Part shown: in pieces, positions 1 to 53,504 of the stretch | How positions within the stretch are numbered: the stretch's first letter is position 1 | How the letters are laid out: each line of letters starts with the position of its first letter | Assembly (NCBI GenBank): GCA_009693115.1 | Contig: SHXW01000018.1 | Location: forward strand, 1 to 53,504 | Length of the DNA stretch: 53,504 bases | Source of the DNA: Dehalococcoidia bacterium | Lineage (GTDB): Bacteria; Chloroflexota; Dehalococcoidia; Lucifugimonadales; Lucifugimonadaceae | Direction: 5' to 3' | Translations under genes and position numbers: made by a program | The notes under the pieces: model-generated | What the model was told of the DNA's origin: nothing | The model's database searches: none | What the model saw: the letters and a program-made list of their open reading frames with translations, nothing else

Positions 1-1
1 C

Positions 2-91
2 GTCAAACGGCGTTACGCCAACCTCGACCCGGAACACCCCCGGCTGATTGTCAAGGTTCTGCCTGAAAAGATCCACGGCAGGATGGACTAG
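2..91 (+). CDS. C-terminal end of an unidentified protein (partial)
   Basis: The second reading frame is open from the window edge and ends at TAG 89-91, giving 29 residues that finish with KIHGRMD. The composition (YANLDPEHPRLIVKVLPEKI) looks like genuine protein, with alternating hydrophobic residues of a final beta-strand. The tail vaguely resembles the last strand of pyridoxamine-phosphate-oxidase-like flavin or F420 proteins, but the fragment is too short to assign. It converges on the small minus-strand membrane protein gene about 50 bases downstream. That it is coding is likely; the family is a guess. Confidence 0.45.
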   Translation, partial: VKRRYANLDPEHPRLIVKVLPEKIHGRMD

Positions 92-143
92 AGGGTTGTC
101 CCCTAATCACATGCAGGCACAACGTTGCTTGCGGAACCGGCCT

Positions 144-518
144 CTAGCCGTTCCACTGCTCAAAAACCCAGAACCCGAATAGCGCGCCGCCAGCCGCCAG
201 CAAGATTAAAGCCAACTTGTTAATGCCGTCCCCGAACGGCAGTGTGTCTTCCGGCAACGCGTGCAGCCCCAGCCCGACGCCCATCAGACCCCACTGGAGA
301 GACTCCTGCCACCTTTCGGCCTTCAGGTAGCCAAGGGAGGCGACTAACGCCGCGAGCGGCGGCAGAGTCACGAACAGCCACTGCATCCTACCCTCGACGT
401 CCGGCATCCTGATATTCGAGCCTTTGCCCTTTGAGCCGGACTTCCTGCCGCGGGAAGGCGCCTCGGGCTCTTCCTCGTCGCGTCCGCCCCGGGCGATGCG
501 CCTTGACTGAGTGGCCAT
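144..518 (-). CDS. Small membrane protein, function unknown
   Basis: This 124-residue protein is not recognised. Residues 1-45 are hydrophilic and rich in Arg, Lys, Glu, Gly and Ser, and look disordered and cytosolic. A first hydrophobic segment (about 47-65, LFVTLPPLAALVASLGYL) and a second (about 101-119, LALILLAAGGALFGFWVF) probably cross the membrane as a hairpin, with an amphipathic linker containing Trp residues between them. The ATG at 518 is the only sensible start. The gene lies downstream of the enolase-family genes on the same strand but is separated from them by about 170 bases containing a terminator-like hairpin, so it is probably its own transcript. No catalytic motif is visible. 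Confidence 0.6.
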   Translation of the reverse strand: MATQSRRIARGGRDEEEPEAPSRGRKSGSKGKGSNIRMPDVEGRMQWLFVTLPPLAALVASLGYLKAERWQESLQWGLMGVGLGLHALPEDTLPFGDGINKLALILLAAGGALFGFWVFEQWNG

Positions 519-620
519 GGGATTCTCTCAGGTCTAAAACTATGCAAAGGTCACGCCAGCAACTCCCGCGCAGTGGCGCGGTTCGTCATAACCTTGAAGC
601 CAGATTAAGCCCTGACGCGA

Positions 621-652
621 AAACGGCGCACCATGAAATCGATGCGCCGTTT
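621..652 (-). terminator. Hairpin terminator after the first enolase-family gene
   Basis: The arms AAACGGCGCA (621-630) and TGCGCCGTTT (643-652) are perfect reverse complements of 10 bp around a 12-base loop. On the minus strand the second arm ends in TTTTC. It sits about 40 bases beyond the stop codon of the minus-strand dehydratase gene and before the next minus-strand gene, as expected for an intrinsic terminator. The T-run is short. Confidence 0.55.
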
Positions 653-692
653 CTGTTGTTTCCCAAGACCGGGATGTCAGAAGCTATCCCGT

Positions 693-1853
693 CTACCAGT
701 TCGTGAACGCACCGTCGTCACGCGTCAGCCGCGGCGCGAACCCACCCGGGACAGAGCGCGACCGCTCCGCCTCCGCGATGTCGAACTCGACGCCCAGCCC
801 GGGAGCGTCCGGGCACCAGGCAAAGCCTTCCTTCCACTCGATCTGCTTCGGGAACAGTTTCTGCGCGTAAGAACCGGGGCGGCGCGGCATCTCCTGCACG
901 CCCACGTTTGTCGAAGCCATACACAGTGCCACACATGCCGCCGCGCTCACCGGGCCCAGCGGGTTATGCGGCACGATGTCTATGTAGTGCGTCTCCGCCC
1001 AGTGCGTGATCTTCAACGCCTCCGTCAGCCCGCCCACGATGCACAGGTCGATACGGGCGTAGTCGATCAGATCCTCCTCGATCACCTGCCGGAACGGCCA
1101 CTTCGACGCCCATTGTTCACCCGCGGCTATCGGCAGGTTCACATGCTGCCTGATGAGCTTGTACGTCGCCGGGTTCTCCGACCGCACCGGGTCCTCAATG
1201 AAGAACGGCTTGAACTCCTCAAGGTCCCTGCACATCGCAATCACGTGCGCCGGGTCGAGGCGCGTGTGCACGTCCAGCGTCATCTGGATGTCTGGCCCGA
1301 CAGCTTCGCGGACCCGTCGCATCTGCTCGACGGCTATGCGCATGGACTTCACCGGTTCCAGTTTGCCTGCGCGTGTTTCGAACTGGCCGTGCGTTTCTGG
1401 CTGTCCCCAGCGTACGAACTTCCACCCTGCGCCCACTGCCTTCTTGCAGTTCTCGACAAGCTCGTCCACCGTGTGTCCCTGCGTGTGCGGGTAGCAGACC
1501 ACCTTCGGCCTGACTGGCCCCCCGAGCAGCTTGTACACAGGCATCTTGACCGACTTGCCCTTGATGTCCCAGAGCGCGATGTCTATGGCGCTTATCGCGC
1601 ACGTATACACCTTGTCGGCAGGGAAGAAGGACGCCCTGTACATATCCTGCCACAGCCGCTCCGTCTCCCATGGGTCTGCGCCGATGACAAGCTCCGACAG
1701 GTGCGAAACCGCCTCAGCTATCGCCTTGCCCCACCAACCGATGCCTACCTCCCCTAGGCCGTGGATGCCCGCATCCGTGTCCACCCTGACGATGAAATAA
1801 TTGCGCCCGGCCTCGTCCTTCACCGGGAATGAGCGTATCTGAGTGACTTTCAT
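693..1853 (-). CDS. Enolase-superfamily dehydratase, galactonate/mannonate dehydratase type
   Basis: This 386-residue protein has the full two-domain architecture of the mandelate racemase subgroup: an N-terminal capping domain (about 1-120) and a TIM-like barrel. The residues expected for the galactonate dehydratase (DgoD) type are visible: D194-x-H196, E220 (FIEDP), E246 (GEQW), H296 (PHNPLGP) and E321 (QEMPRR). The first three acidic positions bind Mg2+, and the histidines act in removal of the alpha proton and departure of the hydroxyl. The likely reaction is dehydration of a sugar acid to a 2-keto-3-deoxy acid in the cytosol. DgoD has H-G-R where this protein has H-T-R, so the substrate may differ. 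It is the most upstream in coordinates of three enolase-family genes on the minus strand. Family is certain, substrate is not. Confidence 0.88.
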   Translation of the reverse strand: MKVTQIRSFPVKDEAGRNYFIVRVDTDAGIHGLGEVGIGWWGKAIAEAVSHLSELVIGADPWETERLWQDMYRASFFPADKVYTCAISAIDIALWDIKGKSVKMPVYKLLGGPVRPKVVCYPHTQGHTVDELVENCKKAVGAGWKFVRWGQPETHGQFETRAGKLEPVKSMRIAVEQMRRVREAVGPDIQMTLDVHTRLDPAHVIAMCRDLEEFKPFFIEDPVRSENPATYKLIRQHVNLPIAAGEQWASKWPFRQVIEEDLIDYARIDLCIVGGLTEALKITHWAETHYIDIVPHNPLGPVSAAACVALCMASTNVGVQEMPRRPGSYAQKLFPKQIEWKEGFAWCPDAPGLGVEFDIAEAERSRSVPGGFAPRLTRDDGAFTNW

Positions 1854-1973
1854 GTGTAGGGACTGCTCCAGATTGGGATGCGACTTGGCGATACCTTGAC
1901 CAGCCAGCCGCTGGCGGGCGAAGTCTACTCCACCCTTTGGTCAACTCTCTTATTGGTAGGGAAGACTCGCGGC

Positions 1974-3191
1974 TTACTTCCTGACCCGTCCCCCTGCCTT
2001 CGCTGGCTTCTTCTGAAACCTGTCCCACTCGCTCACCCACGGCCTCTCACCCGGCGCGGGCGGCAGCACATACAGGCCCGCCCCCTCGCGCCGCGGGAAC
2101 GGCATGTTCAGCTTGCGCGGCGGCTTCGATGCCTCCATCTTGGCCAGCCGCTTCTCGTCTATCTGGATGCCCAGCCCCGGTTCATCTGAAAGCCGCACAA
2201 ACCCGTCCTCGATCGTGTGCTTGAACTTGATTACATGTTCCCGACCTGGGTCCACGACCTCGATCGCCATATGGTTCGGCAGGGCGGCGCCAAGGTGCGC
2301 CATGAAGTTCGCCTGGCAGTTCATCAGCGAGAAGGGCAGCTCATACGCGTAGGCCAGGTTCGCAATCTGGCGTGCGCCTGTGATGCCGCAGGCCTGACCG
2401 AACTGCACGATGTCTATTGCTTCGTTCGCGATTAGCGGGTAGAAGTCCGAGATGTCGTTCACGTTCTCTCCAGATGACACCGCCGCCCGGATGCCGCGTG
2501 AGACGAGCTTCAGACCGTCATAGTCCCACCTGCGCGCCGGCTCCTCGGCCCACGTCAGGTCGAACTCCTCCTCGATCTTAGTGATGTGCTGGATCGCCTG
2601 CTTCGGCGTCCAGTATTCGTTCGAGTCGATCGCTAGTCGCGGCCGCTTAGACGCCACGGACAGCGCCTCGTTCACAATCCCGAGGCGGCGCATGTCAGCT
2701 TTCAGATCCAACCCCACCTTCAACTTGCCGCCGTCCACGCCTTGATCGGCCATGCGACGGTAAAACTTGAAAATGTCATCGTCTGAAAGGCAGTAGTCGA
2801 TGCCCGATGCGTAGGCCTTCGTGCGGCCCTCCCTCGCACCCAGCGTCTGCCAGAGTGGCTCATCTGCGATCTTGGCCTTCAGGTCCCAGAGCGCGATGTC
2901 AATTGCGCCCAGAGCCTGGTTGTCCGCGCCTTCGTTCCCGGCCTTGAACACGAAGTCGAGCATCCTCTTCCAGAGGCCGACGACTCCGCGTGGGTCTTCG
3001 CCCTCGATCAGGTGGAACAGCGCCGGCACTGAAGGGCTGGTCATGGGCGCGACGCCCGTGATGCCTTCGTCCGTATCAATGAACAGAACGCCACCCATTC
3101 CGCCCGTCTCGCCTTGAGGCAGGTTCACATCGCCTAGCGGGCGATCCATCTCATAGAAGTAAGTCTTGCTACGGAAACCTGTGACCTTCAT
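1974..3191 (-). CDS. Enolase-superfamily protein with KxK motif and altered strand-7 site
   Basis: This 405-residue protein of the mandelate racemase/muconate lactonizing superfamily is a close paralogue of the gene at 3267-4478; both carry NEYW-PKQAI and EEPARRWD blocks. Metal ligands D189, E216/E217 and E242 and the K156-L-K158 catalytic lysine motif are present. Where the paralogue has PVHLGG this protein has PFSLMN, so the strand-7 histidine is replaced by Ser. It may therefore use only the lysine side of the active site. I chose ATG 3191 (MKVTGF), which matches family N-termini; an upstream in-frame ATG at 3224 lies inside a dispersed repeat. The C-terminus carries a Lys/Arg-rich tail of about 20 residues. 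The substrate is unknown and could be a sugar acid or an unusual carboxylate. Confidence 0.8.
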   Translation of the reverse strand: MKVTGFRSKTYFYEMDRPLGDVNLPQGETGGMGGVLFIDTDEGITGVAPMTSPSVPALFHLIEGEDPRGVVGLWKRMLDFVFKAGNEGADNQALGAIDIALWDLKAKIADEPLWQTLGAREGRTKAYASGIDYCLSDDDIFKFYRRMADQGVDGGKLKVGLDLKADMRRLGIVNEALSVASKRPRLAIDSNEYWTPKQAIQHITKIEEEFDLTWAEEPARRWDYDGLKLVSRGIRAAVSSGENVNDISDFYPLIANEAIDIVQFGQACGITGARQIANLAYAYELPFSLMNCQANFMAHLGAALPNHMAIEVVDPGREHVIKFKHTIEDGFVRLSDEPGLGIQIDEKRLAKMEASKPPRKLNMPFPRREGAGLYVLPPAPGERPWVSEWDRFQKKPAKAGGRVRK

Positions 3192-3213
3192 TGCGTTTGT
3201 CCTGTCTTTTGAT

Positions 3214-3252
3214 CCCTTCTCCACTTGAGGGAGAGGGCCGGGGTGAGGGGTG
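3214..3252. repeat. Dispersed palindromic repeat, copy 1
   Basis: Between two enolase-family genes the sequence CCCTTCTCC-ACTTGA-GGGAGAGGG is followed by CCGGGGTGAGGGG. It is one of about a dozen related short palindromes in the gaps of this window, and this copy has the long GGTGAGGGG tail. Confidence 0.6.
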
Positions 3253-3266
3253 AAGTGTTTTTGTTG

Positions 3267-4478
3267 CTACTTGAACTTCAGACCCTTCGTAAGCTTCGCT
3301 GCGTTCTCACGTTCCCAGTCCATCACGCCGACCTCGTACATGCCTGCGCCTGGGCGGCGGCCGAACGGGCTCGCACCCGATACAGCCGAAAGCTTTTCGA
3401 CCCTGTGCGCCTCAAGCTCCTCGTGGTCGATCTCGAGGCCGATGCCTGGCTGGTCGCCGGGGATCAGGTACCCGTCCTCAATGCGGACGTCAGACTTCCA
3501 GACCGGTCCGGCATCAGGTTCACCAACCTCCATGATCAGGAAGTTCGGGATGGCGGTGGCGACCTCGGCGTGCCAGCTTCCCGTCGAGCCGCCAAGGTGC
3601 ACGGGCAGTTCGAACCCTGCCGCGGCGTCGGCTATCTGCAGACAGCACGTCAGGCCTGTCATGCCTGTGTGGATCTGGATGATGTCCGCCGAGCCGTTGT
3701 GGAAGTAACCCAGAAAGTCGCCGAGCGTGTCTAGGTTCTCACCCGCGCAGACCTGCGCCTTCACCGCGTCGCGCACCCGTTTCAACCCCAGGAAGTCCCA
3801 GCGGCGGGCGGGCTCCTCCACCCAGTAAATATCGAACTGCTCTTCCATCTCACGCACGTGGCGGATGGCCTGCTTCGGAGACCAGTACTCGTTGGCATCT
3901 ACAGTCAGCATCGGGTAGGGCGTCACCTGAGCGAGAGCGTCCCGCATTTTGCCTATACGGCGCAGGTCCATGTCCTGGTCCACGCCCACCTTCAGTTTGC
4001 CACCCTTGAAACCATGCTTTGTCGCCATCATCGAATACCAGTCGAACACCTGCTGGTCCGACAGCGGCATTTCCAAGCCGGATGCATACCCGAGGGCCTT
4101 CGGGCGCGCCCCGCCGAGGGTCTTCCAGAGCGGTTCCCGGTTCCACTTTGCCTTGAGGTCCCAGAGGGCAATGTCGAGGGTGGAAATCGCATCATTGACG
4201 ATGCCCTCGTGCCCGCCCTTGAAGACCTTGCCGACCATCTTCTGCCAGAGGCCGGTCACATGGCGCGGATCCTCGCCCACGAGGAGGCCTTCGCACATGG
4301 ACTGGATTTGCGCGCGTGCGCCCGGGCCCGAGGGAGCGACCCCCGTGATCCCTTCGTCGGTTGTGACCTCAACGGTCAGGCCTCCTGACCGTTTGCGGCC
4401 TGCAGGCGAGTTGGCGTCCCCCATGGGGCGGGCCATAGCGATCTCATAAAGGGTTGTTTTGACGCCTGTGATCTTCAT
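3267..4478 (-). CDS. Enolase-superfamily racemase/dehydratase-like protein
   Basis: This 403-residue protein has an N-terminal cap domain (about 1-125) and a barrel with K161-L-K163, metal ligands D194, E221 and E247, and histidines H294 (PVHLGG) and H303 near the end of strand 7. The KxK motif plus a strand-7 His is the arrangement expected for mandelate-racemase-like chemistry, with two bases facing the alpha carbon. The ATG at 4478 is preceded by AAAGGA at a good distance. It is the first of the three co-oriented enolase-family genes and is followed, after a 75-base gap holding a repeat, by its diverged paralogue. The substrate cannot be told from sequence; acid sugars are the default guess for the family. 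Confidence 0.83.
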   Translation of the reverse strand: MKITGVKTTLYEIAMARPMGDANSPAGRKRSGGLTVEVTTDEGITGVAPSGPGARAQIQSMCEGLLVGEDPRHVTGLWQKMVGKVFKGGHEGIVNDAISTLDIALWDLKAKWNREPLWKTLGGARPKALGYASGLEMPLSDQQVFDWYSMMATKHGFKGGKLKVGVDQDMDLRRIGKMRDALAQVTPYPMLTVDANEYWSPKQAIRHVREMEEQFDIYWVEEPARRWDFLGLKRVRDAVKAQVCAGENLDTLGDFLGYFHNGSADIIQIHTGMTGLTCCLQIADAAAGFELPVHLGGSTGSWHAEVATAIPNFLIMEVGEPDAGPVWKSDVRIEDGYLIPGDQPGIGLEIDHEELEAHRVEKLSAVSGASPFGRRPGAGMYEVGVMDWERENAAKLTKGLKFK

Positions 4479-5242
4479 GTATGTCCTTTACGCCGGGGCA
4501 CGCCCGAAGGGGCGCTGCCTGAAATGGCGCGAAAACTCCCGGGAGGGCCGAGTGTAGGACCGTGGAGATGCGAGGTCAATTCCCCCTTTAGAAGGAGGTT
4601 ACGAGGGGTTCATGTCAGCGTGATTTGGCCCATGACCCGTGCCACGGTGCCATGGTTGGTGCACAGCAGGCCAGGCGGCCTGGGCGGTACGAGAGCCGTA
4701 ATAACTGTCAGGGTCTCTTCCTGGCCGCGGGTTACGGTGAGCTGCCATGAAGAAACGGCGCCGTCCGTAGCGTCCGCCGCCTGGCCACGGACCGAAGCAG
4801 ATGATCATTAATCCGCGATCTGGTCCTGGGCCTTGTTGTAAAGCAGTTCCCCTGGGGGCGCGGGCGTGCGCGACAGCATCGCCGTGGGGCACTACAAGGA
4901 CGATCGCTGTACGCAAAGGCATGTGCCTCCGCATCAGGTACGAGCACAACGTGAAGGGGGTAGGGCGGAGCAGTGGGCCCGGCCAGCCCATCTACCACAT
5001 CAGGTTGGGAAAAGTACCACATCTTGATTCCATACGGCATTGGAACACAACAGGGTGTGCCCATCGTTGCGCCAGTCGATTGTTAATGCCCTCCGCAGCA
5101 TTACGGCAGTTTCTGGCAATGGTCAAAAACTCGCTCGCGAAATCCTATGCGGGTCAGCGCTCTGCGCCGGTAGGCTCGACGCAACTAAATGGCCCGCATG
5201 CTGGGCCGTCCGGTCAGTCAGCCCCATTTCCCGGAGAATGCA
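4479..5242. other. Gene-poor stretch, possible decayed coding sequence
   Basis: This gap of about 760 bases lies between the divergent enolase-family and VWA-protein genes, so it should hold both promoters. Short open frames exist on both strands, but none has a recognisable domain or consistent codon use. On the minus strand one frame around 4900-5035 (PYGIKMWYFSQPDVVDGLAG) reads like protein for about 45 residues and then turns into low-complexity Arg/Cys/Pro sequence, as a frameshifted remnant might. Near 4579-4610 there is a weak match to the dispersed CCCCCTTTAGAAGGAGG-type repeat. I see no tRNA or riboswitch. Confidence 0.35.
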
Positions 5243-7282
5243 ATGACCCGCCCCTCACTCATCGCCCTGATCTCTCTATTAGTGGTCCTGCTGGCCATCG
5301 CCATGCCCAGGCAGGCTGTTGCTGAAGGGTTGAAGGACGGGTTGACGGTGATAGCCGTGGATAGCGGCATCGCCCCGTCCGTGTCAGACCTCGATGCGGC
5401 GGAAACTGCGCTAATCGTCACGGGAACGCAGGTCAAGACGGGCGGCGTAGGCCTGATGTCCTATGGGGAGCAGCCAGGCGAGGTCACGCTACTACGCCCG
5501 GGCGCAGACACCATGATCGCCGTGCAGGACAGCATGCGTAAATTGAGGTCGGATGTGGGCCCGTATGCGTCTGACCAGTTCGGCATGCTCTCAGCGGTGT
5601 TCGCTTCAATGACCCGTCTTGACGCCCCTGTGGGGAGCCGCCTGATCATCATCACCCCCGGCCGCACCGGAGGTCAGTCTGATTCGACGCGCTCGCGCCT
5701 TCAGAGCGTCGGGGAACTGTTCGTTCGGGAAGGCTGGCGGATAGAAGTCATGACGATGCCGTCAACGGTCGCGGTTGAGCGTGACCAGATGGCCGCCCTC
5801 GCTATCGCCGCCGGGGGACGCTACTACGACCTGGGGTCTACGAATGGCGTCGCTGCTCTTGTCGGGGAGACGATGGGTCTGAAGCTTACCGGCGCTATAG
5901 ATGCCGAGCTGGGCAAAGGTGTCCCTTCCATCACCTCTGTTGACGTCGCTCCACTGACTTCAGAGTTCAATGTGGTCTTCGTGCGGGCAAATGGCGGGAC
6001 ACATGTCTCCCTCTTCCGTCCGAACGGAGCGCAGGTCGACCTGAACGTACCGGGGGCCAGCAGGTCCGAAACGCCGAACGCAGTCATTTACAGGATCGAG
6101 AACCCGGCTGCGGGTGCATGGCGCCTGCAAGGCACAGGCTCAGGATCCAAGCTTGTGGCCGCGACAGAAATTCGTAACCCGCTTCAGGTTGGACTCATCC
6201 AGGAGCCGCCCTTCGCGATCGGTCGAGAAACCGTTCTCAAAGCCGCGGCCTCGGTCAATGGCCAGCCGCAGGTCCTCCCCGGCGCGTCGGTCACGGCGCG
6301 GGTGAAATGGGCGGATGGAGCGGCAGCTGTTTTTGAACTGAATGACGCAGGCGTGGGCGCCGACGAGAAGGCGGAAGACGGCATATTCTCCGTCCTCGTG
6401 CCGACTCCCACCAAGCAGGGTTTCAACGATGTTTCTCTTGAACTTCGGTGGGCTGACCTGGGTGCCGTGCTGCGTAGCGCAGCAGTCTTCCGTACAGAAG
6501 TCTTCCCGACGGTGCAGGTCACAGAGGTCTCGAACATCAACGCCCACAAGGGCGACACGGTCCATGTGGCGAAGGTCAGAGTGACGGTTGGCCAGTACCC
6601 GCATCTGGTGAGACCCGGTGAGGTCAAGGCGCAACTGACGGACGGCCAGAACACTGTCAATGCCACGGTTTCGCCTGTGAAAATCATCGAGGATGGCAAG
6701 GCATGGGAGTTTGACATACAGGCCGCGCCGTCCGTCGGTGGTGATTACAAATTGAATGTCACCTTAACCTCGCAACACCTTGGGCGCTCCTTCACAGCTT
6801 CTTCGCCCGTCGTGGCGACGGCTGCCACGATAGATGCCCGGCCACTGAAGTTGCTCGGCCTGCCGGTGTGGGCATGGGCAGCGGCGTTCGCAGCCGCAGC
6901 CGCGATAGCGCTGGCCGTCTCATACATCGTCCGGCAGGCTAAGCCATATGGGTATCTGCACGACGACCAGGGCCGGGTGGTTGCCGACTTCACTAAATTG
7001 GCCCGCAGCCCGATGAAACGGCTCTTTACCCGCGCCAGAGTCCTTGCCATTGAAGTACCCGGCCTGCCCTTCCGCGGAGGTGAGTTTGAATTCCGTCGGA
7101 CAGGCGTTGAGCTGCATTACCACCGGATGCCTGGCGACCCTAGCATTCGTGTCAACGGCCACCCGGCTGGCGAGACCGTGAAGCTGGACGAGGAGAGCTG
7201 GCTGGGCGTAGGCGGACGTCTGCTCCGATTCGTGACCCAGGGCAAAGCCGCAACCGCACCGGCGGCAGGCGACGGAGACTAA
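5243..7282 (+). CDS. Secreted VWA-like protein with one TM helix and FHA-like tail
   Basis: This 679-residue protein starts at ATG 5243, preceded by GGAG. Residues 1-27 form a signal peptide ending in AVA. Residues about 30-215 look like a von Willebrand A-type fold (strand LTVIAVDS, strand SRLIIITPG, then RIEVMTM), but the MIDAS D-x-S-x-S is degenerate (DSGIAPS). Beta-rich Ig-like regions follow to about 530. A single transmembrane helix occupies about 540-563. The last 115 residues should be cytoplasmic, and their end (IRVNGHPAGE through a LGVGGRLLRF strand) resembles an FHA-type fold without clear phosphothreonine-binding residues. This suggests a surface sensor or adhesion receptor coupled to an internal module. 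It has no operon partner; the strong hairpin at 7365 follows it. Confidence 0.7.
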   Translation: MTRPSLIALISLLVVLLAIAMPRQAVAEGLKDGLTVIAVDSGIAPSVSDLDAAETALIVTGTQVKTGGVGLMSYGEQPGEVTLLRPGADTMIAVQDSMRKLRSDVGPYASDQFGMLSAVFASMTRLDAPVGSRLIIITPGRTGGQSDSTRSRLQSVGELFVREGWRIEVMTMPSTVAVERDQMAALAIAAGGRYYDLGSTNGVAALVGETMGLKLTGAIDAELGKGVPSITSVDVAPLTSEFNVVFVRANGGTHVSLFRPNGAQVDLNVPGASRSETPNAVIYRIENPAAGAWRLQGTGSGSKLVAATEIRNPLQVGLIQEPPFAIGRETVLKAAASVNGQPQVLPGASVTARVKWADGAAAVFELNDAGVGADEKAEDGIFSVLVPTPTKQGFNDVSLELRWADLGAVLRSAAVFRTEVFPTVQVTEVSNINAHKGDTVHVAKVRVTVGQYPHLVRPGEVKAQLTDGQNTVNATVSPVKIIEDGKAWEFDIQAAPSVGGDYKLNVTLTSQHLGRSFTASSPVVATAATIDARPLKLLGLPVWAWAAAFAAAAAIALAVSYIVRQAKPYGYLHDDQGRVVADFTKLARSPMKRLFTRARVLAIEVPGLPFRGGEFEFRRTGVELHYHRMPGDPSIRVNGHPAGETVKLDEESWLGVGGRLLRFVTQGKAATAPAAGDGD

Positions 7283-7364
7283 AGCGGCCAGAGTTGCGTT
7301 CTGGGCATCCCGCTCCTTGCAGTTGCCGGGGTACAACTCATCGGGACTCGGCAATAGATGAGGG

Positions 7365-7414
7365 CGTAAACGACAGAGGGGCCGCCTGAAAAGGCGGCCC
7401 CTCTGTCGTTTACG
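7365..7414. terminator. Perfect 22-bp hairpin between convergent genes
   Basis: The arm at 7365-7386 and the arm at 7393-7414 are exact reverse complements over 22 bp around the loop TGAAAA. The core is GAGGGGCCGCC/GGCGGCCCCTC flanked by AAACGACA/TGTCGTTT, so either strand has a GC stem followed by GTTT. It lies between the stop of the VWA gene and the stop of the convergent cyclophilin gene, which fits a bidirectional terminator. The stem is longer than usual for one. Confidence 0.7.
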
Positions 7415-7554
7415 GTACGGGTACTCTGTCGCGCCGGGAGTCTGGCTGGGAAAGGTCCTGCACTCGCGGGACTCCGGACGCTGCAGTCGGCATGCGGGAA
7501 GGCAGCCCTGAGCCGTTTCTAGCGTTCTTAATCTGACCTGGCCGTCGGCCAAAG

Positions 7555-8070
7555 TCACTTTTCCTCGATGTCTACCGAGAGGATCTTCTGACCCGGTGCG
7601 GCGGCGCGTCCGGGATCCCGCTGTTTGATTTTCAGGGCCTTTTCGAGGCCGTCCGTCACCTTGCCGAAGACAGAGTGCCGGCCATCCAGATGCGGTGTAG
7701 GGCCGAAGGTGATGAAGAACTGAGAGCCGTTGGTGCCCGGCCCTGCGTTTGCCATGGACAGGATGCCGGGTGAGTTGTGCTTCAGAGAAGCGTGGAACTC
7801 GTCTTTGAAGCGGTAACCTGGCCCGCCTGTGCCGGTACCTGTGGGGTCGCCACCCTGGGCCATGAAGTTCTCGATTACGCGGTGAAACGTTGTGTTGTCG
7901 TAATACCCAATGCGGGCCAGGTTGACGAAGTTCTCTACCGTAAGCGGGACTTTGTCCCCGTAGAGTTCGACAGTGAAGTCTCCGGCCTCCGTCTTGAACT
8001 TGGCCGTGTATGTGTGTTTTGTATCCAGAGACCCTGTCGGGGCTTGCGGCTTGTCGCCCTTTTTCAACAT
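7555..8070 (-). CDS. Peptidyl-prolyl cis-trans isomerase, cyclophilin type (cytosolic)
   Basis: This 171-residue protein consists of one cyclophilin domain. Hallmarks are [31 protein letters not shown] and [12 protein letters not shown], which carry the catalytic Arg, the substrate-pocket Phe/Met/Gln and the NGSQFF strand. It catalyses proline isomerisation during protein folding. There is no signal peptide, so it should act in the cytoplasm. The first 20 residues (KGDKPQAP) match the linker of the lipoprotein cyclophilin just upstream, showing that the two arose by tandem duplication, with loss or gain of the export signal. It is followed by the shared hairpin region that separates it from the VWA gene. 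Confidence 0.92.
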
Positions 8071-8091
8071 TCGACGCTCTCTCTTTCAATC

Positions 8092-8185
8092 ATTGGTGTG
8101 TCATTCCAGCGACCACCAGACTCTGAAAGGAACTCCGGCAAACCATCCCTTCTCCCCGTGGCGGAAAGGGGATGGTTGAGTGGGG
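8092..8185. repeat. Intergenic repeat with hairpin between the two cyclophilin genes
   Basis: The stretch begins with GTGTCATTCCAGCGACC, typical of the end of a common dispersed element. It continues into the dispersed palindrome CCCTTCTCCCCGTGG...AAAGGGGATGG. Arms AACCATCCC (8141-8149) and GGGATGGTT (8169-8177) pair perfectly over 9 bp, so a stem forms in RNA and may separate the two transcripts. Confidence 0.5.
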
Positions 8186-8195
8186 TCAAGGTCGG

Positions 8196-8858
8196 TTACT
8201 TTTCCTCGATCTCAACTGCAAGAAGCTTCTGAGGCACGATGCTCATTTGTGACGCTACCGATGGGTCGCGGCGTTTGATCTTAAGCGCAATGTCCAGGCC
8301 TTCGGTCACCTTGCCGAAAACCGTGTGGCCGCCGTTCAAGTGCGGGGTAGGAGCGAAGGTGATGAAAAACTGGGAGCCGTTTGTATTTGGCCCGGAGTTT
8401 GCCATTGCCAGGATTCCAGGCCCGTCAAAGCCAAGGCCAGTGTTGAATTCGTCCTTGAAGCGATAGCCTGGACCTCCTGAGCCGGTTCCAGTCGGGTCGC
8501 CACCCTGCGCCATGAAGTCCTCAAGCACACGGTGGAATACCGTGTTGTCGTAATAGCCGATCCGCGCCAGGTTGACGAAGTTCTCGACGGTGAGCGGTGC
8601 CTTGTCGTCAAACAGTTCAATCTTGAAGGTTCCGGTCTCAGTCTTGAACGTGGCGATATAAGTCTTGGAGGTGTCAAGAGCACCTGATGGTGCCTGAGGC
8701 TTATCACCCTTCTGGAGCATCCTGTTTACCACCGGGACCACGGTCGGCAGGGATGCTGCCGGACGGGGCGTGGGCACCGGTGTGGGGGCGCTGCCGCCGC
8801 ACGCGGCGATAGTGGCGACAAGTGCGGTCGCAATGGCGACCAAAAACGTTCTCTTCAT
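8196..8858 (-). CDS. Lipoprotein cyclophilin (peptidyl-prolyl isomerase)
   Basis: Translation from ATG 8858 (GGAG upstream) gives 220 residues. Residues 1-19 are a lipoprotein signal peptide ending in the lipobox I-A-A-C20, so the protein should be lipid-anchored on the outside of the membrane. A Pro/Thr-rich linker (about 24-45) is followed by a cyclophilin domain with [29 protein letters not shown] and HLNGGHTVFGKV. It presumably helps fold exported proteins. The frame is open far upstream, but the lipoprotein signal fixes the start. It is divergent from the E1 alpha gene, 105 bases away, and is a tandem paralogue of the cytosolic cyclophilin downstream. Confidence 0.92.
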   Translation of the reverse strand: MKRTFLVAIATALVATIAACGGSAPTPVPTPRPAASLPTVVPVVNRMLQKGDKPQAPSGALDTSKTYIATFKTETGTFKIELFDDKAPLTVENFVNLARIGYYDNTVFHRVLEDFMAQGGDPTGTGSGGPGYRFKDEFNTGLGFDGPGILAMANSGPNTNGSQFFITFAPTPHLNGGHTVFGKVTEGLDIALKIKRRDPSVASQMSIVPQKLLAVEIEEK

Positions 8859-8963
8859 GGCTTTCTCCGGGGAAAACACTGACAAGGATCCGCAAGTATA
8901 GCCGCCTCCCCGGGGGGCCAGATTGTGCAGGCATGGTGTTTCATCTGCTTTAATGGGTCGGTC

Positions 8964-10040
8964 ATGCCAGATACCCCGCACATACACCGGAGCGCCGCAG
9001 CGGCGAGCAACCCGCTTGCTCAGGAGCCGCTCCCGAAAATTGGGCTTTCTCCCGAAGACCTGGCACAGATGTACAGGACGATGGTCCTCAGCCGCACGTT
9101 GGACGAGCGTATCTACCAGCTTAACCGTGGCGGTAAGGCGGCCATCTTCGGCTCCGCGCAGGGACATGAGGCGGCGCAGATTGGCTGCATCCGGGGTACC
9201 GACCCATCGCGGGACCACTACCTGATCTATTACCGGCAGCTCACTGCCATGCTCGCCCTCGGCACTACGCCCCTTGAATTGCTCCTGGGCTTTCTGGCCC
9301 GCGAGGGCGAACCCCTCAGCATGGCCCGCCAGTTCCCGCTCCATGGCGCGCACCCTCGCGTGGATCTGTTCTCGTTCTCAAACGTCGTCGCCACACAGGT
9401 GCCGCAGGCTGTGGGCGTCGCCCTCGCAGACAGGATGAGGCAAGAGGACAGAGTGACAATCGTGTTCTTCGGCGATGGAGCGGCCAGTCAGGGCGATACT
9501 CACGAAGGGATGAACTTCGCCGCCATACACAAACTCCCCGTTGTCTTCTTCTGCGAGAACAACCGCTTCGCCATCTCAGTGCCGCTCAGGAAGCAGATGG
9601 CCGTCGAGAACATATCGTCGCGGGCGGCGGGCTATGGGTTTCCGGGGGTGACTGTTGACGGCACGGACATGATCGCCGTTTATGAGGCCGTCAGCGCGGC
9701 GGTGGCGCGCGCCAGGGCAGGGCAGGGACCGACGCTCATCGAGGCGATGGTGTACCGCCTCCTGCCCCACACGACCGACGACGACCACACGCGTTATTTG
9801 ACAAAGGAAGAGATCGATCTGATGCACCGTGAAGGAGACCCCATTCCCAAGGCAGCAAAGCTGCTGCGGGACCGGGGCCTGCTTTCCGCCGCGGAAGAGC
9901 AGACGGTGAAGGCCGAAGCACAACGAACTGTCAACGAGGCGACGGAGAAGGCCGAGGCCGCACCGTACCCGCCTGTTGAAGAGATGTACCGGCACGTTTA
10001 CTCCAACTCTTCTGGCCCCAGCGGGAAGGGGTCCCAGTGA
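8964..10040 (+). CDS. 2-oxoacid dehydrogenase E1 component, alpha subunit
   Basis: This 358-residue protein is the alpha subunit of a heterotetrameric thiamine-diphosphate-dependent 2-oxoacid dehydrogenase. The ThDP motif GDG (170-172) ... ENN (198-200) is intact, and the HGAHPR and RLLPHTTDDD loops characteristic of pyruvate/branched-chain E1 alpha are present. It decarboxylates a 2-oxoacid and passes the acyl group to lipoyl-E2. Several features (LIYYRQ, SMARQFPLHG, HTTDDDHTRY) favour the branched-chain 2-oxoisovalerate type, but pyruvate cannot be excluded. I chose ATG 8964 rather than earlier in-frame codons because the upstream residues are unlike the family. E1 beta starts 10 bases after its stop. 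Confidence 0.9.
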   Translation: MPDTPHIHRSAAAASNPLAQEPLPKIGLSPEDLAQMYRTMVLSRTLDERIYQLNRGGKAAIFGSAQGHEAAQIGCIRGTDPSRDHYLIYYRQLTAMLALGTTPLELLLGFLAREGEPLSMARQFPLHGAHPRVDLFSFSNVVATQVPQAVGVALADRMRQEDRVTIVFFGDGAASQGDTHEGMNFAAIHKLPVVFFCENNRFAISVPLRKQMAVENISSRAAGYGFPGVTVDGTDMIAVYEAVSAAVARARAGQGPTLIEAMVYRLLPHTTDDDHTRYLTKEEIDLMHREGDPIPKAAKLLRDRGLLSAAEEQTVKAEAQRTVNEATEKAEAAPYPPVEEMYRHVYSNSSGPSGKGSQ

Positions 10041-10050
10041 GGGCAGAACC

Positions 10051-11037
10051 ATGCCGACGATGACCGTCATTGAAGCCGTTCGTGACGCCATGCGCGGCGA
10101 GATGCGGCGCGACCCGCGCATCTTCATCATGGGCGAGGACGTCGGTGCTCGCGGCGGCGTCTTCCTCGCCAGCGAGGGCTTTCTGCAGGAGTTCGGCGAG
10201 TCCCGGGTTATAGACACGCCTCTGGCAGAATCCTCGATTGTCGGCATCGCCCTCGGCGCAGCCGTAAATGGTATGCGACCCATCGCCGAAATCCAGTTTG
10301 CTGACTTCGTCTGGCCCGCCATCAACCAGCTTGTGGGCGAGGCGGCGCGCGTCCGCTACGGTACGGGTGGGCGCAAGACTGCGCCGATCGTCGTGCGTAT
10401 CCCGTATGGCGGGGGCGTACGCGGCGGTCTGTATCACTCACAGAGCCCGGAGGTCATCTTTGCCCACACTCCGGGGCTCAGGGTTGTCGCCCCGGCAACC
10501 CCGTACGATGCCAAAGGTATGTTGATCTCCGCCCTGCGCGGCGATGACCCAGTCGTATTCTTCGAACACAAGCGCACATACAGGCTGGTGCGCGGAGAGG
10601 TCCCTGCCGACGCCTACATGGAACCTTGCGATAAGGCCGAGGTGAAGCGCCCGGGCACAGACCTGAGCATATTCGCCTACGGCCTGATGCTGCACTACGC
10701 GCTGGAAGCGGCCCGGCTGGTGCACGAACAGGACGGCATTAGCGCGGAGGTCGTGGACCTTCGTAGTCTGCGCCCGCTGGACACGGAAACCATACTGGAC
10801 TCTGTGCGCAGGACGAGCAAGGCGCTGGTCGTTCAGGAGGACACTCCCGCCGTGAGCGTGGGGTCCGAGGTCGCAGCCGTCATCGCCGAACACGTCTTCT
10901 TTGATCTTGACGCCCCGGTCATGCGCGTCGCCCCTCCCGAGATACCACCCATGCCGTTCAGCCCATTGCAGGAGGCGGCGTTCATGCCGTCTCCGGAAAA
11001 GATCGCCGCGGCCATTCGCGAACTGGCGGCGATTTGA
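10051..11037 (+). CDS. 2-oxoacid dehydrogenase E1 component, beta subunit
   Basis: This 328-residue transketolase-like beta subunit starts at ATG 10051, shortly after the E1 alpha stop. It shows the N-terminal signature FIMGEDVGARGGVF, DTPLAESSIVGIALGAA and EIQFADFVWPAINQL of the Pyr domain, and a C-terminal transketolase domain with DLRSLRPLDTETI and VVQEDTPAVSVGSE. It forms the ThDP site together with the alpha subunit. The order E1 alpha-E1 beta-E2-lipB indicates one 2-oxoacid dehydrogenase operon. The dihydrolipoamide dehydrogenase (E3) is not in the window and is probably shared from elsewhere in the genome. Confidence 0.93.
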   Translation: MPTMTVIEAVRDAMRGEMRRDPRIFIMGEDVGARGGVFLASEGFLQEFGESRVIDTPLAESSIVGIALGAAVNGMRPIAEIQFADFVWPAINQLVGEAARVRYGTGGRKTAPIVVRIPYGGGVRGGLYHSQSPEVIFAHTPGLRVVAPATPYDAKGMLISALRGDDPVVFFEHKRTYRLVRGEVPADAYMEPCDKAEVKRPGTDLSIFAYGLMLHYALEAARLVHEQDGISAEVVDLRSLRPLDTETILDSVRRTSKALVVQEDTPAVSVGSEVAAVIAEHVFFDLDAPVMRVAPPEIPPMPFSPLQEAAFMPSPEKIAAAIRELAAI

Positions 11038-11070
11038 TGTCTAGGGCGGCCGGTCTTGAGCGCCGCGCTG

Positions 11071-11160
11071 CTCCCCGCTTGAACGAGAAGGTGAGGGAGA
11101 GTGGTCATGCCTGTGCTCATGGAAATGGGTTCTTCGATTCGTTCGAGATGACACAGCGCG
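11071..11160. repeat. Decayed intergenic repeat between E1 beta and E2
   Basis: CTCCCCGCTTGAACGAGAAGGTGAGGGAGAG resembles a degenerate copy of the dispersed CTCCC/GGTGAGGGG palindrome. It is followed by TTCGTTCGAGATGACACAGCGCG, which resembles the TTCGGAATGACAC end also found at about 18382-18400. Both matches are imperfect. Confidence 0.35.
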
Positions 11161-11210
11161 TTGCAGCAGGCCGCGGGACAGAGCTAGAGCGTTCTGGCTA
11201 CACTTGAGCT

Positions 11211-12608
11211 ATGCCTCACCTCATAGAACTTCCGCATGTAGGGGAATCCGTCACCGAGGCGGTCATCCAGAAGTGGTTGAAGAAGCCCGGAGACCGTATT
11301 GAAAAGTACGACGCGATCGTTGAGGTCGTCACTGACAAGGTGACGATGGAGGTACCCGCCCCAACGTCGGGCACTCTCACACGCATCACCGCTGCCGAGG
11401 GTCAGACCGTCCAAATGGGTTCCGTCATCGCCGAGATGGAGCCCGATGCCCCGGCGCAGTTGGTTGCGGTGCATGACTCTCAAGCCGCTCGAGCATCCGG
11501 CCGGGCGCATGAGCAGGCTGCGCCACTGCCGCCCGCGGCGGACCGCATCGGTCAGATGGTCATGGGCGCGAATGTTGGCCCGACAGGTGGCGTTTTTCAG
11601 GACACAAGCCTTCCGGCGCGTTCTGAATCCGCCGCAGGGTTCCGGCAGGCTGGGGCGGTGCAGGGGCAGGACGCCGGGTTGGCCCTCTATTCGCCGGTGG
11701 TGTTGCGTCTCGCCGCGCAGATCGGCATTGACCTGTCGGAACTCGAAGGCACCGGCCTCGGCGGGCGTGTGACGAAGAAGGATGTGCTTGTCGCTGCGCA
11801 GAGCGTTGGCGGCAAATCACGAGGGACCAGCGCTCCGGGGACACGTGGCAGGGGAAGTGGGGATGCCGAAACCACTGCTTCGCCATCGTCTGAGGCAATC
11901 GAAGACCGCATCATCGATCCTTCGCCGGTCAGGCGCATGATCGCCGCTCACATGGTCCGCAGCGTCACCGAGATACCACATGCATGGTCGGCTGTTGAGG
12001 TTGACGTGACGGGCATGGTCGAGTCTCGTGCCGCCAACCGGGAAAAGCTTAGAGCCGCTACGGGCGTTGAACTGACCTATCTTGCGTTCACACTGCACGC
12101 CGTTGCGCACTCGCTGAGGGCCAACCCTCTGTTGAACTCAAGCTGGGAGGGGGGCAGGGTCAGGCTCAAGGGCCGCGTCAATGTGGGTATAGCTGTCGCC
12201 GGGGCGGAAGGCCTCGTCGTCCCTGTCGTTCACGACGCGGACAGGGAGACGGTAGCGGGCCTTGCAAAACGACTCGCCCCTGTCATCGCCCGCGCCCGAG
12301 ACGGCAAGCTGAACCTTGACGACGTGCAGGGCGGCACGTTCACCCTCAACAACACCGGCGCACTGGGGTCCGTGATCGGCGGAGCGATCATAAATCACCC
12401 GCAGGCGGCGATCCTCACTACGGAAGCCATCATGAAACGTCCTGTCGTAGTAGCCGGGCCCAAACACGACGCCATCGCTGTGCACTCGGTGATGAACATC
12501 TGTTTGTCGTTTGACCACCGGGTGATTGACGGCGCGGAGGCAGCGGCGTTCATGCAGGACGTGAAGAAGAGGCTTGAGGCCATCCACGCGGACACGCCGC
12601 TCGGGTAG
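11211..12608 (+). CDS. Dihydrolipoamide acyltransferase (E2) of a 2-oxoacid dehydrogenase
   Basis: This 465-residue protein has three modules in order. The lipoyl domain (about 1-78) carries lipoyl-lysine K43 in VVTDKVTMEV. A linker rich in Ala, Gly and Pro leads to the peripheral subunit-binding domain (about 160-196, LYSPVVLRLAAQIGIDLSEL). A second linker precedes the catalytic acyltransferase domain (about 230-465), with active-site H436-x3-D440-G in DHRVIDG. It moves the acyl group from E1 to CoA. The single lipoyl domain and the GESVTEAVI start resemble branched-chain and 2-oxoglutarate E2s more than multi-domain pyruvate E2s. It lies about 170 bases after E1 beta and 111 bases before lipB. 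Confidence 0.93.
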   Translation: MPHLIELPHVGESVTEAVIQKWLKKPGDRIEKYDAIVEVVTDKVTMEVPAPTSGTLTRITAAEGQTVQMGSVIAEMEPDAPAQLVAVHDSQAARASGRAHEQAAPLPPAADRIGQMVMGANVGPTGGVFQDTSLPARSESAAGFRQAGAVQGQDAGLALYSPVVLRLAAQIGIDLSELEGTGLGGRVTKKDVLVAAQSVGGKSRGTSAPGTRGRGSGDAETTASPSSEAIEDRIIDPSPVRRMIAAHMVRSVTEIPHAWSAVEVDVTGMVESRAANREKLRAATGVELTYLAFTLHAVAHSLRANPLLNSSWEGGRVRLKGRVNVGIAVAGAEGLVVPVVHDADRETVAGLAKRLAPVIARARDGKLNLDDVQGGTFTLNNTGALGSVIGGAIINHPQAAILTTEAIMKRPVVVAGPKHDAIAVHSVMNICLSFDHRVIDGAEAAAFMQDVKKRLEAIHADTPLG

Positions 12609-12719
12609 GGCGCGCACTCTAGTCTTCCCTGACCCATACCCCTCTGACACGACGGGCTTCGGTATGACAAGCACTGGTAGTCGTTTTCCGGCGCCCCGCC
12701 CTGAGGTTAAACTGGGATC

Positions 12720-13487
12720 GTGACCACGGTCCAGAGCCATTCCAGCCCGGATTCGCAGGCGCCATCGGGCGTCCGGCCGGTGATGCGCGCCGTGTGGCTT
12801 GGCACAGTGCCGTACGGGCTGGCGTTGAAACTGCAGCATAAACTTCTTGAACAGCGCAAGAACAACGTGATCCCGGACACACTCCTCCTTCTTGAACACC
12901 CGCACGTCTTTACATTGGGGCGGAGGGCTGATGGTTCGCACGTCACCGCAGACGAGGACACTCTGAAGAGCGCAAGCGTCGAAGTGGTGGAGACCGATCG
13001 CGGCGGCGAGGCGACCTATCACGGCCCGGGACAGCTTGTCGCATACCCGATCGTGTCCATTCGTGAAGCGGGGCTGGGGCCTGTCGCATACGTCCGGTTG
13101 CTGGAGGAGGCGGTGATAGGGGCGCTGAGGGACTACATCGTCAGCGGTCACAGGGTTGTGGGTAAGACGGGGGTCTGGGTTGGCGGCGAGCCGGGGACGC
13201 GGGTCACTGACAGCATTCCGCCAGCGGGGGCCAAGGTGGCGGCAATGGGCGTCCGGGTCAGTTCCGGCGTGGCCATGCACGGCTTTGCGCTAAATGTGAT
13301 AACTGACCTGTCTTACTTCGGCTATATAGTCCCTTGCGGCATGCCCGGCCTTACCGTGGCATCCATCGCCTCGCTCACCCGGAAGCGCCCATCTGTGAGG
13401 GATGTCGGAGAATCGGCTGCCGTGCATCTGGCTCGCCTGCTCGGTCGCGAGATGAAATGGGTCACGGCTGAGGAAATAGCGGGCTGA
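12720..13487 (+). CDS. lipB: Octanoyl-[ACP]:protein N-octanoyltransferase LipB
   Basis: This 255-residue LipB moves octanoyl groups from acyl carrier protein to lipoyl domains, the first step of lipoate synthesis on proteins. Diagnostic blocks are RGGEATYHGPGQLVAYPI (94-111), K172 in AKVAAMGVRV, and C206 in the YIVPCG motif, the acyl-thioester cysteine. The start is GTG 12720, or possibly ATG 12783, which would remove about 21 poorly conserved residues and still leave the whole fold. Its place directly behind E1/E2 suggests it supplies the lipoyl group for this complex. An insertion of Gly/Pro-rich sequence (about 154-170) precedes the catalytic lysine. LipA is not in the window. Confidence 0.94.
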   Translation: MTTVQSHSSPDSQAPSGVRPVMRAVWLGTVPYGLALKLQHKLLEQRKNNVIPDTLLLLEHPHVFTLGRRADGSHVTADEDTLKSASVEVVETDRGGEATYHGPGQLVAYPIVSIREAGLGPVAYVRLLEEAVIGALRDYIVSGHRVVGKTGVWVGGEPGTRVTDSIPPAGAKVAAMGVRVSSGVAMHGFALNVITDLSYFGYIVPCGMPGLTVASIASLTRKRPSVRDVGESAAVHLARLLGREMKWVTAEEIAG

Positions 13488-13514
13488 ACCTGCAATCGCT
13501 GCCGATGCCAGAGG

Positions 13515-13772
13515 CTACCTGACAACAGTATTCACATAGCGGTAGCGGAACTCGCGTGCCTGTTCGATCAACTTCGGGTGGCGCGCTGACTCCTATAACT
13601 TACCGCGCAGATAACAGGTATGAGTGCCCGCAATGGGGAATCCAACTGCTCCCGCTTCAGGGTCGCTGCGGGGCGCACACGGGCGTGCCAGCTCCACGAT
13701 GTGTTGAGGCCAGTCGCCATTCGTGTCGACGCGCCTGGAGGCCGCCCCTGAAGACCACTGTGAATCCGGCGC
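13515..13772 (-). pseudogene. Possible remnant of a coding sequence with an in-frame amber
   Basis: In the 408-base gap between lipB and the PKD lipoprotein, one minus-strand frame reads plausibly as protein: RRVDTNGDWPQHIVELARP, then GAVGFPIAGTHT, and after a single TAG at 13593-13595 it continues in the same frame as ARHPKLIEQAREFRYRYVN to a final TAG at 13515-13517. No good start codon is visible. Third positions are GC-richer than random but less so than in neighbouring genes. It may be a decayed gene end. I see nothing else recognisable in this gap. Function is unknown. Confidence 0.25.
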
Positions 13773-13895
13773 TCATGAGTAGTGTGTGACCCCACCGCCC
13801 TCCATGCCGCCTACAATCTGGTTTCTGGCTGGCGTCTGGCCGGCCCACGGCACAGTCCGGACTGAAAGGCCGCTCCTCTGCTTGCCTGCTTGATC

Positions 13896-16226
13896 ATGCG
13901 GTTGTCCCGACGTTATCTCTCGGCCATGACGCTTCTAGCGTCCGCCATTGGTTGCGCCCTTCTGACCGCGGCCGCTTGCGGAGGGGATGTTGACGCCAGC
14001 TTCTCACCTTCCACGGTCAGCGGTCCCGTTCCGCTCACAGTAGATTTCACGCCGATCACAAGCCAGGAAGGACTTACCTTTGCCTGGGACTTTGGCGATT
14101 CGCAGACGAGTGCAGACCTGAAGCCCTCTCACACCTTCCGGGATGCGGGAGACTTCACCGTGACATTGATCGTGTCGAAGGGTGGTAGGGGCGGCGTCTC
14201 ATCGCGCATGCAGATCAGGGCGGAGCCGGGTGTGGCAGGGTGGGCAGCGGTCAAGCCGGGTGCAGCAGAACTCAAGGCAGGCGAGCAGGCACAGTTCATG
14301 GCGGAGGCGTTTGATGAACTTGGGAACGGCATCCCAGGTGCGCAGTTCACCTGGACCTCCGACCCGGACGCAGGCGAAATCACACCCGGCGGCCTCTTCA
14401 CTGCCGCCCTTGGCATCGGCACCTATTCCTCGGGCATAACGGCCACATTCGACCGCCTGGGAAAGACCGGCGTCGGGACGGCCTCCCTGACGCTTAAGCC
14501 CGGGAAATTGGTGGCCATACGAGTTGACCCTCAGCGAATAAACGTTCAGGCCGGAGGCAGAATGAATTTGTCTGCAGTCGCGGTGGACACGAACGGACTG
14601 CCCGTCAAAGGCGGGACATTCAAGTTTGAGGCCCTGCGCAGTGCGGACCGTGTGGACTCAGGCAGTCAGGACACAGCCCTGCTCCGGGCAGGCACGAAAG
14701 CGACCGAAGCTGATACGGACCTTGTCAGAGTCTCTGCCGAGTTGGAAGGCCAGAAGCTGGAGATGACCGTCCGAGGCAGGGTATCGGCCGGTGTACTCGA
14801 TACGCTCATCCTCGATCCGCCGGAACTTGTCCTGAATATCAAGGACGTCGCGAGACTTTCGGCGTTAGGGCAGGACAGGTTTGGAAACACTTTTACCCTT
14901 GATGATGTTAAGTGGACGCTCCTGAACTCCGAGCCCGGCGTTGTTGACGAGCAGGGGCGGTTCACAGCCGGGACAAAGGCAGGGGACTATACGGACAACT
15001 GGCTCATCGCCCAGGGGACCAAGAGCAAGGTGTCCACAAGTGCAGCCATGAAGCTCACCATCCTGTCCGGCGCCCCCGTGAGCCTGTCCATCGACCCGAA
15101 GTCTGACTCGGTGCCCACGGGCGCGGCCTCGCCGCTGCTAGCCACCCTGAAGGACGCGTACGGAAACGTAATCCCTGAGGAAGATGCCCCCCTTGTTTGG
15201 GAAGCACTCGCCGGCGGGCGAGTGACGGAATTCGGGTACTTCGTCGCGGGCCTGAAGACGGGCGTCTTCACTGACGCAGTGCGCGTGTCGCTCCCGCCAC
15301 GGACCATGGGCAACCCCTCCGCTCTGATCGCGACGGCGTCCGTGACAGTCAGGCAGCGCAGTTCCGACACGCTGGCCCTTGAGGTCTCTGACGGGGACGG
15401 CCTAGGCATCCTCCTCATAGACCTTGCCAGCGCAGAGACGAGGCCTCTCGCAGCTTCGCTTTTGGGCAACGGAGCGCGCGAGTTCGCTCCATGTTGGATT
15501 TCGGACGGGTCGCGGTTGATATTTGCCGGTGAAGTGGATGGCAAGTTTCAGATATTCGATGCGGACATCAAGACGGGCAAGGTGCGCGGGCTCACTGACG
15601 ACCCGCAAGGGGCGATCATGCCTGCCGTCTCACCTGATGGCAGAGGGCTTGCGTACGCGTCGGTAGAGCCGGACGGCTGGGGCATTTACGTCATAGATAT
15701 ATCTGCCTTTTCAGGGTCGGTGGGTGCTCCACCCGTTCCACGGACAAGCGCGAAGCGCATAGTCAAGACTACGGACCTGAGCCAGATCTTGATGAAGTGG
15801 TCGCCTGACGGCGCAAGGATTGGCTACACCATTGCATCTGCGGATGAGGTCTTGTCCGTTGCGATCGTCAACGCCGATGGTTCAGGCCAGCGCGCGTTGG
15901 GCGATGGCAAAACGAGCGAGGTCTTCCTGGACTGGTCGAAGGATGGATCGCAAGTGTTAGCGTCCCGTGACAGGGGCGACGGCGGCGGCACGCTTACGAT
16001 AATTGATGTCGCGACTGGAGCCCGAAAGACGCTTATTGAACTGCCATTTGCGGTGCTGCTTGCGCAGTGGGCCCCGGACGGCAGTGAGCTAGCAGTCATT
16101 GATGCCGAAATCGGCGCTATGTGGTTCCTTGACTCCGACGGGACGGGACTCAGACAGGCCTTCGGGGCCGACAGCCAGCCACGCGGGCCGGCGTGGCGTC
16201 CTGTGGCCATCAAGACAAGCGCCTGA
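13896..16226 (+). CDS. PKD/Ig-like domain lipoprotein with C-terminal beta-propeller
   Basis: Translation from ATG 13896 gives 776 residues. The N-terminus is a signal peptide ending in LLTAAAC, so the protein is probably a lipoprotein, although the lipobox -3 residue is Ala. A PKD domain follows (FAWDFGDSQT, then SHTFRDAGDFTVTL). Next come at least three bacterial Ig-like repeats, each of the form GKLVAIRVDPQ...FTA.T..G.Y. The last third (about 490-770) is a TolB/WD40-like propeller with repeated W-SPDG-like turns (PAVSPDGRGLAYAS, MKWSPDGARIGYT, LDWSKDGSQVLAS, AQWAPDGSELAVI). It should be extracytoplasmic and bind other proteins or polysaccharide. No enzyme motif is visible. It is not in an obvious operon. 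Confidence 0.78.
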   Translation: MRLSRRYLSAMTLLASAIGCALLTAAACGGDVDASFSPSTVSGPVPLTVDFTPITSQEGLTFAWDFGDSQTSADLKPSHTFRDAGDFTVTLIVSKGGRGGVSSRMQIRAEPGVAGWAAVKPGAAELKAGEQAQFMAEAFDELGNGIPGAQFTWTSDPDAGEITPGGLFTAALGIGTYSSGITATFDRLGKTGVGTASLTLKPGKLVAIRVDPQRINVQAGGRMNLSAVAVDTNGLPVKGGTFKFEALRSADRVDSGSQDTALLRAGTKATEADTDLVRVSAELEGQKLEMTVRGRVSAGVLDTLILDPPELVLNIKDVARLSALGQDRFGNTFTLDDVKWTLLNSEPGVVDEQGRFTAGTKAGDYTDNWLIAQGTKSKVSTSAAMKLTILSGAPVSLSIDPKSDSVPTGAASPLLATLKDAYGNVIPEEDAPLVWEALAGGRVTEFGYFVAGLKTGVFTDAVRVSLPPRTMGNPSALIATASVTVRQRSSDTLALEVSDGDGLGILLIDLASAETRPLAASLLGNGAREFAPCWISDGSRLIFAGEVDGKFQIFDADIKTGKVRGLTDDPQGAIMPAVSPDGRGLAYASVEPDGWGIYVIDISAFSGSVGAPPVPRTSAKRIVKTTDLSQILMKWSPDGARIGYTIASADEVLSVAIVNADGSGQRALGDGKTSEVFLDWSKDGSQVLASRDRGDGGGTLTIIDVATGARKTLIELPFAVLLAQWAPDGSELAVIDAEIGAMWFLDSDGTGLRQAFGADSQPRGPAWRPVAIKTSA

Positions 16227-16301
16227 CTGTGGGTTGGCCTTCCCGACCAATGACTGTTTGCAAGCACACACCGGGTCATGGCGGTGTAACCTCTGCAAGC
16301 T

Positions 16302-17492
16302 ATGACCAGTTATCTCACACACCTCGAATGCACGTACTGCGGCGCGAAACACGATGCCGACCGCCCCATACGTACGTGTCCGAAGTGCGGCAAGGTGCTT
16401 TACGCCCGGTACGACCTCGAAACCGCGAGCCTCGTCCTGAAGCGGGAGCATCTCGCCGGGCGTCCCGCGAACATGTGGCGCTACGCCGAGGTCATGCCTG
16501 TCCGCAGTCCTGAGAACGTGGTCACGTTGGGCGAGGGCTTCACTCCGCTGATGAAGGTTGAGCGGCTGGGGCGGAAATTCGGCTTCGGCAACCTTTACAT
16601 CAAGGATGAGGGTGTGAACCCCACCGGCTCATTCAAAGCGCGCGGGCTTTCGGCAGCCGTGTCCAGGGCCAAAGAGCTTGGGCTGACCAGGCTCACCATG
16701 CCCTCTGCGGGCAATGCCGCCGGGGCCATGTCCGCTTACTGCGCCGCCGCGGGCATGGTGGCCAATGTATTCATGCCTCGGGACGCGCCTGAAGCGAACC
16801 AGGTGGAATGCCGTGCCTACGGAGCAAACCTGACTCTGGTGGACGGGTTCATTACTGACGCTGGCAAACTCTCCGCGGTTGCCGCCGCAGAACACGGGCT
16901 CTTCGATGTTTCCACGCTGCGCGAGCCTTACCGTGCCGAGGGCAAGAAAACGATGGGGTACGAGATCGCTGAGCAGATGGCGTGGTCGCTGCCTGACGTG
17001 ATCGTGTACCCCACGGGCGGCGGTACGGGCATCGTGGGGATCTGGAAGGCTTTCGATGAGATGGAGCAGATGGGCTGGCTCCCCCGCGGTGTGAAGCGTC
17101 CGCGCATGATCTGCGTGCAGGCCGAGGGCTGCGCTCCGCTCGTTGCCGCGTTCATTGCTGGTAAAGAACATGCAGAGACCGTCGTCAGGCCACACACGAT
17201 CGCCTCGGGACTTCGTGTGCCCGCGGCGATAGGCGACTATTTGGTTCTGCGTGTCGTCCGGGAGAGCGGGGGGACGGCGTTGACCGTTACTGATGACGAG
17301 ATGATCGCAGCTGTGCGGGAGATGGCCGATCTCTCAGGGGTGTTCGCTGCGCCGGAGGGCGGGGCAACACTTGCAGGCCTGAAAAAACTCAGCGAGCAAG
17401 GCCTCGTCCAGAGCGATGAACGTATCGTCCTGCTCAACACAGGCTCGGCGCTGAAGTATATGGACGTGCTGGGCCCGGCCTTCGGGGCTTAG
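16302..17492 (+). CDS. thrC: Threonine synthase-like PLP enzyme with N-terminal zinc ribbon
   Basis: This 396-residue fold-type II PLP enzyme has an N-terminal zinc ribbon (C10-x2-C13 ... C26-x2-C29), the PLP lysine K112 in NPTGSFKARG, the phosphate-binding loop PSAGNAAGA, and the C-terminal NTGSALKY. Threonine synthase converts O-phosphohomoserine to threonine. The zinc ribbon and the length of about 400 residues are typical of the bacterial and archaeal short form. Threonine synthase paralogues sometimes have other substrates, such as phospho-sugars or cysteate, and no threonine-pathway genes flank it, so the exact substrate rests on family similarity. It is convergent with the GNAT gene downstream. 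Confidence 0.85.
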   Translation: MTSYLTHLECTYCGAKHDADRPIRTCPKCGKVLYARYDLETASLVLKREHLAGRPANMWRYAEVMPVRSPENVVTLGEGFTPLMKVERLGRKFGFGNLYIKDEGVNPTGSFKARGLSAAVSRAKELGLTRLTMPSAGNAAGAMSAYCAAAGMVANVFMPRDAPEANQVECRAYGANLTLVDGFITDAGKLSAVAAAEHGLFDVSTLREPYRAEGKKTMGYEIAEQMAWSLPDVIVYPTGGGTGIVGIWKAFDEMEQMGWLPRGVKRPRMICVQAEGCAPLVAAFIAGKEHAETVVRPHTIASGLRVPAAIGDYLVLRVVRESGGTALTVTDDEMIAAVREMADLSGVFAAPEGGATLAGLKKLSEQGLVQSDERIVLLNTGSALKYMDVLGPAFGA

Positions 17493-17516
17493 ATAGCAAC
17501 CTTCGGCAGGCGATCG

Positions 17517-17533
17517 CTCTCCCGAATGGAGAG
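17517..17533. terminator. Short palindrome between convergent genes
   Basis: CTCTCC-CGAAT-GGAGAG forms a 6-bp stem between the stops of thrC and the convergent acetyltransferase. It is a short form of the dispersed CTCTCCC/GGGAGAG repeat and may act as a weak terminator. There is no T-run. Confidence 0.4.
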
Positions 17534-17549
17534 TGGATTGCGGGCAGAT

Positions 17550-18185
17550 CTATACTTTCGGCGCGTCCGATGTCACGACGTGCGAGGAGACTCCGTCGGG
17601 GTAGATGTGGTGGAACTCGTCCTTCAGGATGCCCATGACGAACGAGTCGTGGCGTGCGCCGGCGTGCGCGCGGCTCTTACGTAGTGTCCCCTCGTGTTTG
17701 AAACCCAGGTGCTCGAACATGTTCCGCGCCGCGGGGTTGTATGTCGGCACGTCCACCCAGACCCGGTGCAGATCCAGGTGGTCAAATGCATGTTCGAGCA
17801 GGGCGAGGGTAGCGGCCGTGCCGTAGCCGTGGTGCCAGAGGTCCTTGTTGCCAATCAGGACGGATAAGTGGGCGTCACCCATCGGGGCGTCGATTGCCAG
17901 GTGTCCTTCACCGATGTGCTCGCCTGATTTCGAATAGACGGAGAAGATGTCCCTGTGGTGCTCATGGTGGGGCTGGCTCTGACTATGGTGAGTCTTCCCG
18001 AATACCACGTCCCATTCAGCCTGCGAGGCGTGGAGCATCTTTTTAGGGTCGTAGCCCAGGTGTACGGGGTCGCCGTATGTGTACCGGCCGAACCACGCTT
18101 CGGCCACCGCGGGGTCTGCAAGCCAGACCGCCAACCGGGCGACGTCGTCGCGGTTCACGGGCTTGAGTTCAACCTGTGCGGGCAT
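17550..18185 (-). CDS. GNAT-family N-acetyltransferase
   Basis: This 211-residue protein carries an acetyl-CoA-dependent GNAT fold of the RimJ/RimL type. The acetyl-CoA loop is visible as DLWHHGYGTAATLALLEHAF, followed by LHRVWVDVPTYNPAARNMF and the FEHLGFKHEGTLR strand. ATG 18185 follows GGAGG at a good spacing. The acceptor could be a protein N-terminus, an amino sugar or a drug-like amine; nothing nearby decides this. A His-rich stretch (THHSQSQPHHEHHRD, about 80-95) lies within the N-terminal half and is unusual for the family. It is convergent with thrC and divergent from the alcohol dehydrogenase. Confidence 0.82.
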   Translation of the reverse strand: MPAQVELKPVNRDDVARLAVWLADPAVAEAWFGRYTYGDPVHLGYDPKKMLHASQAEWDVVFGKTHHSQSQPHHEHHRDIFSVYSKSGEHIGEGHLAIDAPMGDAHLSVLIGNKDLWHHGYGTAATLALLEHAFDHLDLHRVWVDVPTYNPAARNMFEHLGFKHEGTLRKSRAHAGARHDSFVMGILKDEFHHIYPDGVSSHVVTSDAPKV

Positions 18186-18503
18186 GGCGGCCTCCGTTCG
18201 TGTAACACGGTGGGAAATTGGCGGCAGTATATCGGAACTCGGCCCCAGATTGGTCTGGAGGGACGGAATGTGTGGTCGCTGAAGCCCGTGAAGGAGGCCC
18301 TTCGCTCCGTACCGGATGACACATGGTCCCTCGACCATTCAGCCATGCTCAGGGCATTCAGGCTGACCGATTACTCCTCGCCGTGTTCGGAATGACACAG
18401 CGGGCGCTCCGCCATATCATGCGGCAAGCCGCCAACGATGAAACGCGCGGCCCGCCCTGAGTCTTAATGCGGGACGTTTGTTCTTCCTGCAGGAGCACGA
18501 TCC
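18186..18503. other. Divergent intergenic region with decayed repeat
   Basis: This gap of about 320 bases separates the divergent acetyltransferase and alcohol dehydrogenase genes and must hold both promoters. I cannot pick convincing -35/-10 pairs. Positions 18382-18400 (TGTTCGGAATGACACAGCG) match the end of a decayed dispersed element also hinted at near 8098 and 11140. No RNA gene is visible. Confidence 0.4.
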
Positions 18504-19607
18504 TTGAAAGCAGCGGTCCTTTACGAGCCGAAAACACGGATGCCCATCGTTGAGCTTAAGCAGCAGGCGCCACGGTCGGGTGAGGTCCTTGTTCGAATTG
18601 GCGCGGCGGGTGTCTGTGCGAGCGACCATCACGTCATAATCGGCACGGCCAAGTTCCCGCTCCCAATCGTTCTGGGACACGAGGGCGCGGGCATGATCGA
18701 AGCCGTTGGAGAGAATGTCACGTCGGTCAAGCCCGGCCAGCGCGTCGTGCTGTCGTTCGTCCCTAGTTGCGGGTTTTGCCGGTCCTGCCGGTCAGGCATG
18801 GGGCAGCTTTGCGATACACACCGGGCCACGGGCCCGCGTCAGTTTGACGGCACGACCCGCCTCATGGACCCGCAGGGCAAGGAAGTGTTCCAGTACACAA
18901 AGATGGGAGTCTTCGGTGAGGCGATCGTCACGGCCCAGCAGGCGTGCTACCCATTGCCTGATGACGTGCCGATGGATGTGGCGGCCCTCATAGGCTGTTC
19001 GGTCACGACAGGCGTGGGCGCAGTTATCAACCAACCCAACATTCGGGCGGGCATGACGGTGGCGGTGTTCGGGTGCGGGGGCGTAGGACTGAACGCCCTG
19101 CAGGGTGCGAAGCTGGTCAACGCGTCGAGGATCATCGCGGTGGACGTACACGACCACAAGCTGGAGTTCGCGTACAAGTTCGGCGCGACTGACGTGGTTA
19201 ATGCAAAATCGCAGGATGCCGCAAAGGTCATCAGGGACTTGACAGGAGGGGGTGTGGACTTCGCTTTCGACACGTTCGGATCGGCCCGCACATCAGTGGC
19301 GGCCTATGACTCGACGCGCAAGACGGGCACCACGGTGGTGGTGGGCCTGGCGCCTGACGGCGAGAAGGCGCCATTTGACCTCGTGGACATGGTGCGGAAC
19401 CAGAAGAGCGTGGTGGGGAGCTACTACTCGTCCATCAGCCCGCACGAGTCATTCCGTACGGTCCTGGACTTTTACCGCAAAGGTCGGCTGGACGTCGGCT
19501 CGATGATTGTGCGCCGGTACTCACTTGACCAGATCAACGAGGGCTTCGACGATCTTGCCCGCGGCGAAGATGGCCGCGGCGTGGTCGTGTTCCGGGGGGT
19601 TAGCTAG
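18504..19607 (+). CDS. Zinc-dependent alcohol dehydrogenase, class III-like
   Basis: This 367-residue medium-chain dehydrogenase begins at TTG 18504, preceded by AGGAG. Catalytic zinc ligands C38 and H59 (GHEGAG) and the structural-zinc quartet C89, C92, C95, C103 are all present. The NAD-binding Rossmann signature is VFGCGGVGLNALQGA, and an acidic residue (IIAVDVHD) favours NAD over NADP. Overall it resembles the class III group (S-hydroxymethylglutathione, mycothiol-dependent or aryl-alcohol dehydrogenases). It lacks the exact substrate-binding set that would name the thiol. It oxidises an alcohol or hemithioacetal in the cytosol. It is monocistronic, with a 214-base gap before nuoA. Confidence 0.85.
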   Translation: MKAAVLYEPKTRMPIVELKQQAPRSGEVLVRIGAAGVCASDHHVIIGTAKFPLPIVLGHEGAGMIEAVGENVTSVKPGQRVVLSFVPSCGFCRSCRSGMGQLCDTHRATGPRQFDGTTRLMDPQGKEVFQYTKMGVFGEAIVTAQQACYPLPDDVPMDVAALIGCSVTTGVGAVINQPNIRAGMTVAVFGCGGVGLNALQGAKLVNASRIIAVDVHDHKLEFAYKFGATDVVNAKSQDAAKVIRDLTGGGVDFAFDTFGSARTSVAAYDSTRKTGTTVVVGLAPDGEKAPFDLVDMVRNQKSVVGSYYSSISPHESFRTVLDFYRKGRLDVGSMIVRRYSLDQINEGFDDLARGEDGRGVVVFRGVS

Positions 19608-19821
19608 GGCACGGGGGACTGAATCTCGGGTGCAGATCCAGATCAAACCCCTCGCCTCAGATTCGTTCGTTAAAGATTTCACTTGCCGCTCCATGGGGCT
19701 GATGCTATCCTCCGCGGCGGGCCGGTCTTTCATCACAGGCCGAACTTGTTGACCTGAACCTCTCCCTCTCCGGAAACCGCGGTTACGGTAGGCAGGGTCG
19801 GAGGGTGGGCGTTAAAGCACA

Positions 19822-20214
19822 ATGCAGGACTACTTCCGCCAGTACGGGCTGCTGGTCATATTCGTCGCGATAGCCATCGGCATGCCCATAGGGATGCTGT
19901 CGCTATCGCTCCTCGCCCAACGGTTCAAAGTGCGACCGAGCCGGTCCAGTGAAGTAAAACGCGCGGCTTATGAATCCGGCATGCCGCCGATGAGCCCGAA
20001 GCCGACTCTGTTTAACATCCGCTACTACCAGTACGCCCTGCTCTTTGTCGTGTTCGACGTTGAGACGGTGTTCCTCTATCCATGGGCCGTAAAGTATGGT
20101 GTGATGACGCAGCAGTTCGGCCTCGTGGCGCTGGGCGCCATGTTGGTGTTCCTGGGCGTTCTGACGGTGCCTTACCTATATGCATGGCGCAAGCGTGCGC
20201 TGGAGTGGCAGTGA
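19822..20214 (+). CDS. nuoA: NADH-quinone oxidoreductase subunit A
   Basis: This 130-residue membrane subunit of complex I has three predicted transmembrane helices (about 8-31, 70-92 and 98-120). Family signatures are AAYESGMPP, a variant of the usual YECG motif, and [26 protein letters not shown], split here over the loop and second helix. It helps form the quinone-site loop with NuoD and NuoH. It is the first gene of a long plus-strand complex I operon; its stop overlaps the nuoB start by one base (TGATG). The upstream gap of about 210 bases holds the operon promoter, but I could not place it convincingly. Confidence 0.95.
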
Positions 20215-20933
20215 TGACGGGCCCCATTGATCGCCTTGGCAGTCTCTCGGCGGGCATTCCCGGCGCAGGCGCGCAGATGCCGGACGCGCGTGATCTCATA
20301 CGTACTCATCAGAAGTCAGCCGTCAACTGGCGGCCCGGTGTGCCGCTGCAGAATGTGACATGGGACCTCGACCGCGAAGAAGGCGCAGAAATCAATCTTA
20401 TGAAGGCGGCGAGGGTAGGGCCGTACCCGGAGCCGATCGTTGAAGTGCCATCCGACCTGTCGCGCAACATAGTGGTCACGGGTGTGGACTCCCTCGTGAA
20501 CTGGGCGAGAAAGTCGTCGATGTTCCCGCTCCAGTTCGGCCTCGCCTGCTGCGTGTTCGAAATGATTGCCACAGCGATGGCTCGGTTCGACATCTCGCGC
20601 TTCGGGATGGAGGCCTTCAGGGCCACGCCTCGACAGGCGGACCTGATGATCGTGGCGGGGACGGTGACGTGGAAGATGGCCGTGCCCCTGCGCAGGCTGT
20701 ACGACCAGATGTCGGAGCCGCGCTGGGTCATCTCGATGGGCGTTTGTGCCACAAGCGGCGGTCCGTATTTCCAGTCCTACTCTGTGGTTCCCGGCGTGAA
20801 CCATATCGTGCCCGTTGACGTCTACGTGCCGGGCTGCCCGCCAAGGCCGGACGCGCTCCTTTACGGGATCATGCAGCTCCACGAGAAGGTGAAGCGCTAC
20901 CGCCTGAACGCCACCGCGGCAGGTACGCAGTGA
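20214..20933 (+). CDS. nuoB: NADH-quinone oxidoreductase subunit B
   Basis: This 239-residue protein carries the terminal [4Fe-4S] cluster N2 of complex I. Ligands C112-C113 (ACCVFEM), C178 (GVCATSGG) and C208 (VPGCPPRPD) are all present. The N-terminus is about 60-80 residues longer than the minimal NuoB, including a hydrophilic stretch with [11 protein letters not shown] before the conserved [16 protein letters not shown]. The ATG at 20214 overlaps the nuoA stop, making translational coupling likely. Earlier in-frame codons would run back into nuoA and are not used. It passes electrons to quinone at the interface with NuoD. Confidence 0.95.
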
Positions 20934-21445
20934 CCCGGCCGTGGAGCGGTGAGGAGTTGGCGGTTGCCATACGTGCATTCGCGCCGGGGGCAGTCGCCAG
21001 CCACTATCGGGACTCGGTCTGGGTAGAGCCGACTGAGTGGCTCGCTCTCGCAACTGCTCTGCGCGACCGGCGGGAGTTCACTTTCGACCTTCTGAACTCG
21101 ATTTCAGCAGTGGATTACATCGGATACTTCGAGGTTGTGTACCACCTGACGTCACTGCGACAGAACCGCAGCGCTGTGGTCAAAGTGAAATGCGGAGAAG
21201 GCCGTAAGGATCCCATCGTGCCGAGCGTGGTGTCGGTATGGCGGACGGCTGACTTGCAAGAGCGGGAGGCCTATGACCTCATGGGCATCCGCTTCGAGGG
21301 CCACCCGAATTTGAAGCGGATCATGCTCTGGGAAGGGTTCCCGGGGCATCCACTGCGGAAGGACTTTGTGACTTACGACCAGTCCGTCGTGCCGCTTGAG
21401 GCGCAGCAAGCAGTGGCCGAGCGTAAGGCGCAGGACGGCGCGTGA
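20930..21445 (+). CDS. nuoC: NADH-quinone oxidoreductase subunit C
   Basis: This 171-residue 30-kDa-type subunit starts at GTG 20930, overlapping the nuoB stop by four bases. Signatures are [38 protein letters not shown] and PGHPLRKDF, read here in pieces. It belongs to the peripheral arm and binds NuoB and NuoD without cofactors. NuoC and NuoD are separate genes here, not fused. A gap of about 150 bases follows before nuoD, unusual in an otherwise tight operon; I see no gene in it. Confidence 0.94.
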
Positions 21446-21595
21446 TTACCCTGGGCAAACCCCTCTCCGAACCGGGTGCGCTTTAGCCGGGGGGCGAGCG
21501 TCAGTCCGGTGGACCAGAACGTTATCGTGTGATCTGGGCACTGATCTTGACATGAAGACTCCTGCCTTCACAGGAATGGCAAAGAAACAATCTAA

Positions 21596-22702
21596 GTGAC
21601 GCTACAGACCGAGCCAATCTCAATAAACTTCGGCCCGCAGCATCCCTCCACGCACGGGGTGTTCAGGATGCGCGTCACATTCGACGGCGAACTGATAGTG
21701 GACGTCGAGCCCGTGTTTGGGTACTTGCACCGCGGCTCGGAAAAACTCGCTGAGGAGCGCACGTATACCCAGGTTGTCACCCTGACCGACCGTATGGACT
21801 ATGTGGCCTCGATGACCAACAACCAGGCCTACATCCTCTCGGTAGAGAAGCTCGCTGGGATCGTGCCGGAGCCCCGCGGCGTGTGGCTCCGCATGATCGC
21901 GGCCGAGCTACAGCGCATCGCCAGCCACCTCGTCGCTACGGGATTCCTGATTCAGGATCTAGGCGCGCTCGGCACGCCTCTCATGTACGCCATGAGAGAA
22001 CGCGAAAAGATACTCGACCTTTTCGAGATGATGTGCGGTGCCCGGATTACGAACAGCTACCTGCGCCCCGGCGGTGTCTTCGCTGACGCGCCGGACTACT
22101 TCTGGCAGGCGCTCCGACAGTTCATGGACGACATTCCGGGTCAGGTGGATGAGATGGAGGAGCTCCTGGGTTCCAGCGAGATCATCCTCCAACGCACGAA
22201 GAGCGTGGCCGTCCTGAAGCCGGGTGACATGGTCAACGCCGGGATTACCGGCCCGATGCTGCGTGCAGGAGGCGTGGACTGGGACCTGCGGCACCGCAAC
22301 TCTTACGATTATTACGATCGCGTGCAGTTTGATCGCCCTTTGCACCACGCGAGCGACAACTTCGCGCGGTACTGGGTGCGGATACAGGAGATGCGGGAAA
22401 GCATCAAGATCGTCGAGCAGTGCATCAAGGCCATAGAACCAGGCCCGGTGCGGCCTAAATCAGTGCCCTTTCTCGTCAGGCCCCCAAAAGGCGACTCTTA
22501 TGTGGGCATTGAGTGTCCCAAGGGCGAACTTGGGTTCTATCTGGTAAGCGACGGCGGCGTTTCACCGTACAGGTGCCACGTGCGTGCCCCGTCACTCATG
22601 AATCTGACACTGCTGAAGGAAATGCTCGTTGGGACGTACATGGCGGACATGTTCGTGAGTTTTGGTTCGACTGACATCAACATGGGTGAGGTGGACAGAT
22701 AA
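21596..22702 (+). CDS. nuoD: NADH-quinone oxidoreductase subunit D
   Basis: This 368-residue 49-kDa subunit contributes the quinone-binding pocket. It begins at GTG 21596, giving the family-typical start ISINFGPQHPSTHGVFRM. Further signatures are YLHRGSEKLAEERTYTQ, RIASHLVATGFLIQDLGA and the terminal DINMGEVDR. Hydrogenase-type cysteines are absent, as expected for complex I. It forms the quinone cavity with NuoB. After it lies a 128-base gap with a dispersed repeat, then nuoH. Confidence 0.95.
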   Translation: MTLQTEPISINFGPQHPSTHGVFRMRVTFDGELIVDVEPVFGYLHRGSEKLAEERTYTQVVTLTDRMDYVASMTNNQAYILSVEKLAGIVPEPRGVWLRMIAAELQRIASHLVATGFLIQDLGALGTPLMYAMREREKILDLFEMMCGARITNSYLRPGGVFADAPDYFWQALRQFMDDIPGQVDEMEELLGSSEIILQRTKSVAVLKPGDMVNAGITGPMLRAGGVDWDLRHRNSYDYYDRVQFDRPLHHASDNFARYWVRIQEMRESIKIVEQCIKAIEPGPVRPKSVPFLVRPPKGDSYVGIECPKGELGFYLVSDGGVSPYRCHVRAPSLMNLTLLKEMLVGTYMADMFVSFGSTDINMGEVDR

Positions 22703-22760
22703 TTAGGGTTCCTCCCTCCCAATGGCAGTAGAGATGCGTGGGGGTAGAGGTGTCCATCTG

Positions 22761-22801
22761 CTCACCCCTCTCCATCACCCTCTCCCTTGATCGTGGAGGG
22801 G
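22761..22801. repeat. Dispersed palindromic repeat, inverted copy
   Basis: CTCACCCCTCTCC followed by CACCCTCTCCCTTGATCGTGGAGGGG is the repeat of copy 1 read in the opposite orientation. It lies between nuoD and nuoH within the operon, so it would be transcribed and form a stem in the polycistronic mRNA. Confidence 0.5.
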
Positions 22802-22830
22802 ATGAACGAAACCGATAGATAGAAAGAAAC

Positions 22831-24120
22831 GTGCCAACTTTTCTCGACAACTCATGGTTCCGCAACATCTACTGCAACCTCGTAGAGAACGATAGCGCGC
22901 GCTGCGCGTCCGGCGGCTGGTTCGGCGATGGGATACTCCCGAACAACCTGGCCTGGCTCGCATACACAGTCGCCGCGTTTGTCATCTGCTTCGCCATCCT
23001 CAATGCGTTGCTCGGCTCGGTCATCGTCTACATCTGGGCGTGGCGTCGGGTCTTCGCCCGGTTCCAAAGGCGCTCTGGTCCCAACAGGTGGGGCCCGTTC
23101 GGGATGCTCACCACTGTGGCAGACGCCATAAAGACGATGTTCAAGGAAGATGTGGTACCCGCCGAGGCCGACCGCCTCATCTTCAACATCGCTCCGGTGC
23201 TCATGGTGGTGCCGGTGTTCATGGTCTTCGCCGTAATTCCGTTCGGGGCGGGCACATTTTTTGTTGACCTGAACGTGGGCATCCTCTTCATAATCGCCGT
23301 CACTTCCGGAAGCGTGCTGGCGGTCGTGATGGCTGCTTACGGTTCTGCGAACCGGGTGGCGATCTTCTCCGGCATGCGTTCGGTGGCTCTGTTGATGAGC
23401 TACGAGATCCCAATGGCGATCTCAGTGATAGGCGCCGTCATGGTCGCCGGGTCGCTTTCGCTTGGCAGGATCGTGGAAGCGCAGGACGTGCCATTCATCA
23501 TCGTCATGCCGCTCGGCTTCCTAGTCTTTGCGATTTGCGCGCTGGCGGAATCCAACCAGACGCCGTTCGACATTGCAGAAGCTGAGTCCGAGCTTGGGTC
23601 GGGATACCTGAACGACTATTCCAGCATGAAGTTCGGAATGTTCTATCTGGCGGAATTCGCAGCCGGAATAGCCGCTGCGGCGATTATCACGACCGTGTTC
23701 CTCTCGGGCTGGCGCGGTTGGTGGCCGATACCTTCGCAGTTCTGGTTCTTCGGGAAGATGGGAGCGGTTCTCTTCGGAATGATGTGGATACGCTTCACGT
23801 GGCCGCGGTTGCGCCCAGACCAGGTCATGGGCCTCGCGTGGAAAGGCCTGTTCGAACTCACACTCATCAACCTTCTTTCGACCGGCATCATGGTCGCAGT
23901 GTTCGCAGACGAGGAGGCGCCTGGTGACCTCTTCTCCGCAAACGAGCTATGGATCATGGCTGCGGTGAACTGGGTTGTCTTTGTCGTCTCCATCTGGGCC
24001 ATCGGCAAGGTGCTGGCGCCGAAACCGTACCGGGCGGCGATGCTTGAGGCGCCCGTGCAGTTGTACCCTGTCGGCGTTGACGAGATGCCTGCTGTGAAAG
24101 CAGCGGGGGCAGCGGATTAG
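22831..24120 (+). CDS. nuoH: NADH-quinone oxidoreductase subunit H
   Basis: This 429-residue membrane subunit (eight or nine helices) connects the quinone cavity to the proton-pumping arm. The start is GTG 22831. Signatures are RSGPNRWGPFGMLTTVADAI, the acidic loop AESNQTPFDIAEAESELGSG, and ALLMSYEIPM. The first 25 residues (DNSWFRNIYCNLVENDSARC) are a hydrophilic extension before the first helix. The C-terminal tail of about 30 residues is soluble. Several conserved charged residues of the E-channel are visible in the loop. It is followed by 109 bases without a gene and then nuoI. Confidence 0.94.
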   Translation: MPTFLDNSWFRNIYCNLVENDSARCASGGWFGDGILPNNLAWLAYTVAAFVICFAILNALLGSVIVYIWAWRRVFARFQRRSGPNRWGPFGMLTTVADAIKTMFKEDVVPAEADRLIFNIAPVLMVVPVFMVFAVIPFGAGTFFVDLNVGILFIIAVTSGSVLAVVMAAYGSANRVAIFSGMRSVALLMSYEIPMAISVIGAVMVAGSLSLGRIVEAQDVPFIIVMPLGFLVFAICALAESNQTPFDIAEAESELGSGYLNDYSSMKFGMFYLAEFAAGIAAAAIITTVFLSGWRGWWPIPSQFWFFGKMGAVLFGMMWIRFTWPRLRPDQVMGLAWKGLFELTLINLLSTGIMVAVFADEEAPGDLFSANELWIMAAVNWVVFVVSIWAIGKVLAPKPYRAAMLEAPVQLYPVGVDEMPAVKAAGAAD

Positions 24121-24229
24121 AAGTGCTTCCCCTCAATGGAAGATGGCTTTGGCTGAAGGTTGAAGCCACAGAAAGTGTCCTTTCGCTCTGCTTGGGATTA
24201 CCTGTTCTGTACGAACCACTGGAAGGCAA

Positions 24230-24898
24230 ATGATCGGATTCGGTCTCATAAAAGGCATGCGCGTAACGATGAGGAACTTCCTCCGTTCGCCTGTGACTGA
24301 GCAGTACCCGGATCGCCGCGTCTCGCCAATCGAGGCTGCAAAGATGGCCGGGTTGAATCCGGTCGCGTTCGCCATCAGGAAACCGGCCGAGGCGTTCAAG
24401 GCCGCCACGGGCATGACTTCCGTGCCGGTCAAGGTGAAACAGACGCCCCGCTTCCGCGGCAATGAATTTGCCTGGTACGAGGAGCGTTGCACCGGATGCG
24501 CCAGCTGCGCCAAATACTGCCCGCTTGGCATTATCAAGATCGTCACCCACCCCGGCGGCATAGACGTCCAGGAGGGTGAGAGCTACGCCATTGACGTCTT
24601 TGACATAGACATTGGGCGCTGCATGTTCTGCGGCCTGTGCGTCGAAGCTTGTCCTTATGATGCCTTGCACATGGGGTCCCAATTCGAGCGCAGCAGCTAT
24701 GTACGCGCAGATCTCGTCATCACCGTTGACCAACTCAAGGCCAACATGAAGCGGCCAAGTTCTTGGTTCCGCCCGCAGTTCGAAGGAATGAAGTACAGCC
24801 CGTTCGAGGACAAGGCCATGCCAGAGCACAAGGATGCGGGTCGTCACGAAAAGCCGCTTCCCGGCCAACTCACCGAAAAGTGGGTGAAGGAACGGTGA
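24230..24898 (+). CDS. nuoI: NADH-quinone oxidoreductase subunit I
   Basis: This 222-residue ferredoxin-like subunit has two [4Fe-4S] motifs: C87-x2-C90-x2-C93-x3-C97-P (CTGCASCAKYCP) and C131-x2-C134-x2-C137-x3-C141-P (CMFCGLCVEACP). They hold clusters N6a and N6b, which carry electrons toward N2. GGAAGG precedes ATG 24230. The protein is longer than the common form of about 160-180 residues, with an extra N-terminal stretch (about 28-70) and a hydrophilic C-terminal tail. Its stop overlaps the nuoJ start (GTGA). Confidence 0.95.
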   Translation: MIGFGLIKGMRVTMRNFLRSPVTEQYPDRRVSPIEAAKMAGLNPVAFAIRKPAEAFKAATGMTSVPVKVKQTPRFRGNEFAWYEERCTGCASCAKYCPLGIIKIVTHPGGIDVQEGESYAIDVFDIDIGRCMFCGLCVEACPYDALHMGSQFERSSYVRADLVITVDQLKANMKRPSSWFRPQFEGMKYSPFEDKAMPEHKDAGRHEKPLPGQLTEKWVKER

Positions 24899-25530
24899 AC
24901 CTGTTTGAAGTGTCAGGCTCAACGACGGCCGCCTTCTGGGCCGCGTCTGCATTGGCCATAGGCGCTGCGGTGATGGTCGTAACCGTGAAAAACGTATTCC
25001 GTGCCTCGATTTTCCTGGCGTTTTCGTTCATCGGAGTCGCTGGGCTGTATTTCGTGTTGAGCGCCGAGTTCATCGGCATCGTCCAGATACTTGTCTACGT
25101 GGGCGCTGTGTCGGTTCTCGTGGCTTTCGCTGTCATGCTTGTGCGGGATGTGAGCGGTGGCAACAGGAGCATTGGGAAGCCTGTTGTAGCGCTGGTTATC
25201 GCGGCGCTGGTTGGTGCATCCCTCATATTCGTCGCGTACGAAACCAGTTGGCAACGCATCGATGACATCGCGAATGCGGATGCTGTTGCCGGCCTGGCAG
25301 GGACATATGTCGGGTCTGATGCTCCAGGACTGCCCTCGGGTGAGAGCATCGTGTCTGCGGCGGGCGCGGACGCTCTGGGGGCGCAGAGGGGCGTGTTCGC
25401 AGACACGACAGGAGTGATTGGCACGCTGCTCATCAAGGACTTCCTGCTAGCGTTCGAGATCATAGGCATGGTCCTGACTGCCGCACTCATCGGCGCGCTC
25501 GCGATCATGAGAGAAAGGAGGACAACGTGA
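24895..25530 (+). CDS. nuoJ: NADH-quinone oxidoreductase subunit J
   Basis: This 211-residue membrane subunit starts at GTG 24895, overlapping the nuoI stop by four bases. Five hydrophobic helices are predicted, with the family core FLAFSFIGVAGLYFVLSAEF and IVQILVYVGAVSVLVAFAVM. A non-conserved loop of about 70 residues (DDIANADAVAGL through TTGVIG) separates helices 4 and 5. It is part of the membrane arm near the quinone site. The stop overlaps nuoK (GTGA). Confidence 0.93.
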   Translation: MNLFEVSGSTTAAFWAASALAIGAAVMVVTVKNVFRASIFLAFSFIGVAGLYFVLSAEFIGIVQILVYVGAVSVLVAFAVMLVRDVSGGNRSIGKPVVALVIAALVGASLIFVAYETSWQRIDDIANADAVAGLAGTYVGSDAPGLPSGESIVSAAGADALGAQRGVFADTTGVIGTLLIKDFLLAFEIIGMVLTAALIGALAIMRERRTT

Positions 25531-25880
25531 CCCTTGAAAATGTCCTCCTGGTGTCTGCAGTCCTCTTCGCCATAGGGTTATATGGGGTGCTATCACGGCG
25601 CAACGCGGTTACCGTGCTCATGTCGCTCGAGCTTATGTTCAACGGTGTAGTGGTCGCGGCGGTGGCGTTTTCAAGGTTTACGCCCGTTGCGGGGCTTGTG
25701 GACGGCGCAGGGCCAGTGACCACCCAGGGCCTGCGGCTTGCGCTGACCGGGCAGGTGTTCGCGGTGTTCATAATCGCTGTCGCAGCCGCAGAGGTGGCCC
25801 TTGGCCTGGCTCTTGTGCTGGCGTTGTTCAGGCACAGGCAGAGCGTGGAGGTCACGGAAGCAGCAACCATGAGGAACTAG
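25527..25880 (+). CDS. nuoK: NADH-quinone oxidoreductase subunit K
   Basis: This 117-residue, three-helix membrane subunit starts at GTG 25527 after a strong AGGAGG. Conserved features are YGVLSRRNAVTVLMSLELMF with the membrane glutamate of LELMFN, and FIIAVAAAEVALGLALVLAL with the second glutamate; both lie on the proton path. The loop between helices 2 and 3 is longer than in the 100-residue standard form. It is the last gene of the tightly overlapping I-J-K block; a repeat and a small gene come next. Confidence 0.94.
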   Translation: MTLENVLLVSAVLFAIGLYGVLSRRNAVTVLMSLELMFNGVVVAAVAFSRFTPVAGLVDGAGPVTTQGLRLALTGQVFAVFIIAVAAAEVALGLALVLALFRHRQSVEVTEAATMRN

Positions 25881-25894
25881 ACGTGTTTTCGGAA

Positions 25895-25913
25895 TCTCCC
25901 TCCCAACGGGAGA
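25895..25913. repeat. Dispersed palindromic repeat, short form
   Basis: TCTCCC-TCCCAAC-GGGAGA forms a 6-bp stem right after the nuoK stop. It belongs to the same CTCCC/GGGAG family as the other intergenic copies. Confidence 0.45.
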
Positions 25914-26027
25914 CCGGTGCAAACGGGAGGTAGTGCGGGTGTGGAGACTGACATGGATCTGTGACGCGTGACGGTGACGCAAGAGTGCTGGATCAATTTC
26001 AACTGGAACGTTTCTGGAAGACGCCAT

Positions 26028-26222
26028 ATGTGGACTGACTATCGCAATGCCCCCAACCTGATGATCGCCGAGATGTGGAAGAACCTCCTTGAAGGCGAAG
26101 GGCTTCCCGCGAAGATCGTCCCGGAGGGCGACATCCTTGACTGGGGCGAGCGAGTGCCGTTCCGCGTGCTTGTACCAAAGGGCCGAGAGCATGTGGCAGA
26201 CGAGATTTTGAGGAAGCTGTGA
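26028..26222 (+). CDS. Small DUF2007-like protein inside the complex I operon
   Basis: This 64-residue soluble protein reads from ATG 26028, which has GGAAG about eight bases upstream; an in-frame GTG at 25968 would add 20 unlikely residues. It begins with the pattern W-x-D-Y-R-NAPN-L-MIAEMWKNLLE, then GLPAKIVPEG and FRVLVPKGREHVADEIL. This is the pattern of DUF2007-type domains: a beta-alpha-beta-beta-alpha unit with a V.v...A..iL end. Such domains are small putative signal-transducing or regulatory modules of unknown role. Its location between nuoK and nuoL in the same orientation suggests cotranscription. Whether it works with complex I is inference only. Confidence 0.6.
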   Translation: MWTDYRNAPNLMIAEMWKNLLEGEGLPAKIVPEGDILDWGERVPFRVLVPKGREHVADEILRKL

Positions 26223-26253
26223 GGTGCTGTTTGAGCGAAAAATGCCGGAATAT

Positions 26254-26327
26254 GCCCTCACCGTGCGCCTGCGGCGGACACCTTCTCGCCGAGCAGGGTG
26301 CCTACTGGGCACGTGCCTTGGTGAGGG
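26254..26327. repeat. Long imperfect hairpin before nuoL
   Basis: CCCTCACC (26254-26261) and GGTGAGGG (26320-26327) pair over 8 bp. Inside them GTGC and GCAC can extend the stem, and the middle holds TTCTCGCCGAGCAGGGTG. It is a larger member of the dispersed repeat family, placed between the small gene and nuoL. Confidence 0.5.
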
Positions 26328-26395
26328 AGAAGTCTCAATTCAACAATTAGGCTTTGTTACTTCTGTGCTCTTGTTTTAGGACAGTTATTTAGGCC

Positions 26396-28510
26396 GTGTT
26401 CAACGAAACTCTAGCCTGGCTCATACTTGCGCTCCCTGTCGGCAGCTTTCTGCTGAACGGGATGGTCGTGCGTCCCCTTTTCGGGAGGCGGGCGAAGATA
26501 GCCGGATATTTGACCGTGGCTGCGATAGCCGGGTCCTTTGTCCTGTCCCTGTGGGCGCTCGGCGCCGTCATTAATCACAATGTAGATGACATGCCCGCGC
26601 ACAACTGGATCACGGCAGGCAGCGTGGTAATCGGTTTCGGAATTCTCATTGACCCGCTCACTGCGGTCATGCTTGTCGTGATCACGGGCGTCAGCCTCCT
26701 CGTCCAATTCTATTCACAGGCCTATATGAAGACCCACGCGCCCTCCAGCGCTGGCCACGGTAGTCACGCTGGCGACTCCGGTCATGGAGCGGCTACAGGG
26801 CACGGCCATGCAGCAGGGCAGGGCGCATCTCAAGGTGGGTCCCGCCTTGACCCCGGCTACACTCGCTACTACTCCTACATGTCCCTTTTCACGGCGAGCA
26901 TGATCGGCCTCGTCATGTCACGAGGCATCGTTCAGTTATTCGTCTTCTGGGAGTTGGTGGGCGTCTCCTCCTACCTGCTCATCGGTTTTTGGATGGAGAG
27001 GCCATCGGCGGCTGCGGCGGCGAAGAAGGCCTTCGTAATGACCCGCTTCGCTGATTTCGGCTTCCTCCTCGCCATCATTTACATCTCGTTCAATAACCCG
27101 CAATGGCTGGACATCCCCACCCTCTATGCGGCGATAGAAAGCGGCCTCGTGGCGGCTACGGTGGCTACGTGGGTCGGGCTCGGCCTGTTCATGGGAGCGG
27201 CTGGCAAGTCGGCGCAGTTCCCGTTCCACTCATGGCTCCCTGACGCAATGGAGGGCCCGACTCCCGTATCAGCCCTCATCCATTCCGCCACGATGGTCAC
27301 CGCGGGCGTGTTCCTCGTCGCCCGGTTCTTCCCGCTCTATGAGCACGCCGCAGGCGCGCAGAACACTGTGGCCCTTGTAGGCGGGTTCACAGCGGTGTTC
27401 GCCGCGAGCATGGGACTGGTCGCGAACGACATCAAACGCGTGCTGGCGTACTCAACGGTGTCTCAGCTTGGCTACATGATGTTCGCCCTGGGCGTGGGCG
27501 CATATGTGCCCGCCATCTTCCACCTGTTCACGCACGCCTGGTTCAAGGCCATGCTGTTCCTCGGTTCAGGCTCCGTTCACCACGGCGGCGGAACATTCAA
27601 TATGCGTTACCTTGGGGGGCTGCGGAAGCAGATGCCGTGGACCTACTGGAGCATGGTGATAGGCAGTCTGAGCCTGGCCGGACTATTCCCGCTTTCGGGC
27701 TTTTGGAGCAAGGACGAAATTCTTTCCCATGCTGCGGGTGCCGGAACGGGCGTCGGCACGATAGTTCTGATTTTGGGCTTCACTGCGGCGATCATGACCG
27801 CCTTCTATATGTTCCGGGCCATATTCATGACCTTCCATGGCGAGTTCAGGGGTGGAGGGGCGAAGGAGCGCGAGGACCTCGAGCGAGCGCACCAACCCGT
27901 TCCGGCCGGTCTTGAGACCGCGCACCCGGCGGAGTCACCCTGGGTCATGGTCGCTCCCATCGTTGTACTGGCGGTCGCTGCGATAGTCATAGGATTTGTC
28001 GCCAACCCGTTCGTGGACACGGGCATCGTGCCGAAGCACGGCCTGGCCGAATTCCTAACGAATAACCACGCGGTGTTCCCAAGCCACAAGGCCGCAGTCG
28101 AGGCGGGAGCGGAGCCGGTGTTCAACTTCCCGGTCGCCATCATTTCATCTGCTCTGGCGGTGGGGGGCATAGTCCTGGCCTACGCGATGTACGCAAGCAA
28201 GGCGTTGTCACCGGAGAAGATCGGGACGCGCCTGAAACCGGTCTATAGCCTGCTCGTTCGCAAGTACTTTGTAGATGACCTGTATGAAGGTATAGTCGTG
28301 AACCGGCTGTTCTACCGCAGGCTCGCGTTTGACTTGGACCGCTTCGACAAGTCGTGGCTGGACAATGCCAACGTGCAGATCTCAGGCTTTACGGCGCGGC
28401 TGGGTCGGAGCCTGTCCCTGGGCCAGAACGGCCAGATGCAGACTTATGCCGCGGTCATGACCATTGGCATAGTCATAGCCCTTGCGGCTTTCGTGATCTG
28501 GGGAGGCTGA
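26396..28510 (+). CDS. nuoL: NADH-quinone oxidoreductase subunit L with His-rich insertion
   Basis: This 704-residue antiporter-like proton-pumping subunit starts at GTG 26396. Core signatures are FVFWELVGVSSYLLIGFW, GKSAQFPFHSWLPDAMEGPT, ALIHSATMVTAGVFLVARF, KRVLAYSTVSQLGYM and HAWFKAMLFLGSGSVHH. The C-terminal part carries the lateral helix region and a last helix. Unusually, residues about 112-152 form a loop rich in His, Gly, Ser and Ala, with histidines at 114, 121, 124, 130, 136 and 138, just before DPGYTRYYSYMSLF. Standard NuoL has only a few residues there. A soluble loop (about 480-515, with EREDLERAHQP) is also long. It lies distal in the operon, before nuoM. Confidence 0.95.
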   Translation: MFNETLAWLILALPVGSFLLNGMVVRPLFGRRAKIAGYLTVAAIAGSFVLSLWALGAVINHNVDDMPAHNWITAGSVVIGFGILIDPLTAVMLVVITGVSLLVQFYSQAYMKTHAPSSAGHGSHAGDSGHGAATGHGHAAGQGASQGGSRLDPGYTRYYSYMSLFTASMIGLVMSRGIVQLFVFWELVGVSSYLLIGFWMERPSAAAAAKKAFVMTRFADFGFLLAIIYISFNNPQWLDIPTLYAAIESGLVAATVATWVGLGLFMGAAGKSAQFPFHSWLPDAMEGPTPVSALIHSATMVTAGVFLVARFFPLYEHAAGAQNTVALVGGFTAVFAASMGLVANDIKRVLAYSTVSQLGYMMFALGVGAYVPAIFHLFTHAWFKAMLFLGSGSVHHGGGTFNMRYLGGLRKQMPWTYWSMVIGSLSLAGLFPLSGFWSKDEILSHAAGAGTGVGTIVLILGFTAAIMTAFYMFRAIFMTFHGEFRGGGAKEREDLERAHQPVPAGLETAHPAESPWVMVAPIVVLAVAAIVIGFVANPFVDTGIVPKHGLAEFLTNNHAVFPSHKAAVEAGAEPVFNFPVAIISSALAVGGIVLAYAMYASKALSPEKIGTRLKPVYSLLVRKYFVDDLYEGIVVNRLFYRRLAFDLDRFDKSWLDNANVQISGFTARLGRSLSLGQNGQMQTYAAVMTIGIVIALAAFVIWGG

Positions 28511-28513
28511 GAG

Positions 28514-28591
28514 ATGTTGGATCGCCTCCTGAACACATCGAATCCCCCTGCCGGAGACGGACAGGCTGAAGGCACGGGGCACCCCGTCTGA
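28514..28591 (+). CDS. Possible 25-codon micro-ORF coupled to nuoM
   Basis: ATG 28514 follows GGGAGG (28501-28506) at ideal spacing. The frame ends at TGA 28589-28591, whose A is the first base of the nuoM ATG (TGATG). The peptide would be MLDRLLNTSNPPAGDGQAEG plus five residues, hydrophilic after a short amphipathic start. nuoM itself has no strong ribosome-binding site, so ribosomes ending here could restart on nuoM. No homology is recognised and the frame could be chance, since it is short. It is best read as a leader that delivers ribosomes. Confidence 0.3.
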   Translation: MLDRLLNTSNPPAGDGQAEGTGHPV

Positions 28592-30135
28592 TGTTCAACG
28601 GACTCCTCACTTTTACCGTCTTCCTTCCCGCGGCGGGTGCCATCGCAGCCCTACTGCTGCTGAGGCGCGACCGGGATATCAGGTGGTTCGCCATTGGGGT
28701 CACGGTCGCGACGTTCGTCCTATCTGTGGGCGTCTTTGCCAACTACGACCGCGTAACGGGCGGCGTGCAGATGGTGGATCAGTTCAGGCGGTGGATCCCG
28801 GTGCCGGGGCTGGAGTCCCAGTACTTGCTCGGCGTGGATGGCCTCAGCGCTCCCCTCGTCATGCTTACGGGCCTCCTTGGAATGGCTGCCGCGCTAGGGT
28901 CATGGCGTGTCGGGAAGCGCGTGCGGGAGTATTTCTTCTGGCTCCTACTGCTAGAGACGGCTGTGCTGGGAGTGTTCACCTCACTCGACATGCTCCTGTT
29001 TTTCGTCTTCTTCGAATTTGAAGTCATCCCGATGTACTTCCTCATCGCTGTCTGGGGCTCGGGCCGGCCCCGGTACTCTGCGATGAAGTTCGTTCTGTTT
29101 ACTCTCACAGGCGGGGCGTTCCTCCTTGCCGGCATATTGATGGTGTATCTATCGCAGGGCGTCGGCACTCTGGCCATGGTGACAATCCCGGATGCAGGCG
29201 TCATAGGCATCCCTGACGTCATCGGCAACGCAGACCTGATCGCTCCGGCGGCAATGATCTTCGCCTTCTTCTTGGTGGCATTCGCGGTCAAGCTGCCCCT
29301 CTGGCCCCTCCACAACTGGTTGCCTGACGCGCACACCGACGCGCCGACGGCGGTGAGCGTGATGCTCGCTGGCGTGCTCTTGAAAATGGGCGGGTACGGA
29401 CTATTCCGGATATGTCTGGGGATGTTCCAGGAGACGCCCGGGTTTCAGGTGCAGGACGCCGCCGGGGTGCTGGCCGTCATCGCCGCTATCAGCGTCATAT
29501 ACGGCGCGATAGTCACCGTGCGACAAACGGACATGAAACGGCTCGTCGCCTTCTCCTCTGTGAGCCACATGGGCTTCGTGATGCTGGGTGTGTGCGCCAT
29601 TGCCGCCAGCGGGGAGGACGGCAAGGCAGGCGGACTGAACGGCGCCGCTTTGCAGATGTTCAGCCATGGCACGATCACGGGCCTCGCCTTCTTGATGGTG
29701 GGCCTGACATATGACCGCGCCCACACGCGCCACATCCCGCACCTGGGCGGCCTGTGGCGGAAAATGCCCCTGATCGCCATCTTCTTTCTGATCGCCGGGT
29801 TCGGTTCGCTCGGCCTGCCGGGTCTCTCCGGCTTTGCGTCGGAGATACTTGTCTTTCTGGGCACCTTCCCCGTGTGGCCATGGGCGACGGCTGTCGCGGC
29901 GTTTGGGGTAGTGCTGGCCGCGGGCTATACGCTGTGGATGGTGCAGCGCGCCTTCTTTGGCCCAAAACCTGCCGTGGGTGGCCTGCCGGACGACCAGTAC
30001 GAGCACCTCTCGGACGCCAACTGGCTGGACATGATCCCAGCGGTCGCGCTGACGGCCGCGATCGTGGTTGTGGGTATCTGGCCGAAGGTGCTGACCGATG
30101 TCTTTGACACCGGCATCAGAGAGCTCATCAGGTGA
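28591..30135 (+). CDS. nuoM: NADH-quinone oxidoreductase subunit M
   Basis: This 514-residue antiporter-like proton-pumping subunit (about 14 helices) begins at ATG 28591. Signatures are LLFFVFFEFEVIPMYFLIAVWG with the conserved membrane Glu (read across the helix), FAVKLPLWPLHNWLPDAHTD with the key Lys, and KRLVAFSSVSHMGFVMLG. A loop near 336-350 (ASGEDGKAGGLNGAALQMFS) holds a Gly-rich insertion. The start overlaps the stop of a possible micro-ORF. A 54-base gap with GGGGGAGG precedes nuoN. Confidence 0.95.
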   Translation: MFNGLLTFTVFLPAAGAIAALLLLRRDRDIRWFAIGVTVATFVLSVGVFANYDRVTGGVQMVDQFRRWIPVPGLESQYLLGVDGLSAPLVMLTGLLGMAAALGSWRVGKRVREYFFWLLLLETAVLGVFTSLDMLLFFVFFEFEVIPMYFLIAVWGSGRPRYSAMKFVLFTLTGGAFLLAGILMVYLSQGVGTLAMVTIPDAGVIGIPDVIGNADLIAPAAMIFAFFLVAFAVKLPLWPLHNWLPDAHTDAPTAVSVMLAGVLLKMGGYGLFRICLGMFQETPGFQVQDAAGVLAVIAAISVIYGAIVTVRQTDMKRLVAFSSVSHMGFVMLGVCAIAASGEDGKAGGLNGAALQMFSHGTITGLAFLMVGLTYDRAHTRHIPHLGGLWRKMPLIAIFFLIAGFGSLGLPGLSGFASEILVFLGTFPVWPWATAVAAFGVVLAAGYTLWMVQRAFFGPKPAVGGLPDDQYEHLSDANWLDMIPAVALTAAIVVVGIWPKVLTDVFDTGIRELIR

Positions 30136-30172
30136 TTTCAACCATTCCTGTCCGCGCCCAGATGACATCCGA

Positions 30173-30192
30173 GGGGGAGGGATAGCGCTCTG
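30173..30192 (+). promoter_or_regulatory. Ribosome-binding site and CTG start of nuoN
   Basis: GGGGGAGG (30173-30180) lies nine bases upstream of CTG 30190. The frame from this CTG reads LTVHDFWLISPALAMAGLAI, the normal NuoN beginning with a complete first helix. The only ATG, at 30232, has no comparable site and would cut that helix. No ATG, GTG or TTG occurs between the upstream stop (30163) and 30232 in this frame. Confidence 0.5.
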
Positions 30193-31716
30193 ACTGTTCA
30201 CGATTTCTGGCTGATCTCACCAGCGCTCGCGATGGCCGGACTGGCCATCGTGGTGGTGCTGGCTGACCTTGCCATGCCGCGCGATGGCGAGGTCAGGGCG
30301 GTCAGGGCAGGGAGTGGAGCGCAGCTTTCGCTGTTGGCCCTCGCCGGCCTGTCTGCACCAGCGCTGCTATCGCTGAACCTATGGTTCGGCTGGTTTGGAG
30401 ACGCTGGCGCAGGTCCGGGTTTCAGTGGGGCGATAGTGGCCGACCGGTTCGCTCTTTTCTTCCAGTTCATCCTGACCGGCGTGACTGCGGGAGTCATCAT
30501 GGCCTCGATGGGCTACGCTCGTCGCCTGCCGGGCCTGCGCGGTGAGTTCATCGCGCTCATGCTCTTCTCCGTGACAGGGATGCTGTTGCTGGTGTCGGCG
30601 CGAGAACTAATTTCGATCTATGTCGCGTTGGAACTTACAGCGTTGCCTGTCGCGGCGCTGGCCGCTTTCGGCAGGGACGGGCGGTCGTCCGAGTCCGGTC
30701 TGAAGTTCCTTATCTTGAGCGGCGTTTCATCCGCCGTGCTGCTTTACGGCATGGTGTATCTATACGGCTATACAGGCAGCACGGACATCGCCGTCATAGC
30801 TGAACGTATAGGCGACCTGTCCCAAGATGCGGGCAAGCCGTTCGGCAGCTACGCCGTCTTGCTAGCAGTAGTCATGATCGTCGCCGGATTCGGTTTCAAG
30901 ATGGCGGTCGCGCCATGGCAGATGTGGGTCCCGGACGTTTACGAAGGCTCACCCACACCTGTTGCCGCTTTCCTGTCTGTGGCATCCAAGGCGTCCGCCT
31001 TCGCAGTCGTTCTTCGCGTGCTCTACACGAGTTTCGGCGCGCCTGAAATGGCGAGGGACTGGTCGGCGTTGTTCGCGATACTCGCCGCCGGTACGATGAC
31101 CTTTGGCAACCTGCTCGCCCTATCTCAAAAGAACGTCAAACGCCTCCTCGGGTATTCGACGATCGCGCAGGCTGGCTACATGCTCGCGGGCGTGGCGGCT
31201 GTGGCGGCGAACACGAGAGACGGCGGGGGCATCGCCGGGCCGCAAGGTGTCCTCTTCTATCTGGCCGGGTACGCCTTCACCAACCTGGCGGTCTTCATCG
31301 CAGTCATAGCCATCACCAACCGCACGGGGAGCGACATCATCAGCGGCCTGAATGGGTTGGGCAGGCGCTCGCCTCTGATGGCCGGACTGCTCGCGGTGGG
31401 CCTGCTGTCGCTGCTGGGTATCCCTCCGACCGTAGGTTTCATGTCGAAGGTATTTGTCTTCAGCTCGGCGGTGAACTCGGGGTTGGTGTGGCTGGCGGTC
31501 GTTGGTGTGCTGAACACGGTAATTTCCGCTTTCTACTATCTGGGAATACTGCGGGCCATGTACTTTGAAGAGCCCGCGGACGGCGCTCCGATCCCGGCTG
31601 ACCGACCCGCGGTCCTGGCGGCGATAGTGGCGACGCTAGGCGTAGGCGTATTCGGGTTCGCTCCGTGGCTGCTGCTTAACCTGGCCGAAAAAGCTCTCAC
31701 TATCCTGCGTGTTTAG
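30190..31716 (+). CDS. nuoN: NADH-quinone oxidoreductase subunit N
   Basis: This 508-residue antiporter-like subunit is the last gene of the complex I operon. Signatures are LISIYVALELTALPVAALAA with the conserved Glu, FKMAVAPWQMWVPDVYEGSP with the key Lys, and KRLLGYSTIAQAGYMLAG. The start is inferred to be CTG 30190 because it restores the first transmembrane helix and has a strong ribosome-binding site; the ATG at 30232 is the conservative alternative. With NuoA-D and H-N but no NuoE, F or G, the complex lacks its usual NADH-oxidising module in this cluster. The electron donor may be ferredoxin or another protein, or the genes may lie elsewhere. Confidence 0.93.
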   Translation: MTVHDFWLISPALAMAGLAIVVVLADLAMPRDGEVRAVRAGSGAQLSLLALAGLSAPALLSLNLWFGWFGDAGAGPGFSGAIVADRFALFFQFILTGVTAGVIMASMGYARRLPGLRGEFIALMLFSVTGMLLLVSARELISIYVALELTALPVAALAAFGRDGRSSESGLKFLILSGVSSAVLLYGMVYLYGYTGSTDIAVIAERIGDLSQDAGKPFGSYAVLLAVVMIVAGFGFKMAVAPWQMWVPDVYEGSPTPVAAFLSVASKASAFAVVLRVLYTSFGAPEMARDWSALFAILAAGTMTFGNLLALSQKNVKRLLGYSTIAQAGYMLAGVAAVAANTRDGGGIAGPQGVLFYLAGYAFTNLAVFIAVIAITNRTGSDIISGLNGLGRRSPLMAGLLAVGLLSLLGIPPTVGFMSKVFVFSSAVNSGLVWLAVVGVLNTVISAFYYLGILRAMYFEEPADGAPIPADRPAVLAAIVATLGVGVFGFAPWLLLNLAEKALTILRV

Positions 31717-31728
31717 GTAGGTCTTACT

Positions 31729-31746
31729 TCTCCCGCCTGGAGAGGG
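31729..31746. repeat. Dispersed palindromic repeat after the complex I operon
   Basis: TCTCC-CGCCT-GGAGA, continued as GGGA, is a short copy of the CTCCC/GGGAGAGGG family. It follows the nuoN stop by about 12 bases and could mark the transcript end, although it has no T-run. Confidence 0.4.
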
Positions 31747-31817
31747 ATTGTTTGGATAGGCTCTGCCTTTTCTTCAATCCGGAATTCATTGGGCAAGTCC
31801 CACCGGAAAGTTGTCCA

Positions 31818-32678
31818 GTGCACCGCTACACACACATCGGCATCGTTCATCACGGCCTTCTGCCAGAGGCCGGTGAACTCGCGCTCGCCATCAAGAAGCG
31901 TTATCCGCAGCCGCAATGGTGGACCGCAACCCAAGACACACTTCCGCGTCAGTCGAAGCGTTTCGGGGAAACAGACCTTATCGTCACGATAGGCGGAGAT
32001 GGCACGATCCTCCGCGGCGTCCACATCGCTGCGCCACGCGGTATCCCGGTCTTGGGAGTCAATATGGGGCGCGTGGGTTTCATGAGTGAGATCGACGCGG
32101 ATGACGCTGTCGAAGGCCTTGGCTGGTACCTCGATGGTCAGGCCCGCATGGAGGAGCGTTCTATGCTCCGTGCAGACCTGCAGGGTCGGGCCGAGCCGTT
32201 TGACGCCTTGAATGACGTGATGATCGTACGCGGCGAGGTGCTACGTGTAATCGAGGTGGAGGCCCGCATAGGCGGTGTCGATTTGGCCACGTACCGAGGC
32301 GACGGCGTCGTCGTTTCAACCGCGACAGGTTCAACGGGCTATTCGCTCGCTCTGGGCGGTCCGGTGATGGATCCGGCGTCCGAGGACATGCTTCTGAAGC
32401 CGATCGCAGCACATATGAGTCAGTTCGGCGGAGTCGTGGTGCCACCTACGTCCCGGCTCGACTTGAAGTTGCTTTCGGTGGACAGGGCCATCTTCAGTCC
32501 GGACGGGTTCAACAACACCTGGGTCCACGATGGACAGTCGGTGCGCATCACGGTTTCGCCTTACAAGGCGCGGTTCCTCCGCAGGAGGCCCGCGTCTCAC
32601 TTCTGGGAGTCACTTTCGCGTCGCCTGGGCATGCGCCAGAGCGCTCTTCCTCGCAAGGCGCAGGCGGACGGGGAGTAG
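31818..32678 (+). CDS. nadK: NAD kinase
   Basis: This NAD kinase phosphorylates NAD to NADP using ATP or polyphosphate in the cytosol. From GTG 31818 it has 286 residues, starting HRYTHIGIVHH as the family usually does. Key parts are GGDGT (about 59-63) with the catalytic Asp, the ALNDVMIVRG segment of the NAD site, and STATGSTGYSLALGGPVMDP of the phosphate-binding region. The frame is open back to a TTG at 31752, which would add 22 residues and lies next to the dispersed repeat, so I prefer the GTG. The C-terminal tail of about 30 residues is Arg-rich and not part of the fold. It follows the complex I operon on the same strand. Confidence 0.92.
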   Translation: MHRYTHIGIVHHGLLPEAGELALAIKKRYPQPQWWTATQDTLPRQSKRFGETDLIVTIGGDGTILRGVHIAAPRGIPVLGVNMGRVGFMSEIDADDAVEGLGWYLDGQARMEERSMLRADLQGRAEPFDALNDVMIVRGEVLRVIEVEARIGGVDLATYRGDGVVVSTATGSTGYSLALGGPVMDPASEDMLLKPIAAHMSQFGGVVVPPTSRLDLKLLSVDRAIFSPDGFNNTWVHDGQSVRITVSPYKARFLRRRPASHFWESLSRRLGMRQSALPRKAQADGE

Positions 32679-32926
32679 GAGTTTCGACCGTTCCTGTGGG
32701 CCGGGCATAACGGGAACTTCGAGCCCGCTAGCGGGGAGAGTTCATCCAGCATCCCCCGTGTATGGGGTAAGACGAAGCGTGAACCTGCTTCGCCAATCTC
32801 TATTTGGTTGCGAGTCATGGCCGTCGAAACTGTTAACACACATCGGGCGATAACGCTCTGCGGCGGTGGGCTGGCAGATAGGTTGGGGGCACACCGGACG
32901 GGGGATTCGGTTAACATGGGCGTGCC

Positions 32927-33469
32927 TTGAAAGCGAGATCAGCCTCAACTATTTCCTCTCGACGCGTCTACGCGGGAAGCCGCCTGAACTTGCGCGTAGA
33001 CCGGGTTCGCATGGGTGGCAACCCTGAAGTGGACAGGGAGATAGTCGAGCACATCGGCTCGGTCGTTCTCGTTCCACTGACAAGCAAAGGAACCGTCCTC
33101 CTCGTGCGGCAGTGGAGGCAACCGGCGGGTACGGTGTTGCTGGAAGCCCCGGCTGGCACGCTGGAACATGGCGAGATGCCGGAGGTTTGCGCCCAACGGG
33201 AACTTCAGGAGGAGACCGGGCACAAGGCCAGGACACTGACCAATCTGCCGGGGTTCTGGGTGGCTCCAGGCTGGTGCACCGAGTATATGCATGCCTTCCT
33301 GGCGACTGGTCTCAGCGTCGCTTCGCTCCCGCAGGACGACGACGAAGATGTCCACGTCGAGGAGACGCCTCTCGCTAGGATTCCGGATTTGATCAGGTCG
33401 GGCGATATTCAAGACGCCAAGTCGATAGCCGCGCTACTGAGCGCCATGTACCTCATGGATGCCATATGA
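32927..33469 (+). CDS. Nudix hydrolase, ADP-ribose pyrophosphatase type
   Basis: This 180-residue protein starts at TTG 32927. It shows the Nudix box as G-x5-E-x7-REL-x-EETGH (GTLEHGEMPE then REL-QEETGH), preceded by VVLVPLTSKGTVLLVRQWR and the EAPAG turn of ADP-ribose pyrophosphatases. The later AFLATGLS strand and acidic DDDEDVHVE loop are also typical. It probably hydrolyses ADP-ribose or a related nucleoside diphosphate sugar to AMP and ribose 5-phosphate. It is close downstream of NAD kinase, which fits a NAD-metabolism link, although the 248-base gap suggests a separate promoter. Confidence 0.85.
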   Translation: MKARSASTISSRRVYAGSRLNLRVDRVRMGGNPEVDREIVEHIGSVVLVPLTSKGTVLLVRQWRQPAGTVLLEAPAGTLEHGEMPEVCAQRELQEETGHKARTLTNLPGFWVAPGWCTEYMHAFLATGLSVASLPQDDDEDVHVEETPLARIPDLIRSGDIQDAKSIAALLSAMYLMDAI

Positions 33470-33607
33470 CAGGGCTCGCATTGCAACCGGTCTTTTCGTG
33501 AAGCTTGTGGCGCTCGGGTGCAGACCGGATTGAGCCATCTCAATGAGGCAGCCCGCGCAAGCGCCCTTTAAAGTGCAGCGAGACACAGCTAGATTGAAAA
33601 GGGAAGC

Positions 33608-35296
33608 ATGTACCAGCACGATGTACTGATCATAGGCGCCGGCCTCGCCGGTCTCCGCGCAGCGGTTGAGTCCGTACGCATGGGCCTTGATACCGCCGTC
33701 ATATCCAAAGTCCACCCGGTGCGTTCTCATTCCAACGCTGCTCAGGGCGGCATCAACGCTGCTCTGACAGACCGCGGCGATGACTGGGAAGACCACGCCT
33801 TGAGCACGATCAAAGGTTCTGACTACCTGGCCGACCAGGACGCCGTTGAAATCATGTGCCGGGAGGCCGGCGACGCAATAATTGAACTTGAGCACATGGG
33901 CGTCATCTTCAGCCGTGACGAGACCGGCCACCTGGGGACACGCCGATTCGGCGGCCAGAAGAAGGCCCGCACCTTCTTCGTCGGCGCGATCACCGGTTCC
34001 GCCATCCTTCATGTGCTCTACGAACAGGCGCTCAAGCACGGCCTGCGTGTTTATGAGGAGTGGTTCGTGACCACTCTCATCAAAGAGGACGGCGCGGTGC
34101 GGGGCGTCATTGCGCTGGACATCAAGTCCGGCGCGCTGGAAATCATCCGGGCCAAGACTGTCATCATGGCCGCAGGCGGGTGTGGGCGCGTCTTCGAACC
34201 GTCCACGAACGCTGTGATTTGCACTGGCGATGGCCTCGCCCTGGCATGGCAGGCAGGCGCTCCCCTCATGGACATGGAGATGATCCAGTACCACCCGACG
34301 ACGCTCGCCCGCACCGGCATCCTGCTTTCCGAAGGAGCGCGCGGCGAGGGTGCATATCTGGTTAACAAAGACGGCGATCGCTTCATGAAGAAGTACGCCC
34401 CTGAGTACATGGAGCTGGCATCTCGCGACGTTGTGTCCAGGTCGGAACAGACAGAGATAAACGAGGGCAGGGGCATAGATGGCAATGTGCTGCTGGACCT
34501 GCGTCACCTCGGCCGCAAGCTGATCGATGAGAGGCTGGGTTACCTGCAGGAAGTGGCCGTCGAGTTCCTGGGCATTGACCTGGCGGAGCAGCCAGTCCCT
34601 GTCCGGCCCGGCATGCATTACATCATGGGCGGCATCAAAACGGATGTGGATGGCAGAACGAACGTGCCGGGCCTGTATGCGGCAGGCGAAGTCGCCAACG
34701 TGAGTGTCCACGGCGCGAACCGCCTGGGCGCGAACTCTCTGCTGGACACGGTCGTGTTCGGCAGGCGCGCTGCGGTGAAGGCGGCGGAGGAGATCAAGTT
34801 GGTCAAGCTCGGCGGCTCGAGCGCGAACTCGCCCGCCGAGCAGGCTCTCGCGTCCGAATTGAAGCGCCTCCAATCGCGGCTCGACCGCCCGAGGGGCCTG
34901 CGTTTCGGCCCGGTTCGCACTGAGATGGCGGAGGCGATGATCAAGGGTGTCGGCGTGTTCCGAGACCAGTCGAGCATGGAGATGGCGAAGGCGACGGTGG
35001 CCGCGGCCCGTAAGAAGCTCGACAATGTCTCCGTGGATGACAAGGGCAAAGTGTTCAACACGGACCTTGTCTTCGCACTAGAACTGGATTTCATGGTGGA
35101 TGTAGCCGAGTCTGTATGCGCCGGCGCTCTCGCCCGCAAGGAGAGCCGCGGCGCACACTACCGCACTGACATCAATGATCGGGACGACAAGAACTGGTTG
35201 AAGCACACACTCGTTCACAAGACACCCGACGGTGTCAAGGTGGATACGCTGCCCGTCACGATTACAAAATGGGAGCCGGTCAAGAGGGTGTATTAG
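33608..35296 (+). CDS. sdhA: Succinate dehydrogenase/fumarate reductase flavoprotein subunit
   Basis: This 562-residue flavoprotein subunit has the FAD dinucleotide-binding motif DVLIIGAGLAGLRAAVESV at the N-terminus and the covalent-FAD histidine H41 in VRSHSNAAQGG. Active-site and capping regions are seen in EMIQYHPTTLARTGILLSEG, GARGEGAYLVN (split), PGMHYIMGGIKTDVDG and YAAGEVANVSVHGANRLGAN. It interconverts succinate and fumarate on the inner membrane face. There is no Tat signal, so it is cytoplasmic-facing. GGGAAG precedes ATG 33608. It is the first of the cluster A-B-E; the direction (succinate oxidation or fumarate reduction) is not decided by sequence. Confidence 0.95.
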   Translation: MYQHDVLIIGAGLAGLRAAVESVRMGLDTAVISKVHPVRSHSNAAQGGINAALTDRGDDWEDHALSTIKGSDYLADQDAVEIMCREAGDAIIELEHMGVIFSRDETGHLGTRRFGGQKKARTFFVGAITGSAILHVLYEQALKHGLRVYEEWFVTTLIKEDGAVRGVIALDIKSGALEIIRAKTVIMAAGGCGRVFEPSTNAVICTGDGLALAWQAGAPLMDMEMIQYHPTTLARTGILLSEGARGEGAYLVNKDGDRFMKKYAPEYMELASRDVVSRSEQTEINEGRGIDGNVLLDLRHLGRKLIDERLGYLQEVAVEFLGIDLAEQPVPVRPGMHYIMGGIKTDVDGRTNVPGLYAAGEVANVSVHGANRLGANSLLDTVVFGRRAAVKAAEEIKLVKLGGSSANSPAEQALASELKRLQSRLDRPRGLRFGPVRTEMAEAMIKGVGVFRDQSSMEMAKATVAAARKKLDNVSVDDKGKVFNTDLVFALELDFMVDVAESVCAGALARKESRGAHYRTDINDRDDKNWLKHTLVHKTPDGVKVDTLPVTITKWEPVKRVY

Positions 35297-35438
35297 AACC
35301 GAATTCCCATCTCCACGTGAAGACCGAGTTGAAGGGTGACCGACACGGGGTGGGGCCCAGGCAGCAGCGATTGAGTACCTTGGTTCACGAGAGAGAATAT
35401 CCACTCTCCCATCGATAGAGGTTCAGCGCGAGGGGTAA

Positions 35439-36416
35439 ATGAAAGCCAATTTCAAAGTCAGGCGCTACAACCCGGAGTCGGACAAGCCGGACGCTCAGCC
35501 ACGCTGGCAGGAGTATGAGCTTGACGTCCACCCGGCCTCGACAATCTTGGACGTGCTTATCCAGGTGCGTGAAGAGATAGACGGCACGCTGACCCTGCGT
35601 TGCGCCTGCCGCGCCTCCATCTGTGGTTCGTGCGGGATGCGCGTCAACGGCCGCGCCCGCCTCGTCTGCAAAACGCAGGTGCGGTCCATCGCGAAAGAAG
35701 AGGGCGAGCAGATCATCATCGAGCCAATGGGCAACCAGAAGGTAATCAAGGACCTTGCAGTTGACTTGAGCACCTTCTTTGACCAGATGAAGCGCATCAC
35801 ACCCTGGATGCAGCCGGACAAGCTGCCCGAAAAGGGCGAGTTCATCGCCTCCTACGAGTCCATGACTCACCTCACAGGCGTGATGAACTGCATCATGTGT
35901 GGGGTCTGCGTGTCGGACTGCACGGTGCTGGCTGTTGACGACAAGTTCATAGGCCCGGCCGCGCTCGCCAAGGCTTACCGCTTTGTCGCCGACCCTCGGG
36001 ACGATAAGCACTCCGAGCGTCTAAAGACCCTTAATGATGAACACGGCGGAATTTGGGACTGCACGCGCTGCTCGATGTGCGTCGAAGTCTGCCCCAAGGG
36101 TGTTGCCCCCATGGACCGCATCATGGTCATGCGGGACCTCGCCATAGCGTCCGGCAACAAAAATACGGCTGGTTACAAGCACACGGAATCGTTCTCGAAG
36201 TCCGTTCGCAAGAACGGGCGTCTGGATGAACTGCGCCTCGCCATAGAAAGCCCGGGGGTGTTCAACGTCTCGGCGCAACTGGACCAGGCTCCCATTGGCA
36301 TCAAGGCTTTGGTAAAAGGGAAGATGCCTCCAATCCTGGCCCACAAGGCGGAAGATAAGGACAAGATCACGCGCACATTTGAAAGAGTTGAACAAGCGGG
36401 CCACGCCAAGAAGTGA
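35439..36416 (+). CDS. sdhB: Succinate dehydrogenase/fumarate reductase iron-sulfur subunit
   Basis: This 325-residue protein carries the electron chain from flavin to quinone. The [2Fe-2S] ligands are C57, C62, C65 and C77. The first ferredoxin motif is C151-x2-C154-x2-C157-x3-C161. The second is C208-x2-C211-x2-C214-x3-C218-P. Classical SdhB has a [3Fe-4S] cluster at the second site because the C211 position is not Cys. The extra cysteine here indicates a second [4Fe-4S], the mark of non-classical type-E enzymes. It is longer than the usual size of about 240, with a Lys-rich C-terminal tail. GAGGGG precedes ATG 35439. The CCG-domain subunit follows. Confidence 0.95.
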   Translation: MKANFKVRRYNPESDKPDAQPRWQEYELDVHPASTILDVLIQVREEIDGTLTLRCACRASICGSCGMRVNGRARLVCKTQVRSIAKEEGEQIIIEPMGNQKVIKDLAVDLSTFFDQMKRITPWMQPDKLPEKGEFIASYESMTHLTGVMNCIMCGVCVSDCTVLAVDDKFIGPAALAKAYRFVADPRDDKHSERLKTLNDEHGGIWDCTRCSMCVEVCPKGVAPMDRIMVMRDLAIASGNKNTAGYKHTESFSKSVRKNGRLDELRLAIESPGVFNVSAQLDQAPIGIKALVKGKMPPILAHKAEDKDKITRTFERVEQAGHAKK

Positions 36417-36427
36417 TGACCTCCCCC

Positions 36428-36444
36428 TCTCCCATCGCGGGAGA
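36428..36444. repeat. Dispersed palindromic repeat between sdhB and sdhE
   Basis: TCTCCC-ATCGC-GGGAGA forms a 6-bp stem, followed about 25 bases on by GAGGTGAGTCATGAGGGG, the tail of the repeat family. It lies in the 73-base gap of the sdh operon. Confidence 0.5.
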
Positions 36445-36489
36445 TGGTGGGCACCTACCAGAGGTGAGTCATGAGGGGTAACCACAAAC

Positions 36490-37470
36490 GTGCCACATAA
36501 ATATGCCTTCTACCCGGGTTGTGTCGCTCGCGGCGGCACACCTGAACTGTATGACTCCGCCATCGCCGTCACGCAGAGGCTGGGTATAGAGCTGGTCGAG
36601 CTCACCAAAGCCTCCTGCACAGGCGCGGGCGTTCTTCAGGAAAAGAACCTCAAGCTCGGTGATACGTTGAACGTCCGCACGTTCGCCATGGCCGAACAGC
36701 TCGGCCTTCCCATCCTCGTACTCTGCTCCACCTGCCAGGGCGTCATGTCCCAGGCCAACGCCCGCGTCCAGAAAGATCCCGAATACCTCAAGGAGATCAA
36801 CTCCTTCCTCAAAGAGGAGGGCCTTGAATACAAGGGCACAACTGTGATCAAGCACCTCTTGTGGGTGCTCATCGAAGACATTGGCCTCGATACACTCAAG
36901 GCCACGTTCACACGCGAGCTCTCCGGATTGAATGTCGCACCGTTCTATGGTTGCTACATCGTCCGCCCGAGCGACGTCCTGGGTTTCGGCCAGAACCCCC
37001 AACGGCAGACATCGCTCGAAACCGTTATCGCCGCAACAGGAGCCAAGCCTGTGGACTTTCCCGGTAAAACCAAGTGCTGTGGCCTACCGATCCTGTACAT
37101 CAACCAGGAGAACGCTCTGAAGATGGTCGCCGACCACACCGGCACGGCACAGTCACTCGGCGCTGATGCTATGGTCACGCCATGTCCCCTCTGCCACCTT
37201 AACCTAGACGGCTATCAGCCCAAAGCGCGCAAGAAGTTCGGGTCGCAATATTCCGGTGCGTCAGGACAGGGCGTGGGTTCCGAGCGTACTGAGCCCGTCA
37301 AAGTGCCCCGTTCAGATAAAGACACACTCCCCATCCTCCACCTGCCTCAACTCATTGGTCTTGCCATGGGCATGGATCACAAGGCCCTTGGCCTCCAGAG
37401 GCACATAGTCCCGACAGAAAGCATCGTCAAAAAGGCAGAGAGCAAGCCTGCGCCGGCCGGGGTGCGATAG
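36490..37470 (+). CDS. sdhE: Type-E succinate dehydrogenase subunit with CCG domains (HdrB-like)
   Basis: This 326-residue protein has two cysteine-rich CCG-type domains like heterodisulfide reductase HdrB. Domain 1 has C11 (YPGC), C43 (ASCTGAG) and C79-x2-C82 (CSTC). Domain 2 has C155 (YGCYIVRP), C196-C197 (KCCGLP) and C232-x2-C235 (PCPLC). Domain 2 is complete and should bind an iron-sulfur centre; domain 1 has Thr where the second Cys of the pair would be. In type-E succinate:quinone and methylmenaquinol:fumarate reductases this subunit replaces the haem b membrane anchor. It has no transmembrane helix. The start is GTG 36490. About 30 residues near 246-276 look like a flexible insertion. 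Confidence 0.88.
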   Translation: MPHKYAFYPGCVARGGTPELYDSAIAVTQRLGIELVELTKASCTGAGVLQEKNLKLGDTLNVRTFAMAEQLGLPILVLCSTCQGVMSQANARVQKDPEYLKEINSFLKEEGLEYKGTTVIKHLLWVLIEDIGLDTLKATFTRELSGLNVAPFYGCYIVRPSDVLGFGQNPQRQTSLETVIAATGAKPVDFPGKTKCCGLPILYINQENALKMVADHTGTAQSLGADAMVTPCPLCHLNLDGYQPKARKKFGSQYSGASGQGVGSERTEPVKVPRSDKDTLPILHLPQLIGLAMGMDHKALGLQRHIVPTESIVKKAESKPAPAGVR

Positions 37471-37601
37471 ACCCGGCTCGGTCATATCGCTCCGCCACTG
37501 CGCCGCTGACGTCAAGCGAAATCAGGTCCAGCCTCCTTCCTGGCAATCTGCATGCCTGCGCTCTCGCCCGTTACAATCGGGAAGGTTGGGGGGCTGGCAG
37601 C

Positions 37602-38201
37602 GTGACTCAGGTGTATGGCACGGTTACGGACATGTCGCCCTTGGTCTTTCGAAGAACTCTCGAAGGGCCTCGCGGAGCCAACCTCATACGCACGGGGGAT
37701 GATTACAACTCGCTCCGGTATGCCGGGAGCAAGGCATGCGCGATGCAGGCACTGACACCTCCCAACCCTCCGGGGTCTGTAGACCTGTCCGCTGCAGGCG
37801 GCGTCGTATGGCGCCGCTCGTATGGAGGCGTGGAGGTGGTCGTATGCCACCGGTCATGGACTTCGCTCTGGGCGCTGCCTAAGGGCAAGCCCAATCTTGG
37901 CGAGCTCCCGGAAGCCACGGCACTGCGGGAAGTGCATGAGGAGACCGGGCTGGACGTGGACATCGGCCCTCTCATTGGCGAGGTCCGCTACTCCTTCCAC
38001 AGGCAGGAGGACGGCGCGATCTGTAATAAGGTCGTACGATTCTTCCTCATGTCGCCTTCGGGAGGGGATGTGACGAAACACGACGCCGAGTTCGACCAGG
38101 TAATCTGGCTTCCCGCTCGTGAAGCTGCATCCCGTCTGACATACGCAAATGAAGCTCGCATCATCGAAAAAGCAGTGGCCCTGGCAGAAGCCACGGCCTG
38201 A
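37602..38201 (+). CDS. Nudix hydrolase
   Basis: This 199-residue protein contains a textbook Nudix box, G-x5-E-x7-REVHEETGL (GKPNLGELPE then REV-HEETGL), within AAGGVVWRR ... SLWALPKGK. This resembles the MutT/diadenosine-polyphosphate hydrolase group with the WALPKG entry strand. The first 55 residues before AAGGVVWRR are not part of the Nudix fold. The start is GTG 37602 after a G-rich site, but ATG 37743 would give the bare domain. The substrate is probably an oxidised or non-canonical nucleotide or a dinucleoside polyphosphate. It is followed by a GNAT gene 16 bases later, so the two form a small operon. Confidence 0.85.
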   Translation: MTQVYGTVTDMSPLVFRRTLEGPRGANLIRTGDDYNSLRYAGSKACAMQALTPPNPPGSVDLSAAGGVVWRRSYGGVEVVVCHRSWTSLWALPKGKPNLGELPEATALREVHEETGLDVDIGPLIGEVRYSFHRQEDGAICNKVVRFFLMSPSGGDVTKHDAEFDQVIWLPAREAASRLTYANEARIIEKAVALAEATA

Positions 38202-38217
38202 CGACAGGAATACTGCC

Positions 38218-38820
38218 GTGGCCAAGGGCCAACTGGTCGTCCTCCGCCCCAAGCGCCTGGAGGACGCCAAACAGGACTATGCATGGCGGACTGATGCGGA
38301 GCTAGCCGCGCTCGACGCCACCGTCCCGCTCGTCGTCACTTACCGTGAGTACTACCTCTACCACCGGGACGACATGGAATACCCCTCGCCGTGGTCCGTC
38401 CGCATGGCTGTGGACACGTTTGAAGGCCATCATATTGGCAATTGCATGTATTACGACATCGATGCCGACAAGAAGCAGTGCGAGATGGGCATCATGATTG
38501 GCGACCGCGACTACTGGAGCCGGGGGTACGGCACAGACGCGGTGACAACCCTCTTGCGACACATCTTCACCGAGACCCCAGTCGAGCGCGTATACCTGCA
38601 CACCCTCACAGGCAATGCGCGTGCGCAGAAGGCGTTCGCCCGGTCGGGCCTGAAACCTGTTGGCGATGTCCGCCGCGATGGGTATGACTTCCTGAAGATG
38701 GAGGCGTGGCGGGATGACTGGCTGGCGGAGCATTCGGCGAATGACGCCGCCGCAGAATCAACGTCGTCAGGCCAGCACGGGACGCCTGCCAGCCGGGGCA
38801 GCGGCGCCTCGCCAGCCTAA
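38218..38820 (+). CDS. GNAT-family N-acetyltransferase
   Basis: This 200-residue RimJ/RimL-like acetyltransferase starts at GTG 38218, with AGGAA upstream. A slightly longer frame from ATG 38149 would overlap the Nudix gene. It opens with VVLRPKRLEDAKQDYAWRTD, typical of this group. The acetyl-CoA loop is DRDYWSRGYGTDAVTTLLRH, followed by VERVYLHTLTGNARAQKAF and the ARSGLKPVG strand. It transfers an acetyl group to an amine; the target is unknown. The last 35 residues are Ser/Ala/Gly-rich and outside the fold. It converges on the biotin carboxylase gene with only about 35 bases between them. Confidence 0.83.
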   Translation: MAKGQLVVLRPKRLEDAKQDYAWRTDAELAALDATVPLVVTYREYYLYHRDDMEYPSPWSVRMAVDTFEGHHIGNCMYYDIDADKKQCEMGIMIGDRDYWSRGYGTDAVTTLLRHIFTETPVERVYLHTLTGNARAQKAFARSGLKPVGDVRRDGYDFLKMEAWRDDWLAEHSANDAAAESTSSGQHGTPASRGSGASPA

Positions 38821-38855
38821 CCAGATAGTTCATCCCTGGGTCGTGTCCGAGTCGC

Positions 38856-40253
38856 CTAGCGGCCGTAGCGCCACCAGTCGTTAAGGGCCTGAGTGCCGGG
38901 TGGCGGCGTGACGGGGGCCATGAAGTCATTGTTCAGCGTGTTCGTGTGGTACTCGCCGTTCAGGAAGGGCGGGTGCGACAGGATGCGCTTCACGAGCGGT
39001 ATGTTCGTCGGGAAACCCTCGATCACGTAATCGTCCAGCGCGGCGTGCATCTTCTCGATGGCCTTATCGCGGGTCGGCGCCCATACGATCAGCTTCGCCA
39101 TTAGCGGGTCGTAAAAGCTCGTCACTTCGTAGCCCTGCGCCACGCCGGAATCCACTCGCACTCCCTCGCCCACAGGTTCACGGTACGCAGTGATCAGTCC
39201 GCCCGACGGAAATAGCGTTTCCGGGTCCTCGGCGTACACGCGTGCCTCAATCGAATGGCCGTGGGGTTGCAGCTTCTCTCGCGGCACGTTTAGCTTGCGC
39301 CCGCTCGCCACCTGAAGTTGCAGTTCGACGATGTCCAGACCTGTGACCATTTCTGTGACGGGATGCTCTACCTGGATGCGGGAGTTCACTTCGAGGAAGT
39401 AGTAGTTGTTCCGTGCGTCCACGAGGTTCTCTACGGTGCCCACGTTGTAGTAGCCGCCTGCCCTCATCACCCGAAGTGCCGCATCGGCGAGCCGCGCTCG
39501 GAGCACATGCGATATCGCCATAGAGGGCGATTCCTCGATCACCTTCTGGTATCGCCGCTGTATGGAGCACTCCCTCTCCGGGAACGTGATCGCTGTGCCG
39601 TGCTGGTCCAGCATCACCTGCAACTCAATGTGCTTGGCGAATTCGATGCATTTTTCGATGTGGATAGTCGGCTGGTCGAAGAAACGCTTCGCCAGCACCG
39701 TCGCTCGCTCCATGGCTTCTGGCAGTTCGGCGGGAGACCGAACGACAGTGGTGCCGATTCCGCCGCCGCCAGCCGACGGCTTGACGACAACCGGGTAGCC
39801 GAACTTGAGCGATGCCTCTTCGGCCTTTAACGGATCGTCGGCGGGGACAACGGTCCACGGGACGGTCGAGACGCCGTCCTTTTCAACGAGTTTGCGTGCT
39901 CCGATCTTGGTGCCCAGCGCGCGCGTGGCCGCAGGCGGCGGGCCTATGAACACGAGCCCGGCTGCGGACACAGCCTCGGAAAAGCGCGGGTTTTCAGACA
40001 GGAAACCGTAGCCGGGGTGGATGGCCTCTGCGCCGCACGCCTTCGCCGTGGCTACGACCTTGTCGATGTTCATGTAACTTTCGGGCGCGTTCGCCGGTCC
40101 CACGCGGTGCGACTCATCAGCCAGCTTCGTGTGTGGCGCGTCAACGTCGGCGTCAGAATAGACCGCGGCCGTCTTGATGCCGAGCTTCCGGCAGGTGCGG
40201 ATGACGCGGCAGGCTATCTCGCCCCTGTTTGCTATGAGGACCTTGTGGAACAT
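38856..40253 (-). CDS. accC: Biotin carboxylase subunit of an acyl-CoA carboxylase
   Basis: This 465-residue ATP-grasp enzyme carboxylates biotin. It starts FHKVLIANRGEIACRVIRTC and has HPGYGFLSEN, the glycine-rich lid KPSAGGGGIG, ERECSIQRRYQKVIEESPS, and EVNSRIQVEHPVTEMVTGLD with the catalytic Arg and Glu. Standard enzymes have GGGGxGM; here it is GGGGIGT. The length fits a stand-alone biotin carboxylase, and no biotin carrier domain is fused. It is the last gene of a minus-strand cluster with mdh, isocitrate dehydrogenase and a carboxyltransferase. It probably pairs with that carboxyltransferase and a carrier protein encoded elsewhere. Confidence 0.94.
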   Translation of the reverse strand: MFHKVLIANRGEIACRVIRTCRKLGIKTAAVYSDADVDAPHTKLADESHRVGPANAPESYMNIDKVVATAKACGAEAIHPGYGFLSENPRFSEAVSAAGLVFIGPPPAATRALGTKIGARKLVEKDGVSTVPWTVVPADDPLKAEEASLKFGYPVVVKPSAGGGGIGTTVVRSPAELPEAMERATVLAKRFFDQPTIHIEKCIEFAKHIELQVMLDQHGTAITFPERECSIQRRYQKVIEESPSMAISHVLRARLADAALRVMRAGGYYNVGTVENLVDARNNYYFLEVNSRIQVEHPVTEMVTGLDIVELQLQVASGRKLNVPREKLQPHGHSIEARVYAEDPETLFPSGGLITAYREPVGEGVRVDSGVAQGYEVTSFYDPLMAKLIVWAPTRDKAIEKMHAALDDYVIEGFPTNIPLVKRILSHPPFLNGEYHTNTLNNDFMAPVTPPPGTQALNDWWRYGR

Positions 40254-40276
40254 CTGTCTCCCCGTTCCTGAGGCCC

Positions 40277-41317
<1,041 letters not shown>

Positions 41318-41413
41318 TTAGGCGCCCTAGTTCGTATTCAGTAAACCAGCTCAAATGGAAAGGATTGATACATGAGCGGAACTTTCCGATCCGCTCAGAA
41401 CCCACATCCCTGC

Positions 41414-42622
41414 TTACGCGCCTTTTGAGTATGCCTGCCAGCGCTCGGTGAGCCTGGGGTCGCGGACAGTTGCAAGTACATACTTGCCGAACTCGGCACC
41501 GGTCACGCCCGTGTCACGGCCCGTGACCTTCACCTTCTTTTCGTACAGCGCGCAGACTTCAAGCGCCTTTTCGATGCGGCCGCCTAATTCCGCGAAGCCG
41601 ATGTGCGAGAGCATCATAGCCGCGGCCTTGATCATGGATGACGGGTCGGCGTACTTTGCGCGGCCTTCCTGCACCATGCGGGGCGCCGAGCCGTGGATGG
41701 CCTCGAACATGGCATAGCGCTTGCCAATGTTCGCGCTGCCAGCCGTGCCCACGCCGCCCTGTATTTCGGCTGCTTCATCGGTGAGGATGTCTCCGTACAG
41801 GTTGGGCAGCGCCAAGACCTGGAAATCCGAACGGCGGGCCTTGTCCAGGAGCTTGGCGGTCATGATGTCTATGTACCACCCGTCCCATGTGATGCCCGGG
41901 TAACGAGCGGCGACCTTCTTGGCCACCTCGAGGAACTTGCCGTCCGTGCGTTTGACGATATTGGCCTTGGTGACGATGGTCACTTTTGTCTTGCCCGTCT
42001 TCTTGGCATGTGCGAACGCCGCCTCGATCAGGCGCTCCGAGCCGGGCGTCGAGATGAGCCGGAAGTCAATCGCCACGTCCGCGGTCACATCTATGCCCTG
42101 CGAGCCGAGGGCGTAGAGATCCTCAGTGTTTTCGCGGAAGAAGGTCCAGTCGATGCCTTCCGACGGCACGCTCACAGGGCGGACGTTTGCGAAGAGGTCC
42201 AGTTCCTTCCGCATCGAAACGTTGGCGGACTCGATATTCGGCCAGGGCCCACCGGCCTCTGGAGTGGTCGTTGGACCTTTGAGGACGACGTGGCACTTCT
42301 TGATTTCAGCGAGAACGTCATCTGGGATGGCCTTCATCACCTTGACCCGATTTTCGATAGTCAGGCCGTCGATGTGCTTGATCAGGACTTTGCCTGATTT
42401 CAACTCTTTGGACAGGAGTTCATTCAGGACGGCAACGGACACTTCAGTAATGGCCGGGCCTATGCCGTCGCCGCCGATGGCGCCGATGATGATCGGGTGG
42501 AGCTTGCCGTAGTCGGTCCAGTCGCCCTCATGCTTGACGCGCTCGACGCGCTCAAGCTGCGGGGCGAGGATCTTCCCGAAGTGTTCCTTGGCCCGCTCTA
42601 TCGCGGCCTGATCTATCGCCAT
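41414..42622 (-). CDS. icd: Isocitrate dehydrogenase
   Basis: This 402-residue member of the isocitrate/isopropylmalate dehydrogenase family performs oxidative decarboxylation. The substrate motif S132-A-N134-V-S-M-R-K (SANVSMRKELDLFANVRP) has the Ser/Asn pair that distinguishes isocitrate from isopropylmalate enzymes. Metal-binding Asp residues are in LYGDILTDEAAE, and the cofactor region is FEAIHGSAPRM. The protein is shorter than the NADP-type E. coli enzyme, and the cofactor was not decided. ATG 42622 is chosen because GAGGAGGG lies upstream; an ATG at 42643 would put that site inside the gene. It sits between the carboxyltransferase and mdh genes, supplying the TCA cycle. Confidence 0.88.
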   Translation of the reverse strand: MAIDQAAIERAKEHFGKILAPQLERVERVKHEGDWTDYGKLHPIIIGAIGGDGIGPAITEVSVAVLNELLSKELKSGKVLIKHIDGLTIENRVKVMKAIPDDVLAEIKKCHVVLKGPTTTPEAGGPWPNIESANVSMRKELDLFANVRPVSVPSEGIDWTFFRENTEDLYALGSQGIDVTADVAIDFRLISTPGSERLIEAAFAHAKKTGKTKVTIVTKANIVKRTDGKFLEVAKKVAARYPGITWDGWYIDIMTAKLLDKARRSDFQVLALPNLYGDILTDEAAEIQGGVGTAGSANIGKRYAMFEAIHGSAPRMVQEGRAKYADPSSMIKAAAMMLSHIGFAELGGRIEKALEVCALYEKKVKVTGRDTGVTGAEFGKYVLATVRDPRLTERWQAYSKGA

Positions 42623-42766
42623 GCGGAGTCCCTCCTCTTTCACTCACCGCCCCCTCGATGCCTCCAGCGCGATCGCTGCGTCATTCGGGGCGTAACAAGA
42701 AGTCTGTCCTGTCATGTGCCTTTGTGTGCTGCCATGGCCTTTACCCGGCCCCAATCCCATAGTTGG

Positions 42767-44326
42767 TTACAGTGGGATGTTGCCGTGTTTCTTGGGCGGC
42801 AGCGTGTCCACCTTGTGTTCAAGCATACGGAGCGCGCGGATGATAGCTGGCCGGGTGTCTGCTGGGTCAATCACGTCATCAAGGTACCCGCGGTTTGCAG
42901 GCACGTACGGGTTGGCGTAAAGGGTTTTGTACTCCTCGACAAGTTCGGCGCGTCTGGCCGCTGGGTCCTGCGCCTCTGCGATCTCTTTACGGCGGATCAC
43001 GTTCACTGCGCCTTCCGGGCCCATTACAGCTATCTCTGCCGACGGCCATGCCAGATTCACATCGCCGCGGAGGTGCTTGCTCGACATGACGATGTACGCG
43101 CCGCCGTACGCCTTGCGGAGGATGACGGATATCTTCGGCACTGTGGCCTCGGCGTAGGCGTAGAGCAGCTTCGCGCCGTGGCGGATGATGCCGCCGTATT
43201 CCTGATCCGTGCCAGGCATGAAACCGGGCACGTCCACGAGTGTGACAAGCGGAATATTGAAGGAGTCGCAGAAGCGCACGAACCGCGCCGCCTTGTCCGA
43301 TGCGTTGATGTCCAGGTTCCCGGCCATGACCGCGGGCTGGTTGGCGACTATGCCAACAACGTACCCGTAGATGTGTGCAAACCCCGTGACGATGTTCTGG
43401 GCGAACTGGTGCTGGACGGGAAGGAACTCACCACGGTCCACGATCAGGCGCACGACGTCCATCACGTCATATGGAATACGAGAGCTTTCTGGCATGACGG
43501 CGGCGAGGGTTTCGTCCGGCGCGTCGGGGTCGCCTTCCTGCGGGCCCATCGGGGGCTGGTCTGCATTATTTGAGGGCAGGTAGGAGAGCAGTTGCCGCAC
43601 TTCCCGATAACAGGAGTTCTCGTCTGCGGAGGAGAAGTGCGCAACGCCACTACGAGTGGCATGGGTAATCGCGCCGCCCAGGTCTTCGTGCGTGACCTCC
43701 TCGCCGGTTACGGCCTTGATCACGTCCGGACCGGTGATATACATCTGGCCGATCTTTTCGACCATGAAAATGAAGTCTGTGATGGCCGGTGAGTAAACCG
43801 CGCCGCCCGCAGAAGGACCGGCGATGACCGTGACCTGAGGGATGACGCCGGAGGCAAGCGTGTTGCGGGTGAAGATCTCACCATAGCCCGCAAGGGAATC
43901 CACGCCTTCCTGGATGCGCGCTCCGCCAGAGTCGTTGATGCCCACGATGGGCGCCCCGGCGCGCATGGCCTGATCCATTACCTTGCAGATCTTCTTCGCC
44001 GCGACCTCGGATAGAGAGCCGCCCAGGACAGTGAAGTCCTGAGCATAGGCGAAGATCTGCCTGCCCTCCACCAGGCCGTGGCCGATGACGACAGAGTCAC
44101 CCTCGAAGCGCTGCTTGTCCAGGCCCCAGTCGGCCGAACGGTGAGTGACGAAAGTGTCCACTTCTGTGAAGGTGCCAGGGTCGAACAGTCGTTGGAGACG
44201 CTCGCGAGCGGTGAGTTTGCCCCGTTCCTTCTGGGCCTTGATGCGGTCCTCGCCACCGCCAGCTTGTGCAGCGCCGCGTCGGGCGCGGAGTGCCGCCCGC
44301 CGTTTGTCGCTGGCGGATGCTGTCAC
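42767..44326 (-). CDS. Acyl-CoA carboxylase carboxyltransferase subunit
   Basis: This 519-residue protein has both carboxyltransferase halves of the propionyl/acetyl-CoA carboxylase beta family. The N half has KERGKLTARERLQRLFD, the oxyanion-hole GGSLSEVAAKK and DSGGARIQEGVDSLAGYG. The C half has ITGFAHIYGYVVGIVANQP and PGFMPGTDQEYGGIIRHGAK. It moves CO2 from carboxybiotin to an acyl-CoA, probably propionyl-CoA, though acetyl-CoA cannot be excluded. The start is GTG 44326. It is the first gene of the minus-strand cluster ending with biotin carboxylase, the expected partner. There is no carrier protein in the cluster. Confidence 0.92.
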   Translation of the reverse strand: MTASASDKRRAALRARRGAAQAGGGEDRIKAQKERGKLTARERLQRLFDPGTFTEVDTFVTHRSADWGLDKQRFEGDSVVIGHGLVEGRQIFAYAQDFTVLGGSLSEVAAKKICKVMDQAMRAGAPIVGINDSGGARIQEGVDSLAGYGEIFTRNTLASGVIPQVTVIAGPSAGGAVYSPAITDFIFMVEKIGQMYITGPDVIKAVTGEEVTHEDLGGAITHATRSGVAHFSSADENSCYREVRQLLSYLPSNNADQPPMGPQEGDPDAPDETLAAVMPESSRIPYDVMDVVRLIVDRGEFLPVQHQFAQNIVTGFAHIYGYVVGIVANQPAVMAGNLDINASDKAARFVRFCDSFNIPLVTLVDVPGFMPGTDQEYGGIIRHGAKLLYAYAEATVPKISVILRKAYGGAYIVMSSKHLRGDVNLAWPSAEIAVMGPEGAVNVIRRKEIAEAQDPAARRAELVEEYKTLYANPYVPANRGYLDDVIDPADTRPAIIRALRMLEHKVDTLPPKKHGNIPL

Positions 44327-44698
44327 AGGGTTTACGGCGGGAGACTGTACGGAAGTCTCAGCGGCACTCTCAGGCTGCGGGCCTGAGTCGGTGGGTTGCT
44401 GTTTGTGGGTGGTGATGGCTGGCTCTTGCGAAGCACCCCTCTCCCAGTGGGAGAGGGACTTGGTTCGCCCTTGGGCCCCCTATATCTATCGGGTGACCTT
44501 CGGGCGGGGTAAAGAAAAGTCCCTGCCGTTATTGAGATGGCCTCTTTGGAGAGGTCTGCCACGGTACAGTGAAGATCGTCTGAGACGACTTTCGTAAGCA
44601 ATCCGCATCGTAACGCAGCCCCGAACTCGCGGCAAGCTGACCTGAGCTGGCCGGGTATTCGAATATTGGCGCAGTCTGCGGTGCTACGATCAGCGGCG
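44327..44698. other. Divergent intergenic region with repeat
   Basis: This gap of about 370 bases between the divergent carboxyltransferase and folP genes must hold both promoters. It contains the best palindromic repeat copy (44437-44457) and an AT-richer pocket (TATATCTATC, 44481-44490). I cannot place -35/-10 boxes with confidence and see no RNA gene. Confidence 0.4.
44437..44457. repeat. Dispersed palindromic repeat, best copy
   Basis: CCCTCTCCC-AGT-GGGAGAGGG is a perfect 9-bp stem with a three-base loop. It defines the core of the dispersed family seen in other gaps of this window. Confidence 0.65.
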
Positions 44699-45676
44699 AT
44701 GACTCCACGATCACATGCGCCTGCTCACGCCCCGTCGCGCAGCGATGCCCGCTCCGGGAGTATGACCGTTGGCCGGAGCGAGTTTTTCTGGGGCGTGAAG
44801 ACCTATGTCATGGCCGCGCTCAACGTCACCCCCGACTCGTTCTCAGGTGACGGTGTGATGGCTCGTACCGCGCATCACTCGTCAAGAGTAGAGGTGAAAC
44901 GGGTTGCCCCGCCTACCCCCGTGGCGAAGGACAGAAAATGGATTCAGGCGGCGGTTGACTGCGCTCTGCGGTTTGAGGATGAGGGAGCGGACATCATTGA
45001 CATCGGCGGCGAGTCAACGCGCCCTGCGGTCGTTTACCCGGACGCGAAACCAGTCAGCGCAATAGACGAGATGGCGCGTGTCCTCCCCGTCATTACCGCG
45101 CTGAAAGGTCGTCTCTCCGCGCCGATGAGCATAGACACTCAAAAGGCGGAAGTGGCCCGGGCAGCAGCAGGGGAGGGCGTCAGTCTGTTGAATGACGTCT
45201 CGATGCTGGGTGACCCTGCGATGGCCGCTGTGGCGGCGGAGACAGGCCTGCCTATTGTCATTGGCCACGTCCGCGCAAAAGCCAGATACCGGGATGTGGT
45301 GGTTGATGTGGCATCTGACCTTTCGGGGGCAGTAGCAATAGCAGAGCGGGTGGGCGTTCAACGGGGGCGCATCATCCTCGATCCCGGCATCGGCTTCGCG
45401 AAGAACGCCGGGCACTCCCTGGAAGTCCTACGGCGATTGGGCGAACTGCGCGGGCTGGGGTTTCCGCTCCTGGTCGGTCCGTCCCGCAAGTCTTTTATCG
45501 GAACGGTTTTGGATTTGCCCGTGGACAAGCGGTTGGAGGGCACTGCGGCGACAGTCGCGCTCGCCATTGCGAACGGCGCCGACTTGGTCCGCGTGCATGA
45601 CGTGCAGGCGATGGTGCGCGTCGCACTCATGGCCGATGCCCTGGTCCGAGGCTGGCAACCGAAAGTGTCGCAATAG
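44699..45676 (+). CDS. folP: Dihydropteroate synthase
   Basis: This 325-residue folate enzyme joins p-aminobenzoate to the pterin pyrophosphate. It has NVTPDSFSGDG (42-52), DIIDIGGESTRP, SIDTQKAEVA, LLNDVSML, ILDPGIGFAKN, GPSRKSFIG and the closing RVHDV. Between residues 53 and 80 lies an insertion rich in Arg, Lys, His and Pro (AHHSSRVEVKRVAPPTPV) where most enzymes have only a short loop; this loop normally carries substrate contacts. The start is ATG 44699, with ATG 44762 as a shorter alternative. The stop overlaps folK, so the two are coupled. Confidence 0.93.
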   Translation: MTPRSHAPAHAPSRSDARSGSMTVGRSEFFWGVKTYVMAALNVTPDSFSGDGVMARTAHHSSRVEVKRVAPPTPVAKDRKWIQAAVDCALRFEDEGADIIDIGGESTRPAVVYPDAKPVSAIDEMARVLPVITALKGRLSAPMSIDTQKAEVARAAAGEGVSLLNDVSMLGDPAMAAVAAETGLPIVIGHVRAKARYRDVVVDVASDLSGAVAIAERVGVQRGRIILDPGIGFAKNAGHSLEVLRRLGELRGLGFPLLVGPSRKSFIGTVLDLPVDKRLEGTAATVALAIANGADLVRVHDVQAMVRVALMADALVRGWQPKVSQ

Positions 45677-46200
45677 TGAGCCATGTGCGCCTCATCACCG
45701 CGTATGTTGGCCTCGGCAGTAACCTGGGCGACCGCGCCGGAAATCTTTCCAGGGCGAGGGACGCACTTGCAGGTCTGGGAAAAGTGGCGGCCACATCATC
45801 CATGTATGAGACAGCACCATGGGGTGTTGATGAGCCGCAACCTGCGTATTTCAACCAGGTTGTGGTGTTGGAAACGGGACTGCAGGCAGGAGAACTGATC
45901 AAACGGTTTCTGGAGATTGAGGCGCAATCAGGCAGGCAGCGCACCAGACCGGGATCGTCGCGTGTGATTGACATTGACCTCCTCTTATATGGCGACACCG
46001 CGATTGACGAGCCGGGTGTGACCGTGCCGCACCCGCGTATGCACCTGCGGGCCTTTGTGCTTGTGCCGCTCGCCGAGATAGCCGCTGGAGCAACCGTGCC
46101 GGGACTGGGCCGGACAGTCCGGGAACTGGCGAAGGAAACCGGCTCGGCAGGCGTGCGCCGCATGCACGGTGTGACTGACCGGATGGAAGGAGGCGGGTGA
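45676..46200 (+). CDS. folK: 6-hydroxymethyl-dihydropterin pyrophosphokinase
   Basis: This 174-residue HPPK activates the pterin for FolP. Signatures are AYVGLGSNLGDRAGNL, SSMYETAPWGVDEPQPAYFN, and RPGSSRVIDIDLLLYGD with the two metal-binding Asp residues, then HPRMHLRAFVLVPLAEI. The GTG start at 45676 overlaps the last base of the folP stop. The downstream transporter gene overlaps its stop, giving a three-gene coupled operon. Confidence 0.95.
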   Translation: MSHVRLITAYVGLGSNLGDRAGNLSRARDALAGLGKVAATSSMYETAPWGVDEPQPAYFNQVVVLETGLQAGELIKRFLEIEAQSGRQRTRPGSSRVIDIDLLLYGDTAIDEPGVTVPHPRMHLRAFVLVPLAEIAAGATVPGLGRTVRELAKETGSAGVRRMHGVTDRMEGGG

Positions 46201-47495
46201 TGACCGGGGTAGCGCGGGACATCCGGATGAGCTTTAGCTGGATCAGCAGCGACGGTAAGGTGATCATCCTGGCGAGCGGTCTGCGCAGCTTCGGGGCCGG
46301 TTTCGCAGTCATCGTGCTAGGTGTCTATCTGGGCGACCTCGGGTTGAGCCTGGGCCAGATCGGTGCGTTTTTCACGGCAGGTGTGGCGGGGTCGGCGCTG
46401 CTCACCTTTGCCATCGGTCTGCTGGACGGCAAATTCGGGAGGCGCGCCCTGTTCATGGGCGTCACGCTTCTTCAGGCTCTGCCCATTGCCGCACTGGTCC
46501 TGTCTGACAACTTCGCGGTCCTGGCCGGGGCCGCCTTTATAGGGGCGATCAGCGGGGTGGCCGGCAGAGGGCCGGTTCAGCCGCTGGAGCAGGCAGCGCT
46601 GACCGTGGCAGTTGAGCCATCCCGCCGGACCAGCATCTTCGCTGTCTACCGCATTGTTTCGACGCTGGCTGCCGCGGTCGGGTCTCTCGCTGCGGGCCTG
46701 GCGCCGCTCATATCGGAGGCTTTCGGTATCAGCGGGCTGGCAGGGCAAAAGACGATGCTTATCGCTTTCGCCGGCTGTCTGATCGCCGCCGAGGCACTGT
46801 ACCTCCTTGTCTCGCAAGAAATCGAGACGCCGCGAGCAGCAGGTGCGGGGTGGGCGAACCCGCTGAAATTGAAGTCGAGGCGGACCATCCTGACACTCTC
46901 AGCCCTATTCAGCATAGATAACTTCGCCGGTTCGTTGATCGTGCAGAGCCTTGTGGCCTACTGGTTCAGCACCAGATTCGGGTTTGAGCTCGGGTCGCTT
47001 GCGGGAATCTTTTTCGTGTCCAACGTGCTCGCTGCTGTTTCGCTCTGGGTTGCGGCAAAGTTGGCGGGCCGCATCGGTCTGATCAACACGATGGTGTTCA
47101 CGCACATCCCTTCAAGCATCCTTTTGATTCTGGCTGCCTTTGCACCGGTGGGGTGGCTCGCTGTGCTTTTCTGGCAGGCCCGGTCATTCTTTTCACAGAT
47201 GGACGTGCCAACGCGGGACTCATACACGATGGCGATCGTGGGTCCTGAAGAGCGTGTCGCCATGGCCAGCATCCACCTGACAGGACGCAGCATCGCTGGC
47301 TCGGCAGGTCCGGTGGTGGCGACGGCGTTATGGCAGTCCCTCTCCGCCGCCGCGCCGTTCGTGGCGTGTGGGGTGATAAAGATCGCCTATGACCTGTCCC
47401 TCTGGGCCATGTTCAGGAATGTCAAACCGCCGGAGGAGGAGGCACGGCAGGGCCCGGAGCCTCCTGCAGGTGCCATGCCGGGCACGAGAGGCTGA
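46200..47495 (+). CDS. MFS transporter
   Basis: This protein of about 431 residues has roughly 12 hydrophobic helices and the major facilitator loop LLDGKFGRRALFMGVTLLQ between helices 2 and 3, a variant of G-x3-D-R-x-G-R-R. ARSFFSQMDVPTRDSYTMAI in the second half is typical of the YebQ/drug or metabolite branch. The substrate is unknown. ATG 46200 overlaps the folK stop by one base; GTG 46197 is equally possible. Coupling to folP-folK could hint at a folate precursor, but the association may be only positional. The soluble C-terminal tail is Pro/Glu-rich. Confidence 0.85.
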   Translation: MTGVARDIRMSFSWISSDGKVIILASGLRSFGAGFAVIVLGVYLGDLGLSLGQIGAFFTAGVAGSALLTFAIGLLDGKFGRRALFMGVTLLQALPIAALVLSDNFAVLAGAAFIGAISGVAGRGPVQPLEQAALTVAVEPSRRTSIFAVYRIVSTLAAAVGSLAAGLAPLISEAFGISGLAGQKTMLIAFAGCLIAAEALYLLVSQEIETPRAAGAGWANPLKLKSRRTILTLSALFSIDNFAGSLIVQSLVAYWFSTRFGFELGSLAGIFFVSNVLAAVSLWVAAKLAGRIGLINTMVFTHIPSSILLILAAFAPVGWLAVLFWQARSFFSQMDVPTRDSYTMAIVGPEERVAMASIHLTGRSIAGSAGPVVATALWQSLSAAAPFVACGVIKIAYDLSLWAMFRNVKPPEEEARQGPEPPAGAMPGTRG

Positions 47496-47634
47496 ACAGT
47501 TCCGGGGACGATCCACCCCTTTCCTTGCGCAACCGGTTCTATCCAGGGAAAAGGAGTATCGGTCCTCCGAATGTCAGGAAGCAGGAGGTGACGGCGAGGC
47601 ACGCCAGTCGTCTGCGGACGCGTAAACTCACTGC

Positions 47635-48471
47635 ATGGCAAGAAGACAGCACATCCCCAAAGCCTTGACCGTCGCCGGATCAGATTCTGGAGGCGGCGCG
47701 GGTATCCAGGCTGACTTGAAGACCTTCGCCGCTCTAGGTGTTTACGGAACTTCCGTCATCACGGCGATCACTGCTCAGAACACGCTCGGCGTCACCCGCG
47801 TCCAGGCGCTGGCACCGGTAATGGTGAAGGCTCAGATAGACGCGATCATGTCTGACATCGGCGCCGATGCCGTCAAAACCGGGATGCTAGCCAACGCAGC
47901 CATCGTGCGGGCGGTGGCCGCAAAGATCAGAGAGCACGGGTTCAAGGCGATCGTCGTTGACCCAGTGATGCTTGCAGCAAGTGGGGCGAGGCTTCTTGTG
48001 GAGGAGGCCGTCGAATCCTATAAAAGAGAGTTATTTCCGCTCGCGACCATCGTCACGCCCAATGTCCCCGAGGCGGAAGTCCTGGCGGGCATGACGATCA
48101 AGTCGGCGTCTGACCAGAAAGAGGCGGCGCGAGTCCTCAAACGGCTGGGACCGCGGTACGTGATCGTAAAGGGGGGCCACCTGACGGGCAGGGACAGCCT
48201 GGACCTACTCTTCGATGGCCGCAAGTTCATTGAGTTCCGGGCCGCCCGCATCGCCACCCGGAACAACCACGGCACCGGATGCACCTTCGCCTCGGCAATA
48301 GCGGCTGGCCTTGCGCACGGCCGGTCGGTTGAGGACTCGGTCCATACCGCCAAGCACTATGTCCATGAGGCGATCCGGACGGCGTTCTCTGTTGGCGAGG
48401 GGCATGGGCCGCTAAACCACTTTCATGCCTTCTGGGATGCGGAACCGGGAAGCAAGGGCGATCCGGTCTGA
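47635..48471 (+). CDS. thiD: Hydroxymethylpyrimidine/phosphomethylpyrimidine kinase
   Basis: This 278-residue ribokinase-fold enzyme of thiamine synthesis phosphorylates HMP and HMP phosphate. Diagnostic segments are [54 protein letters not shown] and the catalytic [21 protein letters not shown] 47635 has no evident ribosome-binding site. Thiamine diphosphate is the cofactor of the E1 enzyme encoded upstream, but the genes are not linked. I looked for a TPP riboswitch in the 139 bases upstream and did not find one. It converges with the HEPN gene. Confidence 0.93.
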
Positions 48472-48608
48472 CCGTCCCGTTGCGGCGGCTCTTATGGAGC
48501 AAGACCCTGAGTCGAAGCTTTCAGGTTCCGCCGTACCATGAACCGCAGAGACCCTGGAAGTGCCTTCACATACGCCACAGCCCGAACCTCAAGCGGAGCG
48601 TACTTTGG

Positions 48609-49028
48609 TCAGGTCTTCTCATGTCCGATTCTCTCGGCCACCGCTTTGAGTACTTCGCGAGCTATTGCCATGGCGCGCGTGGAATCGGTCTCGTCATGGG
48701 CCTCGGCCGGTACGCCGCCTGGCAGGGCCGACGGGTAACGGGTCCCGAGGAAGTGCTTGTCCAGCAGCATGGCGACAGACTTGATGAGATCGAACGATGG
48801 GTCGAAGGCCAGGGCATCCTCGCATAGGTCTGCAAGGGCATGGCCCCAGACCTGCTCGCATCCACTGGCGTACAGGAAGCCCGTGACTGCCTTCTCCGCC
48901 GCCTGATGGCTCAGGAAACATGCGAGGGCATGGCGTCCCTGAAGCGCATTTGCCTCTGCGGCGTCCATGTCATAACGCGCCTGCGCCATCCACGCTTTGT
49001 ACCGTGTGTCAGGCCGGCCCTCAGCCAT
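48609..49028 (-). CDS. HEPN-domain protein of an MNT/HEPN pair
   Basis: This 139-residue helical protein shows a HEPN-family pattern: WMAQARYDMDAAEANALQGR, then CFLSHQAAEKAVTGFLYASG, GHALADLCEDA and the terminal TRYPSALPGG. The R-x4-6-H motif of ribonuclease-type HEPN toxins is not visible; the nearest pairs are R32/H41 and H63 in GHALADL. ATG 49028 overlaps the end of the nucleotidyltransferase gene by eight bases (ATGGCTGA), so the two are translationally coupled. HEPN/MNT pairs are known as toxin-antitoxin modules in which MNT modifies HEPN. The missing motif makes a non-toxic or accessory role possible. Confidence 0.75.
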   Translation of the reverse strand: MAEGRPDTRYKAWMAQARYDMDAAEANALQGRHALACFLSHQAAEKAVTGFLYASGCEQVWGHALADLCEDALAFDPSFDLIKSVAMLLDKHFLGTRYPSALPGGVPAEAHDETDSTRAMAIAREVLKAVAERIGHEKT

Positions 49029-49350
49029 AAACAAGTTCCCCGCTGCCTTGCGCAGACCGTAGGACCGGGTCGACCGCTGCCAACTCTTCGAGTTCATCCG
49101 GGGTGAATACGTGAAACGTGACGCCAACTCGAGGCCGGAGATGGCTTTGCCAGAAGTCTGCCCGCCGGCGCCATGGTTCATCTGTCTGTTGGACAACCAC
49201 CAGATCAAGGTCGGAGGCGGGCGACACGGTTCCCATTGTCAGATCTCCCACGACCCACATCCGCAACATTCCGAGGGTCGGCATCTCCTGGATGAAGCGC
49301 TCAAGTTCAACCTCAAGCAACTTGCGACGCTGCCGGGCGAAACCAAACAT
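49021..49350 (-). CDS. Minimal nucleotidyltransferase (MNT) of an MNT/HEPN pair
   Basis: This 109-residue protein reads from ATG 49350. It has the minimal nucleotidyltransferase signature G35-x11-D47-L-D49 (VVGDLTMGTVSPASDLDLVV), where the usual Gly-Ser is Gly-Asp. The third acidic residue may lie in the strand VGVTFHVFTPDE. It likely transfers a nucleotide, perhaps AMP, to its HEPN partner encoded immediately downstream with overlap. An ATG at 49383 is an alternative start that adds 11 residues. The pair sits behind a minus-strand NHL-DUF1501-DUF1800 block and could be read through from it. Confidence 0.75.
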   Translation of the reverse strand: MFGFARQRRKLLEVELERFIQEMPTLGMLRMWVVGDLTMGTVSPASDLDLVVVQQTDEPWRRRADFWQSHLRPRVGVTFHVFTPDELEELAAVDPVLRSAQGSGELVYG

Positions 49351-49410
49351 GATTGGCACGGATTCACTCCACAGGCGCATCATTCCTGCACTCGTCTGCT
49401 GAGACCGGTT

Positions 49411-50409
49411 TCAAACCGTATAGAGGAACGGAGCGCCGGGCACCGCCCAGACTTCCTGGTCAGTCAGGGCATATGCCTCTTTCCGATAGACCTGAATGCG
49501 GTGCGAACCGAAGTCGCAGATGTACAGGAAACCTTTGTCGTCAACCCTGACCGAGGCTGGCCCGCGCAGGCGCCTTGACTCTTCAAGAGTCGTCATCTCG
49601 CGTGCCCGCAAGACTTTCGGGTTTGCCATGATGTAAATCCGACCGCTTTTTGAGAGGGTGGCGTCTCCGATGAAGCGGTCAACGTACCGGCCCGTCCTAT
49701 CGAACTGCGCGACGCGGTGATTGCCGCGGTCGGCGACATACACATCCCCATCTGCATCGAGCGTCAAACCCGCGGGCCTGTTCAGCCCGCCTTCTCCTGA
49801 CCCGGAGTGGCCGAACTGCATGACGAACGAACCGTCCGGACCAAACTTCTGTACACGGTCGTTCCGCCAGTCAGACACGAACACGAAACCTTCGTCGTCG
49901 AGGGCCACGCCCCATGGCATGTCGAACTGGCCCTCAGCGGCGCCGTGAGAGCCGAACCCGCCCATGTGGCGTCCGTCATTGGAGAATTTCTGGAGGCGGT
50001 GGTTCAGCGTATCGGCCACCCAGAGATTTTCATCTGCGTCGAATGCGATGCCTGAGGGACGGTTAAGTTGGCCCGCTGTTGGCCCATGTGTGCCCCATGA
50101 ACCGTGGCTCTTGCCCTCCCTGTCCCAGACCGTGACCTTGTGGCTGCCTTCATCCGACACGTATAGGAGTCCCTGTCTGTCCCGGATGATCTGGACTGGC
50201 CAAAGGAACCCTGAGCCGATGGTGCCGAGGTCCTCATCGGCCCAGTTTGTGCGCCGGATTTCTCCGCCCGCACCATCCGACCGGTTGAGGACGAACAGCG
50301 TGCCGTCATTTCCAATCGCCATGTCCATCGGATAGGTCGTCACCCGCCTCATCCCTATGGTGGTATGGAATGGGAACCCGGCTCTTAGTAATGCGTATGG
50401 TTTGGCCAT
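49411..50409 (-). CDS. NHL-repeat beta-propeller protein
   Basis: This 332-residue protein is built of about six NHL repeats, each with the pattern L-N-RPSGIAFDAD-x-LWVADTLNHRLQKF. Clear copies are at about 115-145, 160-190 and 207-237. Such propellers bind proteins or act in signalling. There is no signal peptide or transmembrane helix, although some NHL proteins are exported. It follows DUF1501 (76-base gap) and DUF1800, all on the minus strand. The region around 240-280 has a lower-scoring blade (KSGRIYIMANPKVLRAREM). No enzymatic residues are visible. Confidence 0.85.
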   Translation of the reverse strand: MAKPYALLRAGFPFHTTIGMRRVTTYPMDMAIGNDGTLFVLNRSDGAGGEIRRTNWADEDLGTIGSGFLWPVQIIRDRQGLLYVSDEGSHKVTVWDREGKSHGSWGTHGPTAGQLNRPSGIAFDADENLWVADTLNHRLQKFSNDGRHMGGFGSHGAAEGQFDMPWGVALDDEGFVFVSDWRNDRVQKFGPDGSFVMQFGHSGSGEGGLNRPAGLTLDADGDVYVADRGNHRVAQFDRTGRYVDRFIGDATLSKSGRIYIMANPKVLRAREMTTLEESRRLRGPASVRVDDKGFLYICDFGSHRIQVYRKEAYALTDQEVWAVPGAPFLYTV

Positions 50410-50485
50410 GTCTCCCTCAGTCCCGGACAGGCGGCCGTGTCGCGGTCATGACATGCGGCGCCGGGGTAGTCCCTGTCGCATTGAC

Positions 50486-51655
50486 TCAGGCGGCAGGGGT
50501 CTTGATGAAAGGCCTGATCTGCTCGAACCTTCCGCCAACTATCTCTGTGGACGGCATTCCCATCCACTGTTCGAGGAGGGTGCTGTAAATGCCGCGGAAG
50601 TCAATGGTGTGGCGCATGTCCTCGCCATAGAGCCAGTCCCGCGGCGCCAGCGAAGGGTACTCTGAGTAGAGGCCTCCCTTGACGTTCTCTCCTAGGATGA
50701 AGGCGCCGCCACCTGAACCGTGGTCGGTTCCGGACCCATTGTCCTTGATGCGGCGCCCGAACTCCGTGAACACGAGTACCGCCACCTCTTCGGCTGCGTT
50801 GTGTTCGCGCAGATCGGCCATGAAGTCTGAGAGCGCCTGTGACAGTTCGGACAGAAGGCGTGCGTGTGTAGGCACTTCCTGGGCGTGGTGGTCGTACCCG
50901 CCGTGATTGGTGTAGAAAATCCGGGCGCCAAGCCCTGATGTGTGGACCCTGGCGACATCTCGCAGCGCCTTTGCTATGGGGTTGCTGGCGTATTCGACGC
51001 TCGATTTGTACCTTCCTGGCGCGACGGCCAGGATGTCCGCACCTTTGATGACGCCCTGTCCGGTTTGGGCCAGATAGTCCATCACCATGCCAGTCCCTAT
51101 GGCGGGCGTGTACATACGTTTGAAATAGTCGAGGTCCTGGGATCGCTCCTCTTTTTTCTCGATGGGAGACATAAGCCCGTAATTGTCCAGGTCGCCGACA
51201 GAGGTCGCCGTTACGCCCGGCGCTGCCAGCGCCCGCGGCAACCCGCGCCCGAAACTCACCGCGGTCAGTGGGTTCAAACCTTGCGGGTCAAGCTGTCGGA
51301 CCACCTTCGCAAGCCAGCCCTCCGTGGCGATCCTGTCCGGCTCGCATGTGTGCCATATGTCCATGGCACGGAAGTGCGATCGGCTCGAATTTTCATAACC
51401 GATGCCCTGGACGATCGCCATCTTCCCGCCATCAAAAAGCCCGCGGAACGGCGCCGCAGAGGGGTGGAATGCGAGCTTGTCCGAGATGGGCAGCACCCTG
51501 TTCTCTGGTATGGCCACAAGTGGCCGGGAGTCGTAGTAGATCCCCTCAGTGAACGGGATGACAGTGTTCATGAAGTCGTTGCCGCCGGAGAGCTGCACGA
51601 TCACAAGCACGGGTTCTTTCTTCCGGGCGTTGGCGTTGACTTTCTGCGATGCCAT
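50486..51655 (-). CDS. DUF1501 protein
   Basis: This 389-residue member of the DUF1501 family (related in fold to the alkaline-phosphatase/sulfatase group) has VLVIVQLSGGNDFMNTVIPF at the start, YENSSRSHFRAMDIWHT in the middle, and FTEFGRRIKDNGSGTDHGSG near the end. Many family members begin with a twin-arginine signal; this one begins MASQKVNANARKKEPVLVIV with no hydrophobic leader. It is probably functionally linked to the DUF1800 gene 51 bases upstream, the usual pairing. The biochemical function of the family is not established. Confidence 0.87.
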   Translation of the reverse strand: MASQKVNANARKKEPVLVIVQLSGGNDFMNTVIPFTEGIYYDSRPLVAIPENRVLPISDKLAFHPSAAPFRGLFDGGKMAIVQGIGYENSSRSHFRAMDIWHTCEPDRIATEGWLAKVVRQLDPQGLNPLTAVSFGRGLPRALAAPGVTATSVGDLDNYGLMSPIEKKEERSQDLDYFKRMYTPAIGTGMVMDYLAQTGQGVIKGADILAVAPGRYKSSVEYASNPIAKALRDVARVHTSGLGARIFYTNHGGYDHHAQEVPTHARLLSELSQALSDFMADLREHNAAEEVAVLVFTEFGRRIKDNGSGTDHGSGGGAFILGENVKGGLYSEYPSLAPRDWLYGEDMRHTIDFRGIYSTLLEQWMGMPSTEIVGGRFEQIRPFIKTPAA

Positions 51656-51706
51656 CTGGGCGGCTCCTTGCGTTGGGCGGCGTGGGAAGGGCTCTCTGCG
51701 CCGTCC

Positions 51707-53122
51707 CTACATGAACTGATATTCCCTGCTGGCGACGATCAATTGAAGCAGCCGGACAATCCGTCGCTCAGACTTTGCTGCTTCCTCGGGAGAGCCGAAG
51801 GTCAGGTCACCCTCTGTTTGTGCGAAGTCCAAAAGGGACTGGTGTGTCACGTCGCTCACTGTCAACTGGCCCGCCAGTTCCAACGCCTTCCTTACACAAT
51901 CTGCGGGAGGAAGGGGAGAACCATCGCCCCTGATCTGGTTGGCTATCAACCTGACGCCCGGCCTGGCCATGTTCCCGACCTCGCCGACGGCGAAGTTGAC
52001 CCGTTCGGTCAAAGTGCCGCCATCGATCCACTCTTTCCCGGTATGCCAGCCCTCCACCGATGGAGGATCCATCAGCTTCTGGCCCATGGCCACGCTCGCC
52101 GGTTCCAACGCGGTTAATCCGGGTTCCACCTGGCGGAATGCTCCGGCGAGTTTCAAGGTCCCGGCAATAAAGTCGGCTGGCGATTTCACTTTTCTGAAGC
52201 GGGCCTGCTTGAAGAAGTCGGAATTGAACAGGTCCTGAATCACGACGCGCATGTCGCCGTTTGAGTCCAGGAATGACTTCGCCAGGGCTTCCACCGCTGC
52301 GGGGTCCTGCGGAGGCGTGACGCTCCATGAGGGCACCTGCGGCTCGTCCGCCACGAAGAAGTTGTAGAGGTGGCGGCTCACAAAACGGGCTGTCGCTTCC
52401 TGCCTGACGATGATCTTGATGATGTCCTCACCGTTGAACCTGCCGGTTTGCCCGAGGAACGTCTTCACGCCATCATCGTGGTCTCGGGGGTGATATTCGA
52501 ACCTGGAGTCGTAGTGGCCGAACGGGTAAAGGGGCATGGGCTGCTTGAAGGTCCAGCCTGTGAACGCCCTCGCCGCGGCCTTGATGTCATGTTCGGTGTA
52601 ATTGCCGATGCCCATCGAAAAGAGTTCGAGTAACTCCCTGCCGTAATTTTCGTTGATGGCTCCCCCGTGGTTCTCACAGTTATCCAGCCAGTAAATCATC
52701 GCCGGGTCCATGGACAGTCCTACAAGGAGCGATGAGAAATCGGTGAGGCAATTAGCCCGCAGCATCTGGATGTGGTCAACCATCGTCGGCGTGTGTTCAC
52801 TCTTGGTCCAGCCTGTGGCGAATACGTGGTGCCAGAAGAGCGTCATTTTCTCTTCCAGCGGCCGCTTCGTATTGATCATCCGGAAGAACCACCGGCCGTT
52901 CCAGACGTCCGGGTTATCCTTATTTGCCCAAAGCTGCGGGTAGAAACGGGAAAGCACGTCCTCTTCAAGCTCTGGGGACCGCTCGAAATGTACGAGGCCC
53001 TCCACGAGGTCCCTGTACGAGCGGGATGACATCTCCTCTAATTCATCGCCGGTCGCGCCGAAGCCCGCCCGCCTCATCAGGTGGGAAATCAGAGAAACAT
53101 CGGTCTTGGTCCGGGTAGCCAA
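51707..53122 (-). CDS. DUF1800 protein
   Basis: This 471-residue protein of the DUF1800 family, usually encoded next to DUF1501, has no known function. Characteristic stretches are HLMRRAGFGATGDELEEM, MTLFWHHVFATGWTKSEH, NENYGRELLELFSMGIGNYT and ARAFTGWTFKQPMPLYPFG, followed by PPSVEGWHTGKEWIDGGTLT near the end. It lacks an export signal. It heads the minus-strand cluster DUF1800-DUF1501-NHL. The 214 bases before its start also precede a divergent plus-strand gene at 53337. Confidence 0.87.
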   Translation of the reverse strand: MATRTKTDVSLISHLMRRAGFGATGDELEEMSSRSYRDLVEGLVHFERSPELEEDVLSRFYPQLWANKDNPDVWNGRWFFRMINTKRPLEEKMTLFWHHVFATGWTKSEHTPTMVDHIQMLRANCLTDFSSLLVGLSMDPAMIYWLDNCENHGGAINENYGRELLELFSMGIGNYTEHDIKAAARAFTGWTFKQPMPLYPFGHYDSRFEYHPRDHDDGVKTFLGQTGRFNGEDIIKIIVRQEATARFVSRHLYNFFVADEPQVPSWSVTPPQDPAAVEALAKSFLDSNGDMRVVIQDLFNSDFFKQARFRKVKSPADFIAGTLKLAGAFRQVEPGLTALEPASVAMGQKLMDPPSVEGWHTGKEWIDGGTLTERVNFAVGEVGNMARPGVRLIANQIRGDGSPLPPADCVRKALELAGQLTVSDVTHQSLLDFAQTEGDLTFGSPEEAAKSERRIVRLLQLIVASREYQFM

Positions 53123-53336
53123 GGGGTCCTCCGCGTCGGGGGTGTGAGCGGATGCATCTGGGGCAGCGTTATAACCGGATAACCGGGCGAGGCAGGGGCC
53201 TGTGTATTCAGGTCTGCGGGCATCCGCGGCGAGTCCAAGCCGGACGAGCCCGGCTGGGCGACGTAATTACTACACCGCTGGTAGCCTCCATGCAACTATT
53301 GTCAACGGCTAGGCCAGATGTGGGAGGCGCAAAACC

Positions 53337-53504
53337 GTGGGCGAGGCATCAAGCGATGCGAGGACGATGGCCCGTGGTATGGCGGCAATTTACGGCCACA
53401 GGCTTGAACGGCCGATCACGTACACCCATGGCGTAGCGCTGAGGGAACGGCTGCGACTGTTCGAAACCGGCGGCCTTTCTAGTGATCCTGCGCCTGAGAT
53501 TGCC
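53337..53504 (+). CDS. Start of an unidentified protein, cut by the window end
   Basis: The frame opens at GTG 53337 with GGGAGG (53327-53332) about four bases upstream and stays open to the last base, giving 56 residues without a stop. It reads ARGMAAIYGHRLERPITYTH and then GVALRERLRLFETGGLSSD, which looks like real protein. An ATG at 53367 or 53379 could be the true start. It is divergent from DUF1800. I do not recognise the family. Confidence 0.45.
   Translation, partial: MGEASSDARTMARGMAAIYGHRLERPITYTHGVALRERLRLFETGGLSSDPAPEIA

Follow-up and report, generated by a model that had tools for sequence, protein, structure and literature searches.

Can the DUF1800-DUF1501 pair, ordinarily an exported one, exist in a form that works inside the cell? 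The question is raised by a locus in the window, as we call the whole 53,504-nucleotide stretch of DNA that was analysed and that is an entire contig (C10), where the two genes come without export leaders and are followed by a gene for an NHL beta-propeller. No published function was found in the open-access literature for the widespread DUF1501 and DUF1800 families, whose terms gave no relevant match in the main text of PMC5615132, PMC10444878 and PMC11245477; in the accessible parts of two further sources, both families appear solely in a type VI effector table (PMC6653060) and DUF1800 appears in an enrichment table of an alga (PMC7563939). NCBIfam gave no name for either protein, and no paper on the triple as an operon was recognised in searches of the open-access literature. 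The reading that we favour, with a probability of roughly 0.55, is that the leaderless branch is a cytosolic, metal-dependent hydrolase of phosphate or sulfate esters, with DUF1800 and the propeller as its partners and imported organic matter as its probable substrate.

The locus and its translation starts

The triple lies on the minus strand, from 53122 to 49411, in the order DUF1800, DUF1501, NHL propeller, exactly where the initial annotation had placed it. That description was incomplete, as it omitted an MNT-like gene and a HEPN gene behind the triple (49383-48609) and additional copies in the same genome, namely a complete triple (contig C19), a DUF1800-NHL arrangement (C2) and a DUF1501-NHL arrangement at a contig end (C37). 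The features of the locus are:

53123..53504, minus strand: upstream stretch to the contig end, including a GGAGG ribosome site just before 53122
51707..53122, minus strand: DUF1800 protein, 471 aa, TTG start, without export leader (PF08811)
50486..51655, minus strand: DUF1501 protein, 389 aa, without export leader (PF07394)
49411..50409, minus strand: NHL beta-propeller protein, 332 aa, without export leader (PF01436, PF08450)
49021..49383, minus strand: MNT-like (nucleotidyltransferase-type) protein, 120 aa, sub-threshold for PF01909, conserved neighbour
48609..49028, minus strand: HEPN protein, 139 aa (PF05168), conserved neighbour

All three proteins of the triple score well above their Pfam cut-offs. 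DUF1800 reaches 332.7 bits against 26.1 for PF08811 (profile positions 1-418 of 419), and DUF1501 79 bits against 27 for PF07394, its best stretch being residues 242-365 (profile 242-377 of 390). The propeller reaches 142.6 bits against 20 for PF01436, in four stretches, and is also above the cut-off for PF08450 SGL (55.9 bits); its N-terminus is MAKPYALLRAGFPFHTTIG, with the motif PYALLRAGFPF..TIGMRR. Its identification as the scytonemin protein ScyF (NF035926) was rejected, at 151.3 bits against an equivalog cut-off of 350.

We asked whether leaders could be hidden behind wrong start calls. GGAGG lies 5 nt upstream of the DUF1800 TTG at 53122, and the frame has no other start codon over the 61 residues that precede the domain motif; AAGGAG lies 8 nt upstream of the DUF1501 ATG at 51655, which is the first start codon in its frame, and GAGGGAG precedes the NHL ATG at 50409. 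A Tat-like leader was sought in the window upstream of the DUF1800 and DUF1501 domains and none was found. In relatives, about 9-25 residues separate the best starts from the domain that follows, and most of these starts have a Shine-Dalgarno-like match. Start codons, ribosome sites and the N-termini of relatives therefore reject miscalled starts, and the initial claim that both proteins begin directly at their domain holds. Moreover, TatC is encoded in the same genome, so an absent Tat pathway is not the reason why these proteins are leaderless.

Conservation in relatives and ordinary Tat-type pairs

The named loci are the top 80 among 580 candidates ranked by similarity to DUF1501 profile A1. 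All three genes occur together in 77 of them, a figure that applies to the leaderless branch and not to DUF1501 at large; the other three loci are interrupted by contig ends. The adjacency of the NHL gene is therefore not peculiar to the window. The hosts are SAR202-type Dehalococcoidia, including the cultured Ca. Lucifugimonas marina, as well as Poribacteria, Latescibacteria, Entotheonella and Caldilineaceae. Ca. Lucifugimonas marina, which appears to be our genome G011 and to share the family code of the window's genome, has the identical five-gene order. Among 40 further relatives, hand-picked mostly on longer contigs and with some genomes recurring from the named loci, the exceptions were one pair without NHL, one DUF1800 alone and four DUF1800-NHL loci without DUF1501. 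The last arrangement, also present at one locus of the window's own genome, means that a strict complex of all three proteins cannot be the rule everywhere.

Tat-like N-termini were found in none of 116 DUF1501 and none of 119 DUF1800 proteins of the clade. Upstream in-frame Tat starts, by which the leaderless state could have been an artefact, were absent for both proteins from all 112 clade loci with both N-termini read, where some genomes are counted twice from two collections and not all loci are independent. Of the NHL frames, 120 of 121 had no Tat-like leader, and the one flagged (L092) sits in an upstream frame extension, with the conserved start elsewhere. The genes are closely spaced, with median intergenic gaps of 63 nt (104 loci) and 56 nt (89 loci), and the members of the triple co-diverge (Pearson r 0.85-0.89 over 74 triples, with 0 of 500 permutations equally high), which in part reflects the common descent of linked genes.

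Ordinary pairs served as controls: of 201 genomes searched, 93 gave matches, from which the 30 highest-scoring by Pfam were taken, and 20 of these were fetched again with more flanking DNA. In ordinary Chloroflexota, all 17 loci for which both N-termini were read had a Tat-like leader on at least one of the two proteins, and an NHL gene was beside the pair in none of the 20 within the flank examined, which for L233 was merely about 0.6 kb of DNA downstream of DUF1501. Three of the 20 were not counted as pairs: L239, with no DUF1800 in the DNA examined, and L248 and L252, removed by the N-terminus filter, in both of which DUF1800 has a Tat-like leader by eye and DUF1501 none by rule. The expectation that ordinary pairs are mostly Tat-led and lack the NHL gene was thus borne out, and neither the window nor any of the 112 clade loci belongs with the exported pairs as defined by a leader on at least one partner. 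Both types can share a genome: Entotheonella (G349) and Latescibacteria (G350) have Tat types without NHL in a 1.5 kb flank together with leaderless types, mostly with NHL, and Poribacteria (G351) also has Tat and leaderless types.

In the DUF1501 tree, the 51 leaderless high-scoring rows formed a single branch (100/98), recovered in 100% of 200 bootstrap trees, for a label ("no leader by rule and over 500 bits") that is partly defined by similarity. Leader state alone required two changes on the tree and NHL state three. The trees used 74 of the 150 remaining rows, members that scored below 100 bits or matched the profile only from a late position (e.g., L253 and L010) having been removed, and leader state was set by hand in four rows (L259 and L244 Tat, L247 unknown, L252 none).

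The leaderless branch looks like an inside-the-cell form of a pair normally sent out, and being leaderless it is most likely cytosolic. Alternatively, the triple may still be exported without a leader of its own, by hitch-hiking on another Tat substrate or by an unrecognised route. TatC is available for this, and hitch-hiking seems to occur in the controls, in which the scripted rule found a leader on just one partner in 7 of 17 loci (L234 and L244 are misses of the rule, their leaders being recognised by eye). Against export, neither DUF protein has a Tat-like leader at any of the 112 clade loci, and all propeller frames but the flagged one lack it as well. The commonest neighbours of the triple, HEPN and MNT-like genes, also speak against export, yet a TonB-receptor-like gene, whose product is exported judging by eye, is a neighbour in 10 of 80 loci. 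We regard export as fairly improbable; the fact that a leaderless protein can still leave by an unknown route counts against the cytosolic reading that we prefer.

Predicted folds and candidate active site

The AF2 model of DUF1501, built on 25 sequences (pLDDT 79.8, pTM 0.84), resembles a bacterial nucleotide pyrophosphatase/phosphodiesterase (7mw8; Z 17.6, rmsd 3.4, 243 residues aligned), and 505 of 1000 chains had a Z of at least 5. Foldseek with the same model returned LtaS and sulfatases, at modest E-values of about 1e-5. DUF1501 is thus predicted to have an alkaline-phosphatase-superfamily fold. By sequence, weak PF01663 and PF00884 matches occur in some members. Membership of the sulfatase family PF00884 was rejected, as the window protein gave no row at E up to 1 and 4 of 19 aligned members matched weakly (best E 0.0055). 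Solved structures searched by sequence with DUF1501 profile A1 gave no match and those compared with profile A4 gave chance-level rows (best E 0.02 over 108 positions), so the active-site assignment rests on topology and conservation.

The candidate catalytic residues are D27, S93, D255, H257, E298, D311 and H312. S93 stands immediately ahead of helix 94-103, itself after strand 79-86, which we take to be the nucleophile place in the superfamily, and E298 may occupy what is presumably the site of the usual Asp-His pair. D27, S93, H94, D255, H257, E298, R301, D311 and H312 show no variation in any of the 51 leaderless rows or the 23 others; several of these candidate segments fall in model blocks 21-30, 91-100, 251-260 and 301-310, with a mean pLDDT of just 55-64 (D27, S93, D255/H257 and the loop after E298, respectively). 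Flanking the presumed nucleophile, R92, R96 and H102 never vary within the leaderless branch but do so outside it.

DUF1800 was modelled with higher scores (pLDDT 88.4, pTM 0.90) as a largely helical protein, many of whose polar residues are invariant. A search with the whole model brought up no relative of solved structure (Foldseek best E 0.099, VIA best Z 4.9).

Could DUF1501 and DUF1800 be structural rather than catalytic, forming a propeller-and-helix assembly in which the phosphatase fold is a scaffold? No activity is known for DUF1501, which in the accessible part of a 2015 source stands without biochemical or other characterisation (PMC4452313). A scaffold would not need invariant catalytic positions, and all those proposed for the metal and the nucleophile are unchanged in each of the 74 rows from the two branches, which makes this alternative improbable.

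HEPN-MNT neighbours, proposed role and known systems

The MNT-like gene starts 27 nt past the NHL stop, and the MNT-like stop and the HEPN start share 8 nt (ATGGCTGA). HEPN is a clear PF05168 member (73.8 bits against 22) and the MNT-like protein is sub-threshold for PF01909 (E 0.027). Both genes stand beside the triple in 35 of the 80 named loci, many of them of SAR202 relatives. HepT-MntA pairs have a conserved R-x4-H in HEPN and a G-S turn and D-x-D in MNT. Among 41 distinct HEPN proteins, RX4H was found in one and a looser R-x4-6-H in 13; among the 40 MNT-like proteins (of 41) read by motif search, one had the G-S turn and one D-x-D, and the window's protein retains D-x-D and not the G-S turn. 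Assignment to HepT-MntA toxin-antitoxin systems was rejected, the catalytic motifs being decayed in most members. A reading of the locus as a stress or defence island, with HEPN-MNT as a working toxin-antitoxin and the triple as its cargo or effector, is very unlikely: this recurrent neighbourhood, the window's D-x-D and the loose HEPN motifs would fit it, but the pair is absent from the DNA examined at all 24 loci from Poribacteria, Latescibacteria, Entotheonella and Caldilineaceae, strict motifs are nearly lost, and PADLOC gave weak matches alone, to the NHL and MNT-like proteins.

Under the favoured cytosolic-hydrolase reading, DUF1501 would be an alkaline-phosphatase-superfamily metallohydrolase with S93 as serine nucleophile and with its metal ligands among D27, D255, H257, E298, D311 and H312, and it would cleave a phosphate or sulfate ester or transfer that group. 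DUF1800 would be its standing partner, and the NHL propeller, found in the leaderless branch only, may be a third subunit acting as a scaffold or in substrate binding, perhaps in handling lactones or esters. The interpretation in the initial annotation is supported, since the two findings that it named as contrary to it were both looked for in relatives and neither was made; its terms "cytoplasmic" and "three-protein system" would then be apt, as interpretations of sequence. Among its SAR202 and sponge-associated hosts, in which it has multiplied, the system probably processes imported organic compounds; expansions of catabolic paralogues are described for SAR202 genomes in the accessible parts of PMC10444878 and PMC6946804.

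A bolder version has a modest chance of being right: in SAR202, a five-part cytosolic machine would combine a DUF1501-DUF1800-propeller complex with a co-opted ex-toxin HEPN-MNT pair in regulation or assembly, the enzyme having been internalised once and then spread in marine and sponge bacteria to degrade imported, hard-to-use organic esters.

By keeping all the candidate catalytic residues, the leaderless branch allows the requirements of the enzyme to be told apart from those of export, and it connects the enzyme with a third protein. Among the hosts are ocean bacteria presumed to consume resistant dissolved organic matter. As one of them, Ca. Lucifugimonas marina, has the five-gene order and is cultured, expression, location and substrate are directly testable.

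We take COG3391, COG4102 and COG5267 to be the propeller family, DUF1501 and DUF1800, respectively. These three are named together, as uncharacterised, in a correlation analysis of a 2020 SAR202 paper, the accessible part of which makes no mention of one operon, absent leaders or other phyla (PMC6946804). Compared with nucleotide pyrophosphatase/phosphodiesterases and sulfatases, the predicted fold is alike (243 residues at 3.4 Å to 7mw8), whereas DUF1501 is about 11% identical and in the present branch leaderless. HepT-MntA pairs share the order of an MNT-like gene and an overlapping HEPN gene, but here the motifs are mostly decayed and many SAR202 relatives have retained the two genes next to the triple. 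Finally, the Tat-exported PF08811/PF07394 pair, which adjoins bacterial chitin synthases in the accessible part of PMC5122149, shares with the window both domains, the DUF1800-then-DUF1501 order (in most controls) and the candidate catalytic residues, whereas the window's proteins lack leaders, come with an NHL gene and belong to a separate branch (100/98).

Gene order and conservation of the triple

The initial annotation had described a cluster of DUF1800, DUF1501 and NHL genes in the window, and we found its coordinates to be exact and its domains backed by Pfam, with a second pair of genes following:

53122-51707, minus strand: DUF1800 (Pfam)
51655-50486, minus strand: DUF1501 (Pfam)
50409-49411, minus strand: NHL (Pfam), of the NHL repeat family, with the SGL family also matched
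48609-49383, minus strand: MNT-like and HEPN genes, after the triple, ends overlapping

Gaps of 51 nt (DUF1800-DUF1501) and 76 nt (DUF1501-NHL) separate the three genes. DUF1800 starts at a TTG with a GGAGG site and DUF1501 at an ATG with an AAGGAG site, neither having an earlier in-frame start, and both assignments are sound. Besides this contig (C10, which the window covers entirely), the 2.0-Mb genome, which encodes TatC, carries two further DUF1800, two DUF1501 and three close NHL relatives in clusters, namely a full triple on contig C19, DUF1800-NHL on C2 and, at a contig end, DUF1501-NHL on C37. Contig C25 holds four more NHL matches within about 5 kb (23843-28882), spread over at least three open frames. 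The initial observation was correct and even understated.

DUF1800 relatives were found in 106 of 149 related genomes. The ordered triple was present in 34 of 40 fetched relative loci, the others showing DUF1800-NHL (4), DUF1800-DUF1501 (1) or a lone DUF1800 (1). Among the named loci (the best 80 of 580 candidates by DUF1501 profile similarity), 77 contained the full triple, so that the NHL gene, initially noted as an addition to the pair, is conserved beside it; in the other three a contig edge falls where the absent gene is expected. Record titles assign these best 80 of 580 to Dehalococcoidia (28), Chloroflexi (24), Poribacteria (16), Caldilineaceae (5), SAR202 (3), Latescibacteria (2), Entotheonella (1) and Lucifugimonas (1), the closest DUF1501 proteins among named relatives being those of SAR202-type Dehalococcoidia and other Chloroflexi. 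Candidatus Lucifugimonas marina JH1073 (locus L099) has the five-gene order. Some loci depart from the usual order and still have NHL nearby, as in Entotheonella (L254) and Lucifugimonas (L262), with NHL upstream of DUF1501.

We also recorded other neighbours in the best 80 of 580. A TonB-receptor-like gene, called by eye in one Poribacteria member, lies downstream on the same strand in 10 of these 80 loci (L153, 4147-6513, and relatives). A gene resembling GH88/GH105 glycoside hydrolases, judged by eye from one member, accompanies the triple in 13 of these loci (L099, 2341-3429, minus strand, and relatives), mostly upstream and on either strand.

Export leaders and the DUF1501 branch

A Tat-like leader was scored when twin arginines preceded a hydrophobic stretch, reading from the earliest start codon up to 90 residues before the domain. 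By this rule no N-terminus of the clade was Tat-like, either for DUF1501 (0/116) or for DUF1800 (0/119), and neither protein was Tat-like in any of the 112 loci with both N-termini readable; the missing leaders first noticed in the window therefore extend to its relatives (0/112). One of 121 NHL frames was flagged (L092), in an upstream frame extension with the conserved NHL start further downstream. Upstream of one DUF1800 frame (L130) there is a hydrophobic stretch, but it lacks twin arginines.

Ordinary Chloroflexota operons were used as controls. As the initial annotation had said of many DUF1501 proteins, a Tat leader was common here (16/20 DUF1501, 12/17 DUF1800), with at least one in all 17 loci having both N-termini readable. 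Extra leaders missed by the rule were visible by eye in controls L234 and L244, and L248 and L252, outside these counts, carry one on DUF1800 alone, also by eye. In an earlier, simpler test, none of the 80 named DUF1501 (best 80 of 580, one truncated) scored as Tat-like, versus 23 of 30 controls. Around the 20 refetched controls, flanks of about 3 kb, shorter where the contig ends, contained no NHL gene.

In an unrooted tree of 74 DUF1501 domains, built with leaders excluded, 51 leaderless proteins formed one branch (support 100/98, 200/200 bootstrap trees), and the tree requires two changes of leader state, taken alone, and three of NHL state. Proteins outside this branch were of the Tat type, apart from a few members of one small group with the leader on the DUF1800 partner. 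Both types occur together in Entotheonella (G349), Latescibacteria (G350) and Poribacteria (G351) genomes. The single branch and this coexistence tie the absence of a leader to the protein branch and not to organism or annotation. We consider a single loss of the leader likely; the tree is unrooted and covers phyla other than Chloroflexota sparsely.

DUF1501 as a candidate enzyme and its proposed partners

The DUF1501 model (pLDDT 79.8, pTM 0.84) matches the alkaline-phosphatase superfamily, aligning with a bacterial nucleotide pyrophosphatase/phosphodiesterase (Z 17.6, 243 residues at 3.4 A), with LtaS and sulfatases as top Foldseek matches and a weak Pfam match of residues 247-300 to type I phosphodiesterase (E 0.13). 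Residues D27, S93, H94, D255, H257, D281, E298, R301, N306, D311 and H312, among others, are invariant in 51/51 leaderless and 23/23 other proteins. R92, R96, H102 and R141 are invariant within the leaderless branch and variable elsewhere (R92 in 8/23, R96 in 5/23, H102 in 2/23), R92 and R96 flanking the presumed nucleophile. Together, the residues invariant overall and those invariant only in this branch suggest a functional metal site and an altered substrate. Since mean pLDDT is 55-64 in blocks 21-30, 91-100, 251-260 and 301-310, the modelled active-site layout is a candidate one.

The DUF1800 model was confident (pLDDT 88.4, pTM 0.90); structure comparison found no matching solved structure. 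Its conserved motifs are HLxRRAxFG, NENxGRE and VExWHxGxEW. In the NHL alignment, the N-terminal motif LLRAG..(Y/F)..T(L/I)GMRR is common to nearer members and changed in the genome's own three paralogues. Across 74 non-redundant triples out of 112, NHL divergence tracked that of DUF1800 (Pearson r 0.885) and DUF1501 (r 0.846), with 0 of 500 permutations as high, part of which would be expected from gene linkage alone. Five loci (L009, L078, L081, L086, L087) have DUF1800 then NHL with no DUF1501 between or beside them in the DNA examined. As such loci exist, the propeller may contact DUF1800 rather than DUF1501.

Linked pair and relation to known systems

The MNT-like gene begins 27 nt past NHL, and the HEPN start overlaps its stop. 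These were the commonest neighbours in a first clustering of longer frames (HEPN 22, MNT-like 18 in the best 80 of 580). By profiles, at least one was present in 35 of these best 80 of 580: 28 with MNT-HEPN directly downstream, one more with an extra NHL, three inverted, one upstream and two in cut loci. The 24 Poribacteria, Latescibacteria, Entotheonella and Caldilineaceae loci within the best 80 of 580 had no such pair in the DNA examined; 18 of the 40 relative loci had MNT-like/HEPN genes. The only HEPN of this family in the window's genome is the triple-linked one. For at least 46 of the best 73 HEPN places, a DUF1800 gene is no more than 5.5 kb away (five of these places are on the other strand, two upstream), and genus g7 has nine, 35-42% identical to the window's and all DUF1800-linked. 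That the genes remain neighbours even where inverted favours a link over idle synteny. Nearly all of the 41 distinct members have lost the MNT motif and HEPN RX4H, a looser R-x4-6-H appearing in 13/41 HEPN and D-x-D being kept by the window's MNT-like protein; judging from these losses, an active toxin-antitoxin pair is unlikely in most members. In many SAR202 relatives the pair stays beside the triple despite decayed motifs, sometimes inverted or upstream.

Elsewhere in the window, we noticed by eye three consecutive frames resembling enolase-superfamily (mandelate-racemase type) enzymes (693-4478, minus strand), consistent with the expansion known from SAR202, and a series of complex I-like genes (B, D, H, I, J, L, M, N; 20082-31716, plus strand), with no NuoE, F or G noticed among listed open frames of at least 180 aa in 1-44000.

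We take COG3391, COG4102 and COG5267 to be a propeller family, DUF1501 and DUF1800, respectively. A section of PMC6946804 groups these three as uncharacterised in a correlation analysis of expanded SAR202 families. A study of cultured SAR202 describes how paralogous enolases and dehydrogenases serve in the use of sugars and sugar acids, and its main text names none of the three COGs (PMC10444878). In 2015, a passage on DUF1501 stated that it lacked biochemical or other characterisation (PMC4452313). We infer chemistry, location and partner roles, by which the leaderless triple is most likely a cytosolic metallohydrolase system. DUF1800-DUF1501 genes adjoin bacterial chitin synthases, and a twin-arginine motif is noted on DUF1501, in passages of PMC5122149. 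The triple is a leaderless, NHL-linked branch of this known pair.
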